This document shows positions 1-64,000 of a DNA stretch of 64,000 nt, piece by piece (the first letter of the stretch is position 1; the number at the start of each line of letters is the position of its first letter). A model generated the notes under the pieces. That model made no database searches, had not been told where the DNA came from, and was given only the letters and a program-made list of their open reading frames with translations. A program made the position numbers and the translations under genes. Source of the DNA: Deltaproteobacteria bacterium (GTDB taxonomy: Bacteria > Desulfobacterota > GWC2-55-46); contig JACRCL010000010.1 of assembly GCA_016219015.1 (NCBI GenBank), positions 1 to 64,000 on the forward strand, given 5' to 3'.

Positions 1-130
1 ACTCCGCGTACCCCTTTGAGCTCAACACCTTCGTTATCGCGGCGGTAAGCGATGTCTTGCCGTGGTCGACGTGGCCTATCGTGCCTACGTTGATGTGCGG
101 CTTGGCTCTCTCAAATTTAGCCTTGCTCAT
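1..130 (-). CDS. tuf: Elongation factor Tu, N-terminal part (runs off the window)
   Basis: EF-Tu is the GTPase that delivers aminoacyl-tRNA to the ribosome. Only the first 43 codons lie in the window. They read [21 protein letters not shown] and continue with [15 protein letters not shown], which holds the P-loop (G1) motif GHVDHGKT. The gene follows four tRNA genes in the order Thr, Tyr, Gly, Thr, the arrangement of the E. coli thrU-tyrU-glyT-thrT-tufB operon, so it is probably co-transcribed with them from the promoter at 1325-1353. The 3' end lies outside the window. Confidence 0.97.
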
Positions 131-187
131 GATTCCCTCCGGGGCTTTTTTTAATGGGCTGCGGTACTGCTTTTATTTCCTGCAACC

Positions 188-263
<76 letters not shown>

Positions 264-357
264 GAGTCGAACTCTACGCCCTTTGCGCCGCGGCATGCTT
301 AAAAGCCGTTTATTAACCGCCTTCGCGCGGCGCGCCGCAAATTCGTATATAATTATC

Positions 358-431
358 TGGAGCGGGTGATGGGAATCGAACCCACGCATCCAGCTTGGAA
401 GGCTGGAGTTCTACCATTGAACTACACCCGC
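358..431 (-). tRNA. tRNA-Gly (anticodon UCC)
   Basis: The minus strand reads GCGGGTGTAGTTCAATGG at the 5' end. The anticodon loop CCTTCCAAG gives UCC, the T-loop is GGTTCGATTCC, and the CCA end is encoded. It holds the position of glyT in the conserved Thr-Tyr-Gly-Thr-tuf operon. Confidence 0.97.
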
Positions 432-549
432 GTACCTGCCTGTTTCAATGGAGCGGGGAGTTGACGGCCAGCTCCCCCGTGAGCCTGAATCGCGTATTCG
501 CTTATGGCGTGCTTCCGAAAGCCGTCTGAACTTTCCGCCCCGCGGCATA

Positions 550-570
550 TGGTGGAGAGGGGAGGATTCG
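550..570 (-). repeat. Partial copy of the tRNA-Tyr 3' end (att-like)
   Basis: Bases 550-570 are an exact 21-base copy of 826-846, the CCA end, acceptor strand and part of the T-arm of the neighbouring tRNA-Tyr gene. A truncated 3' tRNA copy downstream of an intact tRNA is what site-specific integration into a tRNA 3' end leaves behind. The enclosed DNA is only 255 bases and codes for nothing recognisable. Confidence 0.75.
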
Positions 571-825
571 GGTCTACTCTCGTCGACGTCCTGTCTCCTC
601 AATCCGACCCGGCCGCCCTCACTTCCGGGCGCGTCCATGCGCCCTCTTCCTCGCTCCGCTCGGCCTCTATTCCTCGGCTCCATGCCTCGTCATTCCGGCC
701 ACACGCCTTCGCTTACGGACGCATCCATGCGTCCTTATCCTCGCACCTGCTCGGCGCTCAGGCGTTGCGGCTTACGCCGCCGGTTCGGGCGGTTTCGAAT
801 CCTCACCGGCGGCCCTGCTATAATC
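571..825. other. Non-coding insert between tRNA-Tyr and its 3' fragment
   Basis: This 255-base GC-rich stretch lies between the intact tRNA-Tyr and the duplicated 3' fragment. It has two imperfect direct copies of a unit starting GC(A/G)TCCATGCG at 631 and 721. A T-arm-like segment at about 791-807 (GGTTTCGAATCC) lies in the opposite orientation. No convincing ORF was seen. It could be a tiny satellite or integration remnant, or a degenerate tRNA-derived repeat. Confidence 0.45.
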
Positions 826-910
826 TGGTGGAGAGGGGAGGATTCGAACCTCCGAAGGCTGTGCCAGCAGATTTACAGTCTGCCCCCTTTGGCCGCTCGG
901 GAACCTCTCC
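826..910 (-). tRNA. tRNA-Tyr (anticodon GUA)
   Basis: This is an 85-base class II tRNA with a long variable arm. It starts GGAGAGGTTCCCGAGCGG, the anticodon loop ACTGTAAAT gives GUA, the T-loop is GGTTCGAATCC, and the CCA end is encoded. It matches tyrU of the tuf operon. Its 3' end is repeated at 550-570. Confidence 0.97.
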
Positions 911-1174
911 GGTTATCCGCATGAACAAAGCCAATCGATCTGGATACCTCAAGATGCCGAAAAAAAATCCGTCCCCGGCTCTTTCAGCCAGGGTGTTTTT
1001 CTCGACACCGTACCATTTTAAAAAAAATCTTTCCTTACGGCCTTCAGGCGCGTCGGCTTGAAAAGGGTAAAGGGATTTTAGGTTCCAATATACGGCGGAA
1101 CGGGCCAAACAAGCGCCATAAACAGCCCCGTCAAAAAGGCCTGCGTGAAAAAAGAGCGCCTGAAAGAAATATAC

Positions 1175-1249
1175 TGGAGCTGGCGATGGGATTCGAACCC
1201 GCAACCTGCTGATTACAAATCAGCTGCTCTACCATTGAGCTACGCCAGC
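1175..1249 (-). tRNA. tRNA-Thr (anticodon UGU)
   Basis: The minus strand starts GCTGGCGTAGCTCAATGG. The anticodon loop TTTGTAATC gives UGU, the T-loop is GGTTCGAATCC, and CCA is encoded. It is the first gene of the tRNA-tuf operon, like thrU. The 264 bases between it and tRNA-Tyr (911-1174) show no gene. Confidence 0.97.
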
Positions 1250-1324
1250 GTAAAACCTGAAGATTTCCAAAAAATAAAAAACGGCAGACTTCCCCTCTTA
1301 CAGACGGAGGAAACTGAATTTAAA

Positions 1325-1353
1325 TATATAAAACACTGTCAGAAGTTTGTCAA
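1325..1353 (-). promoter_or_regulatory. Sigma-70-type promoter of the tRNA-tuf operon
   Basis: On the minus strand a perfect -35 TTGACA (1353-1348) is followed after 17 bases by TATATA (1330-1325). It lies about 75 bases upstream of tRNA-Thr(UGU) and points into the operon, as expected for a strong stable-RNA promoter. Confidence 0.8.
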
Positions 1354-1416
1354 GGTTTTTTTTCGGGCGAGGTCAAACAAAAATCGTTGGAATTTTTAAG
1401 AAAAACCGCTTTTCCA

Positions 1417-1496
1417 TGAACACACATAGCGAGCGGACCGGGGTCGAAATCTCCCTCATGTGTCGAAGACCCTCCGAAGAAAAGCTGCGGGGAGAT
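1417..1496 (+). repeat. Dispersed intergenic repeat, copy 1
   Basis: The left block TGAACACACATAGCGAGCG and the right block CGAAGAAAAGCTGCGGGGAG also occur, in the opposite orientation and about 110 bases apart, at 21692-21800 inside the prophage-like region. The middle parts are related but differ in length. This indicates a dispersed element, probably a hairpin-forming repeat. It has no coding content. Confidence 0.6.
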
Positions 1497-1532
1497 CAAA
1501 ATTTTCCGCCATTAATGACGGAAAATTTTGAT
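1495..1532. terminator. Long AT-rich inverted repeat downstream of prfB
   Basis: Perfect 14-base arms (ATCAAAATTTTCCG and its complement, 1495-1508 and 1519-1532) flank a 10-base loop. It lies 43 bases past the prfB stop, before the divergent features of the tRNA promoter region, and could stop transcription from either side. There is no clean T-run beyond the stem. Confidence 0.45.
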
Positions 1533-1575
1533 GGTACGCGCGAATAATAATTATACCACAGCCGCCCGTTTTCCG

Positions 1576-2692
1576 CTATCCTCCGGCCTTTGCCCTGTCC
1601 GAGACCCCGAGGAGATACACCTCGATGAACTCATCGAGCCCCCCGTCGAGGACCGCGTCCACGTTGCCGGCCTCCATGCCCGTCCTGTGGTCCTTGACGA
1701 GCCTGTAAGGCTGGAGCACGTAGGACCTTATCTGGCTCCCCCAGGCGATATCGCGTTTCTCCTTGTGGTACTCCTGCATCTTCTCTTCCTGCTCCTTGAG
1801 CTTTAGCTCGTAGAGGCGGGCCCTTAAGAGCTTCATGGCCATCGCCCTGTTCTTGTGCTGGCTCCTCTCGTTCTGGCACTGTACCACTATGCCGGTCGGC
1901 ATGTGGGTTATGCGGATGGCCGAGTCGGTCTTGTTGACGTGCTGGCCGCCCGCGCCGCTTGCGCGGAAGGTATCGACCTTCAGGTCGGCCTCGTTTATCT
2001 CGACCTCTATGTCGTCCTCTATCTCGGGGTAGACGAATACCGAGGCGAAGGACGTATGCCTTCTTTTATTCGCGTCAAAGGGCGATATCCTCACCAGCCT
2101 GTGCACGCCCATCTCCGCCTTAAGGTACCCGTACGCGTACTCGCCCCCGACCGTGAAGGTGACGCTCTTTATCCCGGCCTCCTCGCCCTGGAGGAAATCC
2201 ACCACCTCCACCTTGTAGCTCTTCTTCTCGGCCCACCTCAAGTACATCCGTAATAGCATATCGGCCCAGTCCTGCGCCTCGGTGCCTCCGGCCCCGGGGT
2301 GGATCGATACTATGGCGTTAAGCCTGTCGCGCTCGCCGGAGAGCATCCTCTGCACCTCGGACGCCCTTATCGCGCCGCGGGCCTCGGCGAGCTTATCGGA
2401 CGCCTCCTTTGCCGAAGCCGCGTCGTGCGCCTCTTCTGCAAGCTCAAGGAGCACCTCGGACTCTTCTATTAGAGTGCCTATCTTATTTATTCCGGAGAGG
2501 CCCGCCTCGATCGCGGCCTTCCTCTTCATGAGCCTCTGCGCCTCGTTCTGGTCGGACCAGAGCGCAGGGTCGGCTATCTTAGCCTCGATTTCCTTAAATT
2601 CCTTTGATTGCGTTTCCTGGTCAAAGAAAGCTCCTCAGATCCTCGAACTTGGACCTTACCTCTGAAAGGGCCGCTTTTGTCTCTTCAAACAT
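1576..2692 (-). CDS. prfB: Peptide chain release factor 2, with programmed +1 frameshift
   Basis: RF2 recognises UAA and UGA stops and triggers release of the finished peptide. The first 23 codons (MFEETKAALSEVRSKF, then EDLRSFL) end at an in-frame TGA at 2623-2621. Reading continues in the +1 frame as LDQETQSKEF, giving about 371 residues in all, normal for RF2. The GGQ loop (ASGAGGQHVNKTDSAIR) and the SPF anticodon-mimic motif (RISPFDANKRR) are present. Taking the first in-frame ATG of the long frame as the start would lose the N-terminal domain. An inverted repeat follows the gene. Confidence 0.96.
2619..2638 (-). promoter_or_regulatory. prfB autoregulatory frameshift site
   Basis: The minus strand reads AGGAGC TTT CTT TGA C: an internal Shine-Dalgarno-like AGGAG just ahead of the slippery CTT and the in-frame TGA. 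In E. coli prfB, low RF2 lets the ribosome pause at this UGA and slip +1, so RF2 controls its own level. All parts of that signal are visible here. Confidence 0.93.
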
Positions 2693-2740
2693 TACAAAGA
2701 CCTCCGTTTAATAAATTGGTGAAAAACTCAAGATTATATT

Positions 2741-2864
2741 CAGGCTGCTCAAAAAGTCCAAGATGCAAGGAGTCGAAAAATGAGGAATGAGGCGTACTTA
2801 TCTCGTACGCTGCAATGACGAATTTTGAAGACGACACAGCAGATTGGGCTTTTTCAGCAGCCTG
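2741..2864 (+). repeat. Dispersed repeat family 1, copy A
   Basis: This 124-base element has ends CAGGCTGCTCAAAAAG and CTTTTTCAGCAGCCTG, an imperfect terminal inverted repeat. Its interior has the AGGAATGAG(A/G)CGTACT block seen in the copies at 8126-8241 and 40677-40799. It overlaps the 3' end of lnt, so the last roughly 20 Lnt residues are encoded within it. Elements of this type are common between genes in deltaproteobacterial genomes. It has no coding capacity of its own. Confidence 0.75.
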
Positions 2865-4378
2865 CCAAGTCCTGCTATCACAAATATGCCTGATAAGGCA
2901 AGGCACCCGTAGGCGAAGATATCTCCCCGCATGGTATAGAACGTCAACCCGCCGTCCCTGAGCCTTATGTCGTCTATTATATCCGTCCTCTCGAAGAGGG
3001 CGGTTTTTTTCCTTACCCTGCCAACGGGGTCCACGACGGCGCTTATGCCGGTATTGGCGGCCCTCAGCAGATACACCCTGTTCTCCACGGCCCTCAATAC
3101 GGCCATCTCGAAGTGCTGGTAAGGGGCCGACGTATAGCCGAACCACGCGTCGTTGGTGATGTTCGCGAGCACGGTCGCCCCGTTCCTTACGGAAAGCCTC
3201 GCTATCTCCGGGAATATCGACTCGTAGCAGATAAGGGTCCCGATGCCTCCGCCCTCGAACTTTATCGGTATGGCCCCGGGCCCTTCCGCGAAGTCACCCA
3301 CGCCTTCGGTAAGCTTATGGATGAAAGGCAGGAACCTTTTCAAGGGCACATACTCGCCGAAGGGCACCAGGTGCATCTTGTCGTACCTGCCCACGGCCTC
3401 TCCGGCGGGAGACAGGAGATAGGCGCTGTTGAAATAATTCAACTTGCCGGCCGCCTGATTATAATTGTACGAGGGGCTGCCGGTCAATACGAAACTCCCG
3501 GACTCCTTCAGTATCCTCCCCACCTCCCCGTCCCTCACGGCGTCAGGCTCGAAGAAGAAGGGTATCGCCGTCTCGGGCCAGACGATAAGGCGCGCCTCTT
3601 TCCTTCCGGCCTCGAGGGTAAGCTCCCTGTATATCTCCAGCGTCTCTTTCCGGAACGACGAATCCCACTTGAGCGACTGGTCTATAGAGCCCTGCGCTAT
3701 GCCTACCCTCAAGCCCCTCCAGCGCGCGGCGTCCGAATCGACCTGCTTTATCCTCAGGTACCCGTAGCCGAAGGTCGAGGTAAGCATCAGGAGCGCGAAG
3801 AGCGATTCCTTTAAAGGGTTGCTGCCGCCCCTCAAGAGGGACCTCACATTAAGATACAGCGCGGCATTCACGAGCACTATCATGAAAGATACCCCCCAGA
3901 CGCCGGTGATGTCGGCTATCTGGATGACAGGGAGATAATTCATCTGCGAATAGCCGAGGAGCACCCACGGAAAACCCGTAAAGAGATACCCCCGGACGTA
4001 TTCGAGGCCGACCCAGACGGACGGCAGGAGTATCATCCGCGTTATGGGGCTTGTATCAGCCTTTGCGGAGATTAACAGGCCGAAGACGGCCGGGTAGAGG
4101 CTCAGGTACGCCACGAGCGCGAGCATCACTCCAACACCCGCTGCGAAAGGCACGCCGCCGTAGTAGTACATCGAGTGGACGACCCAGTAGACCGTCCCGA
4201 GGAAAAAGGCGGACCCGAAGACGAAGCCTAAAAAGAAGCCCCTCTTTTTACCCGCGCCCTCAAGGGCGAAAAATAGCGGGATGAACGCCGCCCACGCGAG
4301 GAAGCCGAGCCCGAACGGCGGAAAGGCCAGGACGAGGGCCGCCCCGGAAAGAAATGACAGGAGTATCCTTTTTATCAT
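2798..4378 (-). CDS. lnt: Apolipoprotein N-acyltransferase
   Basis: Lnt is an inner-membrane enzyme that adds the third acyl chain to the N-terminal cysteine of lipoproteins. The 526 residues begin with a run of hydrophobic helices (about 1-210) and then a nitrilase-fold domain. The catalytic Glu-Lys-Cys triad lies in VWPETAIPFF, YDKMHLVPFGEYVP and GTLICYESIFPE, followed by ITNDAWFG. A last hydrophobic segment precedes the C-terminus. Its start overlaps the stop of the DgkA-PAP2 gene by four bases, so the two are probably translationally coupled. The C-terminal tail KKPNLLCRLQNSSLQRTR derives from a dispersed repeat and is probably not native. Confidence 0.95.
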   Translation of the reverse strand: MIKRILLSFLSGAALVLAFPPFGLGFLAWAAFIPLFFALEGAGKKRGFFLGFVFGSAFFLGTVYWVVHSMYYYGGVPFAAGVGVMLALVAYLSLYPAVFGLLISAKADTSPITRMILLPSVWVGLEYVRGYLFTGFPWVLLGYSQMNYLPVIQIADITGVWGVSFMIVLVNAALYLNVRSLLRGGSNPLKESLFALLMLTSTFGYGYLRIKQVDSDAARWRGLRVGIAQGSIDQSLKWDSSFRKETLEIYRELTLEAGRKEARLIVWPETAIPFFFEPDAVRDGEVGRILKESGSFVLTGSPSYNYNQAAGKLNYFNSAYLLSPAGEAVGRYDKMHLVPFGEYVPLKRFLPFIHKLTEGVGDFAEGPGAIPIKFEGGGIGTLICYESIFPEIARLSVRNGATVLANITNDAWFGYTSAPYQHFEMAVLRAVENRVYLLRAANTGISAVVDPVGRVRKKTALFERTDIIDDIRLRDGGLTFYTMRGDIFAYGCLALSGIFVIAGLGRLLKKPNLLCRLQNSSLQRTR

Positions 4379-5109
4379 TTGAGCGTCATGAAAAAGATGC
4401 GGAATACGAGGAGCGTAACCCCGAACCCGAGCAAGGCCCCAAGTATAACCTCGAGTCTTGAATGTATGCCCATGATGAGCCTCGAGTGGCTGACCATAAC
4501 CGCCATGGCGAAGGCGAGTATCGAGACAAGGGGGTTGAGCGTAAGGAGGCTTATCGAGGTGAAGAGCGAAAACGCCACTGCCGAATGGCCGCTCGGCATG
4601 CCCCCGTGGAGCGGGTGGCCCTTGCCTGCTTTGGCCTTCAGTGTCACGACGGCTATGAGCACGAGAAGGAGCGCGATTACCGCTATGTGCCCCGAGAACA
4701 TCCGCGCCTCCCTTAGCGCCAACCCCGTGGGGTCGGAAATGTACTTCGAGAATATCATGTATACCGTTATCGCCACGCCTATGGCGGCGATAAGGACGGC
4801 GCCCGCGGAGACGTCCTTGGCGTTCTTGGCGAGCAGATGGTGCCTCTCTTCTATCAGGTTCACCGCCTCCTCAATGGCGGTATTGAGCATCTCGGCGAAG
4901 AGGAGGATCAGTATCGAGATGGCGAACAGGACGAACTCGACCATCGGCAGCTCAAGGAACAGGCTCAGGAAGAGCGCCCCGGCCGCTATCACGTAATGGT
5001 ACCTTATGTGCCGCTGGGTCTTAAAGGCGTATATGACGCCCTCTATGGCGTAATTGAGCGACTCGAACCAGCTCTTTGGCTTTTTTACGGCTTCAGGGGA
5101 TTTTTCCAT
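4375..5109 (-). CDS. Diacylglycerol/undecaprenol kinase fused to a PAP2 phosphatase
   Basis: Residues 1-120 match the DgkA family of small integral-membrane lipid kinases: three hydrophobic helices, the motif EMLNTAIEEAVNLIEE and AKDVSAGAVL. Residues 150-244 match the PAP2 acid-phosphatase family: KAKAGKGHPLHGGMPSGHSA and SRLIMGIHSRLEVILGA. Kinase and phosphatase therefore act on lipids at the same membrane, probably recycling diacylglycerol or undecaprenyl phosphates. It lies in the run phoH, ybeY, this gene, lnt, overlapping lnt by four bases. The fusion is clear in sequence; the exact substrate is inferred. Confidence 0.88.
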   Translation of the reverse strand: MEKSPEAVKKPKSWFESLNYAIEGVIYAFKTQRHIRYHYVIAAGALFLSLFLELPMVEFVLFAISILILLFAEMLNTAIEEAVNLIEERHHLLAKNAKDVSAGAVLIAAIGVAITVYMIFSKYISDPTGLALREARMFSGHIAVIALLLVLIAVVTLKAKAGKGHPLHGGMPSGHSAVAFSLFTSISLLTLNPLVSILAFAMAVMVSHSRLIMGIHSRLEVILGALLGFGVTLLVFRIFFMTLK

Positions 5110-5159
5110 TTAAAGGCTTTTACCCTTTTGCGTTCCATGCTTTCGTAAGCGGCGGGATA

Positions 5160-5591
5160 TCAAAAGAACCCCTCCTCCTTCAACCCCCTCATGAGCTCAT
5201 CTTCCCTTGCCCTCATCTCCTTTGCCTGCCTGCCGCCTTTGACATGGTCGTGGCCGAGCAGGTGCAGCAACCCGTGAGAGACAAGCCTCGCCAGCTCCTC
5301 TTTCTCGCTTACCCTGAAGGCGTAAGCCTGCGAAGAAGCCCTTTCGATCGAGATGACTATATCACCGAGCAGATCGGCATCGTCCATGGGGAAGCTCAGG
5401 ACGTCCGTCGGCTTGTCCTTTTTCCTGTAGGCCCTGTTAAGCCCCCTTATCCCTTCATCGTCGGTAAGGAGGATGCTCAACTCGCGGCCCTTCAGGCCGA
5501 GCCTTTTCAAGGCCGCCCCCGCCAGCTTTTTTATCATTGGACCGTGGGGGCCCTTTCTTCCGCCGGTATCGACCTTGACGGAGACCGCCAC
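5160..5591 (-). CDS. ybeY: Endoribonuclease YbeY (rRNA maturation)
   Basis: YbeY is a zinc-dependent RNase needed for 16S rRNA 3' end maturation and ribosome quality control. The 143-residue protein has the metal-binding motif HGLLHLLGHDH near residue 115 and the family segment RKKDKPTDVLSFPMDD. The start is GTG, and its G is the last base of the phoH stop TAG (TAGTG), so translation is coupled. The pairing with phoH upstream is the classic ybeZ-ybeY order. Confidence 0.95.
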   Translation of the reverse strand: MAVSVKVDTGGRKGPHGPMIKKLAGAALKRLGLKGRELSILLTDDEGIRGLNRAYRKKDKPTDVLSFPMDDADLLGDIVISIERASSQAYAFRVSEKEELARLVSHGLLHLLGHDHVKGGRQAKEMRAREDELMRGLKEEGFF

Positions 5592-6595
5592 TATGCCTCT
5601 TCCTCCGCGGCCGCGGCCACGGCCCTCTTTTTGGACTCCATCTTCTCGAACGCCTTTATGACCTTCTGCACAAGCGGGTGGCGTACGACGTCGGCCTCGG
5701 AGAACAGGACGAACTCCATGCCCTCGACGTCCTGCAGTATCTTCTGCGCCTCCACGAGCCCGGAGGGCTTCGCAAGGGGCAGGTCTATCTGCGTGATATC
5801 GCCGGTGACGACGGCCTTCGAGCCGAAGCCGAGCCTCGTAAGGAACATCTTCATCTGCTCGATGGTCGTATTCTGCGCCTCGTCAAGTATCACGAAAGAG
5901 TCGTTCAATGTCCTTCCCCTCATGAACGCGAGCGGGGCGACCTCAATGGTGCCGCGCTCAAGGAGCTTCTCGGCCCTCTCGTAGTCCATCATGTCGTGTA
6001 GCGCGTCATAGAGAGGCCTGAGATATGGGTCTACCTTTGCGGCCAGGTCGCCGGGCAGGAACCCGAGCTTCTCCCCGGCCTCCACGGCCGGCCTCGTAAG
6101 GATTATCCTGTCGACCTCCTTGCTCGTGAGCGCGGCAACGGCCATGGCCATGGCGAGGTAGGTCTTTCCGGTCCCGGCCGGGCCTATCCCGAAGACGATA
6201 TCGAACTTTCTTATGGCGTCGATGTACCTTTTCTGGGCTACGCTCTTGGGCGCGATTATCTTTTTTCTGAAGGAGACGTAGACGGTGTCCATGAACACGT
6301 CGGCAAGGCGGACGTCCCTGTCGGACGAGACCATCCTTAACGCGTATTCAAAGTCGTGGGGGTATAATGGGTAACCCTTCTCAAGGAGGCCGTACAGCTC
6401 GGTAATAAGCCGTTCCGCGAGATCGACGTCACCGGGGGCTCCGGACACAGTCACGAGGTTCCCCCTCGTATTGAGCTCGACCTTGAGTTTTTTCTCGAAG
6501 AGCTTGAGGTTCACGCCCCCCTCGCCGAAAAGGCGCGCGGCGAGGTTATTGTCCTCAAGTGTCAGCTGTTTTTTTACTTTCCCGTTTTTTTCCAA
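5591..6595 (-). CDS. PhoH-family ATPase (YbeZ/PhoL type)
   Basis: This is a cytoplasmic NTPase thought to work with YbeY in RNA metabolism. The 334 residues contain an N-terminal KH-like region (about 1-100), the Walker A motif [15 protein letters not shown] near 145, the Walker [10 protein letters not shown] near 235 and GDITQIDLP. The C-terminus is Ala/Glu-rich. It is the first gene of the phoH, ybeY, dgkA-PAP2, lnt group, with a candidate promoter at 6688-6716. Confidence 0.94.
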
Positions 6596-6687
6596 TTATT
6601 ACCCGGCGTTTTACGCGAAAACGCGTTAGACTTCAAACCCGCCCCGGCCAGATAATAATATTATGCCAGTGCAGACCTTGATATGAA

Positions 6688-6716
6688 ATATTAACATGAT
6701 TCAAGAGGTTTTGCAA
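6688..6716 (-). promoter_or_regulatory. Candidate promoter of the phoH-ybeY-dgkA-lnt group
   Basis: The minus strand has TTGCAA (6716-6711), 17 bases, then TAATAT (6693-6688), about 90 bases ahead of the phoH start. It matches the sigma-70 consensus fairly well. The intergenic stretch 6596-6835 holds no gene. Confidence 0.55.
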
Positions 6717-6732
6717 TTTACGGTTTAAACCG

Positions 6733-6762
6733 AAGCTCCCCGCGGTCTTCCGCTGGGAGCTT
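6733..6762. other. GC-rich hairpin upstream of the phoH promoter
   Basis: Arms of 13 bases (AAGCTCCCCGCGG and CCGCTGGGAGCTT, one mismatch) surround a 4-base loop. The palindrome CGGTTTAAACCG at 6721-6732 adjoins it. Neither strand has a T-run, so it is not a typical terminator; it may be an operator or a degenerate repeat. Confidence 0.4.
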
Positions 6763-6783
6763 TAAGACGCAGCCTCCTAAAAT

Positions 6784-6810
6784 AAAAAAGCCCCGGTATT
6801 TTCCGGGGCC
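6784..6810 (-). terminator. Intrinsic terminator after lpxC
   Basis: The minus strand shows stem GCCCCGG/CCGGGGC followed by TTTTTTATT, 25 bases past the lpxC stop. This is a textbook rho-independent terminator. Confidence 0.85.
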
Positions 6811-6835
6811 TCTGTCTCCAAGTATCTTGTTTTCG

Positions 6836-7777
6836 TTAAACAGTCGCCATAAGCTCGGGGGCCATCTGCGCGGCCGGGGCGGCGGTGACGAAGTCCGTAA
6901 GCTCCCACCTGCCGGGCTTTTTTATGACTTCCTGCACGAGCCTGTGGTTAAGCGAGTGCCCTGACCTGAATGCTATGAGGCGGCCTATGACAGGCGCTCC
7001 GAGGAGGAATATGTCCCCTATCATGTCGAGGACCTTATGCCTTACGAACTCGTCGGGGTACCTGAGCCCGCCTTCGTTCAGTATGCCGGTATCGGTGATG
7101 ATTATGGCGTTCTCGGGCGACCCGCCTTTGGCGAGGCCATTCTTTCTGAGCATCTCGACGTCGCTCAAGAAGCCGAATGTCCTGGCCCTGCCGATATCTT
7201 CCCTGAAAAGGTTGTTAGAGAAGTTCCCGGAGAAGGACTGACGGGTCAGGAACGGGTGCGAGAAGTCTATGCCGTAATCTACCGTAAGCTCCATCTCATC
7301 CGCCGGAAGGAGCGCCACGTACTTGTCCCCGTCCGCTATCCTTATCGGCCTTTTTATGACAAGGTATCTCCTGGGGGCCGGAAGGGCCTCAAGGCCCGCC
7401 CCCTCTATCATCTCTATGAAGTGCGAGGAACTCCCGTCCATTATCGGGACCTCCGGGCCGTCGAGCTCTACCACGGCGTTATCTACCCCGAGCCCGTGGA
7501 ACGCCGCCATCAGGTGCTCGACGGTCGATACCGTGACGCCGTTCTGCCCGAGGGTGGTGGCGTAGCTCGTATTAACGACGTTCGAAGCCTCGGCCCTTAT
7601 CGAGGGGGCGCAAGGCACGTCTTTTCTTATGAAGGTAATGCCGGTATCCTCAGCCGAGGGCAGGATCTTCACATTGATGACGAACCCGGTATGAAGCCCT
7701 ATGCCGGAGAACCCTACAGCCTTCCTTATGGTCTTCTGCATATTCATGCCAGTGTATAAAAGCAATATCTGTGCCAT
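6836..7777 (-). CDS. lpxC: UDP-3-O-acyl-N-acetylglucosamine deacetylase
   Basis: LpxC is the zinc enzyme of the first committed step of lipid A synthesis. Of up to 313 residues, family similarity begins at MQKTIRKAVGFSGIGLHTG. Metal and catalytic segments SVEHLMAAFHGLGVDN, HKVLDMIGDIFLLG and FRSGHSLNHRL are present. The first ATG (7777) has an AAAGGT about 8 bases upstream. An ATG at 7747 or 7741 would fit the usual family start better but has no clear ribosome-binding site. The gene stands alone with its own terminator and supports a lipopolysaccharide-bearing outer membrane. Confidence 0.95.
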   Translation of the reverse strand: MAQILLLYTGMNMQKTIRKAVGFSGIGLHTGFVINVKILPSAEDTGITFIRKDVPCAPSIRAEASNVVNTSYATTLGQNGVTVSTVEHLMAAFHGLGVDNAVVELDGPEVPIMDGSSSHFIEMIEGAGLEALPAPRRYLVIKRPIRIADGDKYVALLPADEMELTVDYGIDFSHPFLTRQSFSGNFSNNLFREDIGRARTFGFLSDVEMLRKNGLAKGGSPENAIIITDTGILNEGGLRYPDEFVRHKVLDMIGDIFLLGAPVIGRLIAFRSGHSLNHRLVQEVIKKPGRWELTDFVTAAPAAQMAPELMATV

Positions 7778-7874
7778 AGGTAAGTACCTTTAAATTCAAT
7801 AAGTTAGAAAGTCTAAAGGCCCCGGTAAGTGTATTATTAATGCCACAAAAAGATTAAAAATCTCTTTTTTACAA

Positions 7875-8084
7875 CTATCTCCGGGTGAAGAAGTAGAGTA
7901 TGAGCGAGAGGATTATGCTTATCACTATTGAGGTAGCGAGCGGGAAGTAAAAGACGAAATTGTCGCGTTTTATGAAGATATCGCCGGGGAGCTTGCCGAG
8001 GAACGGGACCTTCGGGGCAAAGGTCAGCATAAGGCCTGCTATTACGATTACGGCGCCGATTATTATGAGGGTCCTTCCGAGCAT
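7875..8084 (-). CDS. DUF2905 family small membrane protein
   Basis: The 69-residue protein has two hydrophobic segments (about 5-25 and 45-66) joined by the conserved motif PFLGKLPGDIFIKRDNF, typical of DUF2905. The function is unknown. It lies between lpxC and the prophage-like block and is read in the same direction as lpxC. Confidence 0.85.
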   Translation of the reverse strand: MLGRTLIIIGAVIVIAGLMLTFAPKVPFLGKLPGDIFIKRDNFVFYFPLATSIVISIILSLILYFFTRR

Positions 8085-8125
8085 GGAATTGATTATAATC
8101 GGCAGGGGGAAGGGATGTCAAGGTT

Positions 8126-8241
8126 CAGGCCGCCCAAAAAGTCCATCTGCTTCGTCGTCTTCGTCTCCGCACAACGTAAGGAGAGTACGTCTCATTCCTC
8201 GCTTCTCGACGTCTCGCATCTGGAGCTTTTTGAGCGGCCTG
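8126..8241 (-). repeat. Dispersed repeat family 1, copy B
   Basis: Ends CAGGCCGCCCAAAAAGTCC and GAGCTTTTTGAGCGGCCTG form a terminal inverted repeat. Read on the minus strand, the interior has the GAGGAATGAGACGTACT block shared with copies A and C, so it is inverted relative to them. It sits at the left edge of the prophage-like block. Confidence 0.75.
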
Positions 8242-8292
8242 AATAAATTTTATTTCAGCATATGGACTTTTTCATCAGCTGGACTGAGGGCT

Positions 8293-8718
8293 TCACCTCC
8301 CCCACACCACCTCGGCCGCCTTCTCTACCGACCTGCCGCCGAAGTAGAATATTATGACCGTCTGCATTATGTCCTTATGTATCCCGGTAAGCGGTATCTG
8401 GGGGAAACCGAGATAAGGCGCAAGTATCGTCCACGCGAATATCGCAAGCGTCAGGTATGACCACGCGGGCCTGTGCGTAACGGTCAATACCCTGGTCCAG
8501 CCGGGCGCGTCCCCCGCCTCTTTCCCGGCCAGTTCCCTTGCGCCCTGGACGTCGGCTATCGCCGCCCTGTACTCCTCGATGGCGAGCCTTCCTGCCTCAA
8601 GCCTGAACTCCGCCTTCTCCTTCTCGCCCATCGAGGGGGGCAGGTATTTGTCCGCGAGCCTGTCAACGACCTTGCCGACGGTGTTCTGGATTATATCTCC
8701 AATTATTGGTGTAGCCAT
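8293..8718 (-). CDS. Holin of the 3-TM, gene-transfer-agent type
   Basis: The 141-residue protein has a charged N-terminal half (MATPIIGDIIQNTVGKVVDR, MGEKEKAEFRLE) and GWTRVLTVTHRPAWSYLTLA, then about two to three hydrophobic helices and a short charged end. This pattern fits the GTA_holin_3TM family, which forms membrane lesions releasing phage or GTA particles. It is the last gene of the late transcript, next to a DUF5675 gene and a small membrane protein, which together look like a lysis cassette. Confidence 0.75.
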   Translation of the reverse strand: MATPIIGDIIQNTVGKVVDRLADKYLPPSMGEKEKAEFRLEAGRLAIEEYRAAIADVQGARELAGKEAGDAPGWTRVLTVTHRPAWSYLTLAIFAWTILAPYLGFPQIPLTGIHKDIMQTVIIFYFGGRSVEKAAEVVWGR

Positions 8719-8725
8719 AGCTCCC

Positions 8726-9127
8726 TTAAAGGGCCCACTCTATCCTGAGCTCGAACCCGTCAACGCCTCTGAGTATTTCCATCAGTTCCCTGAAGCCATC
8801 TTTACTGGAGAGCACGGCGGGCCTGCCATCGAGCCTCCCGAAGCTCTCGCCCACGAGTATGCACCCGTGGGTGTCCTCTTCGGTATTGCCGATATGGAGG
8901 AGTATGTGGGACCTGTCCGGCACGCCCGTAACCTCAAAAGTCTCGCCGAACTTAGGGGAGACCGTCCGCCTGCAGGCATAGACATTGTCCGGGATGCACG
9001 ACGCGTTCTTAAGGTTATCCCTCCACGGGTCTTCGAGGGTAAGGGCGAACGGCGTGCCGTCGGATACCAGCACCCCGAATGTCCCGCCCTCGTTCGAGGC
9101 TATCCTCTTCAGTAACATAGTCGTCAT
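8726..9127 (-). CDS. DUF5675 family protein
   Basis: The 133-residue protein matches DUF5675, found in phages and near secretion loci. It has LEDPWRDN, IPDNVYACRR, FEVTGVPDRSHILLHIGNTE, EDTHGCILVGE and a C-terminal GFELRIEW. The His and Cys residues (HIGN, THGCI) resemble an L,D-transpeptidase-like active site, so a cell-wall role is possible but unproven. It lies between the holin and a small membrane protein in the lysis position. Confidence 0.75.
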   Translation of the reverse strand: MTTMLLKRIASNEGGTFGVLVSDGTPFALTLEDPWRDNLKNASCIPDNVYACRRTVSPKFGETFEVTGVPDRSHILLHIGNTEEDTHGCILVGESFGRLDGRPAVLSSKDGFRELMEILRGVDGFELRIEWAL

Positions 9128-9134
9128 AACCGTC

Positions 9135-9362
9135 CTATTTTATCGCGAGGTGGTTTATTATGTAGACGTACGCGTCCTTAATTATCCAGAGGAAGATCGC
9201 GCCGCATACCCAGAGGAACGCCCTCACCGCGCTCCGCTTCGTCTTAAGGAGGTCCTTTACCGCCTGCTGCTCGGAGGGCGTAAGCTGGCACTCGCCCTGC
9301 TGCTCCCTTATCTCGTCCGCTATAAGCCTGGCGAGCTCTTTCGGCTCCATATCCTGCGTCAT
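9135..9362 (-). CDS. Small phage membrane protein
   Basis: The 75-residue protein has a charged helical N-terminus (MEPKELARLIADEIREQQGE) and one hydrophobic segment (about 48-66, AFLWVCGAIFLWIIKDAYVY). The start overlaps the previous stop as ATGA (9359-9362). The place next to the holin suggests a second holin, antiholin or spanin-like accessory. No family was recognised with certainty. Confidence 0.65.
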   Translation of the reverse strand: MTQDMEPKELARLIADEIREQQGECQLTPSEQQAVKDLLKTKRSAVRAFLWVCGAIFLWIIKDAYVYIINHLAIK

Positions 9363-9703
9363 GCCTTCCTTACCAGCCGCCTGAGCTTCATGCCCTGAGG
9401 GAGGAAGCCGCCGGAGGGTATCTCGCTCGACGCGTCAACGCCGAACGTCCTCGTTATATACGCGGCCCTGTCGACGTTTACTATGACGGGCCGGCCCGTC
9501 GCCGGGTCTATCTCCGCCTTTACGCCGCTTGCGGCCTCGATCTCCATCGCGGTCAGCGTGTCTATGTTCACCCGGCACTGGGCCAGGCCCGGGGCAATTG
9601 ATGAACAGCTTATGATGGGAGAAGAGCCGTCAATTGGCAGCGTGTCCGCGCAGTAGCACGCCGTGATCTTTCCGTCCGAGTCGTGAAGTACCTCTATGAA
9701 CAT
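9359..9703 (-). CDS. Phage structural protein of unknown function
   Basis: The 114-residue protein has no signal or membrane segment. It begins MFIEVLHDSDGKITACYCAD and includes IDPATGRPVIVNVDRAAYI. It lies directly after the short tail-fibre-like gene and overlaps the next gene by four bases. I do not recognise it; the position suggests a tail appendage or chaperone. Confidence 0.6.
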   Translation of the reverse strand: MFIEVLHDSDGKITACYCADTLPIDGSSPIISCSSIAPGLAQCRVNIDTLTAMEIEAASGVKAEIDPATGRPVIVNVDRAAYITRTFGVDASSEIPSGGFLPQGMKLRRLVRKA

Positions 9704-9713
9704 TTAAGACCTC

Positions 9714-10172
9714 CTAATTTATGTGGTAGTCCCAGTAGACCGTTACGTCCGTGTTCGACCCCTGCCCCATTATGAGCGCGACCTCCCTGAACGTCCCGGG
9801 GGCCGACTGGTCGTTCATCCTGCACTCGACCCTTGCGGTGGCCGAGCCGGCGGTGTTTATCGTCATGTGCGGCGCGTGGCTGTACCGGGCTATGGGGATA
9901 TAGACCGTATTGCTCGATCCGTTCATGTTGAAGCTCCCCTGCGCGAGCTTGAGCTTCGCGATAGACACCACCGAATCCGCCAGGACGACGCTCTTGCTGT
10001 TCAGCCCGTCGTGGTCGTGGTCCACGGCCGGCGTGAACGAGCTCCCGACCCACTCCTTGAGGAGCGCGAGGTTCTGCCGTATGCCTTCCATGAGCGTGAC
10101 GTCTATGGGGCTGTCCGCGTCTGTCTGGCTTGAAGATATTTCATTCCAGGAATATGCCGGCGCTGCCATCAA
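9714..10172 (-). CDS. Short tail-fibre-like protein
   Basis: The 152-residue protein starts MMAAPAYSWNEISSSQTDAD. It contains the segment TPAVDHDHDGLNSKSVVLAD, a pattern seen near the head of phage tail-fibre shafts, then a beta-rich C-terminal part. It follows the tail-tip protein. A receptor-binding or fibre-cap role is likely; the specific family is uncertain. Confidence 0.6.
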   Translation of the reverse strand: MMAAPAYSWNEISSSQTDADSPIDVTLMEGIRQNLALLKEWVGSSFTPAVDHDHDGLNSKSVVLADSVVSIAKLKLAQGSFNMNGSSNTVYIPIARYSHAPHMTINTAGSATARVECRMNDQSAPGTFREVALIMGQGSNTDVTVYWDYHIN

Positions 10173-10207
10173 AAGCCTCCTTTGTCTATAGCCTTACGTA
10201 AGGTCAT

Positions 10208-11929
10208 CTACCAGATGTAATACCCGTCCGCCTGCCCTGCGTCTATCATGTTGCCCGTGTCCCCGATGAAACCGTACCGCCTCTGCACGGCCGAAGACTG
10301 CTGGTAATCCGGAGAGCCCGCAGGCGGGATAAAACCGTAAAGCCTGTTCATCCGGGTCTCTATCGCCTCGCAGCTCACCCTGTTGGTATTGAAATCCGGC
10401 CTCACTGAAGTGAGCATCACGCGCTCCTTCACCCACTCCCGCCTGCCGAAGCCCGCCGCCTCCCCCGTGGTTATGTCCTTTATGTCGGCTGGCCTTATGA
10501 AGCGCGAGCCGAAGGCGGCGTTATTCAGGTCTATGTCGAACGAGACCGTGGCTACAGGGTCCCTGTAGCGGTTCAATATCTTCTGGGCGAGAGACGCCGC
10601 GAGCTTATCACCGTCAAGGGCCGATATGGCGACCTGCTCCGTCCGGTTTGACTGCGGCAGGTCCTGCAGCGTCACCAGCACCCTTATGTACCTTGTAGTG
10701 TCGGCATCGAAAAGCTGGTACTTGCCGTCCCTGGAGAGCTTGACCGCGCCTCCGGCAGAGCCGCCGGGAGCGGCCCAGACCAGGGTGTTCGAGCTTTTTG
10801 AATACGCGAGGGTCCCTGTCCCGGTCCCGTTGGCCCGCGAGGCATGGTACAAAATGACCCCGCTGATGGCAGGCTGGGCATAGGTCCGCGTCCTTATCCA
10901 TTTGCTTTTTATGACCTTGGTGCTTATCTCGTCCCAGTTGGATGCGTCCTGGGACAGGGCGTCAGCGGCTATATGGGCTGATTCGAAGTTCTCCTCCTTG
11001 TCGGAGCCGGATTCGTCATAATCATAATAGACGACTATGCGGTTGTAGAGATTATCCTTGTACCCGCTCTTTATGCTCAACGAGTCCTGGAGGATATCGT
11101 CGCCGTCGTTCCATTCCTCGACTTCCTCTGAGGGCATCGGGGGGGAGAAGACCTTGTAGTTTATCTTTTCTCCGTCATGGACGATGAAGGAGTTCGTCTC
11201 TATCTGGAGCTCGTTCAGGTACTCGTTCGCCTCGCGGGGCTCGGTCAGCACCCTGTCGAAGGTCCAGCCCTGCAGCCACCTGTCCCTTTCAGAGGCGAAA
11301 CCCGATGAATCCACGTACCCGGCCCCGACCGACAGTTGAGTCAGGAGCATGTCAGTCATTATATCGACCGGGTTCGAGTTCCTGTAATCGATATACTGTG
11401 TCTTTGTCCCGTTCTCCACCGGCAGCCTGGACGAGGCGCTCTTCAGGTCATCAGCCACCGTTATCGTCAGCTCATCTCCCTTCCTCGTCCAGTCGAGGAC
11501 CTTGCCGGTGAAGGTCGTAGCGTAATCGGAATAGGTGAAACCTTTCGAGACAAAGCCGTCCTTGCGCAGCACCCTCCGGTTCTTGAGGTGCTCGCCGCTG
11601 ATAAGCGCTTCGAAATTCTCCCTCCCGCATATCGAGAACGTGAGCTGGCCTCTTGTCGAATACCCGCTTTTCGGGTCGAGCTTGTTCTGAAGGGATGAGA
11701 TTGCCTTAAGGGCCGGCGTTACACCCGGCAGCCCGTCGGAGCCCCACGCGAAAAGGGTCCCGTCCGCGCGATAAGACCCGTCAGCGAGAAAGCGCGTGAC
11801 GGACGGGCAGCCCGGGTGGAAGCCGTACCTCGATGTAGCGCCGTCGAGTTCCATCTCTATTACTACGTTGGGCGTATTGACGCCCTTCTGCAATTCACGC
11901 TTGAACCTGTCTGTAAGTATGATCGCCAT
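10208..11929 (-). CDS. Phage tail tip / hub-like structural protein
   Basis: The 573-residue protein starts MAIILTDRFKRELQKGVNTP, a style of opening common in siphophage tail-tip proteins. The middle has segments such as TFTGKVLDWTRKGDELTITV and EYLNELQIETNSFIVHDGEK, like baseplate-hub domains that carry an OB-type insert. The C-terminal part (SCEAIETRMNRLYGFIPP) lies next to the fibre-like gene. The hub call rests on size, context and these patterns, not on a strict motif. Confidence 0.65.
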   Translation of the reverse strand: MAIILTDRFKRELQKGVNTPNVVIEMELDGATSRYGFHPGCPSVTRFLADGSYRADGTLFAWGSDGLPGVTPALKAISSLQNKLDPKSGYSTRGQLTFSICGRENFEALISGEHLKNRRVLRKDGFVSKGFTYSDYATTFTGKVLDWTRKGDELTITVADDLKSASSRLPVENGTKTQYIDYRNSNPVDIMTDMLLTQLSVGAGYVDSSGFASERDRWLQGWTFDRVLTEPREANEYLNELQIETNSFIVHDGEKINYKVFSPPMPSEEVEEWNDGDDILQDSLSIKSGYKDNLYNRIVVYYDYDESGSDKEENFESAHIAADALSQDASNWDEISTKVIKSKWIRTRTYAQPAISGVILYHASRANGTGTGTLAYSKSSNTLVWAAPGGSAGGAVKLSRDGKYQLFDADTTRYIRVLVTLQDLPQSNRTEQVAISALDGDKLAASLAQKILNRYRDPVATVSFDIDLNNAAFGSRFIRPADIKDITTGEAAGFGRREWVKERVMLTSVRPDFNTNRVSCEAIETRMNRLYGFIPPAGSPDYQQSSAVQRRYGFIGDTGNMIDAGQADGYYIW

Positions 11930-11996
11930 GGTGGTTTAAAAAAACACCTCTCTGGTCTTAGGATTATTTAAGCGTAGCGGGAGGCCGCATTACCCG

Positions 11997-14303
11997 TTAC
12001 TCGTACTCTATCTCCACCAGGCAATCCCCTGCCCCGGTCTTTCCCCCTGCCGTATATCCAAAGATAACGTCGCCCTTCCGTATATCCATAGAGGTCAGGG
12101 TCATTTCGGTAACATCGCCCACGGCCTTGCTTATTTCAGAGGTGACGGAGGTAAAGTAGCTGTTCGTATTCGCCGCATTCCTTCTTATGCCTACGGATAC
12201 CGTTACGCCCGCGTCCGCGCTCGTTGCTACCGTATAGATGAGCCTTGCCGCTCTCATGGTATAGTTGGCGTTGGCTTTCATAAGGGTAACAGTTTGCGCC
12301 GCTCCTGAAAGAGTAAGGGAGGCGTTGGAGATTGTCCTTTTCCTGTTCTGCATGGAGAAGTCCATCTCACCCGTGACGGGTATCATGTAGAAGTCCGCTA
12401 CCCTGAATTTCTCGCCGGATACGAGATTGCTCGCTGAAAGCGACAGGATATTGTCGCTCGTCTTATGTGCCCTGAAGAGAGCCGAGAATGGAATAAAAGT
12501 AGAGGCCCCAATCGTCTGAGCGTTAGCCCACTGAGCGTTTGAAGGTATGGCCCTCAATATCCTCTGATACTGCGATTCGCCCCATCTCACTTCAAAGGCC
12601 CCGCTTGCGGAATCGGTCTGTATATACCCGCCCACAAGATAGACCTGCCCTGCCTCGACGGATACGCCCGTCTGCCTTATCCGGGCCGAGGCCGCCGTTG
12701 CCGTAAGCTCCCAAGCCTGATTCACCCTGTAGGTCGTGGTGTCCTTCGCCCCCGTAGCCCCTGCCGTTATCTCCCACCCCGAAGGCACGCCGCCCGTGTA
12801 TGTCCCCCCGAAGCTCCCGTTGGTAAGGAGGCTCTTTACCATGTCGGCCCTGAATATTATAGAGCCATAAGAGGTGTCGGTATCGTCGGTCGAGATACGG
12901 TATTTGACCGCAGTCTCGCCCGCCGGGATGGTCGTTACGAACCTGTAGTCCTGCGGCAGGTTAGGCACATTCGGGTCTATCAAAGGCATTACGGCAGGAC
13001 TTCCAGCTATGAAGGAATTATCCGACCCCTTATAAACCCCAAAGGTCGTAGATGTTCCATTGCTCTTGAGGTTTGTGACTACCGCCCTTGTAAGGTAATC
13101 CTCCCCGGCCACCACATCCGGCACATCGCAAGAGACATAGCCCACGCCGGAGGTCGATATGAGCCTCATCGCCCCTGTCCCGTAGACCGCCTCGTGCGTG
13201 TCGTCGGGTATGCTTATCGTGGCGCTGGTGGCAGTCCAGCCCGTTGATATGTTCGTGGCGAAGTCGGGGTTACGGGGCACGCAGCTACGCCAGAGGTTAT
13301 CCCCCGCCGAGTAGTCCACATCGTAAGAGCCGAATTCCCTTAACTGAGGCGAGGTCGCTCCGGCGACCCTCGTAGAATGGTAATTCCTCCGAGAAGTCCT
13401 TATGCCGTTGTCTATAACGTCGCACCCGTAGCCGTCGAAGCCGTCGATAACCGTCCTGTAGGCCGAGCCGTCAATGTGGATGTTCGAGTAATAGGCGTAA
13501 GCGTCCCTTATGGCTGTCCCCCTGCATTTGCCTATCCACGCGCCCACGCTGTTCGTCTCGAAGTGCGGGTGTTCAAGCGTCACGCTCTTCGTATGGCTGT
13601 CCCCGCTCGCGTAGATATCCCCTATGAGCATACCTGTCTTGTTCTGCTCGATAGTGGGGTGGACGAAGCGCAGGTCCTGCCCCGTGACAACGGCCCCGGT
13701 CTTTGAATACTGGAGGATAAGCCCGTCAAAGAGGCCGTTATTCGCCTCCTGTGAAGTCCCTTTCCTTATATCAAGGGCTATGTCGAAGCCCGTGAAAAAG
13801 ACGTTCCTCATCTGCCAGCGGTTAAGGCCCCATGCCTTCAGGCCGTTTACCTTCTGATACCTCCCGTCGCTTGATAAGACCTGAAAGAGGATGTTCTCGA
13901 TATAGACCCTTGAAAGGTCGACGGTGTCTACCAGATAATCCCCGTCCACCATCGAGGAGTGCGCCCTGATGATGGTTATGCCGTTGCCGGAGCCGTCTCC
14001 GATCAACCTCATGTCGCTATAGAGGACGAGGCTCTGGCTCAACATATACACGCCGGAGGGCATGTGGACGGTTTTATTCGGTGAGGAAGCATTTGCGGCG
14101 TCTATAGCGGCCTGCAACCCGGCGTAGTTATCGGTAGCTCCGTCCACCGTAAGGCCGTAGGCTGAACTTTGGGCATTGACGGCGCCCTTATGCGTCCCGT
14201 CGTTATTGTGCTCCACGATGGCGAGCCTGTTTAAAGTGTCGCTTAAAATAGGGTGCCCGGCCCCTACCATCTCTTCAATATGCTGTATCCTTAAGTCAGA
14301 CAT
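11997..14303 (-). CDS. Tailspike with pectate-lyase-like beta-helix
   Basis: The 768-residue protein has a short N-terminal anchor (HIEEMVGAGHPILSDTLNRL). The beta-helix begins YGLTVDGATDNYAGLQAAID and VHMPSGVYMLSQSLVLYSDM, the usual start of pectate-lyase-fold tailspikes, and continues to about residue 330. Two beta-rich, carbohydrate-binding-like modules follow (about 340-500 and 500-640), then a C-terminal domain with VSVGIRRNAANTNSYF. It probably binds or cleaves a surface polysaccharide of the host. The catalytic residues cannot be assigned from sequence alone. Confidence 0.78.
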   Translation of the reverse strand: MSDLRIQHIEEMVGAGHPILSDTLNRLAIVEHNNDGTHKGAVNAQSSAYGLTVDGATDNYAGLQAAIDAANASSPNKTVHMPSGVYMLSQSLVLYSDMRLIGDGSGNGITIIRAHSSMVDGDYLVDTVDLSRVYIENILFQVLSSDGRYQKVNGLKAWGLNRWQMRNVFFTGFDIALDIRKGTSQEANNGLFDGLILQYSKTGAVVTGQDLRFVHPTIEQNKTGMLIGDIYASGDSHTKSVTLEHPHFETNSVGAWIGKCRGTAIRDAYAYYSNIHIDGSAYRTVIDGFDGYGCDVIDNGIRTSRRNYHSTRVAGATSPQLREFGSYDVDYSAGDNLWRSCVPRNPDFATNISTGWTATSATISIPDDTHEAVYGTGAMRLISTSGVGYVSCDVPDVVAGEDYLTRAVVTNLKSNGTSTTFGVYKGSDNSFIAGSPAVMPLIDPNVPNLPQDYRFVTTIPAGETAVKYRISTDDTDTSYGSIIFRADMVKSLLTNGSFGGTYTGGVPSGWEITAGATGAKDTTTYRVNQAWELTATAASARIRQTGVSVEAGQVYLVGGYIQTDSASGAFEVRWGESQYQRILRAIPSNAQWANAQTIGASTFIPFSALFRAHKTSDNILSLSASNLVSGEKFRVADFYMIPVTGEMDFSMQNRKRTISNASLTLSGAAQTVTLMKANANYTMRAARLIYTVATSADAGVTVSVGIRRNAANTNSYFTSVTSEISKAVGDVTEMTLTSMDIRKGDVIFGYTAGGKTGAGDCLVEIEYE

Positions 14304-14319
14304 TCAAGCTCCTTTTGGA

Positions 14320-15099
14320 TTAACCTTTCCTTCCCTTGATGTTTATCGTTATATCCCTGTAGAGCCCGCCGTTCTTTAGCGGGTTCCTGAACTTCACGTC
14401 AGGCCTCATGAGGAATACATCCCCCGGGGCGTTCGAGGCTTCCCAGGCGACGAAAAAATTCTTTAACCCGGATACCTCCCACCATTGCCTGACCTTTCCG
14501 TAAAGGGCGCTGTCCGCGTCCTCGAACCTTATTGAAAAAGACCTCTCCGCGTACTTCACATGGACCCCTGACACAAACCCGCCCTGGCTCAAGTTCTCAT
14601 TGCATCTGACCTCCTCGCCGTAGGGGTCAAAGCCCGATGTGGCGTAGTCGAGCTCCGTCTTATTGCCCCAGACGCACACCGCGATATATGGCGCCCCCGT
14701 GTGCCCGTTTATCTTGAGACGCCAGTACCTTCTTGCGCCCGGCGGCGTGAACTCCTTCAAATATACTGAATCGGCTGGCACCGCTTCGGGCGCGAAGGCG
14801 TCGTTTACATCGGCGGAGAAGTTATCCGTCGAATACTGCAACGACACCGAGGCCCCAATCGACCCGAGGTTATGCCCGAATATCGCCACGTAGTCCGCCG
14901 TCCTCTCCATTCCCACGCCGCAATCGACGGTTAAATACTGAGGGCCGGCCGAGTCCGTAGCCGCCCACCTGTTCACTTCGAGCATGTTGTGGATATTTGA
15001 GGCCGGGCATCCGGCCGCCTCGGACGTGGCGGTCAGGACAGAGCCCTCCGCCCCGGGGATAGAATCGTAGTAGAACTTTATCTTATTCCACGTAGCCAT
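14320..15099 (-). CDS. Phage tail protein with discoidin-like region
   Basis: The 259-residue protein starts at ATG 15099 (MATWNKIKFYYDSIPGAEGS) behind an AAAGGCGGG; an upstream TTG at 15129 is less likely. Segments CPASNIHNMLEVNRW, YLTVDCGVGMERTADYVAIF and RRYWRLKINGH resemble the galactose-binding (F5/8-type) fold used by phage tail proteins to hold sugars. The C-terminal part describes a beta-rich structural domain. It lies between tailspike and lipoprotein genes. Confidence 0.62.
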   Translation of the reverse strand: MATWNKIKFYYDSIPGAEGSVLTATSEAAGCPASNIHNMLEVNRWAATDSAGPQYLTVDCGVGMERTADYVAIFGHNLGSIGASVSLQYSTDNFSADVNDAFAPEAVPADSVYLKEFTPPGARRYWRLKINGHTGAPYIAVCVWGNKTELDYATSGFDPYGEEVRCNENLSQGGFVSGVHVKYAERSFSIRFEDADSALYGKVRQWWEVSGLKNFFVAWEASNAPGDVFLMRPDVKFRNPLKNGGLYRDITINIKGRKG

Positions 15100-15162
15100 C
15101 CTGTAACCCGCCTTTCTGATCCTGCTCAAATTCAGATATCCGATATCTGCCTATCTTAGACT

Positions 15163-15190
15163 GTCATTCTGAGCGTAGCGAAGAATCCCG
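15163..15190 (+). repeat. Dispersed GTCATTCTGAG-type repeat
   Basis: GTCATTCTGAGCGTAGCGAA followed by GAATCC is a short dispersed motif; a close relative lies at 62488-62524 (GTCATTCTGAGGAGCCAGAG and ACGAAGAATC). Here it lies in the 3' untranslated gap between the lipoprotein genes and the tail protein. Confidence 0.5.
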
Positions 15191-15204
15191 GAGCTGATGA
15201 ACCA

Positions 15205-15345
15205 TCAAGTTGCGAAGCCGGTAAGACGGACATAGACTTCAAGGTTTACATAAAGCGTAGAGCACTCGATGACCTTCCTTACTTCGACCATCACACCCTC
15301 TTCAAGCTGCTCGCCGCCGCTTCTGCCCAGCCGACCGCTCTTCAT
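15205..15345 (-). CDS. Possible 46-residue protein coupled to a lipoprotein gene
   Basis: An ATG at 15345 overlaps the stop of the upstream lipoprotein gene as ATGA and opens a 46-codon frame: MKSGRLGRSGGEQLEEGVMV, then EVRKVIECSTLYVNLEVYVR. The product is charged and without a signal or membrane segment. The only support is the coupled start and phage-like density; it may be chance. Confidence 0.35.
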   Translation of the reverse strand: MKSGRLGRSGGEQLEEGVMVEVRKVIECSTLYVNLEVYVRLTGFAT

Positions 15346-16052
15346 CTCGCCCGCCGCAGCCTCGACTCTATGTCATCGAGTATTCCCTTTCGATATTCGC
15401 CGGATGGTGCTTCTTCCTGCCAATAGGTGAGGAACCTACCATTACTTTTGCCATAGACCTGTGAGCTTTGCGAATACTCGCTTACGCTAACCCTGACGCC
15501 ATCGTTTGTCCTTACAAGCCTGGCGCTGACTTTTATCCTGAAATTGCTGTCGTCTTTTTTCACTTCAGTGGTAATATAGCCTTCTTCCTTCCTCATATGC
15601 TTTATTACGAACCCCCGCTCATCGAGAGTGTCCACCACGGCATCCCAGACCCTGTCGTAATCGGCATGGAATAAAGCCGTGCCGAGGATTTCGGGTGAAT
15701 CAAGGGAGATTATGTATGCCCAAACGGAAGATTTATCGCTGATATAACCCTCTTTACCTGAAGCGAATCTCACCTTGTATAAAATCTCCGTCTCCATCGC
15801 GCCTTTTATTGTTATAGACCTGCTTATGCACCATATTATCGGCTTGTCGGGGCATTCAAGCGTCTCTATCACAAACGCATCCGGCTTGTCGAGCGTGAAC
15901 GTCAGGCCTTTGAGTGACGGCTCACTGTAAATGGGCACCTTCTCCGGCTCTATTATCATGAACCTTTTGCCTACCATGGGGTTGAACCGCACGGTCCAGC
16001 TGCATGAAGCAAGGAGCAGAATGAGTACCGCCGATAGCGCAATGTTTTTCAT
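15342..16052 (-). CDS. Lipoprotein, paralogue 3 of a tandem triad
   Basis: The 236-residue protein has a type II signal peptide (MKNIALSAVLILLLASC) with lipobox LASC, so it should be lipid-anchored. An extra N-terminal beta-rich region (about 25-115) with KPIIWCISRSITIKG precedes the domain shared with its neighbours: DYDRVWDAVVDTLDERGFVI, MRKEEGYI and a C-terminal SGEYRKGILDDIESRLRR. The fold resembles BamC/NlpB-type lipoprotein repeats, which is inference. The DNA is richer in A/T than flanking tail genes. It lies within the phage late region but has no known virion role. Confidence 0.8.
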   Translation of the reverse strand: MKNIALSAVLILLLASCSWTVRFNPMVGKRFMIIEPEKVPIYSEPSLKGLTFTLDKPDAFVIETLECPDKPIIWCISRSITIKGAMETEILYKVRFASGKEGYISDKSSVWAYIISLDSPEILGTALFHADYDRVWDAVVDTLDERGFVIKHMRKEEGYITTEVKKDDSNFRIKVSARLVRTNDGVRVSVSEYSQSSQVYGKSNGRFLTYWQEEAPSGEYRKGILDDIESRLRRAR

Positions 16053-16133
16053 GAAAATTCCCTTCTTAAAAAGATTTTCCTTTGCCTTTTTTATATTCCT
16101 TAGCAGTCCCTTAAATCTCTTTGCATATTATGC

Positions 16134-16586
16134 TCACTTACTCCGCCGCAGCTTCTTCTCTATATCGTCGAGAATTCTCTGTTGATATAAACCGGATGGC
16201 TCGCCTTCTTTCCAATGTGAGACAACCGCCTTGTTATTTATGAAAGAAAAACCTGCGTATTCCTCATAGTCCTGTACAGTAACTTTTACCTCGCTGTCCA
16301 TTTTTACAAGCCTAACACTAATCCTTTCCCTGTTATATGCGCCTTCTTTTCTGTTTTTAGTATCGATATAGCCCTCTTCCTTTCTCATCTGATTTATCAC
16401 GAACCCCCGTTCATTGAGGGTATTCACCACAGCGTCCCAGACTTTATCGTAATTTTCATTGAAGAGCCTCGGCACGCCCGGAGGCATGTCGTAGCTTTTA
16501 TGAAGAAGACGATAGTAGCATCCGGTGGTGGCCAGCATGAGCAAAAGCATAAAAACCATTTTTAAACTTATAGAGAGCCTTTTCAT
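16134..16586 (-). CDS. Lipoprotein, paralogue 2 of a tandem triad
   Basis: The ATG at 16586 gives 150 residues starting MKRLSISLKMVFMLLLMLAT, with lipobox near TTGC, then the shared domain: NYDKVWDAVVNTLNERGFVI, NQMRKEEGYIDTKN and the end SGLYQQRILDDIEKKLRRSK. It is clearly homologous to the genes on either side. The upstream sequence repeats the box AAAAGACTACC / TTAATATT (16613-16632), also found before paralogue 1. AT content is high. The function is unknown; phage lipoproteins of this size often act in superinfection exclusion. Confidence 0.82.
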   Translation of the reverse strand: MKRLSISLKMVFMLLLMLATTGCYYRLLHKSYDMPPGVPRLFNENYDKVWDAVVNTLNERGFVINQMRKEEGYIDTKNRKEGAYNRERISVRLVKMDSEVKVTVQDYEEYAGFSFINNKAVVSHWKEGEPSGLYQQRILDDIEKKLRRSK

Positions 16587-16612
16587 AGAACCCACCCTAT
16601 CGATATCTGTTC

Positions 16613-16632
16613 AAAAGACTACCCTTAATATT
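16613..16632 (-). promoter_or_regulatory. Shared upstream box, lipoprotein paralogue 2
   Basis: On the plus strand AAAAGACTACC (16613-16623) and TTAATATT (16625-16632) lie 27 bases upstream of the start. The same two blocks lie before paralogue 1 at 17180-17204. On the minus strand GGTAGTCTTTT could hold a -10 (TAGTCT). It is either a conserved promoter or leader duplicated with the gene. Confidence 0.4.
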
Positions 16633-16686
16633 CGATTTTTCGCATCCTTCCCCGGTCTATTGTGCTTGCCTTCCGGTCCTCCGAGG

Positions 16687-17145
16687 CTATCTCTTCCGCC
16701 GCAGCTTCGCCTCTATGTGGTCGAGTATCCACTGCTGGTACTCGCCGGAAGGCACGCCTTGTTTCCAATATGCTATAGATGAGTCACTCTGGTTGTTTTT
16801 TTTAAATTTAAAACGGAGTTCTGCCGTTTCAGGGTGGTCGCTTACGGTGATGCTTACGCCGTGTTCCTCTTTTAAAAGCCTGATGGTGACCCTTTCACGC
16901 TCATAGGCACTCAACTGCTTGTTTTTGGTGTCGACATATCCTTCTTCCTTCCTCATCTGGTTTATCACGAACCCCCGCTCATCAAGGGTGTCTACCACGG
17001 CATCCCATACCCTGTCGTAATCCTCGTTAAAAAACCTCGGTACCCCCGCAGGGACATACTTTTCGTGTTGAACATAACACCCTGCGGATACCATAAAGAG
17101 TAAAAACACAAAAAGCATCTTCAAACTTATGGCAAGCCTTCTCAT
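16687..17145 (-). CDS. Lipoprotein, paralogue 1 of a tandem triad
   Basis: The ATG at 17145 is preceded by GAGGAGG at ideal spacing and gives 152 residues; an ATG at 17160 lacks such a site. The signal peptide MRRLAISLKMLFVFLLFMVS ends in a lipobox SAGC. The shared domain follows: DYDRVWDAVVDTLDERGFVI, NQMRKEEGYVDTKN, SGEYQQWILDHIEAKLRR. It is the first of the three lipoprotein genes in transcription order, just after the tape-measure-like gene, and is AT-rich. It is probably a moron (cargo) gene. Confidence 0.84.
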   Translation of the reverse strand: MRRLAISLKMLFVFLLFMVSAGCYVQHEKYVPAGVPRFFNEDYDRVWDAVVDTLDERGFVINQMRKEEGYVDTKNKQLSAYERERVTIRLLKEEHGVSITVSDHPETAELRFKFKKNNQSDSSIAYWKQGVPSGEYQQWILDHIEAKLRRKR

Positions 17146-17179
17146 ATGTAGCCTCCTCATAAAAATATTCTGAGTTTCT

Positions 17180-17204
17180 AAAAGACTACCATAAGTTTAA
17201 TATT
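17180..17204 (-). promoter_or_regulatory. Shared upstream box, lipoprotein paralogue 1
   Basis: On the plus strand AAAAGACTACC (17180-17190) and TTAATATT (17197-17204) match the box before paralogue 2, with 6 rather than 1 base between blocks. On the minus strand TATGGTAGTCT looks like an extended -10. It would allow expression of the lipoproteins apart from the late phage transcript. Confidence 0.4.
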
Positions 17205-17235
17205 TCATAAAATGTTTTATTATCGCCTCTCTGCC

Positions 17236-18234
17236 TCACGAAGTCTTTACCGTTACCGCCACATTCCTGTCTCCTGCGTCCTTTAAGGCCGGGATTATGT
17301 TATCGTCGACTATCTTCTGCCAGTTCTGCTCGGAAAGCGGGTTATAGACCTGTATGGTGATATGCTGGGTCGTCGTTGCATTCGCCTCTGGCGCTGTTGC
17401 GCCTGATAACGCCTTGGCGCCGCCTCCGCCGGAGCCTGATGAAGAGGTTCCCGTAGGCCCTCCCAGGACCTCCTGCACCCCCGCGGCCGCTATCAAGGCC
17501 GCGCCCGCCACTGCCCCGAACTCTGCCGCGGAAGTAAAATGGAGCATCGCCGTGGGCGACCCCATCGCGAGGTCCCTGAACCCCATGGCCGTTTCGAATA
17601 TCGCCCACACGGCGGCCTTTGCGGCAAGCCCGGTAAGCTCGACTTTTACCTGCTGCGCTATGGCCTTGCCAAATTCCTTTGTAGAGAACCTATGTATCTC
17701 GACGAGCCTTAAAAGCTGGTCCCCCATGGCCTGGTAGGCCTTCTCTTGCAATTCTTTCCGCGACTTTAGGCTTTCATCATGCAGTCTGTCATATCCCTCT
17801 ATTGCTGAGAATTTCTCCGCTGAGAACTCTACATGCTTATCATAAAGCTTTTCCAGGTAATCATAGGTTTCCTGAACCCCCTTGATATAATCTTCTTTTG
17901 CCTTTTCATAACTCTTGTCCGTCTTATTTAAAAACCAGAAAGGCCCGCCAAAGCCCGTTTCACTTTTTGAGCTATCCTTGTTTGTCTGCGCAGATGACAG
18001 CTCATTGAATGCGCCGTTTAGCTCCCCTACAGATGCCGCCAGGTCCTTTGCGGCGTTTTGGAAGGCCCGGTACCCCTCTTCTATTTTTTTTATCCCTGCT
18101 TGAGCCTTTTCCTGCGCGAGGCCCAGGCCCTCGAAGCAGTCCCTGACCTTCCATATCTCTTCCGCGCTCATCCATTCGCCGGAGGCTGGGAGTCCGCTTG
18201 CATTTATCACTATATCCATGTCCCTATTTCCCAT
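17236..18234 (-). CDS. Tail tape-measure-like protein (short)
   Basis: The 332-residue protein comes directly after the frameshifted tail chaperone genes, the fixed place of the tape measure in siphophages. The N-terminal half is helical coiled-coil (KAQAGIKKIEEGYRAFQNAA, EKFSAIEGYDRLHDESLKSR). It then has Ala-rich hydrophobic stretches (EFGAVAGAALIAAAGVQEVL), a Gly/Ser linker near 265 and a C-terminal TTTQHITIQVYNPLSEQNW domain seen at tape-measure ends. At this length a tail would be short, of the order of 50 nm if typical scaling holds. A second start (ATG 18219) is possible. Confidence 0.78.
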   Translation of the reverse strand: MGNRDMDIVINASGLPASGEWMSAEEIWKVRDCFEGLGLAQEKAQAGIKKIEEGYRAFQNAAKDLAASVGELNGAFNELSSAQTNKDSSKSETGFGGPFWFLNKTDKSYEKAKEDYIKGVQETYDYLEKLYDKHVEFSAEKFSAIEGYDRLHDESLKSRKELQEKAYQAMGDQLLRLVEIHRFSTKEFGKAIAQQVKVELTGLAAKAAVWAIFETAMGFRDLAMGSPTAMLHFTSAAEFGAVAGAALIAAAGVQEVLGGPTGTSSSGSGGGGAKALSGATAPEANATTTQHITIQVYNPLSEQNWQKIVDDNIIPALKDAGDRNVAVTVKTS

Positions 18235-18999
18235 TTTCCTTTTCCTTAGCCCTTGCGCTTTCGCGTTTGAATATCTCGTACGCCTCGGCGAGCCAGTAAG
18301 GCTGCATGGCCCATCCGCCGGAGAACAAAAGGTGACCCGTGGAGTCGAGCAGGAAGATGAGCCTTATGACCCCTGCCGTCTCTACCATTATATAGCTTAA
18401 GGGGCATTCATAAAGCCGCAGGTCGCCGAGGCTGAAGACCTTCGCCGCCCCTTTTTCCATGAGCTCCCCTTTTATTTGAGGGGAGTATTCTTCGACCGCC
18501 CTCGCCTCCTCGCTCAGACCAAGCCTGTTCGAGCAGTTGCGTGCGGCCACGTCCTTATCGTTGCAGTTCTCGCAGTCAAAGGGGCTCCCGTCTCTCGTCA
18601 GGAAGCTCAGGCGGAAGCCCGCTGTCAGTTTTTTCTCTGTCCCTCGGTAAGCCTTGAGTGCGATTCCATCGCCTTTATTATCTCTACGACAAGGTCCGTG
18701 TCCGCGGTCTCGTAGAACTCGGCCGGGTCCGTCACCTCCCGCTCCCCCACGTAATAACCCGAGACGGATTCGACGTTCTCGACGAATTGATTTTTCTGCA
18801 CATGCTGCGAGACCTCGGTCACCTTTTGCGGGTCTGATAGGCCCTTTGCCCTCGCGGCTATCAGGCGCGAGTAGTGCTGCACCCTTGAGTACGGCACGAA
18901 CTTGAGCCTCACCACGCACGGGTCGATGCTCTCCCTGTTGCCCCCGTACTCCGGTATGTAGTCTACGACCGCGTCCCTGTCAAAAGATATGATGGCCAT
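18224..18999 (-). CDS. Tail assembly chaperone, long frameshift product (GT-like)
   Basis: The upstream frame (18999-18625) and the -1 frame (to 18224) join at the slippery AAAAAAC to give about 258 residues: ...RLTEGQRKKLTAGFRLSFLT and on to RESARAKEKENGK. The -1 frame has no convincing start of its own, yet its sequence (CENCNDKDVAARNCSNRLGL, FLLDSTGHLLFSGGWAMQPY) is protein-like up to the tape-measure gene. This matches lambda gpG/gpGT logic, in which a small fraction of extended protein helps tail assembly. A CxxC at its middle could bind metal. Confidence 0.82.
18625..18999 (-). CDS. Tail assembly chaperone, short product (G-like)
   Basis: The 124-residue protein starts MAIISFDRDAVVDYIPEYGG behind a strong AAGGAGG and ends at TGA immediately after the slippery heptamer. 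Charged helical segments such as DPCVVRLKFVPYSRVQHYS and FYETADTDLVVEIIKAMES are present. It lies between tail tube and tape measure, the place of G-type chaperones that coat the tape measure before tube polymerisation. Confidence 0.85.
   Translation of the reverse strand: MAIISFDRDAVVDYIPEYGGNRESIDPCVVRLKFVPYSRVQHYSRLIAARAKGLSDPQKVTEVSQHVQKNQFVENVESVSGYYVGEREVTDPAEFYETADTDLVVEIIKAMESHSRLTEGQRKN
18628..18634 (-). promoter_or_regulatory. -1 programmed frameshift slippery site A-AAA-AAC
   Basis: In the zero frame the codons read AGA AAA AAC TGA, so A-AAA-AAC has exactly the X-XXY-YYZ register, and the stop follows at once. Slipping -1 gives AAA AAA CTG ACA and opens the long second frame. The place in a tail chaperone gene is conserved in tailed phages. 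Confidence 0.85.
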
Positions 19000-19020
19000 T
19001 GCTATCCTCCTTAAAAGGTT

Positions 19021-19199
19021 ATCCGTTATCAGTTATCTGTTATCAGTTTATGGATGGGTCTTTTTACATTCACCGATAACCAATCACCGATAACTTATAA
19101 CCGTCTCTATACGTCATCAGTTCTCTGTTATCGGTTTATTGATTGGTCTTTCTACATTCACCGATAACCAATCACCGATAACTGATAACCGTCTCTACA
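19021..19199. repeat. GTTATC-rich tandem repeat array 1
   Basis: The array has many copies of GTTATC(A/C/T)GTTATC and CACCGATAACC. A unit of about 90 bases, with TCTTT(T/C)TACATTCACCGATA and CCAATCACCGATAACT, occurs twice in tandem. A related array lies at 25792-25915. The array fills the gap between tail-tube and chaperone genes and overlaps the tail-tube stop. There is no coding content. Confidence 0.75.
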
Positions 19200-20286
19200 C
19201 CGTTGCCGCCGTATTCTTGAGCAGTATCCCCGCGAGGTATCCGGTAGTCTCCCCGTCAAAGAGCCCCTCGTATTTAAGGGTTATCATCGGGTCCTTTTCG
19301 AGCTTGTACTCAGGCCCCCCGCCCATCCTCTGCATCACCGGGAGGTCGATATAAAGCCCGTGGTTCTCCCCGCTGCCGGCCTGCGTGCCGGTGTCCCAGT
19401 GGAGGAAGAAGCTCTTTGTGCCGCCTGCGGAGATCCAGCCGTTGAGCTCGGAAACCGATGAAAACCCACTCGCCGGGTCCTCCCAGTCTATGGTTATCTC
19501 CATCGTGGCCTTGAACTGACCCATGCGGGTCTTGTCCGGATAGTCGAGGCCTGAAAGCCGGAGCACGTCCTCCATCCCGTTGTCGATCTTCAAGGAGACC
19601 TTGTCCGGCTTTATGAGCGTCGCGGACCCGAACGAGAAGTCCGTATAGCCGGGCCCTGTCCCCACCCTCGTTATTGCGCCGGTGTATAGCTTCAGGTTAT
19701 TGTAGTCGCACCTCAAGCTCTCCTGGGCAAAGACAGGGTTGCCCAGCTCGGCCGTTACAGCGTCCCTTTTCTGCCCGAAGAGGTCCGCCTTGATCTTCAG
19801 AGGGCTGCCGGCCTCCTGGTCGAACGAGAGGCTTTTGACCCTCCCGCCCACGAAGGGCCAGTTCCTCATTACGGCCCCCTCGTTTATGTTGAGGTTGAGC
19901 GTAAGGCCCCTGTCACCGAGGTTCGACGCGGAAAAGGGGTTTGCCGCGGGGTAGACCATGTGCCTGTACTGCCCCGTCGTCCCGTTCTGCGATGATACGG
20001 CCGTCCCGAAGAAATGTTTCAAAAGGGTGCCGGCGAGGCCCTTTGCGGACCCGGATTCAGTAAAGAAAGGCATCTCTATCGAGGCGCTCCACCTCTGCCC
20101 CATGCGCATGAATGAAGATTGCCCCTTTACGCTCTCCTCGCCCCTGAACTCGGCCCTCTTCTTCTCATCGAATTCCATCTTGGGTATCGACGGGGCCAGC
20201 AAGGGCATGTAGCCGACTGTCGAGGCCTCTTTTACGCCCCTCGAAGCCTCCTCGCCAAGGGCGAGATATATCCTGTTCTCAGCCAT
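19195..20286 (-). CDS. Major tail tube protein
   Basis: The 363-residue protein (MAENRIYLALGEEASRGVKE) is beta-rich, with KAEF-type segments, GDRGLTLNLNINEGAVMRNW, VKSLSFDQEAGSPLKIKADL and MITLKYEGLFDGETTGY. This is the pattern of siphophage tail-tube proteins with an immunoglobulin-like addition. The place between the connector genes and the G/GT chaperones supports the call. It would form the tube that carries DNA into the host. Confidence 0.75.
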   Translation of the reverse strand: MAENRIYLALGEEASRGVKEASTVGYMPLLAPSIPKMEFDEKKRAEFRGEESVKGQSSFMRMGQRWSASIEMPFFTESGSAKGLAGTLLKHFFGTAVSSQNGTTGQYRHMVYPAANPFSASNLGDRGLTLNLNINEGAVMRNWPFVGGRVKSLSFDQEAGSPLKIKADLFGQKRDAVTAELGNPVFAQESLRCDYNNLKLYTGAITRVGTGPGYTDFSFGSATLIKPDKVSLKIDNGMEDVLRLSGLDYPDKTRMGQFKATMEITIDWEDPASGFSSVSELNGWISAGGTKSFFLHWDTGTQAGSGENHGLYIDLPVMQRMGGGPEYKLEKDPMITLKYEGLFDGETTGYLAGILLKNTAATV

Positions 20287-20335
20287 CTATTTATACCTCC
20301 TCGTGCGTCTGTAATGGTAAACGGGGTGTCCGGGC

Positions 20336-20767
20336 TTAAGCCTCCCTGTACCTGACCGAGACCTTGCAGGACAGGGAAAAGATATTATCCTTGTGGCTCT
20401 CGGCCAGGGCCCCGGCTATTGTTACCCTGCTTACCGGCTTCGCTGCCGCGAGCGGACCCGCGTTCAGCGCGTTTACGGTAAGCGCCTCCCGAATTTCGTG
20501 CGCCCACCTCTGCTGCTCGCGGACAGCCTTTTCGGTATCCTTTTCAAGCATCAGCACCTTTATGTCGAACTCCGCCTCCGAGTAGGACGGCCTCTCCCCG
20601 TGCGAGCCGGCAAAGGCCTCGCCTGCGTATGATATCTGTCCTGACGGCATCTGGCTTGCCGGTATCTCCTTCGCTTCATTGAAAGACCTGTGCGAGAACC
20701 GGACCCCCCTGGCCCTCAGGACGCCGCGCATATTATCGGTTATCGCCGAGACGATATCGAAGCTCAT
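20336..20767 (-). CDS. Tail terminator / tail completion-like protein
   Basis: The 143-residue protein starts MSFDIVSAITDNMRGVLRAR, overlaps the previous stop as ATGA and ends SLSCKVSVRYREA. Size and order (after the connector, before the tail tube) match tail-completion or terminator proteins that cap the tube at the head end. No decisive motif is present. Confidence 0.65.
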   Translation of the reverse strand: MSFDIVSAITDNMRGVLRARGVRFSHRSFNEAKEIPASQMPSGQISYAGEAFAGSHGERPSYSEAEFDIKVLMLEKDTEKAVREQQRWAHEIREALTVNALNAGPLAAAKPVSRVTIAGALAESHKDNIFSLSCKVSVRYREA

Positions 20768-21651
20768 CGCCTGCCCATCCTGAGGGTCGCCGTCCCCGCG
20801 CCTTCCTCGCCCCCGGAGACACTCCCGTCCTCCGAGGAATCGTACTTGAAGTTCATGTCCTTGAACGCCTCTTCGGCCTTCTTCTCGTACTCCTTCCACA
20901 TCTCCCACCAGAAGCCGCCGCTTTCCCTGGCCAGCCCCTTGCATGCCTCGGCCACCGAGAAGCAGATGTGGACCTCCCTCAGGTCATACGGGTCGAGCAC
21001 CAGCTCAGGCCTTCTCCCGAGCCTCATGAGCCGCTCCTCGATCTTCTCAAAGGCCCTCTGTATCTCCTTTGAGAACGACCGGGTAAGGATATACCTTTCC
21101 CCCGGGATAATGGCCGATGAAAAGCTCTCGGAGGTAATGGTCCCGGTCGATGACGAGAAGTCCGCGACCTCCCGTGCCTCGTCCCTGTCCATTGAGTAGA
21201 GCAGCCCTCCGGTGAAGTAATCGTCCTCGTACCTTTTAAGCTCCGAATCGACGAGCGTCGTCTCGGAGCCGCCCTCGGCCTCACCCCTCACGCTCCAGCC
21301 GCTGTCTTTCAGCTGCGGCAGCTCGCCGAAGATGTCCTCGTCCGTTATCACCTTCGAGAGCCTGGAGTTGACAACATCATAGAAAAGGGTCGCGTAACAG
21401 GTCTTACCGTTGTAGGAGTAGGATACGACCGCCCTGTAATTGACGGCGGCGGCTGAATTCTCCTCCTGTGTAAGGCTGTACGAAAGCAGCCCGTCGGAGC
21501 CTGCCGTCATTGGAGCGGCGTCGATAAGTTTCGAATCACCCCCCGGCCTGTAAACGGTGAGCGTTGCCGGGCCGGCCGCTATCTTTCTGTTGTTCTCGTA
21601 GATATATGTCTGGAACGTATCTACGGTATCCTTTATAAACTGCTGTTTCAT
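20764..21651 (-). CDS. Head-tail connector / adaptor-like protein
   Basis: The 295-residue protein begins with an immunoglobulin-like beta-rich part (FQTYIYENNRKIAAGPATLT, VVSYSYNGKTCYATLFYDVV). A helical second half follows (SRSFSKEIQRAFEKIEERLM, REVHICFSVAEACKGLARES), of the kind found in gp6-like adaptors. A Gly/Ser/Glu-rich tail ends the protein. It lies between the gp10-like gene and the tail terminator. The assignment rests on order and pattern. Confidence 0.55.
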   Translation of the reverse strand: MKQQFIKDTVDTFQTYIYENNRKIAAGPATLTVYRPGGDSKLIDAAPMTAGSDGLLSYSLTQEENSAAAVNYRAVVSYSYNGKTCYATLFYDVVNSRLSKVITDEDIFGELPQLKDSGWSVRGEAEGGSETTLVDSELKRYEDDYFTGGLLYSMDRDEAREVADFSSSTGTITSESFSSAIIPGERYILTRSFSKEIQRAFEKIEERLMRLGRRPELVLDPYDLREVHICFSVAEACKGLARESGGFWWEMWKEYEKKAEEAFKDMNFKYDSSEDGSVSGGEEGAGTATLRMGRR

Positions 21652-21691
21652 GCCGCCTCCGTTTATATCGGCCCTTGCGGGCCGTGGTCAT

Positions 21692-21800
21692 TGAATCTCC
21701 CCGCAGCTTTTCTTCGGGGGATCTTGACACAGAATATTTCGATTTCGATCCGCTCCTAAACCCCGCTGAAGCGGGGGAATGCGCTCGCTATGCGTGTTCA
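21692..21800 (-). repeat. Dispersed intergenic repeat, copy 2
   Basis: The reverse complement carries TGAACACGCATAGCGAGCG at one end and CGAAGAAAAGCTGCGGGGAG at the other, matching 1417-1496. It also has its own CCCCGCTTCAGCGGGG hairpin. One copy outside and one inside the prophage-like block suggests mobility or long residence of the block in this chromosome. Confidence 0.6.
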
Positions 21801-21803
21801 GGC

Positions 21804-22223
21804 TCACCTTGCAAGCTTGCCTTCTCCCACGGTCCGGACCGTTGTCGCCCTTGCCGCCCGGCTGCTCTCCATGCCGTCATGCCTTATCTTTCCGCCCGCC
21901 TTCAGCCTCTCGTCTTCCCTGCCTGCTTTCGCTATAGCCTTACCTAAGGCCTCTTTAGCCGCCCCATCCGCCCTTACGCCTATGGACGGGAGCCTGTTCT
22001 CATTCACGTTCTTTAAGATCAGAGGGAGTGAGCGCCCTATCGAACGTCGCGGCATGGAGCCGCTTATAACTCCCGTGCCAGCCCGCATGACCGATTTCCC
22101 TTTGACCCATTCTGCCAGGAGCTTCTGTGCAGATCCGCCGGGGGATATTGCCTCAACCCACCCGTAGAAGGCTATCGCCTTGTCCCCGTCGCCCCAGCCC
22201 CACTTATAGCCGCTCAAGCTCAT
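21804..22223 (-). CDS. Phage head-tail joining-like protein
   Basis: The 139-residue basic protein (MSLSGYKWGWGDGDKAIAFY) has SVMRAGTGVISGSMPRRSIG and ends ATTVRTVGEGKLAR. Size, charge and place resemble gp10-type head-tail joining proteins. Its start overlaps the stop of the esterase gene by four bases. It is not recognised by a strict motif. Confidence 0.5.
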   Translation of the reverse strand: MSLSGYKWGWGDGDKAIAFYGWVEAISPGGSAQKLLAEWVKGKSVMRAGTGVISGSMPRRSIGRSLPLILKNVNENRLPSIGVRADGAAKEALGKAIAKAGREDERLKAGGKIRHDGMESSRAARATTVRTVGEGKLAR

Positions 22224-23914
22224 AGGGCCTTAGTCCGCACCTTTGTCGCCGGGTCCCAGGTCCACGTCTTCAGGACCGTCGTATTGTCGTCATCGAGGAG
22301 TTCTATCTTCTCAGTGCCACCCGGAAGCGCCGTAAACCGCAGGCCGTTGAAGATATGCTTCTTAAGGAGCTGCAGCGCGGTGTTATCCGGCGCGGTGTAG
22401 GCTGAGGTGGCGAGACGGGTAAGCACCAGGCTGTAGAGCCTCTGCAAGTCCACCGTCCCCAGCTCGACATTAAGACTCCTATCCTGCGCTATGGTCTTTA
22501 CCCACTCGACCGGGAACTGCCTCGTCTGCCCCACGGCTATAAGGCCGGGCCATTCGAGGTTCATCGACCCGTCCCGATAGATTGTCTTGAGGAAGTCCAG
22601 GACAGCCGTGCGGGTTTTGAATACCCCGACGGTGAAGTCTGCCGGGAACGTGGCCGTCCTGCCCACGGCGGATGGCGCGAACCCTTGCGGGAAAAGTCTC
22701 TCGTCGCTCGCCCCATAGGCGCTCCTTGCTATATTCATCCCGTTATAAGACCGAAGCTGCGCGCCGAGAGTAAGGGCAAAAATCTCGCTCCCGGTGGGAT
22801 TTAAATGGACGCCGTCCGTTTCCGCGTAGGACGAGTTGATGGCGTTTTCATTTGAGGAACTCTTAAGGGCGTCGTTCAGGTCAACGTACTTCGCCCCTAT
22901 CTCCTGCGCCCTCGAATACAGCCACCGGCTTAACGACCGCCTTTCCGAGTTCTGCGCGGCGCTGAACGTGGAGCGGGGGATGATGTTGCCAATGAGGATA
23001 TTCGCGCCTGTTATCCCCGCGTTTTGCAGTTTTGTGATGATGGAATTGATGTTCGTCTGTATCGTTGTAAGAACGGTGCTATCGTAAATATCGTTCGTGC
23101 CGATACCTAAAAAGACCTTCTGCGCCCCGTGGTCTATCACGTTGGACTGTATGACGGAGTCCACGTCGCCCGACCTCGCGCTCCCGAAGCCCCTGTTCGC
23201 CACCCATACCGAGGAGCCGAGCATCTGGCTTAACTGATAGCTCGGAGAAGACGTCTCGTCCTCTTTCGCCGCCAGTCTGTACCCGGAGCCGGGGTTCGTA
23301 GACCAGTAGAATTTGCCGTCGGTGATCGAGTCGCCTATGACGAATATGTCCGGGGCGTAAATCTTTACCTCGTCGATGTAGACGATGCCGGTGGTGGCAA
23401 CCCCCGTCTTGAACCTGAGCTTTGCTATCGCCGTGCCGGAGTAAGACTTCGAGGTTCCCACCTGGGTAAGAGAATCCCCCGGATAGCTCGCGCTCCCGGT
23501 GATGTAGCACTTGACGGTGTGGGCCGCGTTATCGACGACGAGTATGACCTGCTTGTAGACCCCGGCGCTAAAAGAGGCTGTCGAGGCAGCGTCCGTATCG
23601 GTCGAGAAGGACAGGGTGCTGGCCGTGGAGCCGAGGTCAACGGTGACAATGGCGTTATTGGCAGAGTCGAGCAGCTCCAGAATCCCCACGGAGCTTGCGG
23701 CGTGGTTTATGTCGTATTCGAGTATCCACTTGCCCGAAGGCTCGGTGAAGGTCCTCAGGGCCGAGACTATCCCGGAGCCGCTCGTATCATCGAGCTTGAG
23801 CTTCGTGGAGTAGTCCTGCGTGACGATGGAGACCGCCCCGCCGGTGGTATCGAGCGTCCACGAGCTTAAATCGCCGTTGAATCTTTCGAGCAGGATGAGG
23901 TTATTGTTTGCCAT
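22220..23914 (-). CDS. Virion-associated SGNH/GDSL esterase
   Basis: The 564-residue protein has an N-terminal beta-sandwich (about 1-190, lectin-like) and then an SGNH hydrolase domain. Its blocks are VIGDSITDG (Ser, block I), NRGFGSARSGD (Gly, block II), GIGTNDI (Asn, block III) and DGVHLN (Asp/His, block V). A C-terminal region of about 150 residues describes small beta domains. Such enzymes deacetylate surface polysaccharides in phage tails. The gene lies among connector and lectin-like genes. Confidence 0.85.
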   Translation of the reverse strand: MANNNLILLERFNGDLSSWTLDTTGGAVSIVTQDYSTKLKLDDTSGSGIVSALRTFTEPSGKWILEYDINHAASSVGILELLDSANNAIVTVDLGSTASTLSFSTDTDAASTASFSAGVYKQVILVVDNAAHTVKCYITGSASYPGDSLTQVGTSKSYSGTAIAKLRFKTGVATTGIVYIDEVKIYAPDIFVIGDSITDGKFYWSTNPGSGYRLAAKEDETSSPSYQLSQMLGSSVWVANRGFGSARSGDVDSVIQSNVIDHGAQKVFLGIGTNDIYDSTVLTTIQTNINSIITKLQNAGITGANILIGNIIPRSTFSAAQNSERRSLSRWLYSRAQEIGAKYVDLNDALKSSSNENAINSSYAETDGVHLNPTGSEIFALTLGAQLRSYNGMNIARSAYGASDERLFPQGFAPSAVGRTATFPADFTVGVFKTRTAVLDFLKTIYRDGSMNLEWPGLIAVGQTRQFPVEWVKTIAQDRSLNVELGTVDLQRLYSLVLTRLATSAYTAPDNTALQLLKKHIFNGLRFTALPGGTEKIELLDDDNTTVLKTWTWDPATKVRTKAL

Positions 23915-23915
23915 A

Positions 23916-24833
23916 TCAAGCCGCCGTTAAAAGTTCTGCCCCTGCTATGTCGGTTTCTCCAGTGGGGGTGTAGCTCCCCTCGTACTCAAAGGTAATGAGG
24001 TACTTTACGCCGGAGACAAGGCCGTCCTGCGACCATTGCCCGTTTGAGGCGGTTACAAGCTGAGTAAATATCGGAGTGGCCGTGCTGTTGTTTTTCGGGT
24101 ATATATTCACCCGCGCATTATAGGTCGAACAGTCCACGAGCACGCCGTTCTTGTTCTTTATCGTCCCTGATAAGGAGCCCACCGCGAAATCATCAGCGGC
24201 GTTATACAGGGCGCCTATCTCGGTAGTCGAAAGCGCCCGGCTCCATATCGCCACGTCGTCTATGGTCCCGTCAATCGGGTACAGGCCCCCGCTGTTTATC
24301 CCCAGCCTGAAGTCCTGATTGCAATTATAGATGCCGGAAGAATAGGTCACCGGCGTAGCATCCGAAACACTGTTGAGGTAGAGCTGTAGCTGGGAGCCCG
24401 TATAAACCCCGACCAGATGATACCAGACCCCTGTGGTTAAAACGGTGCTCCCCACGATATTCGAGGTCGCCGTGCCGTTCGAGCTTACATAAAACTGTCC
24501 TTTATTGGCTGTGGTGATGAACAGGGCGTAAGCCAGGTTGGGTGCGGCGTTCCACTTCGCTACAAGGATTTGATTCACATTGAGGACGTCGAGCTTGAAC
24601 CACGCCGATATGGTCATGGCCCCGGTTATGTCGAGTCCCACCTGTGCCGCGTCCGTTATGTAGAGATAAGGCCCGGCGGCGAAGTCCGCCGCGAGGTTCG
24701 CCCCGCCGCCGAACCCTGCAATTTGATTGACCGTCCCCGAGGCCGTAAGGGTGTTCCCGTTGCCTGATGTATCAGCCCATGCGCCGGAGGCCAGCTTCCA
24801 CTTGCCCTGTATGTTATCCCAAAGAGAAGACAT
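23916..24833 (-). CDS. LamG/concanavalin-like lectin protein, copy 2
   Basis: The 305-residue protein starts MSSLWDNIQGKWKLASGAWA and has the LamG-type jelly roll: AMTISAWFKLDVLNVNQILV, GVWYHLVGVYTGSQLQLYLN and GTIDDVAIWSRALSTTEIGA. A C-terminal domain with TFEYEGSYTPTGETDIAGAE follows. It is about half identical to the next gene (24843-25769), a tandem duplication. It is probably a virion carbohydrate-binding decoration. Confidence 0.8.
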   Translation of the reverse strand: MSSLWDNIQGKWKLASGAWADTSGNGNTLTASGTVNQIAGFGGGANLAADFAAGPYLYITDAAQVGLDITGAMTISAWFKLDVLNVNQILVAKWNAAPNLAYALFITTANKGQFYVSSNGTATSNIVGSTVLTTGVWYHLVGVYTGSQLQLYLNSVSDATPVTYSSGIYNCNQDFRLGINSGGLYPIDGTIDDVAIWSRALSTTEIGALYNAADDFAVGSLSGTIKNKNGVLVDCSTYNARVNIYPKNNSTATPIFTQLVTASNGQWSQDGLVSGVKYLITFEYEGSYTPTGETDIAGAELLTAA

Positions 24834-24842
24834 ATTTTTCCT

Positions 24843-25769
24843 TTAAGCCGCCGTCATGAACTCGGCCCCTGCTATGTCCCAATCGGCCGACGGGGCGTAA
24901 CTCCCCTCGTACTCGAAGGTGACGAGGTATTTTGTGCCGTTGACCAGATGCGGCAGGGTCCATGCCCCGCTCGCGGCTGTGACGAGGGTTGTTCTCACCG
25001 GCGCGGACGCCGTGTTGTTCTTGGGGTAGACGTTCACCCTCACGTTGTAAACCGAACAGTCGATTGTATTGCCGTTCCTGTCCTTCACGACCCCGGATAC
25101 CTTCGGGGATACCATGAAGTCGTCCGTCAGCCAGTAAAGCTCGTCTACCTCCGTGGCGGATAACGCCCTGCTCCATACAGCCACGTCGTCCACACCGCCG
25201 GTCATATAGGTGTTCGGGACGCTGGTTGAGCCTAAATAGAGGCCCTGCGAGTTGTTCACTATGCCGGAGGTGCAGGCAACGGGCGTGCAGTCGAGGACGT
25301 TGTTGACGTATATCCTCATGTCGGTTCCGTCATAGACCCCCACGACGTGATACCAGTTGCCCGTCGTGAAGGCCGTGTTAGCCGTGACGGTTGTGAGGGC
25401 CGTGCCGTCACTTGAGAGGCTGAAAGTGAATTTATTCGAGGCGTTCTGCCCGATGGTATACCCGTAGTTCCCGCTCGCGCCGTGCTTGGAGACGTAATAT
25501 TTCTGGATAGAGTTGTTCCCCGGCTTTACCCATGCGGATATCGTGATGGGGCCGGTGATGTCGAGCCCGACCTGAGCCGCGTCCGTTATCGTAAGGTACT
25601 GGCTGTTCCCGCCCGCGAAAGTCGTCCCGAGGTTCGCCCCGCCGTCATGCCCGGCTACTGCCGTGGGCGCGCTCCCCGAGGCCGTGAGGGTATTGCCGTT
25701 GCCCGAGTCGTCCGTCCAGATGGTCGAGGCCAGCTTCCACTTGCCCTGTATGTTGTCCCAAAGAGCCAT
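24843..25769 (-). CDS. LamG/concanavalin-like lectin protein, copy 1
   Basis: The 308-residue paralogue of the adjacent gene starts MALWDNIQGKWKLASTIWTD. It has the same LamG blocks (ITISAWVKPGNNSIQKYYVS, NWYHVVGVYDGTDMRIYVNN, GGVDDVAVWSRALSATEVDE) and C-terminal module (TFEYEGSYAPSADWDIAGAE). Differences cluster in exposed loops, as expected when binding specificities diverge. Confidence 0.8.
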   Translation of the reverse strand: MALWDNIQGKWKLASTIWTDDSGNGNTLTASGSAPTAVAGHDGGANLGTTFAGGNSQYLTITDAAQVGLDITGPITISAWVKPGNNSIQKYYVSKHGASGNYGYTIGQNASNKFTFSLSSDGTALTTVTANTAFTTGNWYHVVGVYDGTDMRIYVNNVLDCTPVACTSGIVNNSQGLYLGSTSVPNTYMTGGVDDVAVWSRALSATEVDELYWLTDDFMVSPKVSGVVKDRNGNTIDCSVYNVRVNVYPKNNTASAPVRTTLVTAASGAWTLPHLVNGTKYLVTFEYEGSYAPSADWDIAGAEFMTAA

Positions 25770-25791
25770 CTTTAAAACCCCTCATTCAGTT

Positions 25792-25915
25792 ATCTGTTAT
25801 CCGTTATCTGTTATCAGTTATCTGTTATCTGTTTAAGGATGAGTCTTTTTACATTCACCGATAACCGACCACTGATAACTGATAACCGATAACCGTTTTA
25901 TCACCGATAACTTCT
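25792..25915. repeat. GTTATC-rich repeat array 2
   Basis: Several copies of GTTATC(C/T)GTTATC, then TCTTTTTACATTCACCGATA and ACTGATAACTGATAACCGAT. It is related to the array at 19021-19199 and again fills a gap between late phage genes, directly after the stop of the 250-residue gene. Confidence 0.7.
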
Positions 25916-25916
25916 T

Positions 25917-26669
25917 TTACGTCGTCGTCCCTTCGCACCTTAAATCGTAGGTCGTCTTCGCGGCCGCGTCGGTAGAGGCAAGAGTGAGCGCGAGCCATAT
26001 GCCCTGGGCTGACCCCGCCGTGAGGTTCTGCCCGTTGGCGATGTTCTTATCCGAGCTGTTAAAGGTAATCCCTGAAGGGGCTACCTGCCTGTTGTTGCCC
26101 GTCCCGTTCGTCCCGGTGTCGTCTATCGTGGCAGGCAGGCCGAAAGTGACCTTGCCGGAGGGGTCGGCGGCCTCCTTTATCACCCCGGAGGAGAGGGTGA
26201 GCGTGCCGTTGGTGTTCTTATAGAAGACCTTCTCGTAGTACGTCACGGACCCGGACTCCGGCGTGTTGACGGCATAGAAGGGCCGCCTCACCTGGGTTAT
26301 CCCCGGCTCAAGGGTTATGAGCGTTGCGCCCGCGCTCGCCTTCCTTATCGTGACGGTCCCCGTGGCCGCGCCCGACATGACGGCCTTCAGGATACGCTCG
26401 AAGGTCGTGGTGAAGGAGACGACCGAGACGCCGTTGAGGGTCTTTACCTCGCTCACGATCGTCCCGGCGCTGTCGCGTCCGTATATGGTCACGGTCTGGG
26501 TGGTGTCGCCGGAGGCCGAGGACAACATCTCGACTGCGCCCGAGGGCGTTATGTCCGTGAACTCCATCTTTATGGCGGTATTTATCGCCCCGCCTATGGC
26601 GGTTGCGCTGTCGTCGTCCGGCATTACCGCCGAGCCGTAGAGCTTGAGTTCAGATGCCTGTATGCTCAT
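25917..26669 (-). CDS. Phage structural protein, unknown (decoration-like)
   Basis: The 250-residue protein starts behind GGAGGTTTCTTTAA (MSIQASELKLYGSAVMPDDD). It is beta-rich and Thr/Ser-rich (TQTVTIYGRDSAGTIVSEVK, SGKVTFGLPATIDDTGTNGT), with Ala/Thr-rich ends. It lies between the small capsid-neighbour genes and the lectin genes. A capsid decoration or fibre role is plausible. The family was not identified with certainty. Confidence 0.55.
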   Translation of the reverse strand: MSIQASELKLYGSAVMPDDDSATAIGGAINTAIKMEFTDITPSGAVEMLSSASGDTTQTVTIYGRDSAGTIVSEVKTLNGVSVVSFTTTFERILKAVMSGAATGTVTIRKASAGATLITLEPGITQVRRPFYAVNTPESGSVTYYEKVFYKNTNGTLTLSSGVIKEAADPSGKVTFGLPATIDDTGTNGTGNNRQVAPSGITFNSSDKNIANGQNLTAGSAQGIWLALTLASTDAAAKTTYDLRCEGTTT

Positions 26670-26867
26670 TTAAAGAAACCTCCGTTAGAACTTCTCTTGC
26701 AAGATCAATCGGTGCTCGGCGGAAGGTACGCCCTTTTAAGGACGCATCAAACGAGCCATATAAAAGGTCAAGTACCATGGCGGGATAATTGAATCCATAT
26801 AAGAGCCAGGACTTGCCAAGAAGAAAACGTCAAAAGCTCAACATTTTCTCACTCCGCATTTATCCGA

Positions 26868-27026
26868 TCACTTCCTGGCCTTCCTGTTGTCAGACTCCTC
26901 CGCCGCCTTCTTCGCCTTCTTCTCCATCTCCTTAAGCTCCCTGCTTTTCGGGAGCCTGCCCGTCCTGATAAGGTGGTCCCTGTACATCCGTCCTATAACG
27001 CTCTCGACCGCCTTCCTCTCGCTCAT
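26868..27026 (-). CDS. Small basic phage protein (52 aa)
   Basis: The ATG at 27026 overlaps the stop of the next gene upstream as ATGA and gives MSERKAVESVIGRMYRDHLI, RTGRLPKSRELKEMEKKAKK and a basic tail. The product is helical and rich in Lys and Glu. The frame is short but coupled to its neighbour. The function is unknown; it may be a capsid or DNA-handling accessory. The 198 bases after it (26670-26867) show nothing clear. Confidence 0.6.
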   Translation of the reverse strand: MSERKAVESVIGRMYRDHLIRTGRLPKSRELKEMEKKAKKAAEESDNRKARK

Positions 27027-27193
27027 GCACGCCTCTTCCTCTTCGCCTTTTTCACCTCGCCCGTTCCAGCCTCTTCGACCGGCTTCCATCCGCGCTCGAT
27101 GAGTTTCCGCTCTTCGTACCCGCTTCTGGCCGGTACCGTTATCTCCGTCTTTCCGTCCTCCATGAAAGTCCCTGTATAAAACCACTTATCCAT
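27023..27193 (-). CDS. Small basic phage protein (56 aa)
   Basis: The ATG at 27193 sits behind AGAGGA and overlaps the stop of the 153-residue gene by eight bases. The product begins MDKWFYTGTFMEDGKTEITV and ends with a Lys/Arg-rich tail KKAKRKRRA. It is coupled (ATGA) to the 52-residue gene downstream. It is probably a small phage protein that binds DNA or capsid; this is inferred. Confidence 0.6.
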   Translation of the reverse strand: MDKWFYTGTFMEDGKTEITVPARSGYEERKLIERGWKPVEEAGTGEVKKAKRKRRA

Positions 27194-27647
27194 CAGTCCT
27201 CTTTTTCTTCATTGCCTCTTCTGGCTCTTCGCGCCGTAATATTCTCTTCCTGCCCCTTCCCAACCCGAGGTAAGCCCTCACCTCAGGGCCCAGGTGCTCC
27301 TCGGGTATCGGCGCGGGCGTCTCCAGGAAATTTCCATCCGGGAATTTTATACCCTCTTTCCTGATCCCTTTGTGCTCCCTCAGGGCCGCCTCCATCCGGC
27401 GCAAGAGGCCGTCGCTTACGGGCTTCAGGGGCACCCAGCCGTCCCTCCAGAACCGGACCGCCGCCTCCTTGAGGTCGCTCACCTTCACGGTCTGAATGCA
27501 TTTGATCCCGCCCTTATATTCCGTGTACTGCCTGTTCCACATCCAGAAGTCCTGGATGAGCTCGCCCTGCCACGCGATCCCCGCAAGGCTGTTGAAGCTT
27601 AAAGGTATGTAGCCCTTTTTTAAAAATCCGTTTATCGTCAGCGTCAT
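27186..27647 (-). CDS. Phage protein of unknown function (153 aa)
   Basis: The protein starts MTLTINGFLKKGYIPLSFNS, has a Trp-rich segment (AWQGELIQDFWMWNRQYTEY) and a basic C-terminus ending EEAMKKKRTDG. It follows the major capsid gene in the transcript. I do not recognise a family; head completion is a guess from position. Confidence 0.55.
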   Translation of the reverse strand: MTLTINGFLKKGYIPLSFNSLAGIAWQGELIQDFWMWNRQYTEYKGGIKCIQTVKVSDLKEAAVRFWRDGWVPLKPVSDGLLRRMEAALREHKGIRKEGIKFPDGNFLETPAPIPEEHLGPEVRAYLGLGRGRKRILRREEPEEAMKKKRTDG

Positions 27648-27658
27648 ATTTTTAAGGT

Positions 27659-27685
27659 ACGGAAGGGGAGCGTCTCCCCTTCCGT
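27659..27685 (-). terminator. Hairpin after the major capsid gene
   Basis: Perfect 12-base arms (ACGGAAGGGGAG and its complement) with a 3-base loop lie 10 bases past the capsid stop. On the minus strand the following sequence is ACCTTAAAAAT, a weak T-run, so partial termination or mRNA protection that keeps capsid expression high is likely. Confidence 0.6.
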
Positions 27686-27695
27686 AGGCGTACTT

Positions 27696-28559
27696 TTACT
27701 CGTGCATCGTTACTATCTTTACCCCGCCGTTCGCGGCCGTATTGACGCAGCCGTGGCCGTACACAGCGGTTACGACCAGCTCGGTGGCCCGCAGCGACGC
27801 GTCCCTCTGGAACTCCGTCTTTGCCCCGGTCTTCAGGACATACGCGAGGCCGGACTGGTTCCCCATGGGCATCATCACGCCCTGCCTGTCCGCGTTCACG
27901 TTGACGGACGCGCAGTTGGTCGACTGGATTATATCGACCCCGTAGAGCGTGCCGAGCGAACCCACGTCCGCGGCAGGCGTCGAGGGGCCGCCCCAGACCG
28001 CGCCTGTCGAAGACGCTATGGCGGACCTTAAGTTGCTCACCTGGTAAGGGTGGAGGACCGCCACGAACGGCCCCCTGGCGTTGCCGAGCTCGAGCGCGTA
28101 TATCGCGGACAGGAAGTTAGCCTCCGTAAGAGCCTGGCCCGACGTGCCGACCGAGTTGGTGAGAGCCGACGCTGAAGAGAGCAGGTCGGCGTCTATCTTG
28201 GCGGCAAGCGCCTTGCCGAGCTCCGCCGCGTAAGGCTCCAGCCCGCCAAGGCCCGAGCCGTTCAAGAGCATATCCGTTACCGTGATCATGATCCCGGCCT
28301 CGTCCGCGGTTATGAGCGTAGAGGTCGTATTGACCGCGGTGTTGCTCATGTCCGTGGCCTCGGTCAGGTCCGAAGCTGAAAGGAGAGGCCACTTGGGGAA
28401 CTCTACCGTTAGGGTCGAATCCCCGCTTATGTCAGCGACCCTCACCAGGGGCGGCATCACCGCCTCTGCGTAAGCCGCGTCGATTATTAGCCTCGATACT
28501 ATCTCGGCCGCTATCAGCTCGCCCGCCGAACCGGCGGCCGTTGTCACTTCGTTTGCCAT
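27696..28559 (-). CDS. Major capsid protein (HK97-type fold)
   Basis: The 287-residue protein starts MANEVTTAAGSAGELIAAEI. It has the marks of an HK97-type coat protein: an N-terminal arm, TVEFPKWPLLSASDLTEATD, a long spine helix (GLEPYAAELGKALAAKIDAD), FVAVLHPYQVSNLRSAIASS, LGTLYGVDIIQSTNC and a beta end AVYGHGCVNTAANGGVKIVT. The scaffold-like gene lies upstream. A hairpin follows the stop, which suits the high level of this product. Confidence 0.85.
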   Translation of the reverse strand: MANEVTTAAGSAGELIAAEIVSRLIIDAAYAEAVMPPLVRVADISGDSTLTVEFPKWPLLSASDLTEATDMSNTAVNTTSTLITADEAGIMITVTDMLLNGSGLGGLEPYAAELGKALAAKIDADLLSSASALTNSVGTSGQALTEANFLSAIYALELGNARGPFVAVLHPYQVSNLRSAIASSTGAVWGGPSTPAADVGSLGTLYGVDIIQSTNCASVNVNADRQGVMMPMGNQSGLAYVLKTGAKTEFQRDASLRATELVVTAVYGHGCVNTAANGGVKIVTMHE

Positions 28560-28595
28560 CTAATGCCTCCTTTTTTTGCGAAAAAATATCCTCTT

Positions 28596-29273
28596 TTATT
28601 GCCCTGTGGAGGCGGAGGGCTGGAACTTCCTTCTGCGCGCTTCGATGAAGGGGTTCTTCACGTCCTTGAACTTATAGGTCTGGCCGGCGCTCCCCTGGAC
28701 GTTTACGCCCTCCTTGAGGAGCCTGTCCAGCTCTTCCCTCGGCATATCGCGCCACGCGGAAGGGTCCCCGAGGCGGTACTTCATCGCGCCGTCGCCGAAC
28801 CTCGCTCCGAACGAGCCCGCGCCGTGGCTGGCGCTTGCGCGCAGGTGGTGCGGCCTTTCGCTCAGCCAGTGGCCTATGTACTCCTCCACTGACATGGGGT
28901 TACCGGAGCTGTTGACCTTCACCGCTCCTGATTCGCCGAGTACGCTGAAGTTCCCTTCCTCGTCCATCCTGACCCGGTCCTTCATGAGTTCCGCGACCTC
29001 ATCGGCGTCAACGACGCTGTGCCTGGATATGCTCCGCAGGAGCTGCGCCATCTTCTTATCCGACTTGAGCCTTTCCATCTCGGTTTTAAGCCGCTCGACC
29101 TCTTCTGAAGAGCCCCGGGTCTTCTGGGCCTTTGCGTACGCCTTCCGGTATGCCTCGTCTATAAGCTCCTGCACCTTTGCCTGCTGCTCGGGCAGGAAAG
29201 AGACCTTGAGCTCCGCCTCGCCGTTTTTAGGGCCGTCGCCCCTTTCAACCGATTTAAGTTCGTCAACCTGCAT
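28596..29273 (-). CDS. Capsid scaffold-like protein
   Basis: The 225-residue protein has an excellent GGGAGG ribosome site. Its middle is coiled-coil (KVQELIDEAYRKAYAKAQKT, EVERLKTEMERLKSDKKMAQ), and the C-terminal part ends with basic KNPFIEARRRKFQPS. Position between portal and major capsid and this highly charged helical make-up are typical of scaffold proteins that direct procapsid assembly. Confidence 0.75.
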   Translation of the reverse strand: MQVDELKSVERGDGPKNGEAELKVSFLPEQQAKVQELIDEAYRKAYAKAQKTRGSSEEVERLKTEMERLKSDKKMAQLLRSISRHSVVDADEVAELMKDRVRMDEEGNFSVLGESGAVKVNSSGNPMSVEEYIGHWLSERPHHLRASASHGAGSFGARFGDGAMKYRLGDPSAWRDMPREELDRLLKEGVNVQGSAGQTYKFKDVKNPFIEARRRKFQPSASTGQ

Positions 29274-29395
29274 GAAAGACCTCCCTTTCTCAGCCCCCCG
29301 TTTTTGATCCGGCCATGCGTGCGGCAGGGGTTCGCCGCGGCAAGTAATCTTTGACTGACGGCATTTGTCCGCGTGCGGACCTCCCGCACGCTCTT

Positions 29396-30748
29396 TTAAG
29401 CCCTGCCGTTGTTTTCTATCTCGTCGCTTATCCGGGCCTTCGTCTCATCGTTGAGCTTGGGCAGTATCGACTGGGCTATCTTTTTCTGGAGCTCCTTTTT
29501 GAACGTAGCCGAATCGACCTGGGCGGACTGGGCCTGTATGGCGTTCTTAAGGTCCCTGTCTATGTCCCTTACCGAGAAGTCGTCCGGGTAGTCTATTACC
29601 CCGTCGAAGCTCTTGCCCTCCCATTTGGCCCAGAGCCTCAGCACCTGCGCCTCGGCCTGCTCGATGTTGTCCGCCTTCTCGCTCAGGGTGGAGTAGAGCT
29701 GCTGGTATTCGAGCTCCATAGCCGCCGCCGAACGCGCCCTGCCCGAGTCCTCGCTCGCCTTTATGCCGCCCATCTTGGCTATCCGGTATATCTCGGCTAT
29801 GTCGTGCCTCACCCATTCGCGTATCTCGGTCAGGGACGAGTGCGGGGCCTCCAGCCAGTACGGCTTCGAATTCGGCTCGGCCGGGTCGAACTGGAGTATA
29901 TTCCTCGGCCCGACCTCCCTCTCCAGACTATCGCCCTTGGAAAATGGCACCGCGAGCATGGGGAAGGCGGTATTCTCTATAATCTCCTTGGCGTCCGAGC
30001 AGAGGTAATATATGTTCTTGTTTATATCCGCTATGTCCTGTATGTCGGAGATGCCCGCCATCCGTATCCCGGACTGCTTGTTGTAGAGGTTCACCACAGG
30101 GACCTCGCCAAGCCCGTGCCATCCCGCGTCTACGAGCACGGCGTCGGAGTCTTTCGATTGCCACAGCTCCCACCCGTCCCTCGTCCATATGCGGCAGGTG
30201 TCCTTTGATTCCTTTATCTTGACGCTTTCGAGCGCCGGGCGGCCCGAGAAGGGCATGCGCGCGTACGACCAGTCGAGTAGGTTCTCCGGGGTCACGAGGG
30301 TCACATACGGCCTTATCCCCGCCTCCGCGGCCTCGGCCTTCGTGGACGCAAGCGCGCGGGGCTTGTCGACTATTATCGACACCCTGCCGTATACGCTCGC
30401 GAACCTCTGCGCCTCACGCATGAAGTGCCTGAACGAGTTCCCACCGAGGTCCGCGTCCTTCAGGAAACCGTTGAACAGCGGGTCCAGCCCCAGGGAGCCG
30501 AAGCTCCTCTGCGCGTCCTTCCTGAAAAGGTGCGATACGAATATGTCTATCACCGGGCCGCAGTAGTTGTAATAATAGCTTATGGCCTTTCTCCGCCCGT
30601 AGTTGGCCGAGCTCTCGAACGGGTGCTGGAGGAGATAGCTCCCGTCCCTGTACATCTTCCCTCCGAAGTACGACCTTATATAGAACCTCCACTCGTCCAC
30701 GAACTCGGAGTACAGAGGGTGCGTGGAAGTAAGCTCTTCTCTTGTCAT
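29396..30748 (-). CDS. Phage portal protein
   Basis: ATG 30748 (MTREELTSTHPLYSEFVDEW) gives 450 residues. An in-frame ATG at 30796 (MIQPGGFTNDTERRPA) is inside the terminase gene and less likely. Portal features include RRKAISYYYNYCGPVIDIFV, VSIIVDKPRALASTKAEAAE, ENLLDWSYARMPFSGRP and the C-terminal helix region GRARSAAAMELEYQQLYSTL. The portal forms the dodecameric DNA gate of the capsid. The start is overlapped by an 8-codon frame (see findings). Confidence 0.85.
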   Translation of the reverse strand: MTREELTSTHPLYSEFVDEWRFYIRSYFGGKMYRDGSYLLQHPFESSANYGRRKAISYYYNYCGPVIDIFVSHLFRKDAQRSFGSLGLDPLFNGFLKDADLGGNSFRHFMREAQRFASVYGRVSIIVDKPRALASTKAEAAEAGIRPYVTLVTPENLLDWSYARMPFSGRPALESVKIKESKDTCRIWTRDGWELWQSKDSDAVLVDAGWHGLGEVPVVNLYNKQSGIRMAGISDIQDIADINKNIYYLCSDAKEIIENTAFPMLAVPFSKGDSLEREVGPRNILQFDPAEPNSKPYWLEAPHSSLTEIREWVRHDIAEIYRIAKMGGIKASEDSGRARSAAAMELEYQQLYSTLSEKADNIEQAEAQVLRLWAKWEGKSFDGVIDYPDDFSVRDIDRDLKNAIQAQSAQVDSATFKKELQKKIAQSILPKLNDETKARISDEIENNGRA

Positions 30749-30767
30749 GGCAGGCCGCCTTTCGGTG

Positions 30768-32036
30768 TCATTTGTAAAACCTCCTGGTTGGATCAAACCT
30801 CGTTGCCCTGAGGGGGAATTCGTATTCTATGAAATACCCGAGCGCGTCGGCGGCGTGCGTAAGGAGCCCGTTGGACTTATCCACCTCTGACGCCCCCTCT
30901 TTCCACTCTACCGCATCGAGGTCCTTCCTCAGGGCCGCGCACCCCGGGTGGTGGAATAACCGGGCCTCCCCGACGGTATTCTCGAGCATGGCGTTCAGCG
31001 CGTTCACCCTGTCTTTGACCTTCGGGTTAGCCTTCTTTATACGCTGGTCCCTGAAGCCGAGCTCATACAGGAGGGCGTAGTCGCTTTTCCCGGCTGTGGA
31101 CCTGTTCATGCCCGCGGCGTCTCCGTAGACGATCGCCCCCGCCCTGTGGCTGCCGTACCTTGAGAGCGCTTCCCTGCCCATCTCCATTGTGTTGGTGTTC
31201 CTCAGAAAGACCTCGTCTATCACCCACACTGTCCTGCCGTCCGTCTGCGCGACCTCCCATACGCACGGGTCCACGTTGAAGTCGCAGCATATGATTACCG
31301 GCAGGCTTTGATTTATTTCTATCGACCCGCGTTCATGCCTCTTCCGGTCGTAGGCGTAATATGCCCTTCCCGCCGCGCCCTCGAAGCTCGCCTCATACTC
31401 CTGCCTGAAGGTCCTCGGGTCCAGCACCCTGCGCGCGGAGGCGAGCTCTCCTGCCGGCAGTATCTCCGAAGACTTCCACGTGTATGCCCCCCAGTCGGGG
31501 TCGGCCCCGGAGACCGCGTAATCGAAAAGGTCTTTATAATGATTCAGCCCCTCCGGCACGCCTATGAACCAGCACCAGCCCATCCTATCCGAAAGGGCGG
31601 GCCTTATGTTCTCGCTCCAGGCTTCAACCCTCATGTTCGCGTATTCATCGAGGACCCCGCCGTCCCACGGCGTCCCTTCTATCCTCTGCGGCTTATCGAG
31701 CCCTACGACCCAGAGCTCGCTGCCGAATTTCGTCGTGATGCAAAGGTCTGTCTCCGAGGTCTTCCTTATCCATCCGGGCGGGGTGAGCGCCTTTATGTCC
31801 TTCCAGAATATCCTCTTCGCCTGGTCCCGCGTCGGCGCCGCGGCGAAGTACCTGGCATCGGCCCACGGCCTTTTTTTGGGCAGCTCCATCACGAGCTTTC
31901 TTTTGGCGAGCTCGGTCTTGCCGCTCCTCCTGCCGGCCGGCACGACGGCGAAACGCTTATTTTCCGTCATCAGCCTCGTCTGCTCCTTCAGGTACCGTAG
32001 CCCGTGCCATCTCTTTGGCAATCTCCTCTGGGTCAT
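30768..32036 (-). CDS. terL: Terminase large subunit
   Basis: The motor ATPase-nuclease packages DNA. ATG 32036 (MTQRRLPKRWHGLRYLKEQT) gives 422 residues; a TTG at 32051 is possible. Walker A is AGRRSGKTE (about 35), Walker B is GGVLDEYAN (about 125), a C-motif-like segment follows, and the RNase H-type nuclease begins IICCDFNVDP with VYGDAAG further on. It overlaps the small subunit gene by about 80 bases. Confidence 0.93.
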   Translation of the reverse strand: MTQRRLPKRWHGLRYLKEQTRLMTENKRFAVVPAGRRSGKTELAKRKLVMELPKKRPWADARYFAAAPTRDQAKRIFWKDIKALTPPGWIRKTSETDLCITTKFGSELWVVGLDKPQRIEGTPWDGGVLDEYANMRVEAWSENIRPALSDRMGWCWFIGVPEGLNHYKDLFDYAVSGADPDWGAYTWKSSEILPAGELASARRVLDPRTFRQEYEASFEGAAGRAYYAYDRKRHERGSIEINQSLPVIICCDFNVDPCVWEVAQTDGRTVWVIDEVFLRNTNTMEMGREALSRYGSHRAGAIVYGDAAGMNRSTAGKSDYALLYELGFRDQRIKKANPKVKDRVNALNAMLENTVGEARLFHHPGCAALRKDLDAVEWKEGASEVDKSNGLLTHAADALGYFIEYEFPLRATRFDPTRRFYK

Positions 32037-32424
32037 CCGTTCCGGCCTCAAGCCCCCATGCCTGCCTTTCGCCCTTTATTACGCTGGAGAGGACCTCCCC
32101 GGCTATCTTCGCCACCTTGAGCTCCTCCAGCCCGAGCTTTGCGTCGTCGCTCCTAAGCCCCTTGACGAGCCTTTTTTTTACGCCCCTCCAGAGGCTCCTG
32201 TGGTCGTCGAGCACCTCCCCGGGCACGCATGCGGGCCCGTCATCCAGAGGCCCGCGGGCCTTCTTTGCCTCCGTGCCCCTTTTCCACTTTTCTTTCTTTG
32301 CCCGCCTGAGGACCGTACTTGCGCTGCATCCGTATTTCCCTGAAATCCTTTTTATGCTGCTGCCTGACTCGAATTCAACTTTTACGCCTTCCCAGTCGAT
32401 CGCCACATTTAAACCCCGGACCAT
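31957..32424 (-). CDS. terS: Terminase small subunit
   Basis: The 155-residue DNA-recognition subunit has an N-terminal helix-turn-helix (GSSIKRISGKYGCSASTVLR), a basic patch (RAKKEKWKRGTEAKKAR) and a helical C-terminal oligomerisation part (KLGLEELKVAKIAGEVLSSV). Its overlap with terL is usual for this pair. It would choose the packaging start on the DNA. Confidence 0.82.
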   Translation of the reverse strand: MVRGLNVAIDWEGVKVEFESGSSIKRISGKYGCSASTVLRRAKKEKWKRGTEAKKARGPLDDGPACVPGEVLDDHRSLWRGVKKRLVKGLRSDDAKLGLEELKVAKIAGEVLSSVIKGERQAWGLEAGTDDPEEIAKEMARATVPEGADEADDGK

Positions 32425-32460
32425 AAAACTTTTTTCTCTTCATAACGCCGCCCGGATGCG

Positions 32461-32634
32461 TCATATCTCATCGAGCCCCTCGTGGTCGGCGCATGTCCTC
32501 AGCGGATAGAGGCTTATGAAGACCTTATTGCACTCCGCGCAAACCTCCGGCTCCCTTAAAAGCACCCTGCTGTTCTTCTTGTGCGCCACCCAGCTCTTTT
32601 TGCTGAAGCGTGAAGCTAACGCTTCGATCTCCAT
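32461..32634 (-). CDS. Small phage protein with CxxC (57 aa)
   Basis: ATG 32634 stands behind a perfect GGAGGTGAAT. The product begins MEIEALASRFSKKSWVAHKK and has VCAECNKVFISLYPLRTCAD, so a CxxC pair and a later Cys could bind zinc. The spacing to the terminase small subunit is 36 bases. It is probably the first gene after the operator-like repeats at 32670-32740. The role is unknown; small zinc proteins near terminase are often packaging accessories. Confidence 0.7.
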   Translation of the reverse strand: MEIEALASRFSKKSWVAHKKNSRVLLREPEVCAECNKVFISLYPLRTCADHEGLDEI

Positions 32635-32669
32635 ATTCACCTCCGCGTTCGTGCTTTCTTACCTATGCT

Positions 32670-32740
32670 GTTTTATTTCTACCCCTGATTTTTCATCCCT
32701 CTGTTTTACAACGAAAAAAAGTTTTATTTATTCTACCCCT
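32670..32740 (-). promoter_or_regulatory. Paired direct repeats upstream of the packaging genes
   Basis: On the plus strand GTTTTATTTCTACCCCT (32670-32686) and GTTTTATTTATTCTACCCCT (32721-32740) are direct repeats 51 bases apart in a gene-free, AT-rich stretch. They lie just before the 57-residue gene and terS, so they may bind a late activator or form a promoter pair. No clear -35/-10 was identified. Confidence 0.45.
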
Positions 32741-32800
32741 CCCGTTACCGGCTTGAAAAAGCATGGCGTGCGGACAGTGGCCGGCGTCGCCATTCACTTC

Positions 32801-32825
32801 GAGGCCCCGGGCGTGCCGGGGCCTC
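32801..32825. other. GC-rich hairpin
   Basis: Arms GAGGCCCCGG and CCGGGGCCTC with loop GCGTG (perfect 10 bp). It lies beside the terminator at 32836. There is no T-run on either side, so it may add to termination or act as an RNA structure. Confidence 0.5.
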
Positions 32826-32835
32826 AATAAAAAAA

Positions 32836-32861
32836 GGCCGGGCGGCTTTTCCCGCCCGGCC
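32836..32861 (-). terminator. Intrinsic terminator after the first phage operon genes
   Basis: The minus strand has stem GGCCGGGCGG/CCGCCCGGCC followed by TTTTTTTTATT, directly after the stop of the 96-residue gene. This should separate the first two small genes from the packaging genes unless antitermination acts. Confidence 0.85.
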
Positions 32862-32884
32862 TCGCAAGCAACGCAATTTACTTA

Positions 32885-33175
32885 TTAGTCTCCCCTGTAG
32901 TCCTCAATGAGCCAATCGTGACCGTTATCCGTGTCAATCCCGGCGTCGTCTATCATCGCCTCGACACCGGCGCCGAAGCCATAGACCTTGAACCTGTCGA
33001 GCATGTTGCCGAAAGACTGGTACTGCCTCATCGCCTTGTACTCGGTCCAGCTCAGACCAGGCTCTCCGCCTTCGGCGTCCGCGGCCCGCGCGGGTTTCAG
33101 CGCCTCAGGCGTCCTCCTCCTTTTCCTGTGCCCTTGAAGTCGCGATCTTTTCTTCAGCCCTGTAGAGTATCTCAT
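32885..33175 (-). CDS. Phage protein of unknown function (96 aa)
   Basis: ATG 33175 (MRYSTGLKKRSRLQGHRKRR) has AGGGAGG five bases upstream but overlaps the previous gene by 71 bases. An internal start (MRQYQSFGNMLDRFKVYGFG) is an alternative. The C-terminal half is acidic (IDDAGIDTDNGHDWLIED). It is followed by a strong terminator. No known family was recognised. Confidence 0.5.
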   Translation of the reverse strand: MRYSTGLKKRSRLQGHRKRRRTPEALKPARAADAEGGEPGLSWTEYKAMRQYQSFGNMLDRFKVYGFGAGVEAMIDDAGIDTDNGHDWLIEDYRGD

Positions 33176-33383
33176 AAGCCCTCCCTAAAGAGATTCGGTG
33201 ACTCTCGGCGATCACGCGCATGTGGGTGTTCCAGTAGTGGTATTCGGTGAAGACAGCCCTCTCCCTCGGGCTTAAATCCGCAAGCGGCCACAGGACCCCC
33301 TTTATCTCGGCGGCGCCGCCTTTGATCTCTCCGTAAAAGGCGTCGGCGTCGATTCTTTTTGTGCTCGTCAAGACACTCTCCAT
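33105..33383 (-). CDS. Sigma-70 region 4-like regulator of late genes
   Basis: ATG 33383 gives 92 residues (MESVLTSTKRIDADAFYGEI). Residues about 36-80 read LSPRERAVFTEYHYWNTHMR and VIAESHRISLGRAYEILYRA, the two-helix pattern of sigma-70 region 4 and of ArpU/RinA-type late activators. It is the first gene after the strong promoter and attenuator at 33421-33611, so it could regulate the late operon. A TTG at 33386 is an alternative start. DNA binding is inferred. Confidence 0.6.
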   Translation of the reverse strand: MESVLTSTKRIDADAFYGEIKGGAAEIKGVLWPLADLSPRERAVFTEYHYWNTHMRVIAESHRISLGRAYEILYRAEEKIATSRAQEKEEDA

Positions 33384-33420
33384 CAAGCTTCAAAAGTTCG
33401 TATTACACACATCAATAGGC

Positions 33421-33451
33421 AAAAAATCGTCCCCGGCGTAAACGCGCCGGG
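33421..33451 (-). terminator. Attenuator-like hairpin in the leader of the late operon
   Basis: On the minus strand CCCGGCG, loop CGTTTA, CGCCGGG is followed by GACGA and TTTTTT. It lies about 125 bases into the transcript from the consensus promoter and before the first gene, so it could stop transcription unless relieved. The T-run begins five to six bases past the stem, a bit far for a strong terminator. Confidence 0.55.
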
Positions 33452-33582
33452 CAAAACAATTTCTACTTAGCGGGAAAATAAACGGGGAACCGGACTTGAA
33501 AAGGGAATAGTAATCCGCGGCCGTCTAATAAGGTTTTTATTAGCAGACATTTGACAAAGCCTTCTGTTTTTCAGGTGCAAAT

Positions 33583-33611
33583 ATTATATACTTTTGATGT
33601 GTGCGTGTCAA
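33583..33611 (-). promoter_or_regulatory. Perfect sigma-70 consensus promoter of the phage late operon
   Basis: The minus strand has TTGACA (33611-33606), exactly 17 bases, then TATAAT (33588-33583). Both hexamers match consensus fully. Transcription would start near 33576 and run into the sigma-like gene at 33383. Confidence 0.85.
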
Positions 33612-33617
33612 GCACAT
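33597..33617. promoter_or_regulatory. Operator-like inverted repeat over the -35
   Basis: ATGTG (33597-33601) and CACAT (33613-33617) form a palindrome around the -35 hexamer; TGTGC/GCACA is an alternative, slightly shifted pairing. A dimeric repressor bound here would block the promoter. A second inverted repeat lies at 33636-33655. Confidence 0.4.
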
Positions 33618-33635
33618 ATGAAAACATTCTGCCCG

Positions 33636-33655
33636 ACCTGTAATTTCGTACAGGT
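33636..33655. promoter_or_regulatory. Inverted repeat upstream of the late promoter
   Basis: ACCTGTA (33636-33642), six bases, TACAGGT (33649-33655), a perfect 7-base inverted repeat about 30 bases upstream of the -35. It may be an activator or repressor site. The rest of the 484-base gap 33384-33867 shows no gene. Confidence 0.4.
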
Positions 33656-33867
33656 TAGATTGACCCCTGCCCGGGTTTTTGAAACGGAAGAGATTCTTTT
33701 TAAGCCGTCCCGTTTAGCCCTGTCTTCGGCTTAAGATATTAACGGTCTTATGTCTTTTTGGGAAGTCAGGCGCCCGTCTCATCAATGGCCGCCTATCCTG
33801 AATGGGTGCAGACTGCGTTTTTTATTCGGGGAATCGCTGCGGGGTAGGGATGTGTCCTTAAAAAAAG

Positions 33868-34959
33868 CTAAACGTTGAACCTGAAGTGCATTATGTCGCC
33901 GTCCTTCACTACGTAGTCCTTGCCCTCGAGCCTCAGCAGCCCCTTCTCCCTGCATGCCGCCTCGGACCCGCATCTCGTGAAGTCGTCGTAGGAGATGACC
34001 TCGGCCCTTATGAAGCCCCTCTCGAAATCGCTGTGTATCACGCCGGCCGCCTTCGGCGCCTTCGAGCCTGCCTCGACGGTCCAGGCGCGCACCTCCTTTT
34101 TCCCGGCCGTAAAGTAGGTGATAAGACCGAGCAGCCCGTACGCGGCGGCGGCTAATCTATCGAGCCCAGCCTCCCTGAGGCCGAGCCCTGCGAGGAATTC
34201 CGCCCTCTCATCCTCGGAAAGCTCCGCTATCTCGGACTCGATCTTGCCGCAGATAACGACAAAGCCCGCGCCCTCTTTTTCCGCGATTTCGCTTACGGCC
34301 CTAGCGGCGGGGGACTCGCCCAGAAGGTCGTCCTCGCTCACATTGGCCACATATATGACGGGCTTTGCCGTAAGGAGGCTCAAGTCCTTTACGGCTGCGG
34401 CTGTTTCTTCGTTCAGGACGGACCTTGCGGGCCGTCCTTCCTCCAGCGCCTTTTTCAGCGCCTCATATATCGGCAGGACCTCCAGTATAGCCTTGTCGCC
34501 CGACTTGGACGCCTTCACGGTCCTCTCAAGCCTTTTGTCCACTGTCTCGAGGTCGGCCAGTATCAGCTCCGTCTCTATGACCTCTATGTCGCCATTCGGG
34601 TCGATCTTTCCTTCCACGTGCACCACCTGCGGGTCCTCAAAGCACCTCACCACGTGGGCTATCGTGTCAACGCTCCTTATGTTCCCGAGGAACTGGTTCC
34701 CAAGCCCCTCGCCCTTGCTCGCGCCTTTCACTATACCGGCGATGTCGACGAACTCCACGGCCGTAGGCACTACCCGCTCGGGCTTTACGAACTCCTCCAG
34801 CCTGTAAAGCCTCGGGTCCCTCAGAGGCACCATGCCGATATTAGGGTCAATGGTGCAGAAGGGATAGTTCGACGCCTCGGCCCCGGCGGCCGTCATGGCG
34901 TTGAATATCGTGGACTTCCCCACGTTGGGCAGCCCTATTATCCCGCAATTAAATCCCAT
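33868..34959 (-). CDS. ychF: Redox-regulated ATPase YchF (Obg family)
   Basis: The 363-residue P-loop protein of the Obg/YchF family prefers ATP and associates with ribosomes. G1 is GLPNVGKSTIFNAM at residue 8, followed by VEFVDIAGIVKGASKGEGLG, and a C-terminal TGS-type domain ends with KDYVVKDGDIMHFRFNV. It is preceded by a terminator after hppA and so is probably transcribed apart from it. Confidence 0.96.
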   Translation of the reverse strand: MGFNCGIIGLPNVGKSTIFNAMTAAGAEASNYPFCTIDPNIGMVPLRDPRLYRLEEFVKPERVVPTAVEFVDIAGIVKGASKGEGLGNQFLGNIRSVDTIAHVVRCFEDPQVVHVEGKIDPNGDIEVIETELILADLETVDKRLERTVKASKSGDKAILEVLPIYEALKKALEEGRPARSVLNEETAAAVKDLSLLTAKPVIYVANVSEDDLLGESPAARAVSEIAEKEGAGFVVICGKIESEIAELSEDERAEFLAGLGLREAGLDRLAAAAYGLLGLITYFTAGKKEVRAWTVEAGSKAPKAAGVIHSDFERGFIRAEVISYDDFTRCGSEAACREKGLLRLEGKDYVVKDGDIMHFRFNV

Positions 34960-34993
34960 TATCTTATTATCTCAAATTCCGCGCAAAAAAACA

Positions 34994-35017
34994 GGGGCCG
35001 GTGTGGCCACCGGCCCC
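34994..35017 (-). terminator. Intrinsic terminator after hppA
   Basis: The minus strand has stem GGGGCCGGTG/CACCGGCCCC with loop GCCA, followed by TGTTTTTTTGC. It lies 26 bases past the hppA stop and 35 bases before ychF. Confidence 0.9.
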
Positions 35018-35042
35018 GGATAGTTATTTTATAAGACCCCGC

Positions 35043-37061
35043 TCAGACGAGCAGGGGCGCTATAATAAGCGATACTATGCTCATAAGCTTTATCAGTATG
35101 TTCATCGCCGGCCCTGACGTGTCCTTGAACGGGTCGCCGACCGTGTCGCCCACGACGGCGGCCTTGTGCGCCTCGGAACCCTTGCCGCCCAGGTTGCCCC
35201 TCTCGATGAACTTCTTGGCGTTGTCCCACGCGCCTCCGGCGTTAGCCATGAATATCGCCAGCAGCACGCCTGTGACCGTAGCGCCCGCGAGCATCCCGCC
35301 GAGCGCGTAAGGCCCGAGTATGAAGCCCACGGCTATAGGCGCAGCCACCGCGAGCACGCCGGGCGCTATCATCTCCGTAAGCGCCGCCTTTGTGCATATG
35401 TCTATGCAGCGGGTCACGTCGGGTTTGGCGCCCTTCCTGCCTTCGAGCAGGCCGGGGATCTCCCTGAACTGCCTTCTTATCTCGTTGACCATCTTGTGCG
35501 CCGCCTTGCCGACGCTCGTCATGGTGAGCGCGCCTATGAAGAACGGCAGTATCCCTCCAACGAGGAGCCCTATGACGACGTTGGGGTCGGTCAGCATTAT
35601 TTCAAAAGGCCTTCCTATCTTGGTGCTTATCGACTGTCCGTACGCGGAGAAGAGCGCGAGCGCCGTCAGGGCCGCCGATGCTATGGCGAAGCCCTTGCCT
35701 ATCGCGGCGGTGGTGTTGCCGAGCGCGTCGAGGCTGTCTGTGATGGCCCTTACGTCTTTGCCGAGCCCGCTCATCTCGGAGATGCCGCCGGCGTTATCCG
35801 CTATCGGGCCGTACGCGTCGACGCTCATTATTATACCCGTCGTTGCGAGCATCCCCACCGCGGCTATGCCGATCCCGTAGATGCCCGCGAAGTAGTTGGA
35901 TATGTATATCGCCACGCATATCGATATCACCGGGAATGCGCTCGACTGCAGCCCGACCGCGAGCCCTGTTATGATGTTGGTAGCCGCCCCCGTCTGGCTC
36001 GCCTCGGCAATTCTTTCCACCGGCCCGGCTGAAGTGAAATGCTCCGTTATAAGGCCTATGGCTATGCCGCCGATGCAGCCCGCGAGCACCGCCCAGAAGA
36101 CCGGCAGAGCGAGGCCGGCCGAGACCGTGACGAAGTAGCCGATTATTATGAAGATGCCTGTGGCTATGAACGTCGCGTACCTGAGCGCCGCCGCCGGGTC
36201 GAACCTTTCGAGGAAGTTCATCGCGAAGATGCCGAGCACCGATGCGATGAGTCCGGCCATCGCGAGGAGGACCGGGTAGGACATCAACGCCAGCTTGGAC
36301 CCGAAGGCCGCTATATCCGTTGAAAGCGCCGTTGCGCCGAGCGCTATGGCCGCGACTATCGCGCCCACGTACGACTCGAAGATATCAGCGCCGAGCCCGG
36401 CGACGTCTCCGACGTTGTCGCCCACGTTATCCGCTATGACGCCGGGGTTTCTCGGGTCGTCCTCGGGTATACCGGCCTCAATCTTGCCGACGAGGTCGGA
36501 GCCTACGTCAGCCGTTTTCGTATATATGCCGCCGCCGACCCTCGCGAAGAGGGCTATCGACGACGCGCCCATGGCGTAGCCGTTTATTATCGCCGCCGTC
36601 TCGGGCTTGCCGTAGAGTATGAAGAATATCCCGACCCCGATCACTCCGAGGCTCGCCACCGAAAGCCCCATCACGGAGCCGCCGAGGAACGCCATCGAAA
36701 GGGCCTTGCCCATCAGCGGCTTGAACCTGTTGGCCGCCTCCGCCGTCCTTACGTTCGCCTTTGTCGCCCCCATCATGCCGAAGTACCCGGCGAGCATCGA
36801 GGATAACGCCCCGCCCACGTACGCTATGGCCGTGGGGACGTTTATGAATATCGCGAGCGCGGTCGAGACTACCGCTATGAATATGAAGAGTATCGAGTAC
36901 TGCCTTTTGAGATAGACCATCGCCCCGCCGTGGATGAGTTCGGCTATCTCCTTCATCCTGGAGTTCCCGTCGGGCTGCTTGGCGATATAGAGATATATGA
37001 AGAATGCGATTACGAGGCCGCCCACGCCCAATAGCGGCGCCAAATTGGTAATACCTTCCAT
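35043..37061 (-). CDS. hppA: Membrane-bound ion-pumping pyrophosphatase
   Basis: HppA hydrolyses cytoplasmic pyrophosphate and pumps H+ or Na+ across the membrane. The 672 residues show many transmembrane helices. Substrate segments are [35 protein letters not shown] and [12 protein letters not shown]. The motif [18 protein letters not shown] has Ala where K+-independent enzymes have Lys, so this is the K+-dependent type. The ion pumped cannot be settled by eye. It sits between pth and ychF, places usually adjacent in related operons. Confidence 0.95.
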
Positions 37062-37133
37062 ACCGGGATCCTGCTCCTTTCAAAATGTTATTTCACGGTA
37101 AATCTTTTGATGCACGCCCTTTTGTTCGGGGCT

Positions 37134-37691
37134 TTAATCCGCGTTGAACCTGTTCATCGCCGCGTCTATCCCTTCCGCTATCAATGCATCCACGGCCCCG
37201 GCCCCCCTGTCGAGCATACTTTCGAGGGCCTCTTCCTCCCCTGGGTTGAAAGGGCTCAAGACATACTCGACGGTATCCCCGTCCGGTGGCCTTCCTACGC
37301 CGAGCCTTACCCTTTTGAACTCCCGGGTCCCGATGCGCTCTATTACGGAGGCGACACCTTTGTGCCCGCCGCTCCCCCCTCCCTTTCTGAGCCTTATCTT
37401 TCCAAGGGGCAGGTCGCAGTCGTCGTACGCCACGATTATCTCGGAGGGTTCGATTGAGAAGGCCTCTACAGCCTCCCGGACAGCCTGGCCGCTCAAGTTC
37501 ATGAACGTCTGCGGCTTCAGCAGCACCGCATCCTGCCCGGCCACCGCTCCCCTGCCGGACAGGGCCCTTGCGGCCCGGGTAAACCTTATCTTATGGCTTG
37601 AGGCGATCCGGTCAAGGAGCATGAACCCGGCGTTGTGCCTTGTGCCCTCATATTCCCTGCCGGGGTTCCCTAATCCCACGATAAGAAGCAA
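37134..37691 (-). CDS. pth: Peptidyl-tRNA hydrolase
   Basis: Pth frees stalled peptidyl-tRNAs. The 185-residue protein starts MLLIVGLGNPGREYEGTRHN, with the catalytic His at residue 20 and Asn in the family block GLGNPG..Y..TRHN. It also has LKPQTFMNLSGQAVREAVEA and IIVAYDDCDLPLGKIRLRKG. It follows rplY, as in many proteobacteria. Confidence 0.96.
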   Translation of the reverse strand: MLLIVGLGNPGREYEGTRHNAGFMLLDRIASSHKIRFTRAARALSGRGAVAGQDAVLLKPQTFMNLSGQAVREAVEAFSIEPSEIIVAYDDCDLPLGKIRLRKGGGSGGHKGVASVIERIGTREFKRVRLGVGRPPDGDTVEYVLSPFNPGEEEALESMLDRGAGAVDALIAEGIDAAMNRFNAD

Positions 37692-37745
37692 TAACCCCTA
37701 CCCGATCTCCTGAATTTTAAAAAAGGCGGGCCATCAGGCGGAGGA

Positions 37746-38402
37746 CTACTCTTTTTCCTCTTCCTTCTTGGCTTCCTCTTTCTCCTCGAAGCTCTTTGCC
37801 AGCTCAGCCTCGACCTCTTCGGCGGTCTTCGGCGCCACTTCGGCCGTCGGGGCCACTATCGACACTATCGTCATGTCGGGGTCGTCCAGCGCCCTCAACC
37901 CTTCGGCGAGCTGTATGTCCTTTACGTGGAGAGACTGTCCTATGCCGAGCGGCGTTACGTCCAGGTCGAAAGAGTCCGGTATATGCGTGGGCAGGCACTC
38001 TATCCTTATCTTCCTGTGCTCCTGGGATACTATCCCGCCGAACGCGAGCCCCGCGGCCTTGCCGACGATATGCACAGGCACTTCGACCGTCAGCTTGTGG
38101 TCCATGAGTATCTCAAGGAGATCCACATGCTCGATCGAGCCCTTCAGGGGATGGCGCAGCACGTCCTTGAACATCACGATGCGGTTCTTGGCGCCCTCGA
38201 CGTTCAGGTTCACAAGGACGTTGCCCCCCGCGGCCGTATGCAGGATTTTATCGAGTTCCTTGCCGTTCAGCGATATCGTCACAGCCCCTTTTATCCCCGA
38301 CCCGTAAAGCACGGCCGGCACAAGGCCAGAGTTCCTCAGCCTCCTTGCCGGGCCCTTCCCGGTCTCCTGCCTCGACTTTGCCGATAGATTTATCCGTTCC
38401 AT
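37746..38402 (-). CDS. rplY: 50S ribosomal protein L25 (TL5/CTC type)
   Basis: L25 binds 5S rRNA. The 218-residue long form has the N-terminal L25 domain (MERINLSAKSRQETGKGPAR, AVLYGS) and a C-terminal TL5-type beta domain (VEVPVHIVGKAAGLAFGG). It ends in an acidic and Lys/Glu-rich tail. It lies between prs and pth in a conserved order. Confidence 0.95.
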   Translation of the reverse strand: MERINLSAKSRQETGKGPARRLRNSGLVPAVLYGSGIKGAVTISLNGKELDKILHTAAGGNVLVNLNVEGAKNRIVMFKDVLRHPLKGSIEHVDLLEILMDHKLTVEVPVHIVGKAAGLAFGGIVSQEHRKIRIECLPTHIPDSFDLDVTPLGIGQSLHVKDIQLAEGLRALDDPDMTIVSIVAPTAEVAPKTAEEVEAELAKSFEEKEEAKKEEEKE

Positions 38403-38450
38403 TTTGCTCCTCCGGTGATTTTCTGTTCGCCTTCAGCCGGACGCCGCGCT

Positions 38451-39386
38451 TTAAACGAAAAGCGAGCTTACGGACTCCCCGTAATGTATCCTCTTTATGG
38501 CCTCTCCGAGGAGCGGGCCGACTGAAAGCCTTTTTATCTTATCCGATGTGGCGTTGTCCCTCTTCGGGATAGTGTTCGTTACGACGAGCTCTTTTATGGG
38601 GGATTTCTCAAGCCTCTCTATGGCGGGGCCCGAGAGCACGGCGTGCGTGCAGCAGGCGTAGACCTGCTTCGCGCCCTTCTCCTTCAACGCGACGGCCGCC
38701 TGCGTGATCGTCCCGGCGGTGTCTATCATGTCGTCCAGTATTATGGCGGTCTTGCCTTCGACCTCGCCTATTATGTTCATCACTTCCGAGACGTTGGGCC
38801 GCGGCCGCCTCTTGTCTATTATCGCGAGGTTCGCGCCGAGCCTCTTGGCGAAGGCCCGCGCCCTCTCGACCCCGCCGGCGTCCGGAGAGACTATCACGAT
38901 GTCGTTGTGGAAGTTCTCCTTTATATAGTTGAGGAGAACGGGGGTCGCGTAGAGGTGGTCGACCGGGATATTGAAAAAGCCCTGTATCTGCCCCGCGTGG
39001 AGGTCAACGCACACCACGCGCGTGGCTCCCGCCACCGTTATCAGGTCCGCCACGAGCTTTGCCGAGATCGGCGTCCTCGGAGCCACCTTCCTGTCCTGCC
39101 TGGCGTACCCGTAGTACGGGAGCACCGCGGTGATCGACCCGGCAGAGGCCCGCTTGAACGCGTCTAACATTATAAGGAGCTCCATGAGGTTGTTGTTGCA
39201 GGGCAGCGAGGTTGACTGCACGACGTATACCTCCACCCCCCTCACGCTCTCCTGTATCTCTACGAAGACCTCGCCGTCGCTAAAGCCCTTTACCTCGGAC
39301 TTGCCGAGCTGGATCCCCAGATGGCCGCATATCTCCAGCGCAAGCGGCTTATTCGCGTTACCGGTAAAGACCTTGATCTTTTCCAT
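38451..39386 (-). CDS. prs: Ribose-phosphate pyrophosphokinase
   Basis: It makes PRPP from ribose-5-phosphate and ATP for nucleotide, His and Trp synthesis. The 311-residue protein has PRPP-synthase motifs: [71 protein letters not shown] and the PRPP loop [13 protein letters not shown]. It follows a tRNA-Gln gene and ispE. Confidence 0.97.
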
Positions 39387-39414
39387 TTCTCGGTTCCGGT
39401 TCAGATGGATTTAG

Positions 39415-39489
39415 TGGCTGGGGCGGGAGGATTCGAACCTCCGGGTGCGGGGATCAAAACCCCGTGCCTTACCGCTTGGCGACGCCCCA
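39415..39489 (-). tRNA. tRNA-Gln (anticodon UUG)
   Basis: The minus strand starts TGGGGCGTCGCCAAGCGG. The anticodon loop TTTTGATC gives UUG, the T-loop is GGTTCGAATCC, and CCA is encoded. The gene lies between ispE and prs, a linkage seen in deltaproteobacterial genomes. Confidence 0.97.
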
Positions 39490-39592
39490 AAAGGCCCAAA
39501 GGCCGCTGGATGCCTACTGCAAGCGGGTTATCCCATGCCCCTCCCCCTACCCTTGCCCCCCGGCCGCCGGATGGCTGGCCCGGGTCTTTTCT

Positions 39593-40450
39593 TCAGCCGA
39601 GCCCCTCGGCGAAGAAGACCGGGAACCTCTTATCAAGGCTCCCTTTAAGGGAGTTGAAGGCCGAAAGAGCGCTGTCGCGGTCAGGGAATATCCCGAAGAC
39701 GGTCGGCCCGCTTCCGGACATCAGCGCCCCGAGGGCCCCCAGCCCGGCCAGCTCCTTTTTAAGCTCTGAGATAACGGGATAACGCTTTATTGTTACGGCC
39801 TCGAGGTCGTTCGCGAGAAGGCGCGTAATGTTTCCGCCTTCCCACAGGCCCGCCTCGGAATACGATAGAATATTATCTTCCACTTTTTTTGTCAAGTCTA
39901 AATTATTATATACCCATGCGGTGGACACGTGGAAGCCCGGGTTTACGAGCACGTAGTTGAACCTCGGAAGTGTAATCTTTTCAAGCACTTCCCCCCTGCC
40001 GGTTGCCTTGGCCGCCCCCTTCAACACAAAAAACGGCACATCTGAGCCGAGGCTTGAGGACGCATCGAGGAGCGCCTTTTGGTCTATACCGGCCCCTGCA
40101 ATCTCGTTCAGGCCCGTAAGCACTGTAGCCGCGTTCGAGCTGCCGCCCCCGAGCCCTCCACCCACGGGGATGTTCTTCTGTATGTGTATGCCGACCTTTC
40201 TTTTTATGCCCGCGAGGTCAAGGAACAGCCTTGCCGCCCTGTACGCGAGGTTCGAGCTGTCGGAGGGTATGTCGCTTCTATCCGAGGATACGGATATGGA
40301 ATCGCCTTCCGCGACCTCTATCGTGATGTAATCGTAAAGGCTTACGGGCTGCATGACCGAGAAGAGCTCGTGGAAGCCGTCTTCTCTTTTTCTTATGACG
40401 CGTAGGACGAGGTTTACCTTGGCGGGCGAAGGGAAGGTTCTGCTACTCAT
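39593..40450 (-). CDS. ispE: 4-diphosphocytidyl-2-C-methyl-D-erythritol kinase
   Basis: IspE phosphorylates CDP-ME in the MEP pathway of isoprenoid synthesis. The 285-residue GHMP kinase has the N-terminal block FPSPAKVNLVLRV, the ATP-binding loop IPVGGGLGGGSSNAATVL (about 95) and ALMSGSGPTVFGIF near the end. It overlaps the 62-residue gene upstream by eight bases and precedes tRNA-Gln. Confidence 0.96.
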   Translation of the reverse strand: MSSRTFPSPAKVNLVLRVIRKREDGFHELFSVMQPVSLYDYITIEVAEGDSISVSSDRSDIPSDSSNLAYRAARLFLDLAGIKRKVGIHIQKNIPVGGGLGGGSSNAATVLTGLNEIAGAGIDQKALLDASSSLGSDVPFFVLKGAAKATGRGEVLEKITLPRFNYVLVNPGFHVSTAWVYNNLDLTKKVEDNILSYSEAGLWEGGNITRLLANDLEAVTIKRYPVISELKKELAGLGALGALMSGSGPTVFGIFPDRDSALSAFNSLKGSLDKRFPVFFAEGLG

Positions 40451-40631
40451 TTAGGGTGAGGTCCACCCTCTTTCTAAGGTTCGATTCCCAATGGAACCCC
40501 CCGAGGAGAAATCCGAGGAGCGAGAAGTTCGTGGTGGGGTCGAACGGCAGCCTCCACCAGTGCCTGACCCCGGCGTCCTCCTGCGGCTTTGCCTGCTCCT
40601 TGCTGCCATGGCTGTTGTTGTCGTGCGCCAT
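40443..40631 (-). CDS. Conserved-looking small protein upstream of ispE (62 aa)
   Basis: The frame starts MAHDNNSHGSKEQAKPQEDA and continues HWWRLPFDPTTNFSLLGFLL, GGFHWESNLRKRVDLTLNE. One moderately hydrophobic patch and several Trp residues are present. It overlaps ispE by eight bases and so may be coupled to it. It is a hypothetical protein without recognised family; the strand and coupling favour a real gene. Confidence 0.5.
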   Translation of the reverse strand: MAHDNNSHGSKEQAKPQEDAGVRHWWRLPFDPTTNFSLLGFLLGGFHWESNLRKRVDLTLNE

Positions 40632-40676
40632 ATACGCTTCTCCTTACTAAGGGTGCTGAAAAAGCAAAATTCCAAA

Positions 40677-40799
40677 CAGGCTGCTCAAAAAGCACCAGAT
40701 GCGAGGCGTCAAGGAGCTTAGGAATGAGACGTACTTTTTTCGTACGTCGCAATTACGAGCGACGATGACAACGAAGCAGATTACTTTTTCAGCAGCCTG
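40677..40799 (+). repeat. Dispersed repeat family 1, copy C
   Basis: Ends CAGGCTGCTCAAAAAG and CTTTTTCAGCAGCCTG match copy A exactly, and the interior has the AGGAATGAGACGTACTTTTT block. It ends one base before the nuoN stop and fills the gap between nuoN and the small gene before ispE. It may act as a transcription end for the nuo operon. Confidence 0.75.
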
Positions 40800-42242
40800 T
40801 TACATCAAAAGCGGCTTTACCGCCTTTATCGCCATATCGATGAAAGGGGTCGGATATATCCCGAGGAAGACCGTCCCGAAAGCGGTCACAAGGAGCACCA
40901 CGTTATATAACACCCCGGATTCGGGCATGACGGCCTCGCCGTCCGGCTCCCTCATGTACATGTAGAATATCACCTTGGCGTAGAAAAATAGCGATATCGC
41001 CGTTGTCACCACCCCTATGGCCGCGAGCCAGTAGTACCTCGCGTCTATGGCCGCCGAGAAGACGAAGAACTTCGCGGCGAACCCGCCCGTGGGAGGGATG
41101 CCCGCGAGGGAAAGGAGGAAAAGGGCCATGAGGAACGAAAGCACCGGCCTCCTGGAGGCAAGCCCGCTGTAGTCGCTTATGCTCTCGCCAATCCTGTCGT
41201 TCCTGAAAAGCGCCACTATGGCGAACGCGCCCATGTTCATGAAGGCGTAGACAAGGAGGTAATACAGGACCCCTCCGGCCCCGAGGTCGTTGTACACGAG
41301 GAGCCCCATCATTATTATCCCGGCGTGGGCAATTGAAGAATAGGCCAACATGCGCACGATATTTTTCTGCGCTATGGCGACGACGCTGCCGAATATCATG
41401 GTAGCCGCCGAGAGCATCCAGAGTATCTCGCCCCACTGCGCGTGGAAGGCGGGGAAGGCCACCATGAAGACCCTCATGAAGGCCGCGAAAGAGGCCGCCT
41501 TGGACCCTATTGAAAGGAGCGCCGTCACCGGCGTCGGAGCGCCCTCGTACACGTCCGGCGTCCATACGTGGAACGGGAACGCCGCCACCTTGAACCCGAA
41601 ACCGACGGTTATAAGGACTATGCCGAGGATGAGGAACGGGTTCTGGAAGCCGCCCAGCTGCCTTGCTATCTCGGATAAGTTGGTCGAGCCGCTCGCGCCG
41701 TACGTGAAGGATATCCCGTAGAGCAGTATGCCCGACGAAAGGGCGCCGAGGACGAAGTACTTGAGCCCGCCCTCCACCGACCTCGCGCTGGCGATCCTGT
41801 ACGCCACGAGTATGTAGAACGACATGGCCATGAGCTCGAGCCCGACGTATAAGGTCACAAGGTCGTTGGCCGACGCCATGACCATCATGCCGACGGTCGA
41901 GAAAAGGATTATATGGTAGTACTCTCCCCTGCGGACGTTCATCTTCTTCAGGTAATCCATGGAGATGAGTATCGTGAATATCGCGGCGATTATGAAGATG
42001 ACGTTGAAGTAGGCGGCGAACTCGTCCGCCATGACCATGCCCCCGAACGACGCTTTGGCCTCGATAGTCCTGGCGGAAACAGGTATCAGCGCTATGAGCC
42101 CTATGACGCTTACATAGCCGAGGACGGATTTTTCCTCGCGGATGAAGAGGTCGAGCACGAGGACCAGCAGCGCGAGCCCCGTAAGGAGCATCTCAGGCAT
42201 TATGGACGCGAAACTTATATTAAGGCTTGAAAGTGGGATCAT
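40800..42242 (-). CDS. nuoN: NADH-quinone oxidoreductase subunit N
   Basis: NuoN is an antiporter-like proton-channel subunit of complex I. The 480-residue polytopic protein has the proton-channel segment FGFKVAAFPFHVWTPDVYEGAP with Lys and His of the Mrp-type family and AQKNIVRMLAYSSIAHAGII. It overlaps nuoM by four bases and is the last gene of the nuo operon. Confidence 0.96.
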   Translation of the reverse strand: MIPLSSLNISFASIMPEMLLTGLALLVLVLDLFIREEKSVLGYVSVIGLIALIPVSARTIEAKASFGGMVMADEFAAYFNVIFIIAAIFTILISMDYLKKMNVRRGEYYHIILFSTVGMMVMASANDLVTLYVGLELMAMSFYILVAYRIASARSVEGGLKYFVLGALSSGILLYGISFTYGASGSTNLSEIARQLGGFQNPFLILGIVLITVGFGFKVAAFPFHVWTPDVYEGAPTPVTALLSIGSKAASFAAFMRVFMVAFPAFHAQWGEILWMLSAATMIFGSVVAIAQKNIVRMLAYSSIAHAGIIMMGLLVYNDLGAGGVLYYLLVYAFMNMGAFAIVALFRNDRIGESISDYSGLASRRPVLSFLMALFLLSLAGIPPTGGFAAKFFVFSAAIDARYYWLAAIGVVTTAISLFFYAKVIFYMYMREPDGEAVMPESGVLYNVVLLVTAFGTVFLGIYPTPFIDMAIKAVKPLLM

Positions 42243-43822
42243 TGTCCTGCCCTTTCGGCGGACGGGGCCTGAAGCCTCGCCGTGACGTTCGCGCTCGCAT
42301 CGCTCCCCTTCCTGTAATTCGTCTCCACCTGCTTTATGAGGTTATTGAGCGACGCGTCCATCGCCATCAGGAAAGGCTTGGGGAATATCCCTATCCAGAA
42401 GACCAATATGATGAGCGGCAGCGCCACGATTATCTCCCTGAATCCAAGGTCGAGGAGAGGCCCCTTCCCGCCGTAATAGTAGTTGCCGAGGAATATCCTC
42501 TGGAAGAGCCACAGGAGGTATACCGCGCCGAGGAGCACGCCTATCACCACCGGGATCGCGTAGAAGATGTTCGCCTTGAACGCGCCGAGGAGCACGAACA
42601 GCTCCCCGATAAAGCCGTTCGTCAGGGGCATGCCCATTGAAGAAAGGGCGATTATCAGGAAGAAGACCCCGTATACCGGGAGCTGCTTGAACAGCCCGGT
42701 GTAGTCGCCGATCATTCGCGTATGCGCCCTCTCGTATATCATCCCCACGAGAAGGAAGAGCGCGCCGGTGGAGATGCCGTGGTTTACCATCTGCAGCACC
42801 CCGCCCTTGAGCCCCTCCACGTTGAAGACGAATATACCGAGCATCACGAAGCCCATGTGGCTTACGCTCGAGTAGGCTATCAGCTTTTTTATGTCCTTCT
42901 GCGCTATGGTGCAGAGGGCGCCGTAGATTATGGCGAATATCGATATCCCGGCCATGAACGGCCCGAGCTGTATGGACGCGTTCGGCAGGAGCGGCAGGCT
43001 GAACCTTATAAAGCCGTACGTGCCGAGCTTAAGGAGGACCGCCGCGAGCACGATGCTGCCCGCCGTCGGCGCGTCCGTGTGCGCGTCCGGCAGCCAGGTA
43101 TGGAACGGGAACATCGGCACCTTCACGGCGAACCCGAGGAAGAACGCCACGAATATCCAGAACTGTATCGCCGGGGCGATTATCGACTGCGAGAGCACGA
43201 CGGAATCGAACGTGTAGGTGCCCGTGAGCTTGCCGTGGTAGTAGTAGAGCGCAAGGACGCCGAGGAGCATAAATAAGCTGCCGACGAAGGTGAAGATGAA
43301 GAACTTTATGGCCGAGTAGAGCTTCCTCTGCCCGCCCCATATCCCGATTATGAAGACCATCGGTATGAGGACCGCCTCCCAGAATATGTAGAACAGGAAC
43401 ATGTCCATGGCCATGAAGACCCCGAGCGAGAACGTCTCGGTCAGGAGGAATAGCGCCATGTAGCCCTTGAGCTTCTCCTTTATGTCGGTCCACGAGGCGA
43501 GGACGCATATCACCGTTATAAGGGTCGTAAGGAGCACCAGCAGCAGGCTTATCCCGTCGACCCCGAGGTAGTAGCTTATCCCGAACCTCTTTATCCAGAT
43601 TGTCTTTTCCACCCACTGGAGCCCGGGGTCGTTAGCGTCGAACGTGAAGGGCAGGTAGAGCGAAAGCAGGAACTCGACGGACGCCACCCCGAGGGCCACC
43701 CACCTTATAAGGACGTCCCATTCCTTCTTGAGGAAAAAGATTATGAATAGCGCCCCCAACGCGGGGAAGAATATGAGCGTCGAGAGTATCGGAAACCCGC
43801 CCGTGATCTCAGGTCCGGTCAT
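42239..43822 (-). CDS. nuoM: NADH-quinone oxidoreductase subunit M, first copy
   Basis: The 527-residue antiporter-like subunit has the conserved FWEAVLIPMVFIIGIWGG (Glu of the half-channel), FAVKVPMFPFHTWLPDAHTD (Lys/His), AQKDIKKLIAYSSVSHMGFV and an 'SSMGMPLTNGFIGEL' block. The C-terminal tail is Ser/Ala-rich. It overlaps nuoN and the second nuoM by four bases each. With the adjacent copy it makes an nuoL-M-M-N order. Confidence 0.95.
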   Translation of the reverse strand: MTGPEITGGFPILSTLIFFPALGALFIIFFLKKEWDVLIRWVALGVASVEFLLSLYLPFTFDANDPGLQWVEKTIWIKRFGISYYLGVDGISLLLVLLTTLITVICVLASWTDIKEKLKGYMALFLLTETFSLGVFMAMDMFLFYIFWEAVLIPMVFIIGIWGGQRKLYSAIKFFIFTFVGSLFMLLGVLALYYYHGKLTGTYTFDSVVLSQSIIAPAIQFWIFVAFFLGFAVKVPMFPFHTWLPDAHTDAPTAGSIVLAAVLLKLGTYGFIRFSLPLLPNASIQLGPFMAGISIFAIIYGALCTIAQKDIKKLIAYSSVSHMGFVMLGIFVFNVEGLKGGVLQMVNHGISTGALFLLVGMIYERAHTRMIGDYTGLFKQLPVYGVFFLIIALSSMGMPLTNGFIGELFVLLGAFKANIFYAIPVVIGVLLGAVYLLWLFQRIFLGNYYYGGKGPLLDLGFREIIVALPLIILVFWIGIFPKPFLMAMDASLNNLIKQVETNYRKGSDASANVTARLQAPSAERAGQ

Positions 43823-45399
43823 CTGCTTTCTCCTTCAGCCTTCACGAGCTTTGCTTTTGCCTCAACCGAGGCGTGCCCCACTGCGGGCTGCTGCTTTGCC
43901 TGGTTCTTCTTGACCATCTCGACTATGTGCGCGGTAGAGGCCGAGGTGAGCTTGAAGAAGTGCTTGGGGTATACCCCTATCCATAGTATGAGCGCTATTA
44001 TCGGCAGGAGCGTCAGGAACTCCCTTGCGTTCAGGTCCTTCAATTCGGCGTTCTCGTGGTGCTTGATCTTCCCGAATATAACCCTCTGGTACATCCAGAG
44101 CATGTAGGCCGCGCCGAGTATCACGCCCGTTGCCGCGAGGATGGAGGCCAGGGGGCTCGCCTTGAAAAGCCCCATGAGTATCAGTATCTCGCCGACGAAG
44201 CCGTTGGTGCCAGGAAGCCCTATCGACGAAAAGACGATTATCATCACGAATACCGAGTACAGCGGCATCACCTTGGCTATCCCGCCGAAGTCCCCGATAA
44301 GGCGCGTATGCCTCCGCTCGTAGATCATGCCTATTATAAGGAAGAGCCCGCCGGTGGATATCCCGTGGTTTATCATCTGTATCACCCCGCCGTCTATGCC
44401 CTGCTGGTTCATGGCGAATATCCCGGCCATCACCGCGCCCAGGTGGCTTACGCTCGAATAGGCGACGAGCTTTTTGATGTCGTTCTGGGCCATGGCCAAA
44501 AAAGACCCGTAGACGATGCCTATGACCGAAAGCGCAAGTATGTAAGGCGTGAATGCATGGCTCGCCTCCGCCAATAGCGGCAGGTTGAACCTCAGAAAGC
44601 CGTAAGTGCCCATCTTGAGGAGCACGCCCGCAAGTATCACGCTGCCCGCGGTCGGCGCCTCGACGTGGGCGTCCGGCAGCCATGTATGGAACGGGAATAC
44701 CGGCACCTTGATGGCGAAGCTCAGGAAGAACGCTATGAAGACCCACCACTGGAGGTTGAATGGGTATGTCACCTCGTACAGTTTAAGGAGGTTGAAGGTA
44801 TACTCGCCCGTGGCGTTGCCGTGCGCGTAGTAGAGGGCGAGTATGCCGACGAGCATGAAAACGCTGCCGAAGAGCGTATATAGGAAGAACTTTATGTTTG
44901 CGTAGAGCTTACGCGGGCCTCCCCATACGCCTATGAGGAAGTACATCGGCACGAGCCCTATCTCCCAGAAGAGGAAGAAGAGCACCATGTCGAGGGCCAC
45001 GAACACGCCTACCATGCCGGTCTCGAGTATCAGGAGGTATATCATGTACTCCTTGACCCTCTCCTCTATGGCCGTCCACGATATGAGCACGCTTACTATG
45101 CCCAGAAGGGTGGTAAGGAGTATGAGCACGAGGCTTATCCCGTCCATCCCGAGGAAGTAATCTACCCCTATCCCGGGTATCCAAGGCGCCTTCTCCACGA
45201 ACTGCATCTTGTAAGTGGAGCTGTCGAAATAGAAAAGGAGGATGATGGACAGGAGGAACTCCACCATCGTCACCCCGAGGGCCGCGGACCTTATCGCGTC
45301 CTTGCTCTCCCTGGGGATGAAGGCGATTATCACCCCTCCGAGGACCGGCAGGAGTATCAGTATAGTCAATATAGGGAAGTGTATTGCGTTCTCTATCAT
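43819..45399 (-). CDS. nuoM2: NADH-quinone oxidoreductase subunit M, second copy
   Basis: The 526-residue paralogue of the preceding NuoM keeps the same functional residues: FWEIGLVPMYFLIGVWGG, FAIKVPVFPFHTWLPDAHVE, AQNDIKKLVAYSSVSHLGAV and SSIGLPGTNGFVGEI. Both copies look functional, with no truncation or loss of key residues, and they have clearly diverged. A second NuoM should add one more ion-pumping unit to the membrane arm. It follows nuoL by nine bases. Confidence 0.94.
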   Translation of the reverse strand: MIENAIHFPILTILILLPVLGGVIIAFIPRESKDAIRSAALGVTMVEFLLSIILLFYFDSSTYKMQFVEKAPWIPGIGVDYFLGMDGISLVLILLTTLLGIVSVLISWTAIEERVKEYMIYLLILETGMVGVFVALDMVLFFLFWEIGLVPMYFLIGVWGGPRKLYANIKFFLYTLFGSVFMLVGILALYYAHGNATGEYTFNLLKLYEVTYPFNLQWWVFIAFFLSFAIKVPVFPFHTWLPDAHVEAPTAGSVILAGVLLKMGTYGFLRFNLPLLAEASHAFTPYILALSVIGIVYGSFLAMAQNDIKKLVAYSSVSHLGAVMAGIFAMNQQGIDGGVIQMINHGISTGGLFLIIGMIYERRHTRLIGDFGGIAKVMPLYSVFVMIIVFSSIGLPGTNGFVGEILILMGLFKASPLASILAATGVILGAAYMLWMYQRVIFGKIKHHENAELKDLNAREFLTLLPIIALILWIGVYPKHFFKLTSASTAHIVEMVKKNQAKQQPAVGHASVEAKAKLVKAEGESR

Positions 45400-45408
45400 C
45401 TTCTTCCT

Positions 45409-47448
45409 TTATCCCAGCAGCACCCTTACGAGCACTATCAACACCCCCAATACGAATATGAAGGCGTAGTTCTGGAGGTACCCCGTCTGCATCCTCCTCC
45501 AGATGGAGCTGTTGAAATTCACGAGAGTCGCCATCGAGTTCACAAGCCCGTCCACCACGTATATGTCGAACTTGTGCGACACCCACGAGATGAACCTCGT
45601 TATCCATGCCGCGCTGTTGACGATCCCGTCTATGACGCCGAGGTCGAAAGACAGGCACCATCCGCAGAGCCTCTTTATCGGGTTTACTATTACCGCGTCG
45701 TATATCTCATCGACGTAGTATTTGTTGTAAAGGAGCTTATGGAGAGGGCTGAACGTCCCGGCCATGTTCTCAGCCGTCCAGAAAGACGGCGCGAACGACT
45801 TTAGCGGCGGGAAGTACATCAGCCCCGCGAGGAATATCCCGAGCACGCCGGCTCCAACCGATACGCCCATCAGTATGAACTCGAGGCTGCTGTGGGCCTC
45901 AGCAACCGCCTCACCGGCCCCTTCGACAGCCGCCGCGGCGTGGGAGCCGTGCGAAAGGACCGGGCTAAGGAAGTGATGGAGCTTCGAGCCGCCCTCGAAG
46001 AACGGTATCCCGACCACGCCGCCGACAATGGCGAGGAAGGCCAGTATCATGAGCGGCACCGTCATTATCGCGGGGGACTCGTGTATATGGTGCTTCGTGT
46101 GCTCGTCCGCCCTGCACTCGCCGCTGAAGGTCAGGAAGACCTGCCTGAACATGTAGAACGCCGTCATGAAGGCCGTAAGCAATCCAACGGCCCATATTAC
46201 GAGGTGCCCCTTGGAGAACGCCTCCCAGAGTATCTCGTCCTTGCTCCAGAACCCGCTCAAGGGAGGGATACCTGCTATGGCGAGCGCGCCTATCGTGAAG
46301 GTTATGGACGTCGTCTTAAGGTGGCGGTGGAGCCCGCCCATCTTCTTCATGTCCTGCTCGCCGGACATGGCGTGGATGACGCTGCCGGAGCCGAGGAAGA
46401 GCAGGCCCTTGAAGAACGCGTGCGTCATAAGATGGAATACCCCGGCCACGTACGCGCCGAGCCCGACCGCCGCGAACATGTACCCGAGCTGGCTGACGGT
46501 CGAGTATGCGAGCACCTTCTTTATGTCGTCCTGGACAAGGCCTATGGAGGCCGCGAAAAGGGCGGTGAATATCCCGATCGAGGCGACCACCTGCCCGACC
46601 TCGGGCGCCATCGAATAAAGGGCGTTGTTCCTCGCCACCATGTAGACCCCGGCGGTCACCATCGTGGCCGCGTGTATGAGGGCGGAAACCGGCGTCGGGC
46701 CCTCCATCGCGTCCGGCAGCCACACGTACAGGGGGAACTGGGCGGATTTACCTATCGCGCCGACGAACAGGAGCGCGGCTATCGCCGTCACCACCTTCGG
46801 GTCGAGCTCGTGGACGCTGGCGAAGACCGTCTTATAGCTTAAGGAGTGTATCCCGTGGCTTGAAAGCGTCCAGAAAAGGAGGAACAGGCCGAGTATGAAG
46901 CCGAAGTCGCCGATCCTGTTCACCACGAACGCCTTTTTCCCGGCGTCGCTGGCGGATTTCTTCTCGTACCAGAACCCTATCAGGAGGTACGAGCACAGGC
47001 CCACGCCCTCCCAGCCGAGGAACATCACGAGGTAGTTCGACCCGAGCACGAGCATGAGCATGAAAAAGACGAAGAGGTTTAAGTACGAGAAGTACCTCCA
47101 GTAACTCTTGTCGTGGTGCATGTACCCGGCCGAATATACGTGTATGAGGAAGCCCACGCCCGTTACCACCAGTATCATCAGGGTGGATAGCGGGTCAACT
47201 AAGAACGATATGTCTATCTGGAAAGACCCGCTCGTTATCCAGTTGAAGACGCCGACCTCTATCGAGCGCGCCTCCTCGGGCAGGGCTATGAGGCTGAAGA
47301 ATATGGATACCGAGATGAGGAAAGCGGCGGCCATCGAGAGGCAGGCCACCAGCCCCACGGCCTTCTTCCCCATCCTGCTCCCCGCCACGCCGTTTATGAT
47401 CGCGCCTATGAGCGGCAGCAGCGGTATCAGCCAGACCAGTTGTATCAT
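45409..47448 (-). CDS. nuoL: NADH-quinone oxidoreductase subunit L with enlarged lateral helix
   Basis: NuoL is the distal antiporter-like subunit. The 679 residues include SYLLIGFWYEKKSASDAGKK, GKSAQFPLYVWLPDAMEGPT (Lys/His) and VQDDIKKVLAYSTVSQLGYM. The C-terminal region between VNP (588-590) and TGYLQNY (655) holds 64 residues, against about 36-37 in E. coli and Thermus NuoL. The extra length is a tandem repeat: FDLGVIDGIVNS... (601-626) and FDIYVVDGLVNS... (627-652). That lies in the amphipathic lateral helix HL, which braces the membrane arm. The gene is about 65 residues longer than E. coli nuoL in total. Confidence 0.96.
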   Translation of the reverse strand: MIQLVWLIPLLPLIGAIINGVAGSRMGKKAVGLVACLSMAAAFLISVSIFFSLIALPEEARSIEVGVFNWITSGSFQIDISFLVDPLSTLMILVVTGVGFLIHVYSAGYMHHDKSYWRYFSYLNLFVFFMLMLVLGSNYLVMFLGWEGVGLCSYLLIGFWYEKKSASDAGKKAFVVNRIGDFGFILGLFLLFWTLSSHGIHSLSYKTVFASVHELDPKVVTAIAALLFVGAIGKSAQFPLYVWLPDAMEGPTPVSALIHAATMVTAGVYMVARNNALYSMAPEVGQVVASIGIFTALFAASIGLVQDDIKKVLAYSTVSQLGYMFAAVGLGAYVAGVFHLMTHAFFKGLLFLGSGSVIHAMSGEQDMKKMGGLHRHLKTTSITFTIGALAIAGIPPLSGFWSKDEILWEAFSKGHLVIWAVGLLTAFMTAFYMFRQVFLTFSGECRADEHTKHHIHESPAIMTVPLMILAFLAIVGGVVGIPFFEGGSKLHHFLSPVLSHGSHAAAAVEGAGEAVAEAHSSLEFILMGVSVGAGVLGIFLAGLMYFPPLKSFAPSFWTAENMAGTFSPLHKLLYNKYYVDEIYDAVIVNPIKRLCGWCLSFDLGVIDGIVNSAAWITRFISWVSHKFDIYVVDGLVNSMATLVNFNSSIWRRMQTGYLQNYAFIFVLGVLIVLVRVLLG
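45493..45648 (-). repeat. 26-codon tandem duplication in the nuoL lateral-helix region
   Basis: Two 26-codon units encode residues 601-626 and 627-652 of NuoL. Eleven of 26 positions are identical (F, D, V, D, G, V, N, S and others), and spacing is exactly 26 residues. The extra length equals one unit, so it looks like an internal duplication that lengthened the HL helix. Confidence 0.7.
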
Positions 47449-47449
47449 C

Positions 47450-47752
47450 CTATCCCCTCATCTCATCGAGCTCATCGACGTAGACGGTTTGCCTGCGCCT
47501 GAAGACGGCTACCAGTATCGCGAGCCCTATGGCGACCTCCGCGGCCGCCACCGTAATGTTGAACACCACGAAGACCGTCCCCGTGAGCGTCTGCAGGTAA
47601 TACGAGAACGCGGCGAGGCTTATGTTGACGGAGTTGAATATAAGCTCGAGCGACATGAGCACTATTATTATATTGCGCCTCAACAGCACCCCGGCAACGC
47701 CTATGAGGAAGAGTATGAAGCTCAGGAACAGGTAATGGTATAGTGTTATCAT
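47450..47752 (-). CDS. nuoK: NADH-quinone oxidoreductase subunit K
   Basis: The 100-residue three-helix membrane protein has the family core [20 protein letters not shown] with the conserved membrane Glu, and [17 protein letters not shown] with the second. It is part of the E-channel. It lies one base from nuoL and one base from nuoJ. Confidence 0.96.
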
Positions 47753-47753
47753 C

Positions 47754-48290
47754 TTATATGTCTTCCGGTTTATTTCTGTCCGCGCCCTTGCCCCTCTCCC
47801 TCATGACAAGGACCACGGCGCCGATGAGCGCTATGAGGAGAAGGAGCGAGACGACCTCGAACGGGAATACGAACTTGGTGTATACCGCCCTGCCGATGAC
47901 CTCGGTGTTCTTAGCGAGCGCCGCCTCGTTATACGCCCCGGGCGGGACGGTCAATTTCCCCGAGAACATCATGAAACCCATTATCACAAGGAGCGCCGCC
48001 ACCATCACGAGCGACGGGACGCTCTGGCTGTGCATGTGCTCCCTGAACGCCTCTTTCCCGACGTCGAGCACCAGCACGGCGAAAAGAAAGAGCACCATCA
48101 CTGCGCCCACGTAGATGAAGACCTGCACCGCCGCGAGGAACGGCGACCTCAGAAGGACGAATATCGCCGCCACCTGCAGAAGGCATACGATGAGGAAAAA
48201 CGCGCTGTGGATGGCGTTCCTCATCGATACCACGAGTATCGCCGCCACCACCGCCGTAATCGCGAATATGTAGAAGAAAAGTTGCTCCAT
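47754..48290 (-). CDS. nuoJ: NADH-quinone oxidoreductase subunit J
   Basis: The 178-residue membrane subunit has five hydrophobic helices, with [20 protein letters not shown] and [15 protein letters not shown], the third-helix region involved in coupling. The C-terminus is basic and soluble. It lies between nuoI and nuoK. Confidence 0.95.
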
Positions 48291-48354
48291 CCTTTTATAT
48301 TCCCTTAAGGCAGACAGCCTTTATATGCCGGTTTTCATCCCCTTCTCCGGCAGT

Positions 48355-48924
48355 CTATATGCTCCTCTTTTTAGTGTTCATGAGGTCCGCCTTTACTTTT
48401 ATGCTCCTCTTTTTCCTTATGAAAGTCGCCCTGGCCACCACCCCGCCCTCGAACGCCTCGGGCGTAGGCTGGGGGTGGAGGAGCTCTTCCCTCTGCCTTA
48501 CGTTGCACCTCGAATCGATGCACGCAAGCTCGTACTCCCTGCCGAGACGCACCGCCCGAGTCGGGCACGCGTCCTCGCAGTACCCGCAGAACAGGCACCG
48601 CACCAGGTCTACCTTCCAGACCTTCGCGACCCTGTCGGCTATGCCCCTGCCGGTGTCGTCCTCCATGGGGATGACCGTTATGCACTGCGTCGGGCATGCC
48701 TTCGAGCAGAGCTCGCAGGCCACGCACAGCTCCCTGCCGTGCTCGTCCTTGTTCAGCGTGTGGAGGCCCCTGAACCTCCTGTAGGGTATCCACTTCTCCT
48801 CGTCCGGGTACCTGTGCGTTATGCTCCGGGAAACGTTATACCCGAGCGTTATCGACAGCCCCTTTACGAAGTCCGTAAAGAGGACCTTTTTCACAAGTTC
48901 GAATATCTTGAAGCCGTCGCCCAT
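48355..48924 (-). CDS. nuoI: NADH-quinone oxidoreductase subunit I
   Basis: The 189-residue peripheral subunit carries two [4Fe-4S] clusters (N6a/N6b): CVACELCSKACPTQC and CLFCGYCEDACPTRAV. An amphipathic N-terminus (FELVKKVLFTDFVKGLSITL) anchors it to the membrane. Odd: KKRSI occurs twice near the C-terminus, from a short duplicated stretch in the DNA. A gap of 64 bases separates it from nuoJ. Confidence 0.95.
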   Translation of the reverse strand: MGDGFKIFELVKKVLFTDFVKGLSITLGYNVSRSITHRYPDEEKWIPYRRFRGLHTLNKDEHGRELCVACELCSKACPTQCITVIPMEDDTGRGIADRVAKVWKVDLVRCLFCGYCEDACPTRAVRLGREYELACIDSRCNVRQREELLHPQPTPEAFEGGVVARATFIRKKRSIKVKADLMNTKKRSI

Positions 48925-48928
48925 TGAC

Positions 48929-49963
48929 CTACCCTATCCTCATAAACCCGGTAAGCAGTATGTTAACGAGAGATACCGGTATGAGTATCTTCCAGCCGAT
49001 GTTCATGAGCTGGTCGTACCTGTACCTCGGCAGGGTGAACCTCACCCACATGAATACGTATATGAAGAACGCCACCTTGCCCACGAACCAGAATATCGGC
49101 GGTATCGGGAGCGGGATGTTGAACGGCGCGTTCCAGCCGCCGAAGAACATGATTACCGAAAGGACCGATATCGTCACCATCGCGATATACTCGGCGAGCA
49201 TGAAGAACGCGAACTTCATGCCGCTGTACTCAGTGTGGAAGCCGGACGACAGCGTCCCCTCGTCCTCCGGCAGGTCGAAAGGTATCCTGCTGGACTCCGC
49301 GAACCCGCCTATCATGAAGACCGCGAACCATATCGGCCCCACGGGCAGGTAGAATATGTTCCAGTTGAGGAGGCTCCCGCCCTGGGCCTTCACTATGTCC
49401 ACGAGGCTCAGGGAATTCGCCATCATCACGACCCCTATGGACGCGAAGCTTAGCGCTATCTCGTAGCTTATCATCTGCGCCGAGGAGCGCAGCCCGCCGA
49501 GGAGGGCGTACTTGCTGTTCGACGCCCACCCGCCGAATATCATCCCGTACACCCCGAGGCCCGATACCGCCAGTATGTACAGCACCCCGACGTTCATGTC
49601 CGTCAGGTACAGAGTCATCTCCCTTTCGATGCCGGGAATTTTAAAGCTCTCGCCGAAGGGTATGGCCGCGTAGACGGCGAAGGCCGGCACCATCGAGAGC
49701 ACGGGGGCCAGCACAAAGAGGAACCTGTCGGCCTTGTACGGGAGGATGTCCTCCTTCAAGATCAGCTTTATCATGTCCGCGAAGGGCTGCAATACCCCGT
49801 GCGGGCCGACCCTCCACGGGCCGAGCCTCACCTGGATGTGCCCCGCTATCTTCCTCTCCAGCCACGTGAGCGGCAGTGGCATGACGAAGAGCACCATCGT
49901 CACGATGAACGCCTTCACGACTATGAGGAGCGTTTCCAATATTATAGATATGTCCGGCATCAT
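48929..49963 (-). CDS. nuoH: NADH-quinone oxidoreductase subunit H
   Basis: The 344-residue membrane subunit forms the quinone chamber next to NuoB/D. The conserved loops are LTWLERKIAGHIQVRLGPWR, VGPHGVLQPFADMIKLILKE and AESSRIPFDLPEDEGTLSSG with the acidic cluster, followed by YSGMKFAFFMLAEYI. The start may be the first or the second Met (MMPD). Confidence 0.96.
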   Translation of the reverse strand: MMPDISIILETLLIVVKAFIVTMVLFVMPLPLTWLERKIAGHIQVRLGPWRVGPHGVLQPFADMIKLILKEDILPYKADRFLFVLAPVLSMVPAFAVYAAIPFGESFKIPGIEREMTLYLTDMNVGVLYILAVSGLGVYGMIFGGWASNSKYALLGGLRSSAQMISYEIALSFASIGVVMMANSLSLVDIVKAQGGSLLNWNIFYLPVGPIWFAVFMIGGFAESSRIPFDLPEDEGTLSSGFHTEYSGMKFAFFMLAEYIAMVTISVLSVIMFFGGWNAPFNIPLPIPPIFWFVGKVAFFIYVFMWVRFTLPRYRYDQLMNIGWKILIPVSLVNILLTGFMRIG

Positions 49964-50016
49964 TATTACCTGATTACCCGTCGCAGCCTTTATTTACCGC
50001 CTTGCCGTTCCGGTGC

Positions 50017-50487
50017 CTATCTTCTCCTGCCCCACATGTAATTTATCATCTCGATGTACCTCGAGTTCATCCCGCGCACTATCGAGTGTATGGTGAAGAC
50101 TATGTTCTTGAGCAACTTGTATATTATCCTCGGGTGCCCGTCAACGAGCGTTTCGAAATCCTTCTTGTCTATGACGAAAGTGTCGAGGTCGGATACCGCC
50201 ACGATGGTCGCGGAGCGGGGCCTGCCGTCCAGGAAGCTCATCTCCCCGAATATGTCGCCGTCCTTCATTATCATCAGCGTGAAGAGCTCGCCGTCCGGGG
50301 CTATCTTGCACGCCTTGACCTCGCCCCTTTTTATTATGTAGAGCGCCGCGCCGTCCTCGGACTCCTTGAATATCGTATCGCCCAGCTTGAAGTTCTTCCT
50401 GTTGACCACGCCCGCGACTATTGCTATCTCGTTATCCGAAAGGTCCTGAAAAAAAGTCATCTCTCTTAGAAGTTTCGGCTCGACCAT
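50017..50487 (-). CDS. Cyclic-nucleotide-binding-domain protein embedded in the nuo operon
   Basis: ATG 50487 (MVEPKLLREMTFFQDLSDNE) has GGAGG nine bases upstream; ATG 50493 is also possible. The 156-residue protein is one cyclic-nucleotide-binding (CRP-type) domain: FKLGDTIFKESEDGAALYII, KRGEVKACKIAPDGELFTLM and GDIFGEMSFLDGRPRSATIV (phosphate-binding cassette with GE and RSAT). No helix-turn-helix follows, so it is not a transcription factor of the CRP type. It lies between nuoG and nuoH on the same strand, 63 bases from nuoG. It may sense cAMP, another nucleotide or a metabolite and influence complex I; this is inference. Confidence 0.85.
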   Translation of the reverse strand: MVEPKLLREMTFFQDLSDNEIAIVAGVVNRKNFKLGDTIFKESEDGAALYIIKRGEVKACKIAPDGELFTLMIMKDGDIFGEMSFLDGRPRSATIVAVSDLDTFVIDKKDFETLVDGHPRIIYKLLKNIVFTIHSIVRGMNSRYIEMINYMWGRRR

Positions 50488-50550
50488 TCTCATTCACCTC
50501 CCCAACTTTTTAAAGTCAGGCGTCTTAAGGGACTGCGGCTCATCCGCCGT

Positions 50551-53055
50551 TTAATAGGTAACCTTCGTTATGTCGACCCTCGGGGCCGGCTCGCCCTTTT
50601 TAAAGAACCTGTTGACAGGGACGTCGTCGTAGTTCTCGGCTATGAAGGCCACCCCTTCCTTCGAGCCCTTTTTCGTCTTGAGCGAAAGTATCGCCTCGTA
50701 GTGCCTGCCCTTCACCTTTACCTTGTCCCCGCTCTTCAAATTTAACGAGGCCGCGTCCTTTTCGCTTATTTCCACCACCGCCGCGCTCAGGAGCCCCAGC
50801 AGGGTCCCGGACCTGCGGGAGAACCGCCCCGAATGGAAGAGGTGGTTGCCCGTGGTCAGATGGAACCGGCCTTCGGGCTCGGTCGTAGCGGCACTGAAGC
50901 GCGTCACGCTCAAAGCCGATGTCGCGGAGCCCTGCACCAGCGCGTGCCTGTTGTCGAGCTTGTTCTCCGTATTCCTTTTGTTATTGAAGGCGAGGCTCAC
51001 GTGCGCGTACATCCCGGCCGCGTTCCTTATCTCATCGAGCACAAGCACCGGCATCTTCGGGCCGAACGACGGGTCGTAGACCTCGCCGACCGCCCTTATC
51101 ACGTCGAGGTCGCGCTTTGCCTTGCCGGGCGGGGGCAGGAGCTTCCTTATTATCTGGGCCCTGCCCTCCTGGTTCGTGAAAGTCCCTTCCTTCTCCGCGA
51201 AGCTCGACCCCGGCAGCACCACGTGGGCAAGTTTCGCGGTCTCGCTCAGGAAGATATCCTGCACGACGAGGAGCTTCAATTTCAATAACGCCTTCCTCGT
51301 GAACTCCTCGTCAGGGTGCATAGCCGCCACGTCCGCGCCGGCTATGTACATCATGTCGAGGTCGCCCCTGTTGGCGGCTTCGAGCATGCCGGCGCAGCCG
51401 AGCCCCTTGTCTTTCACCGGCCCGTACCCGGGGCCGAAGGCCGGGTGCACGCCCATCTCCCACGCGCCCCTCTGGTTCGCGCGGTCGAGCGCGGGCATGA
51501 CGAGCACCTTCTTGCCTGAGGACTTGAGCGCTTCCTTTAAAAGACCCAGCTCCGGGATACCCTCGGGGTGCCTCAGGAACTCCATTCCGGCGATTATGGC
51601 GATGGAATTCGCCGCAAGGAGCCTCTGCGCTATCTGTTCCACGGCCCCTTTGGTGACGCCCGCCGAGGCTATGAGGTCTTCGATTTTAGCGTCTTTCAGG
51701 GCTGCCCCCTCTGCCGGAGACGGCTTCCCGGCGTTGACGGCCAACGCGATAGCGTCGAGGACCGCCGCTTCCCTGCCTGGAGAATGCCTGAGCTTTATCG
51801 TCGCCGAGGAGTCGAGCTTCATCTCCCTCGGGGAGGCGATGATAAGGCTCATCCTCCTCGTGTTCTTTATGCGCCTTACGATATAGTCGGTGACCGGGTT
51901 CTCGTCCGAGAGGTGAGAGCCTATCACAAGGACAGAGTCCGATTCCATGCAGTCGAATACCGACACCCCGCCCTCGTCCATGCCCGTGGCCTTTATGAAG
52001 CCCTCGGTTGCCTCGGGCTCCCACCTGGCCGTGGAATCGAGGTTGGGGCTGCCGAAGATATCCCGGAGGAGCTTCTGGAAGAGGTACAGCTCCTCGTTCG
52101 TAAGCCTCGGCGAGGCTATCCCGCCCATTTTATTCCCGATATTCACCGGGATATGTTCCTTTATGTACCCGAGCGCTTCTTCCCACGAAGCCGGCTCGAG
52201 GCTTCCGCCCCTCCTTATGAGAGGCGTCTTAAGCCTCTCCGTGCTTGAGGCGAAGTCGCACCCGAACCTGCCCCTCGCGCAGAGCGTTTCGCTGTTCAAC
52301 CCCACGCCGAGCTGCGCCTTCGAGCGGATAAGCACCCCGTCCCGGTGCTCGATCACCATCCTGCATCCGGTGCCGCAGTACGGGCATACGGTGTCGGCCC
52401 CCTTCAAGTCCCACGGGCGCGTCCTGTACCTGTAGGGCAGACGCATGAAGCACCCCACGGGGCAGACCTCTATGCAGTTGCCGTCCTGGTCGCAGTCGAG
52501 GAAGTGCCTGAAGAAGCTCGTCTCCTCCTGGTGGTCGCCCCTGCCCAGGGCCCCGAGCACGTTCGCTCCGACGACCTCGGCGCAGACCCTTACGCACTTC
52601 TGGCACTGCACGCACCTGTTCGAGTTCTTTATGATGACCGGGCTTAAGGCGTAGTCCTTCTCCTGGAACTTGAACTTCTTCTCCGCGTGCCTGCCCTTGT
52701 GCGGGCCGTACTTGTAGACCATGTCCTGCAGCTCGCACTCCCCGCCCTTGTCGCACACCGGGCAGTCGAGGGCGTGGTTGGCAAGGAGGAACTCGAGCAT
52801 CGAGGCCCTGGCCGATATGACCGTGGGCGTTTCCGTGTTTATGGACATCCCGTGGAGCACGGGGGTTATGCATGACGGCTGCAGTTTTTTCTGCCCCTCG
52901 ATCTCGACGAGGCACATCCTGCATGAGCCTATGCCCATGAGGTCGGCCTGATAGCAGAAGGTCGGTATCTCGAACCCCGCGTCCCTGGCTGCGTCGAGTA
53001 TCAGGGTGTTGTCCTGTACCGTTATTTCTTTTCCGTTTATCTTTACAGTGGCCAT
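50551..53055 (-). CDS. nuoG: NADH-quinone oxidoreductase subunit G
   Basis: ATG 53055 (MATVKINGKEITVQDNTLIL) gives 834 residues; the upstream frame is inside nuoF. An N-terminal 2Fe-2S ferredoxin domain has GSCRMCLVEI, then CPVCDKGGECELQD, then the [4Fe-4S] pair region CVQCQKCVRVC and HFLDCDQDGNCIEVCPVGCF. VCPYCGTGC begins an N7-type cluster site and a molybdopterin-oxidoreductase-like body. It sits between nuoF and the CNB-domain gene. Confidence 0.95.
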   Translation of the reverse strand: MATVKINGKEITVQDNTLILDAARDAGFEIPTFCYQADLMGIGSCRMCLVEIEGQKKLQPSCITPVLHGMSINTETPTVISARASMLEFLLANHALDCPVCDKGGECELQDMVYKYGPHKGRHAEKKFKFQEKDYALSPVIIKNSNRCVQCQKCVRVCAEVVGANVLGALGRGDHQEETSFFRHFLDCDQDGNCIEVCPVGCFMRLPYRYRTRPWDLKGADTVCPYCGTGCRMVIEHRDGVLIRSKAQLGVGLNSETLCARGRFGCDFASSTERLKTPLIRRGGSLEPASWEEALGYIKEHIPVNIGNKMGGIASPRLTNEELYLFQKLLRDIFGSPNLDSTARWEPEATEGFIKATGMDEGGVSVFDCMESDSVLVIGSHLSDENPVTDYIVRRIKNTRRMSLIIASPREMKLDSSATIKLRHSPGREAAVLDAIALAVNAGKPSPAEGAALKDAKIEDLIASAGVTKGAVEQIAQRLLAANSIAIIAGMEFLRHPEGIPELGLLKEALKSSGKKVLVMPALDRANQRGAWEMGVHPAFGPGYGPVKDKGLGCAGMLEAANRGDLDMMYIAGADVAAMHPDEEFTRKALLKLKLLVVQDIFLSETAKLAHVVLPGSSFAEKEGTFTNQEGRAQIIRKLLPPPGKAKRDLDVIRAVGEVYDPSFGPKMPVLVLDEIRNAAGMYAHVSLAFNNKRNTENKLDNRHALVQGSATSALSVTRFSAATTEPEGRFHLTTGNHLFHSGRFSRRSGTLLGLLSAAVVEISEKDAASLNLKSGDKVKVKGRHYEAILSLKTKKGSKEGVAFIAENYDDVPVNRFFKKGEPAPRVDITKVTY

Positions 53056-53057
53056 GA

Positions 53058-54317
53058 TTATGACGCCATGCATTTCTTGTGGTCTATATGGTACTGGAAC
53101 TCGTCCCTGAAGTTCTTCAGCGCCCCGCGGAGCGCCATCACCGCGCCGTCCCCGAGCGGGCAGAACGTCCGGCCGAATATGTTCGTGCAAAGGCTCTCAA
53201 GCAATTCGACGTCCCCCTGCCTGCCCTGCCCCCCCTCGATCCTCTTAAGTATATTGGTCAACCACGGCGTGCCGTCCCTGCAGGGCGTGCACTTCCCGCA
53301 TGACTCGTGGGAGAAGAACCTGTTTATGATAAGCGCCATCTTCACCATGCAGGTCGATTCGTCCATCACGATAACGGCGCCGGAGCCGAGCATCGAGCCC
53401 TTTGCCGCCAGTGAGTCGAAGTCAAGTGGGGTGTCGAGGTCCCTCGTCGTAAGCATCGGCGCGCTCACCCCGCCGGGTATCACAGCCTTAAGCTCCCTGT
53501 TCTTGAGCATCCCGCCGCAGTGGTTGAATATTAGGTCCCGCACAGTTGTGCCCATCGGCAGCTCGTAGAGCCCCGGCTTCTTCACATGGCCGCTTACGCA
53601 GTATATCTTGGGCCCGGGGCTCTTCTCGGGCCCCATGGAAGAGAACCACTTGGGCCCCTTCTCGATTATCGCGGGTATGCACGCGAGCGTTTCCACGTTA
53701 TTTATGACCGTCGGCTTCGCGTAAAGCCCCGATAGCGCCGGGAAGGGGGGCTTTTTCCTCGGCTGGCCCCTGTACCCCTCGATCGACTCCAGCAGGGCCG
53801 TCTCTTCCCCGCATATATAGGCCCCGAAGCCCTTGTGCACGTACATGTTGTGCGAGAAGCCCGACCCCTGGATATTATTCCCGAGGTAGCCCTTCTCGGT
53901 GGCCTCTTTTATGGCGGCCTCCAACCTATCCGCCCCGAACGCGAACTCGCCCCTTATGTAGATGTACGAGTTGGCGGCCCCTATAGCGTAGCTGGCTATG
54001 GCCATGCCCTCTACAAGGAGGTGCGGGTCGTTGTCTATTATGCCCCTGTCCTTGAACGTCCCCGGCTCGCCCTCGTCCGCGTTGCAGCAGAGGTACTTGG
54101 GGATGGTCGGGTCCTTGGGTATGAAGCTCCACTTTAACCCGGTTGAGAAGCCCGCGCCGCCGCGCCCCCTGAGCCCCGAGTCCTTGACCATCTGGACGAT
54201 GTTGTCGGGCTTCAATTTCAGGGCCGCCTCAAGAGCCCTGTAGCCCCCGTTGGCGATGTAGTTCTCTATCCTGTGGGAGTCGGGCTTGCCCAGGTTTTTC
54301 AATAAGACCTTTTCCAT
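53058..54317 (-). CDS. nuoF: NADH-quinone oxidoreductase subunit F
   Basis: The 419-residue subunit holds FMN and oxidises NADH. FMN/NADH sites: GLRGRGGAGFSTGLKWSFIP and NADEGEPGTFKDR; N3 [4Fe-4S] cysteines in ESCGKCTPCRDG and C..FCPLGDGA. It ends two bases before the nuoG start. The gap to nuoE holds a repeat (54334-54484). Confidence 0.96.
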   Translation of the reverse strand: MEKVLLKNLGKPDSHRIENYIANGGYRALEAALKLKPDNIVQMVKDSGLRGRGGAGFSTGLKWSFIPKDPTIPKYLCCNADEGEPGTFKDRGIIDNDPHLLVEGMAIASYAIGAANSYIYIRGEFAFGADRLEAAIKEATEKGYLGNNIQGSGFSHNMYVHKGFGAYICGEETALLESIEGYRGQPRKKPPFPALSGLYAKPTVINNVETLACIPAIIEKGPKWFSSMGPEKSPGPKIYCVSGHVKKPGLYELPMGTTVRDLIFNHCGGMLKNRELKAVIPGGVSAPMLTTRDLDTPLDFDSLAAKGSMLGSGAVIVMDESTCMVKMALIINRFFSHESCGKCTPCRDGTPWLTNILKRIEGGQGRQGDVELLESLCTNIFGRTFCPLGDGAVMALRGALKNFRDEFQYHIDHKKCMAS

Positions 54318-54333
54318 CCGTCTCTTTTCCTAT

Positions 54334-54484
54334 CAGAGTTGAAAAAGTCCGTCCTGGACTTTTTCAACTACGACTTGGCCGGAATGAATCCGTCCAAGTC
54401 TCACAGATTGCTCGACTTTTTCAGTCTCGCAATCTGGCAATCCATCCATGGATTGCCTTAGCATGCTGTTTTTCAACAGCCTGC
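54334..54484. repeat. Compound palindromic repeat between nuoE and nuoF (family 1 related)
   Basis: The stretch holds a perfect 13-base inverted repeat (GTTGAAAAAGTCC, 54338-54368), a perfect 10-base one (GGCAATCCAT, 54436-54457) and a terminal TTTTTCAACAGCCTG that resembles the family 1 ends. It fills most of the 194-base gap and has no gene. It may weaken or protect the transcript between the two NADH-module genes. Confidence 0.6.
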
Positions 54485-54511
54485 TAAAAAAAGGAGTGCC
54501 CCGGCCGTTCG

Positions 54512-54979
54512 CTATTCAAGTTTCTTCAGGAGCTCGTCGATCTTCGCTTCAGTAAGGTTCTCGTGGTAGTCGTCGTTTATCTGCATCATCGGCGCGGTAC
54601 CGCATGAGCCGAGGCACTCCACAGTCGAAAGGGTGAATCTCTTGTCCGGGGTGGTCTCCCCGGTCTTTATTGACAGGGCCCTCTCCATGTGCTTTATGAG
54701 GTGCTCCGCGCCGAGGAGCGAGCAGGAGATGTTCCTGCATACCTGTATGTGGTACTTGCCCACGGGCCTGTCCACGTTGTACATCGTATAGAACGCGGCG
54801 GCCGCGTTGACCTCGACGGACCGCATCTCGAGGATCGAGGCGATCTCGTCCATGTCGTCCTTGGCGATGTGCCCCTTGTCCTTCTGCGCGGCCCGGAGGG
54901 CGTCCATCACAGCGGACTTCCTGTTCGGGTACTTCCTTAAAGCCGCCTCTATTTCCTTTTTCGCTCTCTCTGAAAGCAT
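54512..54979 (-). CDS. nuoE: NADH-quinone oxidoreductase subunit E
   Basis: The 155-residue thioredoxin-like subunit has the N1a [2Fe-2S] cysteines in VCRNISCSLLGA and ECLGSCGTAPMMQIND. The N-terminal helical part is typical. It is nine bases from nuoD but separated from nuoF by the repeat. Confidence 0.96.
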   Translation of the reverse strand: MLSERAKKEIEAALRKYPNRKSAVMDALRAAQKDKGHIAKDDMDEIASILEMRSVEVNAAAAFYTMYNVDRPVGKYHIQVCRNISCSLLGAEHLIKHMERALSIKTGETTPDKRFTLSTVECLGSCGTAPMMQINDDYHENLTEAKIDELLKKLE

Positions 54980-54988
54980 GGTATCAGC

Positions 54989-56179
54989 CTATTTATCGCA
55001 TTCCCCGAAGACCGGGTCGAGCGACGACACTATCGCCACCACGTCAGCGAGGTACCCGCCGACGGACATCGTCTTTATCGTCTGCAGGTTCATGAAGGTA
55101 GGGACCCGGAGCTTCAGCCTGAAAGGCCTCTCCGTCCCGTCGCTTACTATGTAGACCCCGAGCTCGCCCTTGGGCGATTCGATGGATGAATACGCCTCGC
55201 CCCTGGGCACCTTGAAGCCGTGGGAAACGTACTTGAAATGGTGTATGAGGTTCTCCATGTTCGTGTAGACCTCAGGCTTCGGCGGAGGCACAATCTGCGG
55301 CATATCGACGTTGAAGGGGCCGTCCGGCATGCCCTTCAATGCCTGCTTTATTATCCTCATCGACTGCTTTATCTCTTCGATCCTCACGTTATACCGGTCG
55401 AAGCAGTCCCCGTTCTCGCCTGTGGGTATGTCGAACTCGAGCCTGTCGTACACGAGGTAGGGCTCGTCCTTCCTTATGTCCCACTTCACCCCGCTCGCCC
55501 TGAGGGCCGGGCCGCTAAGGCCGAGCGCTATCGCGTCCTCGGCCGATATGACGCCGACGCCCCTGTTCCTCTGTATCCAGATCCTGTTCCCTATGAGTAT
55601 CTTCTCGTACTCGGCGACCCTGCCGGGCAGCAGCTCCAGGAGCCTTTCGCAGGACTCCTTCACCCCGTCGGTGAAGTCGTACCTGACCCCGCCGACCCTC
55701 ATGTAGCTAAGCGTCATCCTCGCGCCGCAGAGCTGCTCGAATATGTCGAGGACTATCTCCCTGTCGCGCATGGCGTAAAGGAGAATCGTCATGGCACCGA
55801 GGTCGAGCGCCCATGAGCCCAGGGCGAGCAGGTGGCCCGCTATCCTCGAGAGCTCGGCCGAGATCACCCTTATGTACTTGGCCCGTTCGGTTATCTCTAT
55901 GCCGAGGAGCTTTTCGACGGCCTGCACGTACGCCAGGTTGTTCGACATGGCGCACATGTAATCCAATCTATCCGTATAGGGCACGAACTGATGGTAGAGG
56001 AGGTTCTCCGCGATCTTTTCCGTGCCCCTGTGGAGGTAGCCGATATCGGGCTGTATGTCCACTATCTTTTCGCCCTGCAGGTCGAGTATGAGATGGAGCA
56101 CCCCGTGCGTGGAGGGGTGCTGCGGCCCCATGTGCAGGGTGACTTCACGTGTGGATATTATGTTCTCGCGCTCGGACAT
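54989..56179 (-). CDS. nuoD: NADH-quinone oxidoreductase subunit D
   Basis: The 396-residue 49-kDa-type subunit shapes the quinone site. It has HMGPQHPSTHGVLHLILDLQ (His of the quinone loop), YLHRGTEKIAENLLYHQFVP and VGGYLADVVAIVSSLDPVFGECD at the end. It abuts nuoC. Confidence 0.96.
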   Translation of the reverse strand: MSERENIISTREVTLHMGPQHPSTHGVLHLILDLQGEKIVDIQPDIGYLHRGTEKIAENLLYHQFVPYTDRLDYMCAMSNNLAYVQAVEKLLGIEITERAKYIRVISAELSRIAGHLLALGSWALDLGAMTILLYAMRDREIVLDIFEQLCGARMTLSYMRVGGVRYDFTDGVKESCERLLELLPGRVAEYEKILIGNRIWIQRNRGVGVISAEDAIALGLSGPALRASGVKWDIRKDEPYLVYDRLEFDIPTGENGDCFDRYNVRIEEIKQSMRIIKQALKGMPDGPFNVDMPQIVPPPKPEVYTNMENLIHHFKYVSHGFKVPRGEAYSSIESPKGELGVYIVSDGTERPFRLKLRVPTFMNLQTIKTMSVGGYLADVVAIVSSLDPVFGECDK

Positions 56180-56689
56180 CTATATCTTCTCGGGTTTTTC
56201 TTCCCCGTAGGGGTTGTACCTGTCCTTGTAGCCCTTAAGCGGGTAGTCCTTCCTCAAAGGGAAGCCCTCCCAGTCCTCGGCCAGGTAGATGCGCTTCAGG
56301 TCCGGGTGCCCCTCGAAGACTATCCCGAACATGTCGTAGGCCTCCCGCTCGGGCCAGTCCGCGCCGGGCCAGATGGAGGTCACCGAGGGTACCGGCTCTC
56401 CGTCGTTGACCCTGACCTTTATGCATATCCTGTGCTTCCTCGTTATCGAGTAGAGGTGGTAGACCACCTCGAACCTCGGCGTCTCGGGGTGATAATCGAC
56501 CCCGGCTATGTCGACGAGGAAGTTCATCTTGAGCTCCGGGTCGGTCTTGAGGAAGTTGCAGACCGCCCTCAGGGCCTTTTTGTCGACAACGTGGGTCACG
56601 TCCCCCCTGTATACGGAAGTCTCGAGGACGTCGTCCCTGAAGGTGCTCTTGACCTTGTTTATGAGCAGTTCTTCTTTTTCAGCGGCCAT
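56180..56689 (-). CDS. nuoC: NADH-quinone oxidoreductase subunit C
   Basis: The 169-residue 30-kDa-type subunit has [40 protein letters not shown] and [20 protein letters not shown], the family signature. NuoC and NuoD are separate genes, unlike the E. coli fusion. Spacing to nuoB is one base. Confidence 0.96.
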
Positions 56690-56690
56690 C

Positions 56691-57254
56691 TTATACGCCT
56701 ATATTTCTTTCTTCGAGTATGAAGGGGTTCTCCCGCCTTATCTTCTCGATAAGCTGGAGGAACCCGAAAAGGAGCGCGTCCGGTCTCGGGGGGCAGCCCG
56801 GTATGTACACGTCAACGGGCACGACGAGGTCCGTGCCCTGCACTACCGCGTACGTGTTGTAGGGCCCTCCGGCCGAGGCGCATCCCCCCTGCGCTATCAC
56901 CCACCTCGGCTCCGGCATCTGGTCGTAGAGCCTCTTTACGGCGGGGGCTATCTTCTTGGTCATTGTGCCGGCCACTATCATCACGTCGGACTGCCTCGGC
57001 GACGGCCTGAAGACTATGCCCATCCTGTCGGTGTCGTAGCGGGAGCATCCGGCGGCTATCATCTCAATGGCGCAGCACGCCAGCCCGAAGGTCATCGGCC
57101 ACAGCGCCGAAGAGCGCCCCCAGTTTACCACGTCCCCCACCACGGGCGTATGCTTCACGGCCTTGACGATGGGGTTATTCCGGAGCACGTCCCCGATGTT
57201 CTCCAGCGTGGTGAAGAGCAGCTTTTCCTCTAAAAGGTTTTTTCCGGTATCCAT
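56691..57254 (-). CDS. nuoB: NADH-quinone oxidoreductase subunit B
   Basis: ATG 57254 ([20 protein letters not shown]) gives 187 residues; a TTG at 57281 is less likely. It binds cluster N2, with cysteines in [31 protein letters not shown] and [13 protein letters not shown]. It passes electrons to quinone next to NuoD/H. Confidence 0.95.
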
Positions 57255-57304
57255 ATAATGACTCTTTTGAATTTTCCGCAACCTTCCAAACTAACGCGCG
57301 GGCC

Positions 57305-57670
57305 TTAGACCCATTCCAGTGCGCCTTTGACCCAGGCGTAGATGAGGCCCAGGGCAAGTACGGCTATGAATATGATCATCTCCACGAAAACGAACATGGA
57401 CAAGCCTTTTTCGGTCAGTATCGTGGCCCAGGGGAAAAGGAAAAGTGTCTCTACGTCGAATACTATAAAGAGTATCGCGATGATGAAGAAGTGGACCCTG
57501 AAGTGGCCTCTGTTGGCCTCTCCCACGGGCTCCATGCCGCACTCCCACGGGGAGAGCTTCTCCCTATAGGGGTTCCTGGGCCTGAAGATAAAACTCATGA
57601 AAAGCGCCCCGATAGCCATGGCCGTTGCCAGGCCTATCATGACAAGAACCGGCAGATAGGTAAAAGGCAT
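57305..57670 (-). CDS. nuoA: NADH-quinone oxidoreductase subunit A
   Basis: The 121-residue three-helix membrane protein has RNPYREKLSPWECGMEPVGE with the conserved Cys loop, FFIIAILFIVFDVETLFLFP and WA, the family hallmark. It is the first gene of the operon. Its ribosome site is weak (AAGGGG about nine bases ahead). Confidence 0.96.
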   Translation of the reverse strand: MPFTYLPVLVMIGLATAMAIGALFMSFIFRPRNPYREKLSPWECGMEPVGEANRGHFRVHFFIIAILFIVFDVETLFLFPWATILTEKGLSMFVFVEMIIFIAVLALGLIYAWVKGALEWV

Positions 57671-57683
57671 TTGTGGGACCCCT

Positions 57684-57705
57684 TTTACAACGTATTTATT
57701 GTAAA
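57684..57705. promoter_or_regulatory. Inverted repeat in the nuo leader
   Basis: TTTACAA (57684-57690), 8 bases, TTGTAAA (57699-57705), perfect 7-base arms about 14 bases before nuoA and 40 bases past the likely transcription start. It could be an operator or a leader structure. Confidence 0.4.
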
Positions 57706-57746
57706 AAAGTTATAATTGTTACGAAATGTGATGCGGGGTAGAAGGC

Positions 57747-57775
57747 AAGATAAAACAACCTTCGGTTTTTGTCAA
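57747..57775 (-). promoter_or_regulatory. Sigma-70-type promoter of the nuo operon
   Basis: The minus strand has TTGACA (57775-57770), 17 bases, TATCTT (57752-57747), about 75 bases upstream of nuoA. Just upstream GTATAC-A-GTATAC (57785-57797) forms a tandem palindrome likely to be a regulator site. Confidence 0.75.
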
Positions 57776-57784
57776 GGGGAAAAT

Positions 57785-57797
57785 GTATACAGTATAC
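57785..57797. promoter_or_regulatory. GTATAC-A-GTATAC palindrome upstream of the nuo promoter
   Basis: Two GTATAC hexamers separated by one base form a 13-base near-palindrome, ten bases upstream of the -35. The position suits an activator or repressor of nuo. The regulator is unknown. Confidence 0.4.
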
Positions 57798-57860
57798 GGA
57801 ATCTGAGGGGAAATCCGGCATTTCCGCTGGGAGCCGGATTGAGGGCATAAAATTAAAGAG

Positions 57861-58001
57861 GGTGCCTCTAAAAATTAGGTATTTTTTCTGAGGTCAAGGA
57901 AGGGCGGAAATAAAAAGCGGAGCATATATGGTAATATGTGAGCATTTTTATTTTCGCCCTGACACAGAGATCAGGAAAAAGAACAATTTTTAGAGGTAGC
58001 C
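57861..58001. repeat. Long inverted-repeat element (MITE-like)
   Basis: The ends GGTGCCTCTAAAAATT and AATTTTTAGAGGTAGCC are inverted repeats, and the interior arms GGCGGAAATAAAAA and TTTTTATTTTCGCCC also pair, so the whole 141 bases can fold on itself. No ORF is present. It sits between the nitrilase stop and the nuo promoter and may terminate either. MITE origin is inferred. Confidence 0.65.
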
Positions 58002-58010
58002 TAAACGCGC

Positions 58011-58802
58011 TTAGGATTTATAGAGGTCTTTCCTCCTGTCCCTGATTATATTATTGAGCGGCGTTATCTCCTTATCCCGCGCCTCTTCCGGGTCTATCTC
58101 CACCACTTTCGACTCTTCCTTTTTATCCCCGGCCCTGTAAAGGAGCCTGCCCCCTGGCGACACTATCTGGCTTGAGCCGATGAACTTAAGCGCCTTGCCC
58201 TTTATCCTCTCCTCCGTCCCCACCCTGTTCGCGGTGATGGAGAAGACCCTGTTCTCGATCGACCTCGTTATCATCGCCTGCGGGCAGTACGGGAGCACGA
58301 GGTTGGAGGGCTGGCAGATTATCTCGGCCCCCTTGAGGGCGAGCGTCCTGGCCGCCTCCGGGAATACCCAGTCGAAACATATCATCATGCCGACCTTCGC
58401 CCCTCCGGCCCTGTAAACCCGAAACGGCGTATCCCCGGGGGCGAATATCTTCTTCTCGTTCCAGAACAGGTGCGCCTTCCTGTACAGCCCGATAAAGCCC
58501 TTCGGCCCGATAAGTATAGAGGAGTTATAAGCCTTCGATGACTCTTTCTCGGCAAGCCCGGCCACTATGAAGGTCTTCTTCTCCTTCGCGGTCTCGATGA
58601 GCCTCCTGGCGGCGTAGCCGGACCTCGCGTCCTCCGAAAGCCTCATAAGCTCCGCTTTGGACCTGAACTGGTAGCCTGTGGAGAATAGCTCCGGCAGCAC
58701 GACGAGGTCGGCGTCGAGCCTCTTTATCTTCTTCACGGCGGCCTCGACGTTTTCGGCTATTTTTCCGAAGACAGGTGACGTCTGGATGAATGCTGCTCTC
58801 AT
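58011..58802 (-). CDS. Nitrilase-family carbon-nitrogen hydrolase
   Basis: The 263-residue protein has the Glu-Lys-Cys catalytic triad of the superfamily: VVLPELFSTGYQF, YRKAHLFWNEKKIF and GMMICFDWVFPEAART. Members hydrolyse omega-amides, carbamoylated amines or similar compounds in the cytoplasm. The substrate cannot be told from sequence here. It stands alone between a repeat and the small Lys-rich gene. Confidence 0.9.
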   Translation of the reverse strand: MRAAFIQTSPVFGKIAENVEAAVKKIKRLDADLVVLPELFSTGYQFRSKAELMRLSEDARSGYAARRLIETAKEKKTFIVAGLAEKESSKAYNSSILIGPKGFIGLYRKAHLFWNEKKIFAPGDTPFRVYRAGGAKVGMMICFDWVFPEAARTLALKGAEIICQPSNLVLPYCPQAMITRSIENRVFSITANRVGTEERIKGKALKFIGSSQIVSPGGRLLYRAGDKKEESKVVEIDPEEARDKEITPLNNIIRDRRKDLYKS

Positions 58803-58878
58803 TCGGTTTTTTCCTTCAGGCTGTTCTATGGGGTGCGAGGCGGACGAAAAGGAGTGTTACGGCAAGACAAATAGAAAA

Positions 58879-58908
58879 AGGGAGAAAGGGTTTCCCGCCT
58901 TCTCCCTT
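58879..58908 (-). terminator. Terminator of the small Lys-rich gene
   Basis: The minus strand has AGGGAGAAGG, loop CGGGAAAC, CCTTTCTCCCT with one bulge, followed by TTTTCTATTTG. It lies 22 bases past the stop of the 30-residue gene. Confidence 0.75.
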
Positions 58909-58930
58909 TCGCCAGCCTGCAGATATTTAA

Positions 58931-59023
58931 TTAGCGGCAGCAGCCTGATTTTTTCGAGTTGGTCTTCTTCGCGGTCTTCTTTGCGGCTGGCTTTTTCTTG
59001 GCGGGTTTTTTAACGGTTGCCAT
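58931..59023 (-). CDS. Lysine/alanine-rich 30-residue protein
   Basis: ATG 59023 stands behind a perfect GGAGG at ideal spacing. The 30-residue product starts MATVKKPAKKKPAAKKTAKK and ends SGCCR: about 43 percent Lys, with a Cys-Cys close to the C-terminus. A TTGACA-17-TAAATT promoter and a terminator bracket it, so it is expressed alone. Composition resembles histone H1-like or AlgP-type DNA-binding tails. The function is unknown. Confidence 0.75.
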   Translation of the reverse strand: MATVKKPAKKKPAAKKTAKKTNSKKSGCCR

Positions 59024-59071
59024 CACGTCCTCCTGGTTTGGGTTTTGTTGCTACAAAGAACCGACAACAAA

Positions 59072-59100
59072 AATTTAACATTACTGAAATTTTGTGTCAA
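59072..59100 (-). promoter_or_regulatory. Promoter of the small Lys-rich gene
   Basis: The minus strand has TTGACA (59100-59095), 17 bases, TAAATT (59077-59072), 49 bases upstream of the start. It is a strong sigma-70 match for so small a gene. Confidence 0.75.
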
Positions 59101-59157
59101 CAGATTTCCAATGTTTTTCGCTTCACCCGGAGGACGTTCTTCCGTCGACTGAGGAAC

Positions 59158-59186
59158 TTGCAAGCGGTAATTTTGTATGGTAAGTT
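59158..59186 (+). promoter_or_regulatory. Candidate promoter of gatCAB
   Basis: TTGCAA (59158-59163), 17 bases, TAAGTT (59181-59186), 32 bases before the gatC start. The match is moderate. Confidence 0.45.
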
Positions 59187-59218
59187 CTAAAACTGATTTT
59201 AAGACAAGGAGCGACACA

Positions 59219-59506
59219 GTGCCTATCACGAAAAAAGACGTCCTGCACGTCGCGGACCTCGCGAGGCTCGCGCTTACGGACACGGAAATAGACCTCTACA
59301 CCGGCCAGCTCCAGAGGATACTCAGCTACGTCGAGAAGCTCTCGGAGCTTGACACGAAAGGCATAGAGCCGACAACGTACACCGTGCCTTTGATGACCGT
59401 CTTCCGCGAGGACGAGACAAGGCCGTCGTTGCCGCGCGAAGAGGCGCTCGGTAACGCGCCCGAAGAAGAAAAAGGGTGCTTCAAGGTCCCGAAGATAATC
59501 GAGTAG
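59219..59506 (+). CDS. gatC: Asp/Glu-tRNA amidotransferase subunit C
   Basis: GatC stabilises the GatCAB complex that makes Gln-tRNA or Asn-tRNA from misacylated Glu- or Asp-tRNA. GTG 59219 has AAGGAG seven bases ahead and gives 95 residues starting VPITKKDVLHVADLARLALT, the family start; the longer upstream frame is not needed. The end FKVPKIIE is typical. gatA follows at once. Confidence 0.94.
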   Translation: MPITKKDVLHVADLARLALTDTEIDLYTGQLQRILSYVEKLSELDTKGIEPTTYTVPLMTVFREDETRPSLPREEALGNAPEEEKGCFKVPKIIE

Positions 59507-59521
59507 TAAAGGAGCCATGAA

Positions 59522-60982
59522 TTGGACATCACCTCTTTGACGATACACGAGCTCTCCGAAAGGCTTAAGAAAAAAGAGCTCTCGTCCGTCGGTCTTACGA
59601 AGGAATTCCTCGCCCGGATGGAATCCGTCGAGCCGAAGATACACTCATTCATCACCGTGACGGCCAATGATGCCCTTGAGGCCGCAAGGCATGCGGACAA
59701 AAGACTTGCCGGAGGCAAAGACATCACGCCCCTTACCGGGGTCCCTATCTCCGTCAAGGACATCTTCTGCACGAAGGGCGTAAAGACCACCTGCGCCTCG
59801 AAGATACTTGCCGACTTCGTCCCTCCCTACGACTCAACCGTCGTAAGGAGATTGAAGGACGCGGGCGCCGTTATCCTCGGCAAGGTCAACATGGACGAGT
59901 TCGCGATGGGCTCATCCACCGAGAACTCGGCGCTCTTCAAGACCCTGAACCCGTGGGATACCTCCAGAGTACCCGGCGGCAGCTCCGGCGGCTCGGCTGC
60001 CTCGGTCGCGGCGGGCGAGTGCGCGGCCTCCGTCGGCACCGACACCGGCGGCTCGATACGCCAGCCCGCGTCCTGCTGCGGCGTTGTCGGGCTGAAGCCC
60101 ACCTACGGGAGGGTATCTCGGTACGGGATGATAGCCTTCGCCTCGTCGCTCGACCAGGGCGGGCCGTTCACGAAAGACGTCCGGGACTCCGCGATAATGC
60201 TTAACGCGATGGCAGGCCACGACCCCCGCGACTCGACCTCAATAGACGCGCCTGTGCCCGACTACGCCTCTTTCCTCGGCAAAGGCGTAAAGGGCCTGAA
60301 GGTCGGCATACCGAAAGAATACTTCATAGAGGGCATGGATAAAGACGTCGAGGCGGCGGTAAGGGGCGCGCTTGAGGTATTGAAGAAAGAAGGCGCCGAG
60401 CTTGTGCCGATAACGCTCCCCCATACCGAGTACGCCGTTGCGGTCTACTACCTCGTGGCCACGGCGGAGGCTTCGAGCAACCTCGCGCGCTACGACGGGG
60501 TTAAATACGGCCTCCGGGTCAACGAGACCGGAAGCCTCATGGACATGTATAAAAGGACGAGGGACGCGGGCTTCGGGGGAGAGGTCAAAAGAAGGATAAT
60601 GCTCGGCACATATTCGCTCTCGGCCGGGTACTACGACGCGTATTACAAGAAGGCGTCCCAGGTAAGGACCCTTATAAAGAACGACTTCGACTCCGCCTTC
60701 AGGAAATGCGACGTGATAGCCACGCCGACCGCGCCTACGGCGGCCTTCAAGTTAGGCGAAAAGGTCGCGGACCCGCTTACGATGTACCTCTCGGACATAT
60801 TCACCATCTCGTGCAACCTCGCGGGCATCCCCGGCATCTCCATCCCCTGCGGGTTCACGAAAGACGGCCTCCCGATAGGATTGCAGCTCCTCGGCAAGGA
60901 CCTCGACGAAGGGACGGTCTTGAAAGCCGCGTACTCCTACGAGCAGGCCACCGACTGGCACAAACAAAGGCCGCGGCTATAA
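59522..60982 (+). CDS. gatA: Asp/Glu-tRNA amidotransferase subunit A
   Basis: GatA is the amidase that frees ammonia from glutamine. The start is TTG 59522 behind GGAG (the ATG five bases earlier is out of frame), giving 486 residues: [20 protein letters not shown]. The Ser-Ser-Lys triad is in [10 protein letters not shown] and [15 protein letters not shown], with [20 protein letters not shown] following. gatB follows after 25 bases. Confidence 0.96.
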
Positions 60983-61007
60983 AATTCAACGCAAGAGGTC
61001 CTCATAG

Positions 61008-62444
61008 ATGAAATACGAAGCGGTAATCGGCCTTGAAGTCCACGCCCAGCTCCTGACCGGCTCGAAGCTCTTCTGCGGCTGCTCCACGAAGTTCGGCTCC
61101 GAGCCGAACACGCAGGTCTGCCCCGTATGCCTCGGCATGCCGGGCGTGCTGCCGGTGCTCAACAGAAAGGCCGTCGAGTTCGCCGTAAAGATGGCGCTCG
61201 CGGTCGGCTGCAGGATAAACCCCAGGTCCGTATTCGCCAGGAAGAACTACTTCTACCCGGACCTGCCGAAGGGCTACCAGATTTCCCAGTACTCAGAGCC
61301 TCTGGCAGAGCACGGTCACCTCGATATAGACGTCGACAACACCACGAAAAAGATCGGCATAACCCGCGTCCACATGGAAGAAGACGCCGGTAAGCTCCTC
61401 CACGGCGAGGGGCCTGAGGACGCGAACTACAGCTTCGTGGACCTCAACAGGACGGGCGTCCCCCTCATAGAGATCGTGAGCGAGCCCGACATGCGCACCT
61501 CGGACGAGGCCCAGGCCTATCTAAAGGCGCTCCGCGACATACTCGTCTACCTCGAGATATGCAGCGGCAATATGGAGGAGGGGAGCTTCCGCTGCGACGC
61601 GAACGTATCGATAAGGCCCATCGGGGCGGAGAAGCTGGGCACAAAGGCGGAGCTTAAGAACATGAACTCCTTCAAGTTCGTGAAGGAGGCGATAGACTAC
61701 GAGATACAGAGGCAGATAGACGTCGTCGATGGCGGCGGCAAGGTCGTACAGGAAACCCGCCTCTTCGACTCGGCCAGGGGTGTGACCGCCTCGATGAGGT
61801 CGAAGGAAGAGGCGCACGACTACCGTTACTTCCCGGAGCCTGACCTCCTGCCCCTCATCGTCGAAGACAGGCTCGTCGATAAGCTCCGTAACGAGATGCC
61901 TGAGCTCCCCCGCGCCAAGAGGGAGAGGTTCGCCGGCGAGTACGGTATACCCGAGTATGACGCCGGGGTGCTTACTGCTTCGAGAGCACTCGCCGACTAT
62001 TACGAGGCCACCGTCAAGGCCACCGGTGAGCCGAAGGTATCGTCCAACTGGGTGATGGGAGAGGTCCTGAGGCTCCTGAAGGAAGGCTCCGGTGACGTTA
62101 AGGACTGCCCCGTAAGCCCGCAGTCTCTGGCCGGGCTCATAAAGGCCGTAAAGGACGGGGTCGTAAGCGGCAAGACGGCCAAAGAGGTCTTCGAGGAGAT
62201 GTACCGGACATCTCAACCGGCAGAGGAGATAATCAAGGCAAAGGGCCTCGTCCAGATTTCTAACGAGGACGAGCTTGCAAGAATAATAGACGACATAATA
62301 AAAGCCAACCCCGATAACCTTGAACGGTACAGGGCCGGGAAGACACAGCTCCTCGGCTTTTTCGTGGGCGAGGCGATGAAGGCAACCAAAGGCAAGGCCA
62401 ACCCGCAGGTGATAAACAAGCTCCTCAAGGAAAAACTCGGATAA
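61008..62444 (+). CDS. gatB: Asp/Glu-tRNA amidotransferase subunit B
   Basis: GatB phosphorylates or activates the misacylated tRNA and binds it. The 478-residue protein has [28 protein letters not shown] and [15 protein letters not shown] (zinc-type Cys set), [24 protein letters not shown] and a C-terminal YqeY-like helical end [12 protein letters not shown]. It completes the operon. Confidence 0.96.
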
Positions 62445-62487
62445 CCTCCATAATTCTAACAAGATGCGGAAAGGGATCCGCGAAGTC

Positions 62488-62524
62488 GTCATTCTGAGGA
62501 GCCAGAGGCGACGAAGAATCTCAT
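62488..62524 (+). repeat. Dispersed GTCATTCTGAG-type repeat, second copy
   Basis: GTCATTCTGAGGAGCCAGAG then GCGACGAAGAATCTCAT is related to 15163-15190. It lies after gatB. Such motifs are scattered in many genomes. Confidence 0.5.
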
Positions 62525-62542
62525 CCTTTCAGGTCTTTTTTG

Positions 62543-62576
62543 AATCCCCCTTTTTAAAGGGGGAGAAAGGGGGATT
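62543..62576. repeat. AATCCCCC/GGGGGATT inverted repeat
   Basis: AATCCCCCTTT, short spacer, then AAGGGGG twice and GGGGGATT form a palindromic repeat downstream of gatB. It may serve as a bidirectional stop. The rest of 62445-62655 has no gene. Confidence 0.55.
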
Positions 62577-62655
62577 ATATGATAATCTCTCCTTTCCCTA
62601 TCGTGGGTTCAGGTATGCACCTGAACCCTGAAAATCGCGTCTCCCAGAAAAACAA

Positions 62656-62686
62656 GCGCGGGCCCGTGGTTTCCACGGGCCCGCGC
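62656..62686 (-). terminator. Terminator after the NUDIX gene
   Basis: Perfect 14-base arms (GCGCGGGCCCGTGG and its complement) with a 3-base loop. On the minus strand the T-rich TTGTTTTTC follows, so it ends the galT-NUDIX transcript. Confidence 0.8.
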
Positions 62687-62700
62687 ACCAAAGACCCCAC

Positions 62701-63123
62701 CTACAACTCAAAGACCTTCCACCCTTCCCTCTTCCACCTGAAGTAGTCCTTTAATATCCTATCGTGGTCGAACGCCAGCGGCCCCGGCAGTTCCCCTTCG
62801 CTGAACACATTCGCGGACTTCGCGTCGTCCCTGGCTACAGGTTTCCCTTCCGCCTCGGCCACAAACACTATTGAAACCGTCGGGCCCCTCGGGTCCCTCT
62901 TCGGGTCCGAGTACGCGTGGAGCTGCGCCTTCAGCCTGACCTTCAGGGAGGTCTCCTCAAGCGCCTCCCTCACGGCCGCGTCCTCGGCCGACTCCCCGGC
63001 GTCGATGAAGCCCCCGGGGATCGCCCACCCCCCTGGCTCGTTCTTCCTCTCTATGAGGACTATCCCCCCGCCCTTCATCTCTATTATGATATCGACCGTC
63101 GGGAGCGGGTTCCTGTATCGCAT
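62701..63123 (-). CDS. NUDIX hydrolase
   Basis: The 140-residue protein has the NUDIX box [20 protein letters not shown] followed by ET, with WAIPGG just ahead, and [12 protein letters not shown] before it. It hydrolyses nucleoside diphosphate-linked compounds; the exact substrate is unknown. It follows galT by seven bases, which suggests nucleotide-sugar metabolism or cleanup. Confidence 0.88.
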
Positions 63124-63130
63124 GGGTTTC

Positions 63131-64000
63131 CTATTCCGTCCTCGCCGTCCTCAGGAACTTCGCGCTATCCTCCGGCGCGCTGGTATTGATGAACATGCCG
63201 CTGCCGAGCTCGAACCCGGCCGTCTTCGTTATCCTCGGCACTATGCTGAAATACCAGTGGCAGTACTCGTTCAGGTTGTCCTGGGGCCTGCTCGACCTTA
63301 TCACGTAGTTATAGTCCGGGTTATCGAGCCCGTAATGGAACTTCAGCAACAGAGTCTTCAAATGGAACGCAAGGTCCTTTATCTCGTCTTCGGTTATCGA
63401 CGAGAAGGCCGCCGAGTGCCTCTTCGGGAATATCCACGTGTGGAACGGCGAAAGCGCGGCGTAGGGTATGAAAGTCAGGAAGTGCTCCGTGTCGGTCACG
63501 ACCCTCACCCCTTCCTCCCTCTCCTTCCTGAGTATCGAGCATATCATGCACTCCCCGGTATCGTCGAAGAAATGGAGCGCGGCCTGCACCCTGTCCCTGA
63601 CCTGTACGGGCATCACGGGGGTAGCCACGAGCTGTGAGTGCGCATGCTCTATAGACGTCCCGGCCGCCTCCCCCTGGTTCTTGAAGATTATCACGTGCTC
63701 GACCCTCGGGTCTTTGTGCGCCTCCATGAACCTGCCCTTGTAGATGCGTAGCACGTCCTGTATATGCGCGGGCTCCATGAAGGCGGTGCTGAGGTTATGG
63801 AGGCTGCTCTCGATTATTATCTCGTGCAGCCCGACCCCCGTCATGGAGCGCCTGAACCCGTCGACGGACCTCTTCCTCTCCCCTGTCCTCGACAGGGCCG
63901 GGTACTTGTTGGATACGACCCTTATCTTCCACCCTCCGTCCGCGGAAAGGCGGAAGAGCTCTTCCGGGGTCTTATGCTCGTTGCCGGGGCAGAACGGGCA
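63131..64000 (-). CDS. galT: Galactose-1-phosphate uridylyltransferase (5' end outside window)
   Basis: GalT swaps UMP between UDP-glucose and galactose-1-phosphate. 289 residues lie in the window, beginning [16 protein letters not shown] with the zinc-type Cys pair. The nucleophile motif [13 protein letters not shown] (HxHxQ) and a second CMIC pair are present. The frame runs past the window edge without a stop, and the start is not seen. Confidence 0.93.

What the first reader, a model, noticed from the sequence alone, without database searches (positions are those of the whole stretch)
15342..17145. Three tandem paralogous lipoprotein genes inside the tail module
Each has a lipobox signal peptide and a domain with (D/N)YD(R/K)VWDAVV(D/N)TL(D/N)ERGFVI, KEEGYI and a C-terminal (I)L.(D/H)IE.(K/R)LRR. 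The DNA is visibly richer in A/T than the tail genes around it. Phage-encoded lipoproteins are known as superinfection-exclusion factors (for example the T5 Llp type), but this domain, tripled and placed between tape measure and tail tip, is not one I recognise. The largest copy also gained an N-terminal beta region.
Basis: partly seen in the sequence, partly recalled or inferred. Interest (0 to 1): 0.75.

Follow-up and report, generated by a model that had tools for sequence, protein, structure and literature searches.

The report
Lipoprotein cassette in inherited phage-like element
Three neighbouring copies of a BamC-like outer-membrane lipoprotein gene form an add-on cassette, with its own predicted promoter, inside a phage-derived element that a whole order of bacteria has inherited like an ordinary chromosomal gene cluster; the cassette probably guards the cell envelope against incoming particles.

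Summary
Three tandem paralogous lipoprotein genes (59/45% identical to copy A) lie on the minus strand between a short tape-measure-like gene and a distal-tail-like gene. They are A/T-rich (GC 43-49% against 54-63% for nearby core genes). The shared domain has the BamC helix-grip fold; the best Foldseek and PDB-profile hits are BamC. In relatives the slot is either empty, with the tail genes adjacent, or holds 1-4 lipoproteins. These are of the same family, an SH3-like N-domain with another C-domain, or one unrelated lipoprotein. A promoter-like extended -10 motif precedes 11 of 13 lipoprotein genes and 0 of 278 core-gene starts. This is a moron cassette under purifying selection (dN/dS 0.14-0.33). 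The surrounding 'prophage' is not an ordinary one: its capsid gene is single-copy in 32/48 genomes of the order, at 73-93% identity. The element sits at a fixed lpxC-ychF site in one family, its gene distances track lpxC (r up to 0.95), and no integrase or replication gene was seen. It looks like a gene-transfer-agent-type, vertically inherited element. It is not a T5 Llp, Ltp or BamC family member by the tests run here.

The parts
16687..17160 (-). lipoprotein A (157 aa; likely start 17145): lipobox, single BamC-like helix-grip domain
   Evidence: (pLDDT 85)
16134..16595 (-). lipoprotein B (153 aa; likely start 16586), paralogue of A (59% identity)
15342..16052 (-). lipoprotein C (236 aa): lipobox, SH3-like N-domain (weak), BamC-like C-domain
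17146..17235 (-). A/T-rich gap (GC 0.30) with promoter-like extended -10 motif TTATGGTAGTCT, conserved in relatives; a degenerate copy precedes gene B (16587-16686)
17236..18234 (-). short tape-measure-like protein (332 aa), upstream boundary of the slot
   Evidence: assigned by position, length and conserved C-terminus, no family hit
14320..15129 (-). distal-tail-like protein with F5/8C-like domain, downstream boundary of the slot
8293..33386 (-). whole vertically inherited phage-like (GTA-like) element: GTA_holin_3TM, tail, capsid, scaffold, portal, terminases, sigma70-region-4-like gene; between lpxC and ychF

Best explanation
The three genes are a moron cassette of outer-membrane lipoproteins carried by a vertically inherited, GTA-like phage element. 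Shown by computation: paralogy, lipoboxes, BamC-like fold, insertion at a junction that is closed in many relatives, copy-number turnover, distinct base composition, purifying selection, and a conserved promoter-like motif in front of the cassette. Inferred: the cassette is transcribed from its own promoter while the rest of the element is silent; the proteins are exported, lipidated and sorted to the periplasmic face of the outer membrane (residue +2 is not Asp). From there they would block adsorption or DNA entry by particles of the same or related kind, by binding an outer-membrane receptor from inside (as T5 Llp does) or the incoming tail.
For: The slot is closed in many relatives (L043, L046, L047, L048, L050, L052, L059, L062, L064, L066, L069) and filled in window, G001, G011, G018, G028, G033, G034, G003, G019 and an IMG/VR contig with the same short-short-long triad (L057). 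Extended -10 motif in 11 of 13 lipoprotein upstream gaps against 0 of 278 core-gene upstream windows; G033 and G019 were not among the sequences from which the motif was read, and G019 carries an unrelated lipoprotein. GC and dN/dS. G018 has four copies of two alternating types; close relatives G011 and G028 each keep one, of different types. BamC fold. A family member in G009 lies directly behind an S24-type repressor gene in a Mu-like region, where prophage-expressed genes sit. Precedents: Llp binds FhuA from the periplasm (PMC9586334); Ltp lipoprotein blocks DNA injection, and its target is the tape measure protein (PMC3952083 and a reference in it).
Against: No exclusion phenotype, expression or localisation was tested. 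The motif pattern was chosen after looking at most of the sequences, and a general sigma-70 scan found no excess of promoters here. Chromosomal lipoproteins of the same superfamily exist near relA/spoT-like or bioD-like genes, so the fold alone does not imply phage exclusion. If the element is a GTA, the benefit of exclusion is less obvious than for a phage. No terminator was found behind gene C.
Confidence: 0.5

Rival explanations
1. Host-benefit (conversion) lipoproteins not concerned with phages: envelope maintenance or Bam-like helper functions, carried by the element and kept for the host.
For: BamC fold; some slot lipoproteins pair the same N-domain with a weakly BamE-like C-domain; chromosomal lipoproteins of the superfamily exist; vertical inheritance aligns element and host interests.
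Against: Patchy presence, tandem duplication and loss, replacement by an unrelated lipoprotein, and confinement to the tape-measure neighbourhood are not typical of a housekeeping role; BamE evidence is below threshold.
Confidence: 0.27
2. Release or lysis accessory: lipoproteins with an SH3-like part that help breach or detach the envelope at particle release.
For: SH3-like N-domain hint (SH3_3 E=0.22 in one member); a stand-alone SH3 protein is proposed as an auxiliary lysis protein in Drexlerviridae (PMC13164509); no spanin gene was recognised by eye near the holin.
Against: Most elements keep the holin end without these lipoproteins; the cassette is far from the holin and has its own predicted promoter.
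Confidence: 0.12
3. Structural or assembly part of the tail, as the position between tape measure and distal tail might suggest.
For: Constant position inside the tail module.
Against: Signal peptides and lipoboxes; absent in many otherwise intact elements; different base composition.
Confidence: 0.04
4. Relics of a decaying prophage without function.
For: Some elements are damaged: a frameshifted N-domain gene in G044, an internal deletion in G035.
Against: Purifying selection on lipoproteins and strong selection on the core (MCP dN/dS 0.04), no stops in MCP in 32 genomes.
Confidence: 0.07

Closest known systems
BamC / NlpB (PF06804), E. coli Bam-complex lipoprotein
   Same: lipoprotein, helix-grip domain; best fold match to the N-terminal domain of BamC (2yh6, probability 1.00, TMt about 0.63); profile match to PDB BamC 9pxg, E=1.2e-4
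   Different: one helix-grip domain instead of two, below Pfam's gathering score, phage-borne, tandem
T5 Llp / T1 and phi80 Cor superinfection-exclusion lipoproteins
   Same: phage-encoded, outer-membrane-type lipoprotein next to tail genes (Llp lies beside pb5; PMC9586334)
   Different: those are small; these are 150-236 aa with a BamC-like fold; no shared sequence shown
Ltp of phage TP-J34
   Same: lipoprotein moron; its target is the tape measure protein (PMC3952083)
   Different: Gram-positive cytoplasmic-membrane lipoprotein encoded in the lysogeny module; no sequence relation shown
Gene transfer agents (RcGTA, BaGTA, Brachyspira GTA)
   Same: vertical inheritance at a fixed locus, intact conserved structural genes, short tape measure, holin of the GTA_holin_3TM family
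   Different: different, unrecognised lineage; small terminase keeps an HTH-like region; no particle or packaging data

Membership tests
BamC (PF06804) | score above Pfam gathering cut-off (25 bits) | tested here: not met
   22.5, 16.7, 17.3 bits
BamC (PF06804) | helix-grip fold | tested here: met
BamC (PF06804) | two tandem helix-grip domains | tested here: not met
   one per protein
T5 Llp / Cor | small lipoprotein with an intramolecular disulphide | tested here: not met
   157/153/236 aa; A and B contain only one cysteine, the lipobox Cys (sequences)
T5 Llp / Cor | blocks an outer-membrane phage receptor | not testable with these tools
   needs expression and plaque or adsorption tests
Moron | extra gene(s) between two genes that are adjacent in relatives | tested here: met
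Moron | distinct base composition | tested here: met
Moron | own promoter | tested here: met
   predicted motif in 11/13 against 0/278; not shown by transcription
Moron | own terminator | tested here: not met
   none behind gene C in a simple scan
Moron | expressed while the element is silent | not testable with these tools
   no transcriptome
Gene transfer agent | vertical inheritance, fixed locus, single copy | tested here: met
   distance correlation with lpxC r=0.81-0.95 for MCP, portal, tube, hub, chaperone, Dit, TMP and p295
Gene transfer agent | structural genes under purifying selection | tested here: met
Gene transfer agent | no integrase or replication genes | tested here: met
   no such protein recognised between lpxC and ychF; larger ORFs read and part searched, small ORFs not all searched
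Gene transfer agent | small terminase without DNA-binding domain | tested here: not met
   N-terminal HTH-like region: HTH_23 E=0.081, terminase small subunit PHROG 3.3e-10
Gene transfer agent | packages random host DNA | not testable with these tools
   needs particles

The most novel reading that the evidence does not exclude
The element is a working gene transfer agent of an unrecognised lineage, and the lipoprotein cassette, expressed by non-producing cells, decides which cells may receive its particles: a turnover-prone, lineage-specific uptake or self-recognition switch built from Bam-like lipoprotein domains.
Probability: 0.12. Interest if true: 0.88.

Novelty: new variant of a known kind. 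Interest (0 to 1): 0.62.

Why it matters
Phage-borne exclusion lipoproteins are known, but a tandem, fast-turning family with a BamC-like fold in a fixed slot beside the tape measure gene was not found in the literature held here. The order-wide, vertically inherited host element would, if it makes particles, be a further independent gene-transfer-agent lineage outside Alphaproteobacteria. A review notes that such elements cannot currently be found definitively by homology or synteny and need experimental validation (PMC11841831). The closed and filled slots of close relatives make the lipoproteins' role directly testable.

Tried and rejected
A close viral relative was sought and not found: no tblastn match for A in 50,697 phage records and none in IMG/VR with the three-row alignment; the L057 triad came in through its capsid gene. 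Pfam, PHROGs and NCBIfam gave only sub-threshold BamC hits. A chance or recent-import reading was rejected by dN/dS and by low GC in every long-resident copy except G003, whose whole element is A/T-rich. Tail-component and decay readings were rejected as above. The N-domain could not be assigned: PDB profile no hit, SH3_3 E=0.22 in one member, low pLDDT. The C-domain of G003/G034 as BamE stayed sub-threshold (BamE E=0.029; PDB BamE E=0.23). The lipobox scan missed G036's tandem pair (LPSC), seen only by reading.

Full report
Observation. The three reading frames exist as described: A 16687-17160, B 16134-16595, C 15342-16052, all minus strand. B is 59% and C 45% identical to A. All three have a basic start, a hydrophobic stretch and a lipobox cysteine. 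A standard lipobox pattern, recalled from memory, matches 19 of 22 lipoproteins of this family or slot and 0 of 481 other proteins of the same loci. The residue after the cysteine is Tyr, Tyr and Ser, so by the E. coli +2 rule they should go to the outer membrane (established knowledge). GC is 0.47, 0.43 and 0.49 against 0.54-0.63 for the core phage genes sampled, including the tape-measure and distal-tail genes on either side.

Domain. Pfam and NCBIfam give only weak BamC/NlpB matches, below the cut-offs. A profile of 14 relatives finds one significant PDB sequence, BamC (9pxg, E=1.2e-4), through both of its repeated domains. AlphaFold2 gives a confident model of A (mean pLDDT 85) and a confident C-terminal half of C. 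Foldseek puts the N-terminal domain of E. coli BamC first for both. In the viral structure library the nearest named hit is a phage 'Lipoprotein', weakly (E=7e-3). So each protein carries one BamC-like helix-grip domain. The extra N-terminal part of C is conserved in relatives, but its fold is only suspected to be SH3-like.

Surroundings. In the window's own genome the family occurs only here. Relatives of the three-gene profile lie in other genomes of the same order, and a capsid search added viral contigs. Gene maps of about 30 loci show the same order everywhere: terminases, portal, scaffold, capsid, tube, chaperone-like, tape measure, [slot], distal tail, spike, hub, holin, lpxC. In many elements the slot is closed. 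In others it holds lipoproteins: three in the window, one in G001, four in G018, one each in G028 and G011, two in G033, at least two with a different C-domain in G034, one SH3-like plus other C-domain in G003, one unrelated lipoprotein in G019, and a short-short-long triad like the window's in IMG/VR contig L057. In G044 and G043 an N-domain gene, broken in both, lies on the other side of the tape measure gene; in G044 an intact BamC-domain gene follows. G036 has a tandem pair of further lipoproteins there too. One member, in G009, sits directly behind an S24-type repressor gene in a Mu-like region.

Own promoter. Reading the gaps between tape measure stop and lipoprotein start showed a common A/T-rich motif ending in an extended -10 box (W-T-R-T-G-N-T-A-N-N-N-T). 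It is present in 11 of 13 lipoprotein upstream gaps and in 0 of 278 100-base stretches upstream of core genes. Composition-preserving shuffles give it in 0-8% of cases per gap, and the joint chance of 11 or more is about 3e-16. That number is too small to be taken at face value, because the pattern was written after seeing most of the sequences and several genomes are close relatives. Two gaps not yet seen when the motif was noted, G033 and G019, also match. A general sigma-70 scan of the window found no excess of promoters, so this is a comparative prediction.

Selection and turnover. dN/dS is 0.14-0.33 for lipoprotein pairs and about 0.04-0.13 for most core genes. G018's copies 1 and 3 are one type, 2 and 4 another. 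G011 keeps one of type 2 (86%) and its close relative G028 one of type 3 (81%), so copies have been duplicated and differently lost. Together these features meet the usual description of a moron, except that no terminator was found.

The element. The capsid protein is found once in 32 of 48 genomes of the order (two fragments in G004), at 73-93% identity and without stops, and in none of the 15 other genomes of the class. In 15 genomes it lies on the same contig as lpxC, 10-20 kb away. In 11 genomes of the window's family, ychF flanks the other side. G029 has lpxC and ychF side by side without the element, and G035 holds a remnant. Distances of element proteins follow lpxC distances: r=0.89 for capsid, 0.95 for portal, 0.81-0.91 for tube, hub, chaperone, distal tail, tape measure and p295; only 0.54 for the spike. 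No integrase or replication gene was recognised between lpxC and ychF; the holin belongs to GTA_holin_3TM, and a sigma-70 region-4-like protein lies near ychF. This is what a gene-transfer-agent-like element looks like. One GTA feature named in a review, a small terminase without a DNA-binding domain (PMC11841831), is not met. Particle production is unknown, so 'GTA-like' is as far as the evidence goes.

Function. Lipoprotein exclusion has two well-studied precedents. T5 Llp binds FhuA from the periplasmic side and folds its outer loops so the phage cannot bind (PMC9586334). Ltp of TP-J34 blocks DNA injection, and its target is the tape measure protein (PMC3952083 and its reference list). The present cassette is phage-borne, probably expressed independently, faces the periplasm or cell surface, turns over fast, and lies beside tape measure and tail-tip genes. 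Exclusion of like particles is therefore the best guess, at about even odds. A general envelope benefit to the host is the main rival. The phrase 'Llp type' should not be used: size, fold and cysteine content differ.

Limits. Some slots were read across contig ends. Gene names such as tape measure and distal tail rest on order, size and weak similarity.

Noticed in passing
window 8293-33386: The whole phage-like element is order-wide, vertically inherited and GTA-like: single-copy capsid in 32/48 genomes, fixed lpxC-ychF site in one family, empty site in G029 (L081), remnant in G035 (L082).
   Followed up: yes
window 33105-33386: Small sigma-70 region-4-like protein at the ychF end of the element, with relatives in G009, G031 and G032 elements: a candidate regulator of particle genes.
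   Followed up: no
window 11997-14303: The spike-like protein is hypervariable (31% identity over the aligned part between two genomes of one genus, where hub is 77%) behind a conserved N-terminus, as expected for receptor binding.
   Followed up: partly
L024 8336-8908: A family member directly downstream of an S24-type repressor gene in a Mu-like transposase region of G009.
   Followed up: partly
L067 980-4755: G036 carries a secreted 428-aa protein, an M23-like peptidase and two tandem lipoproteins (216, 225 aa) upstream of the tape measure gene.
   Followed up: partly
window 15164-15189: A TCATTCTGAGCGTAGCGAAGAATC repeat-like sequence in the gap behind lipoprotein C; single copy in this window.
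   Followed up: partly
L057 12736-12906: A stray 56-aa tape-measure C-terminal fragment between the second and third lipoprotein genes, suggesting the cassette grew by duplication that carried tape-measure ends with it.
   Followed up: no
window 23916-25769: Two tandem LamG-like proteins and an SGNH-hydrolase-like protein (22220-23914) in the element's variable region between capsid and tail genes.
   Followed up: no
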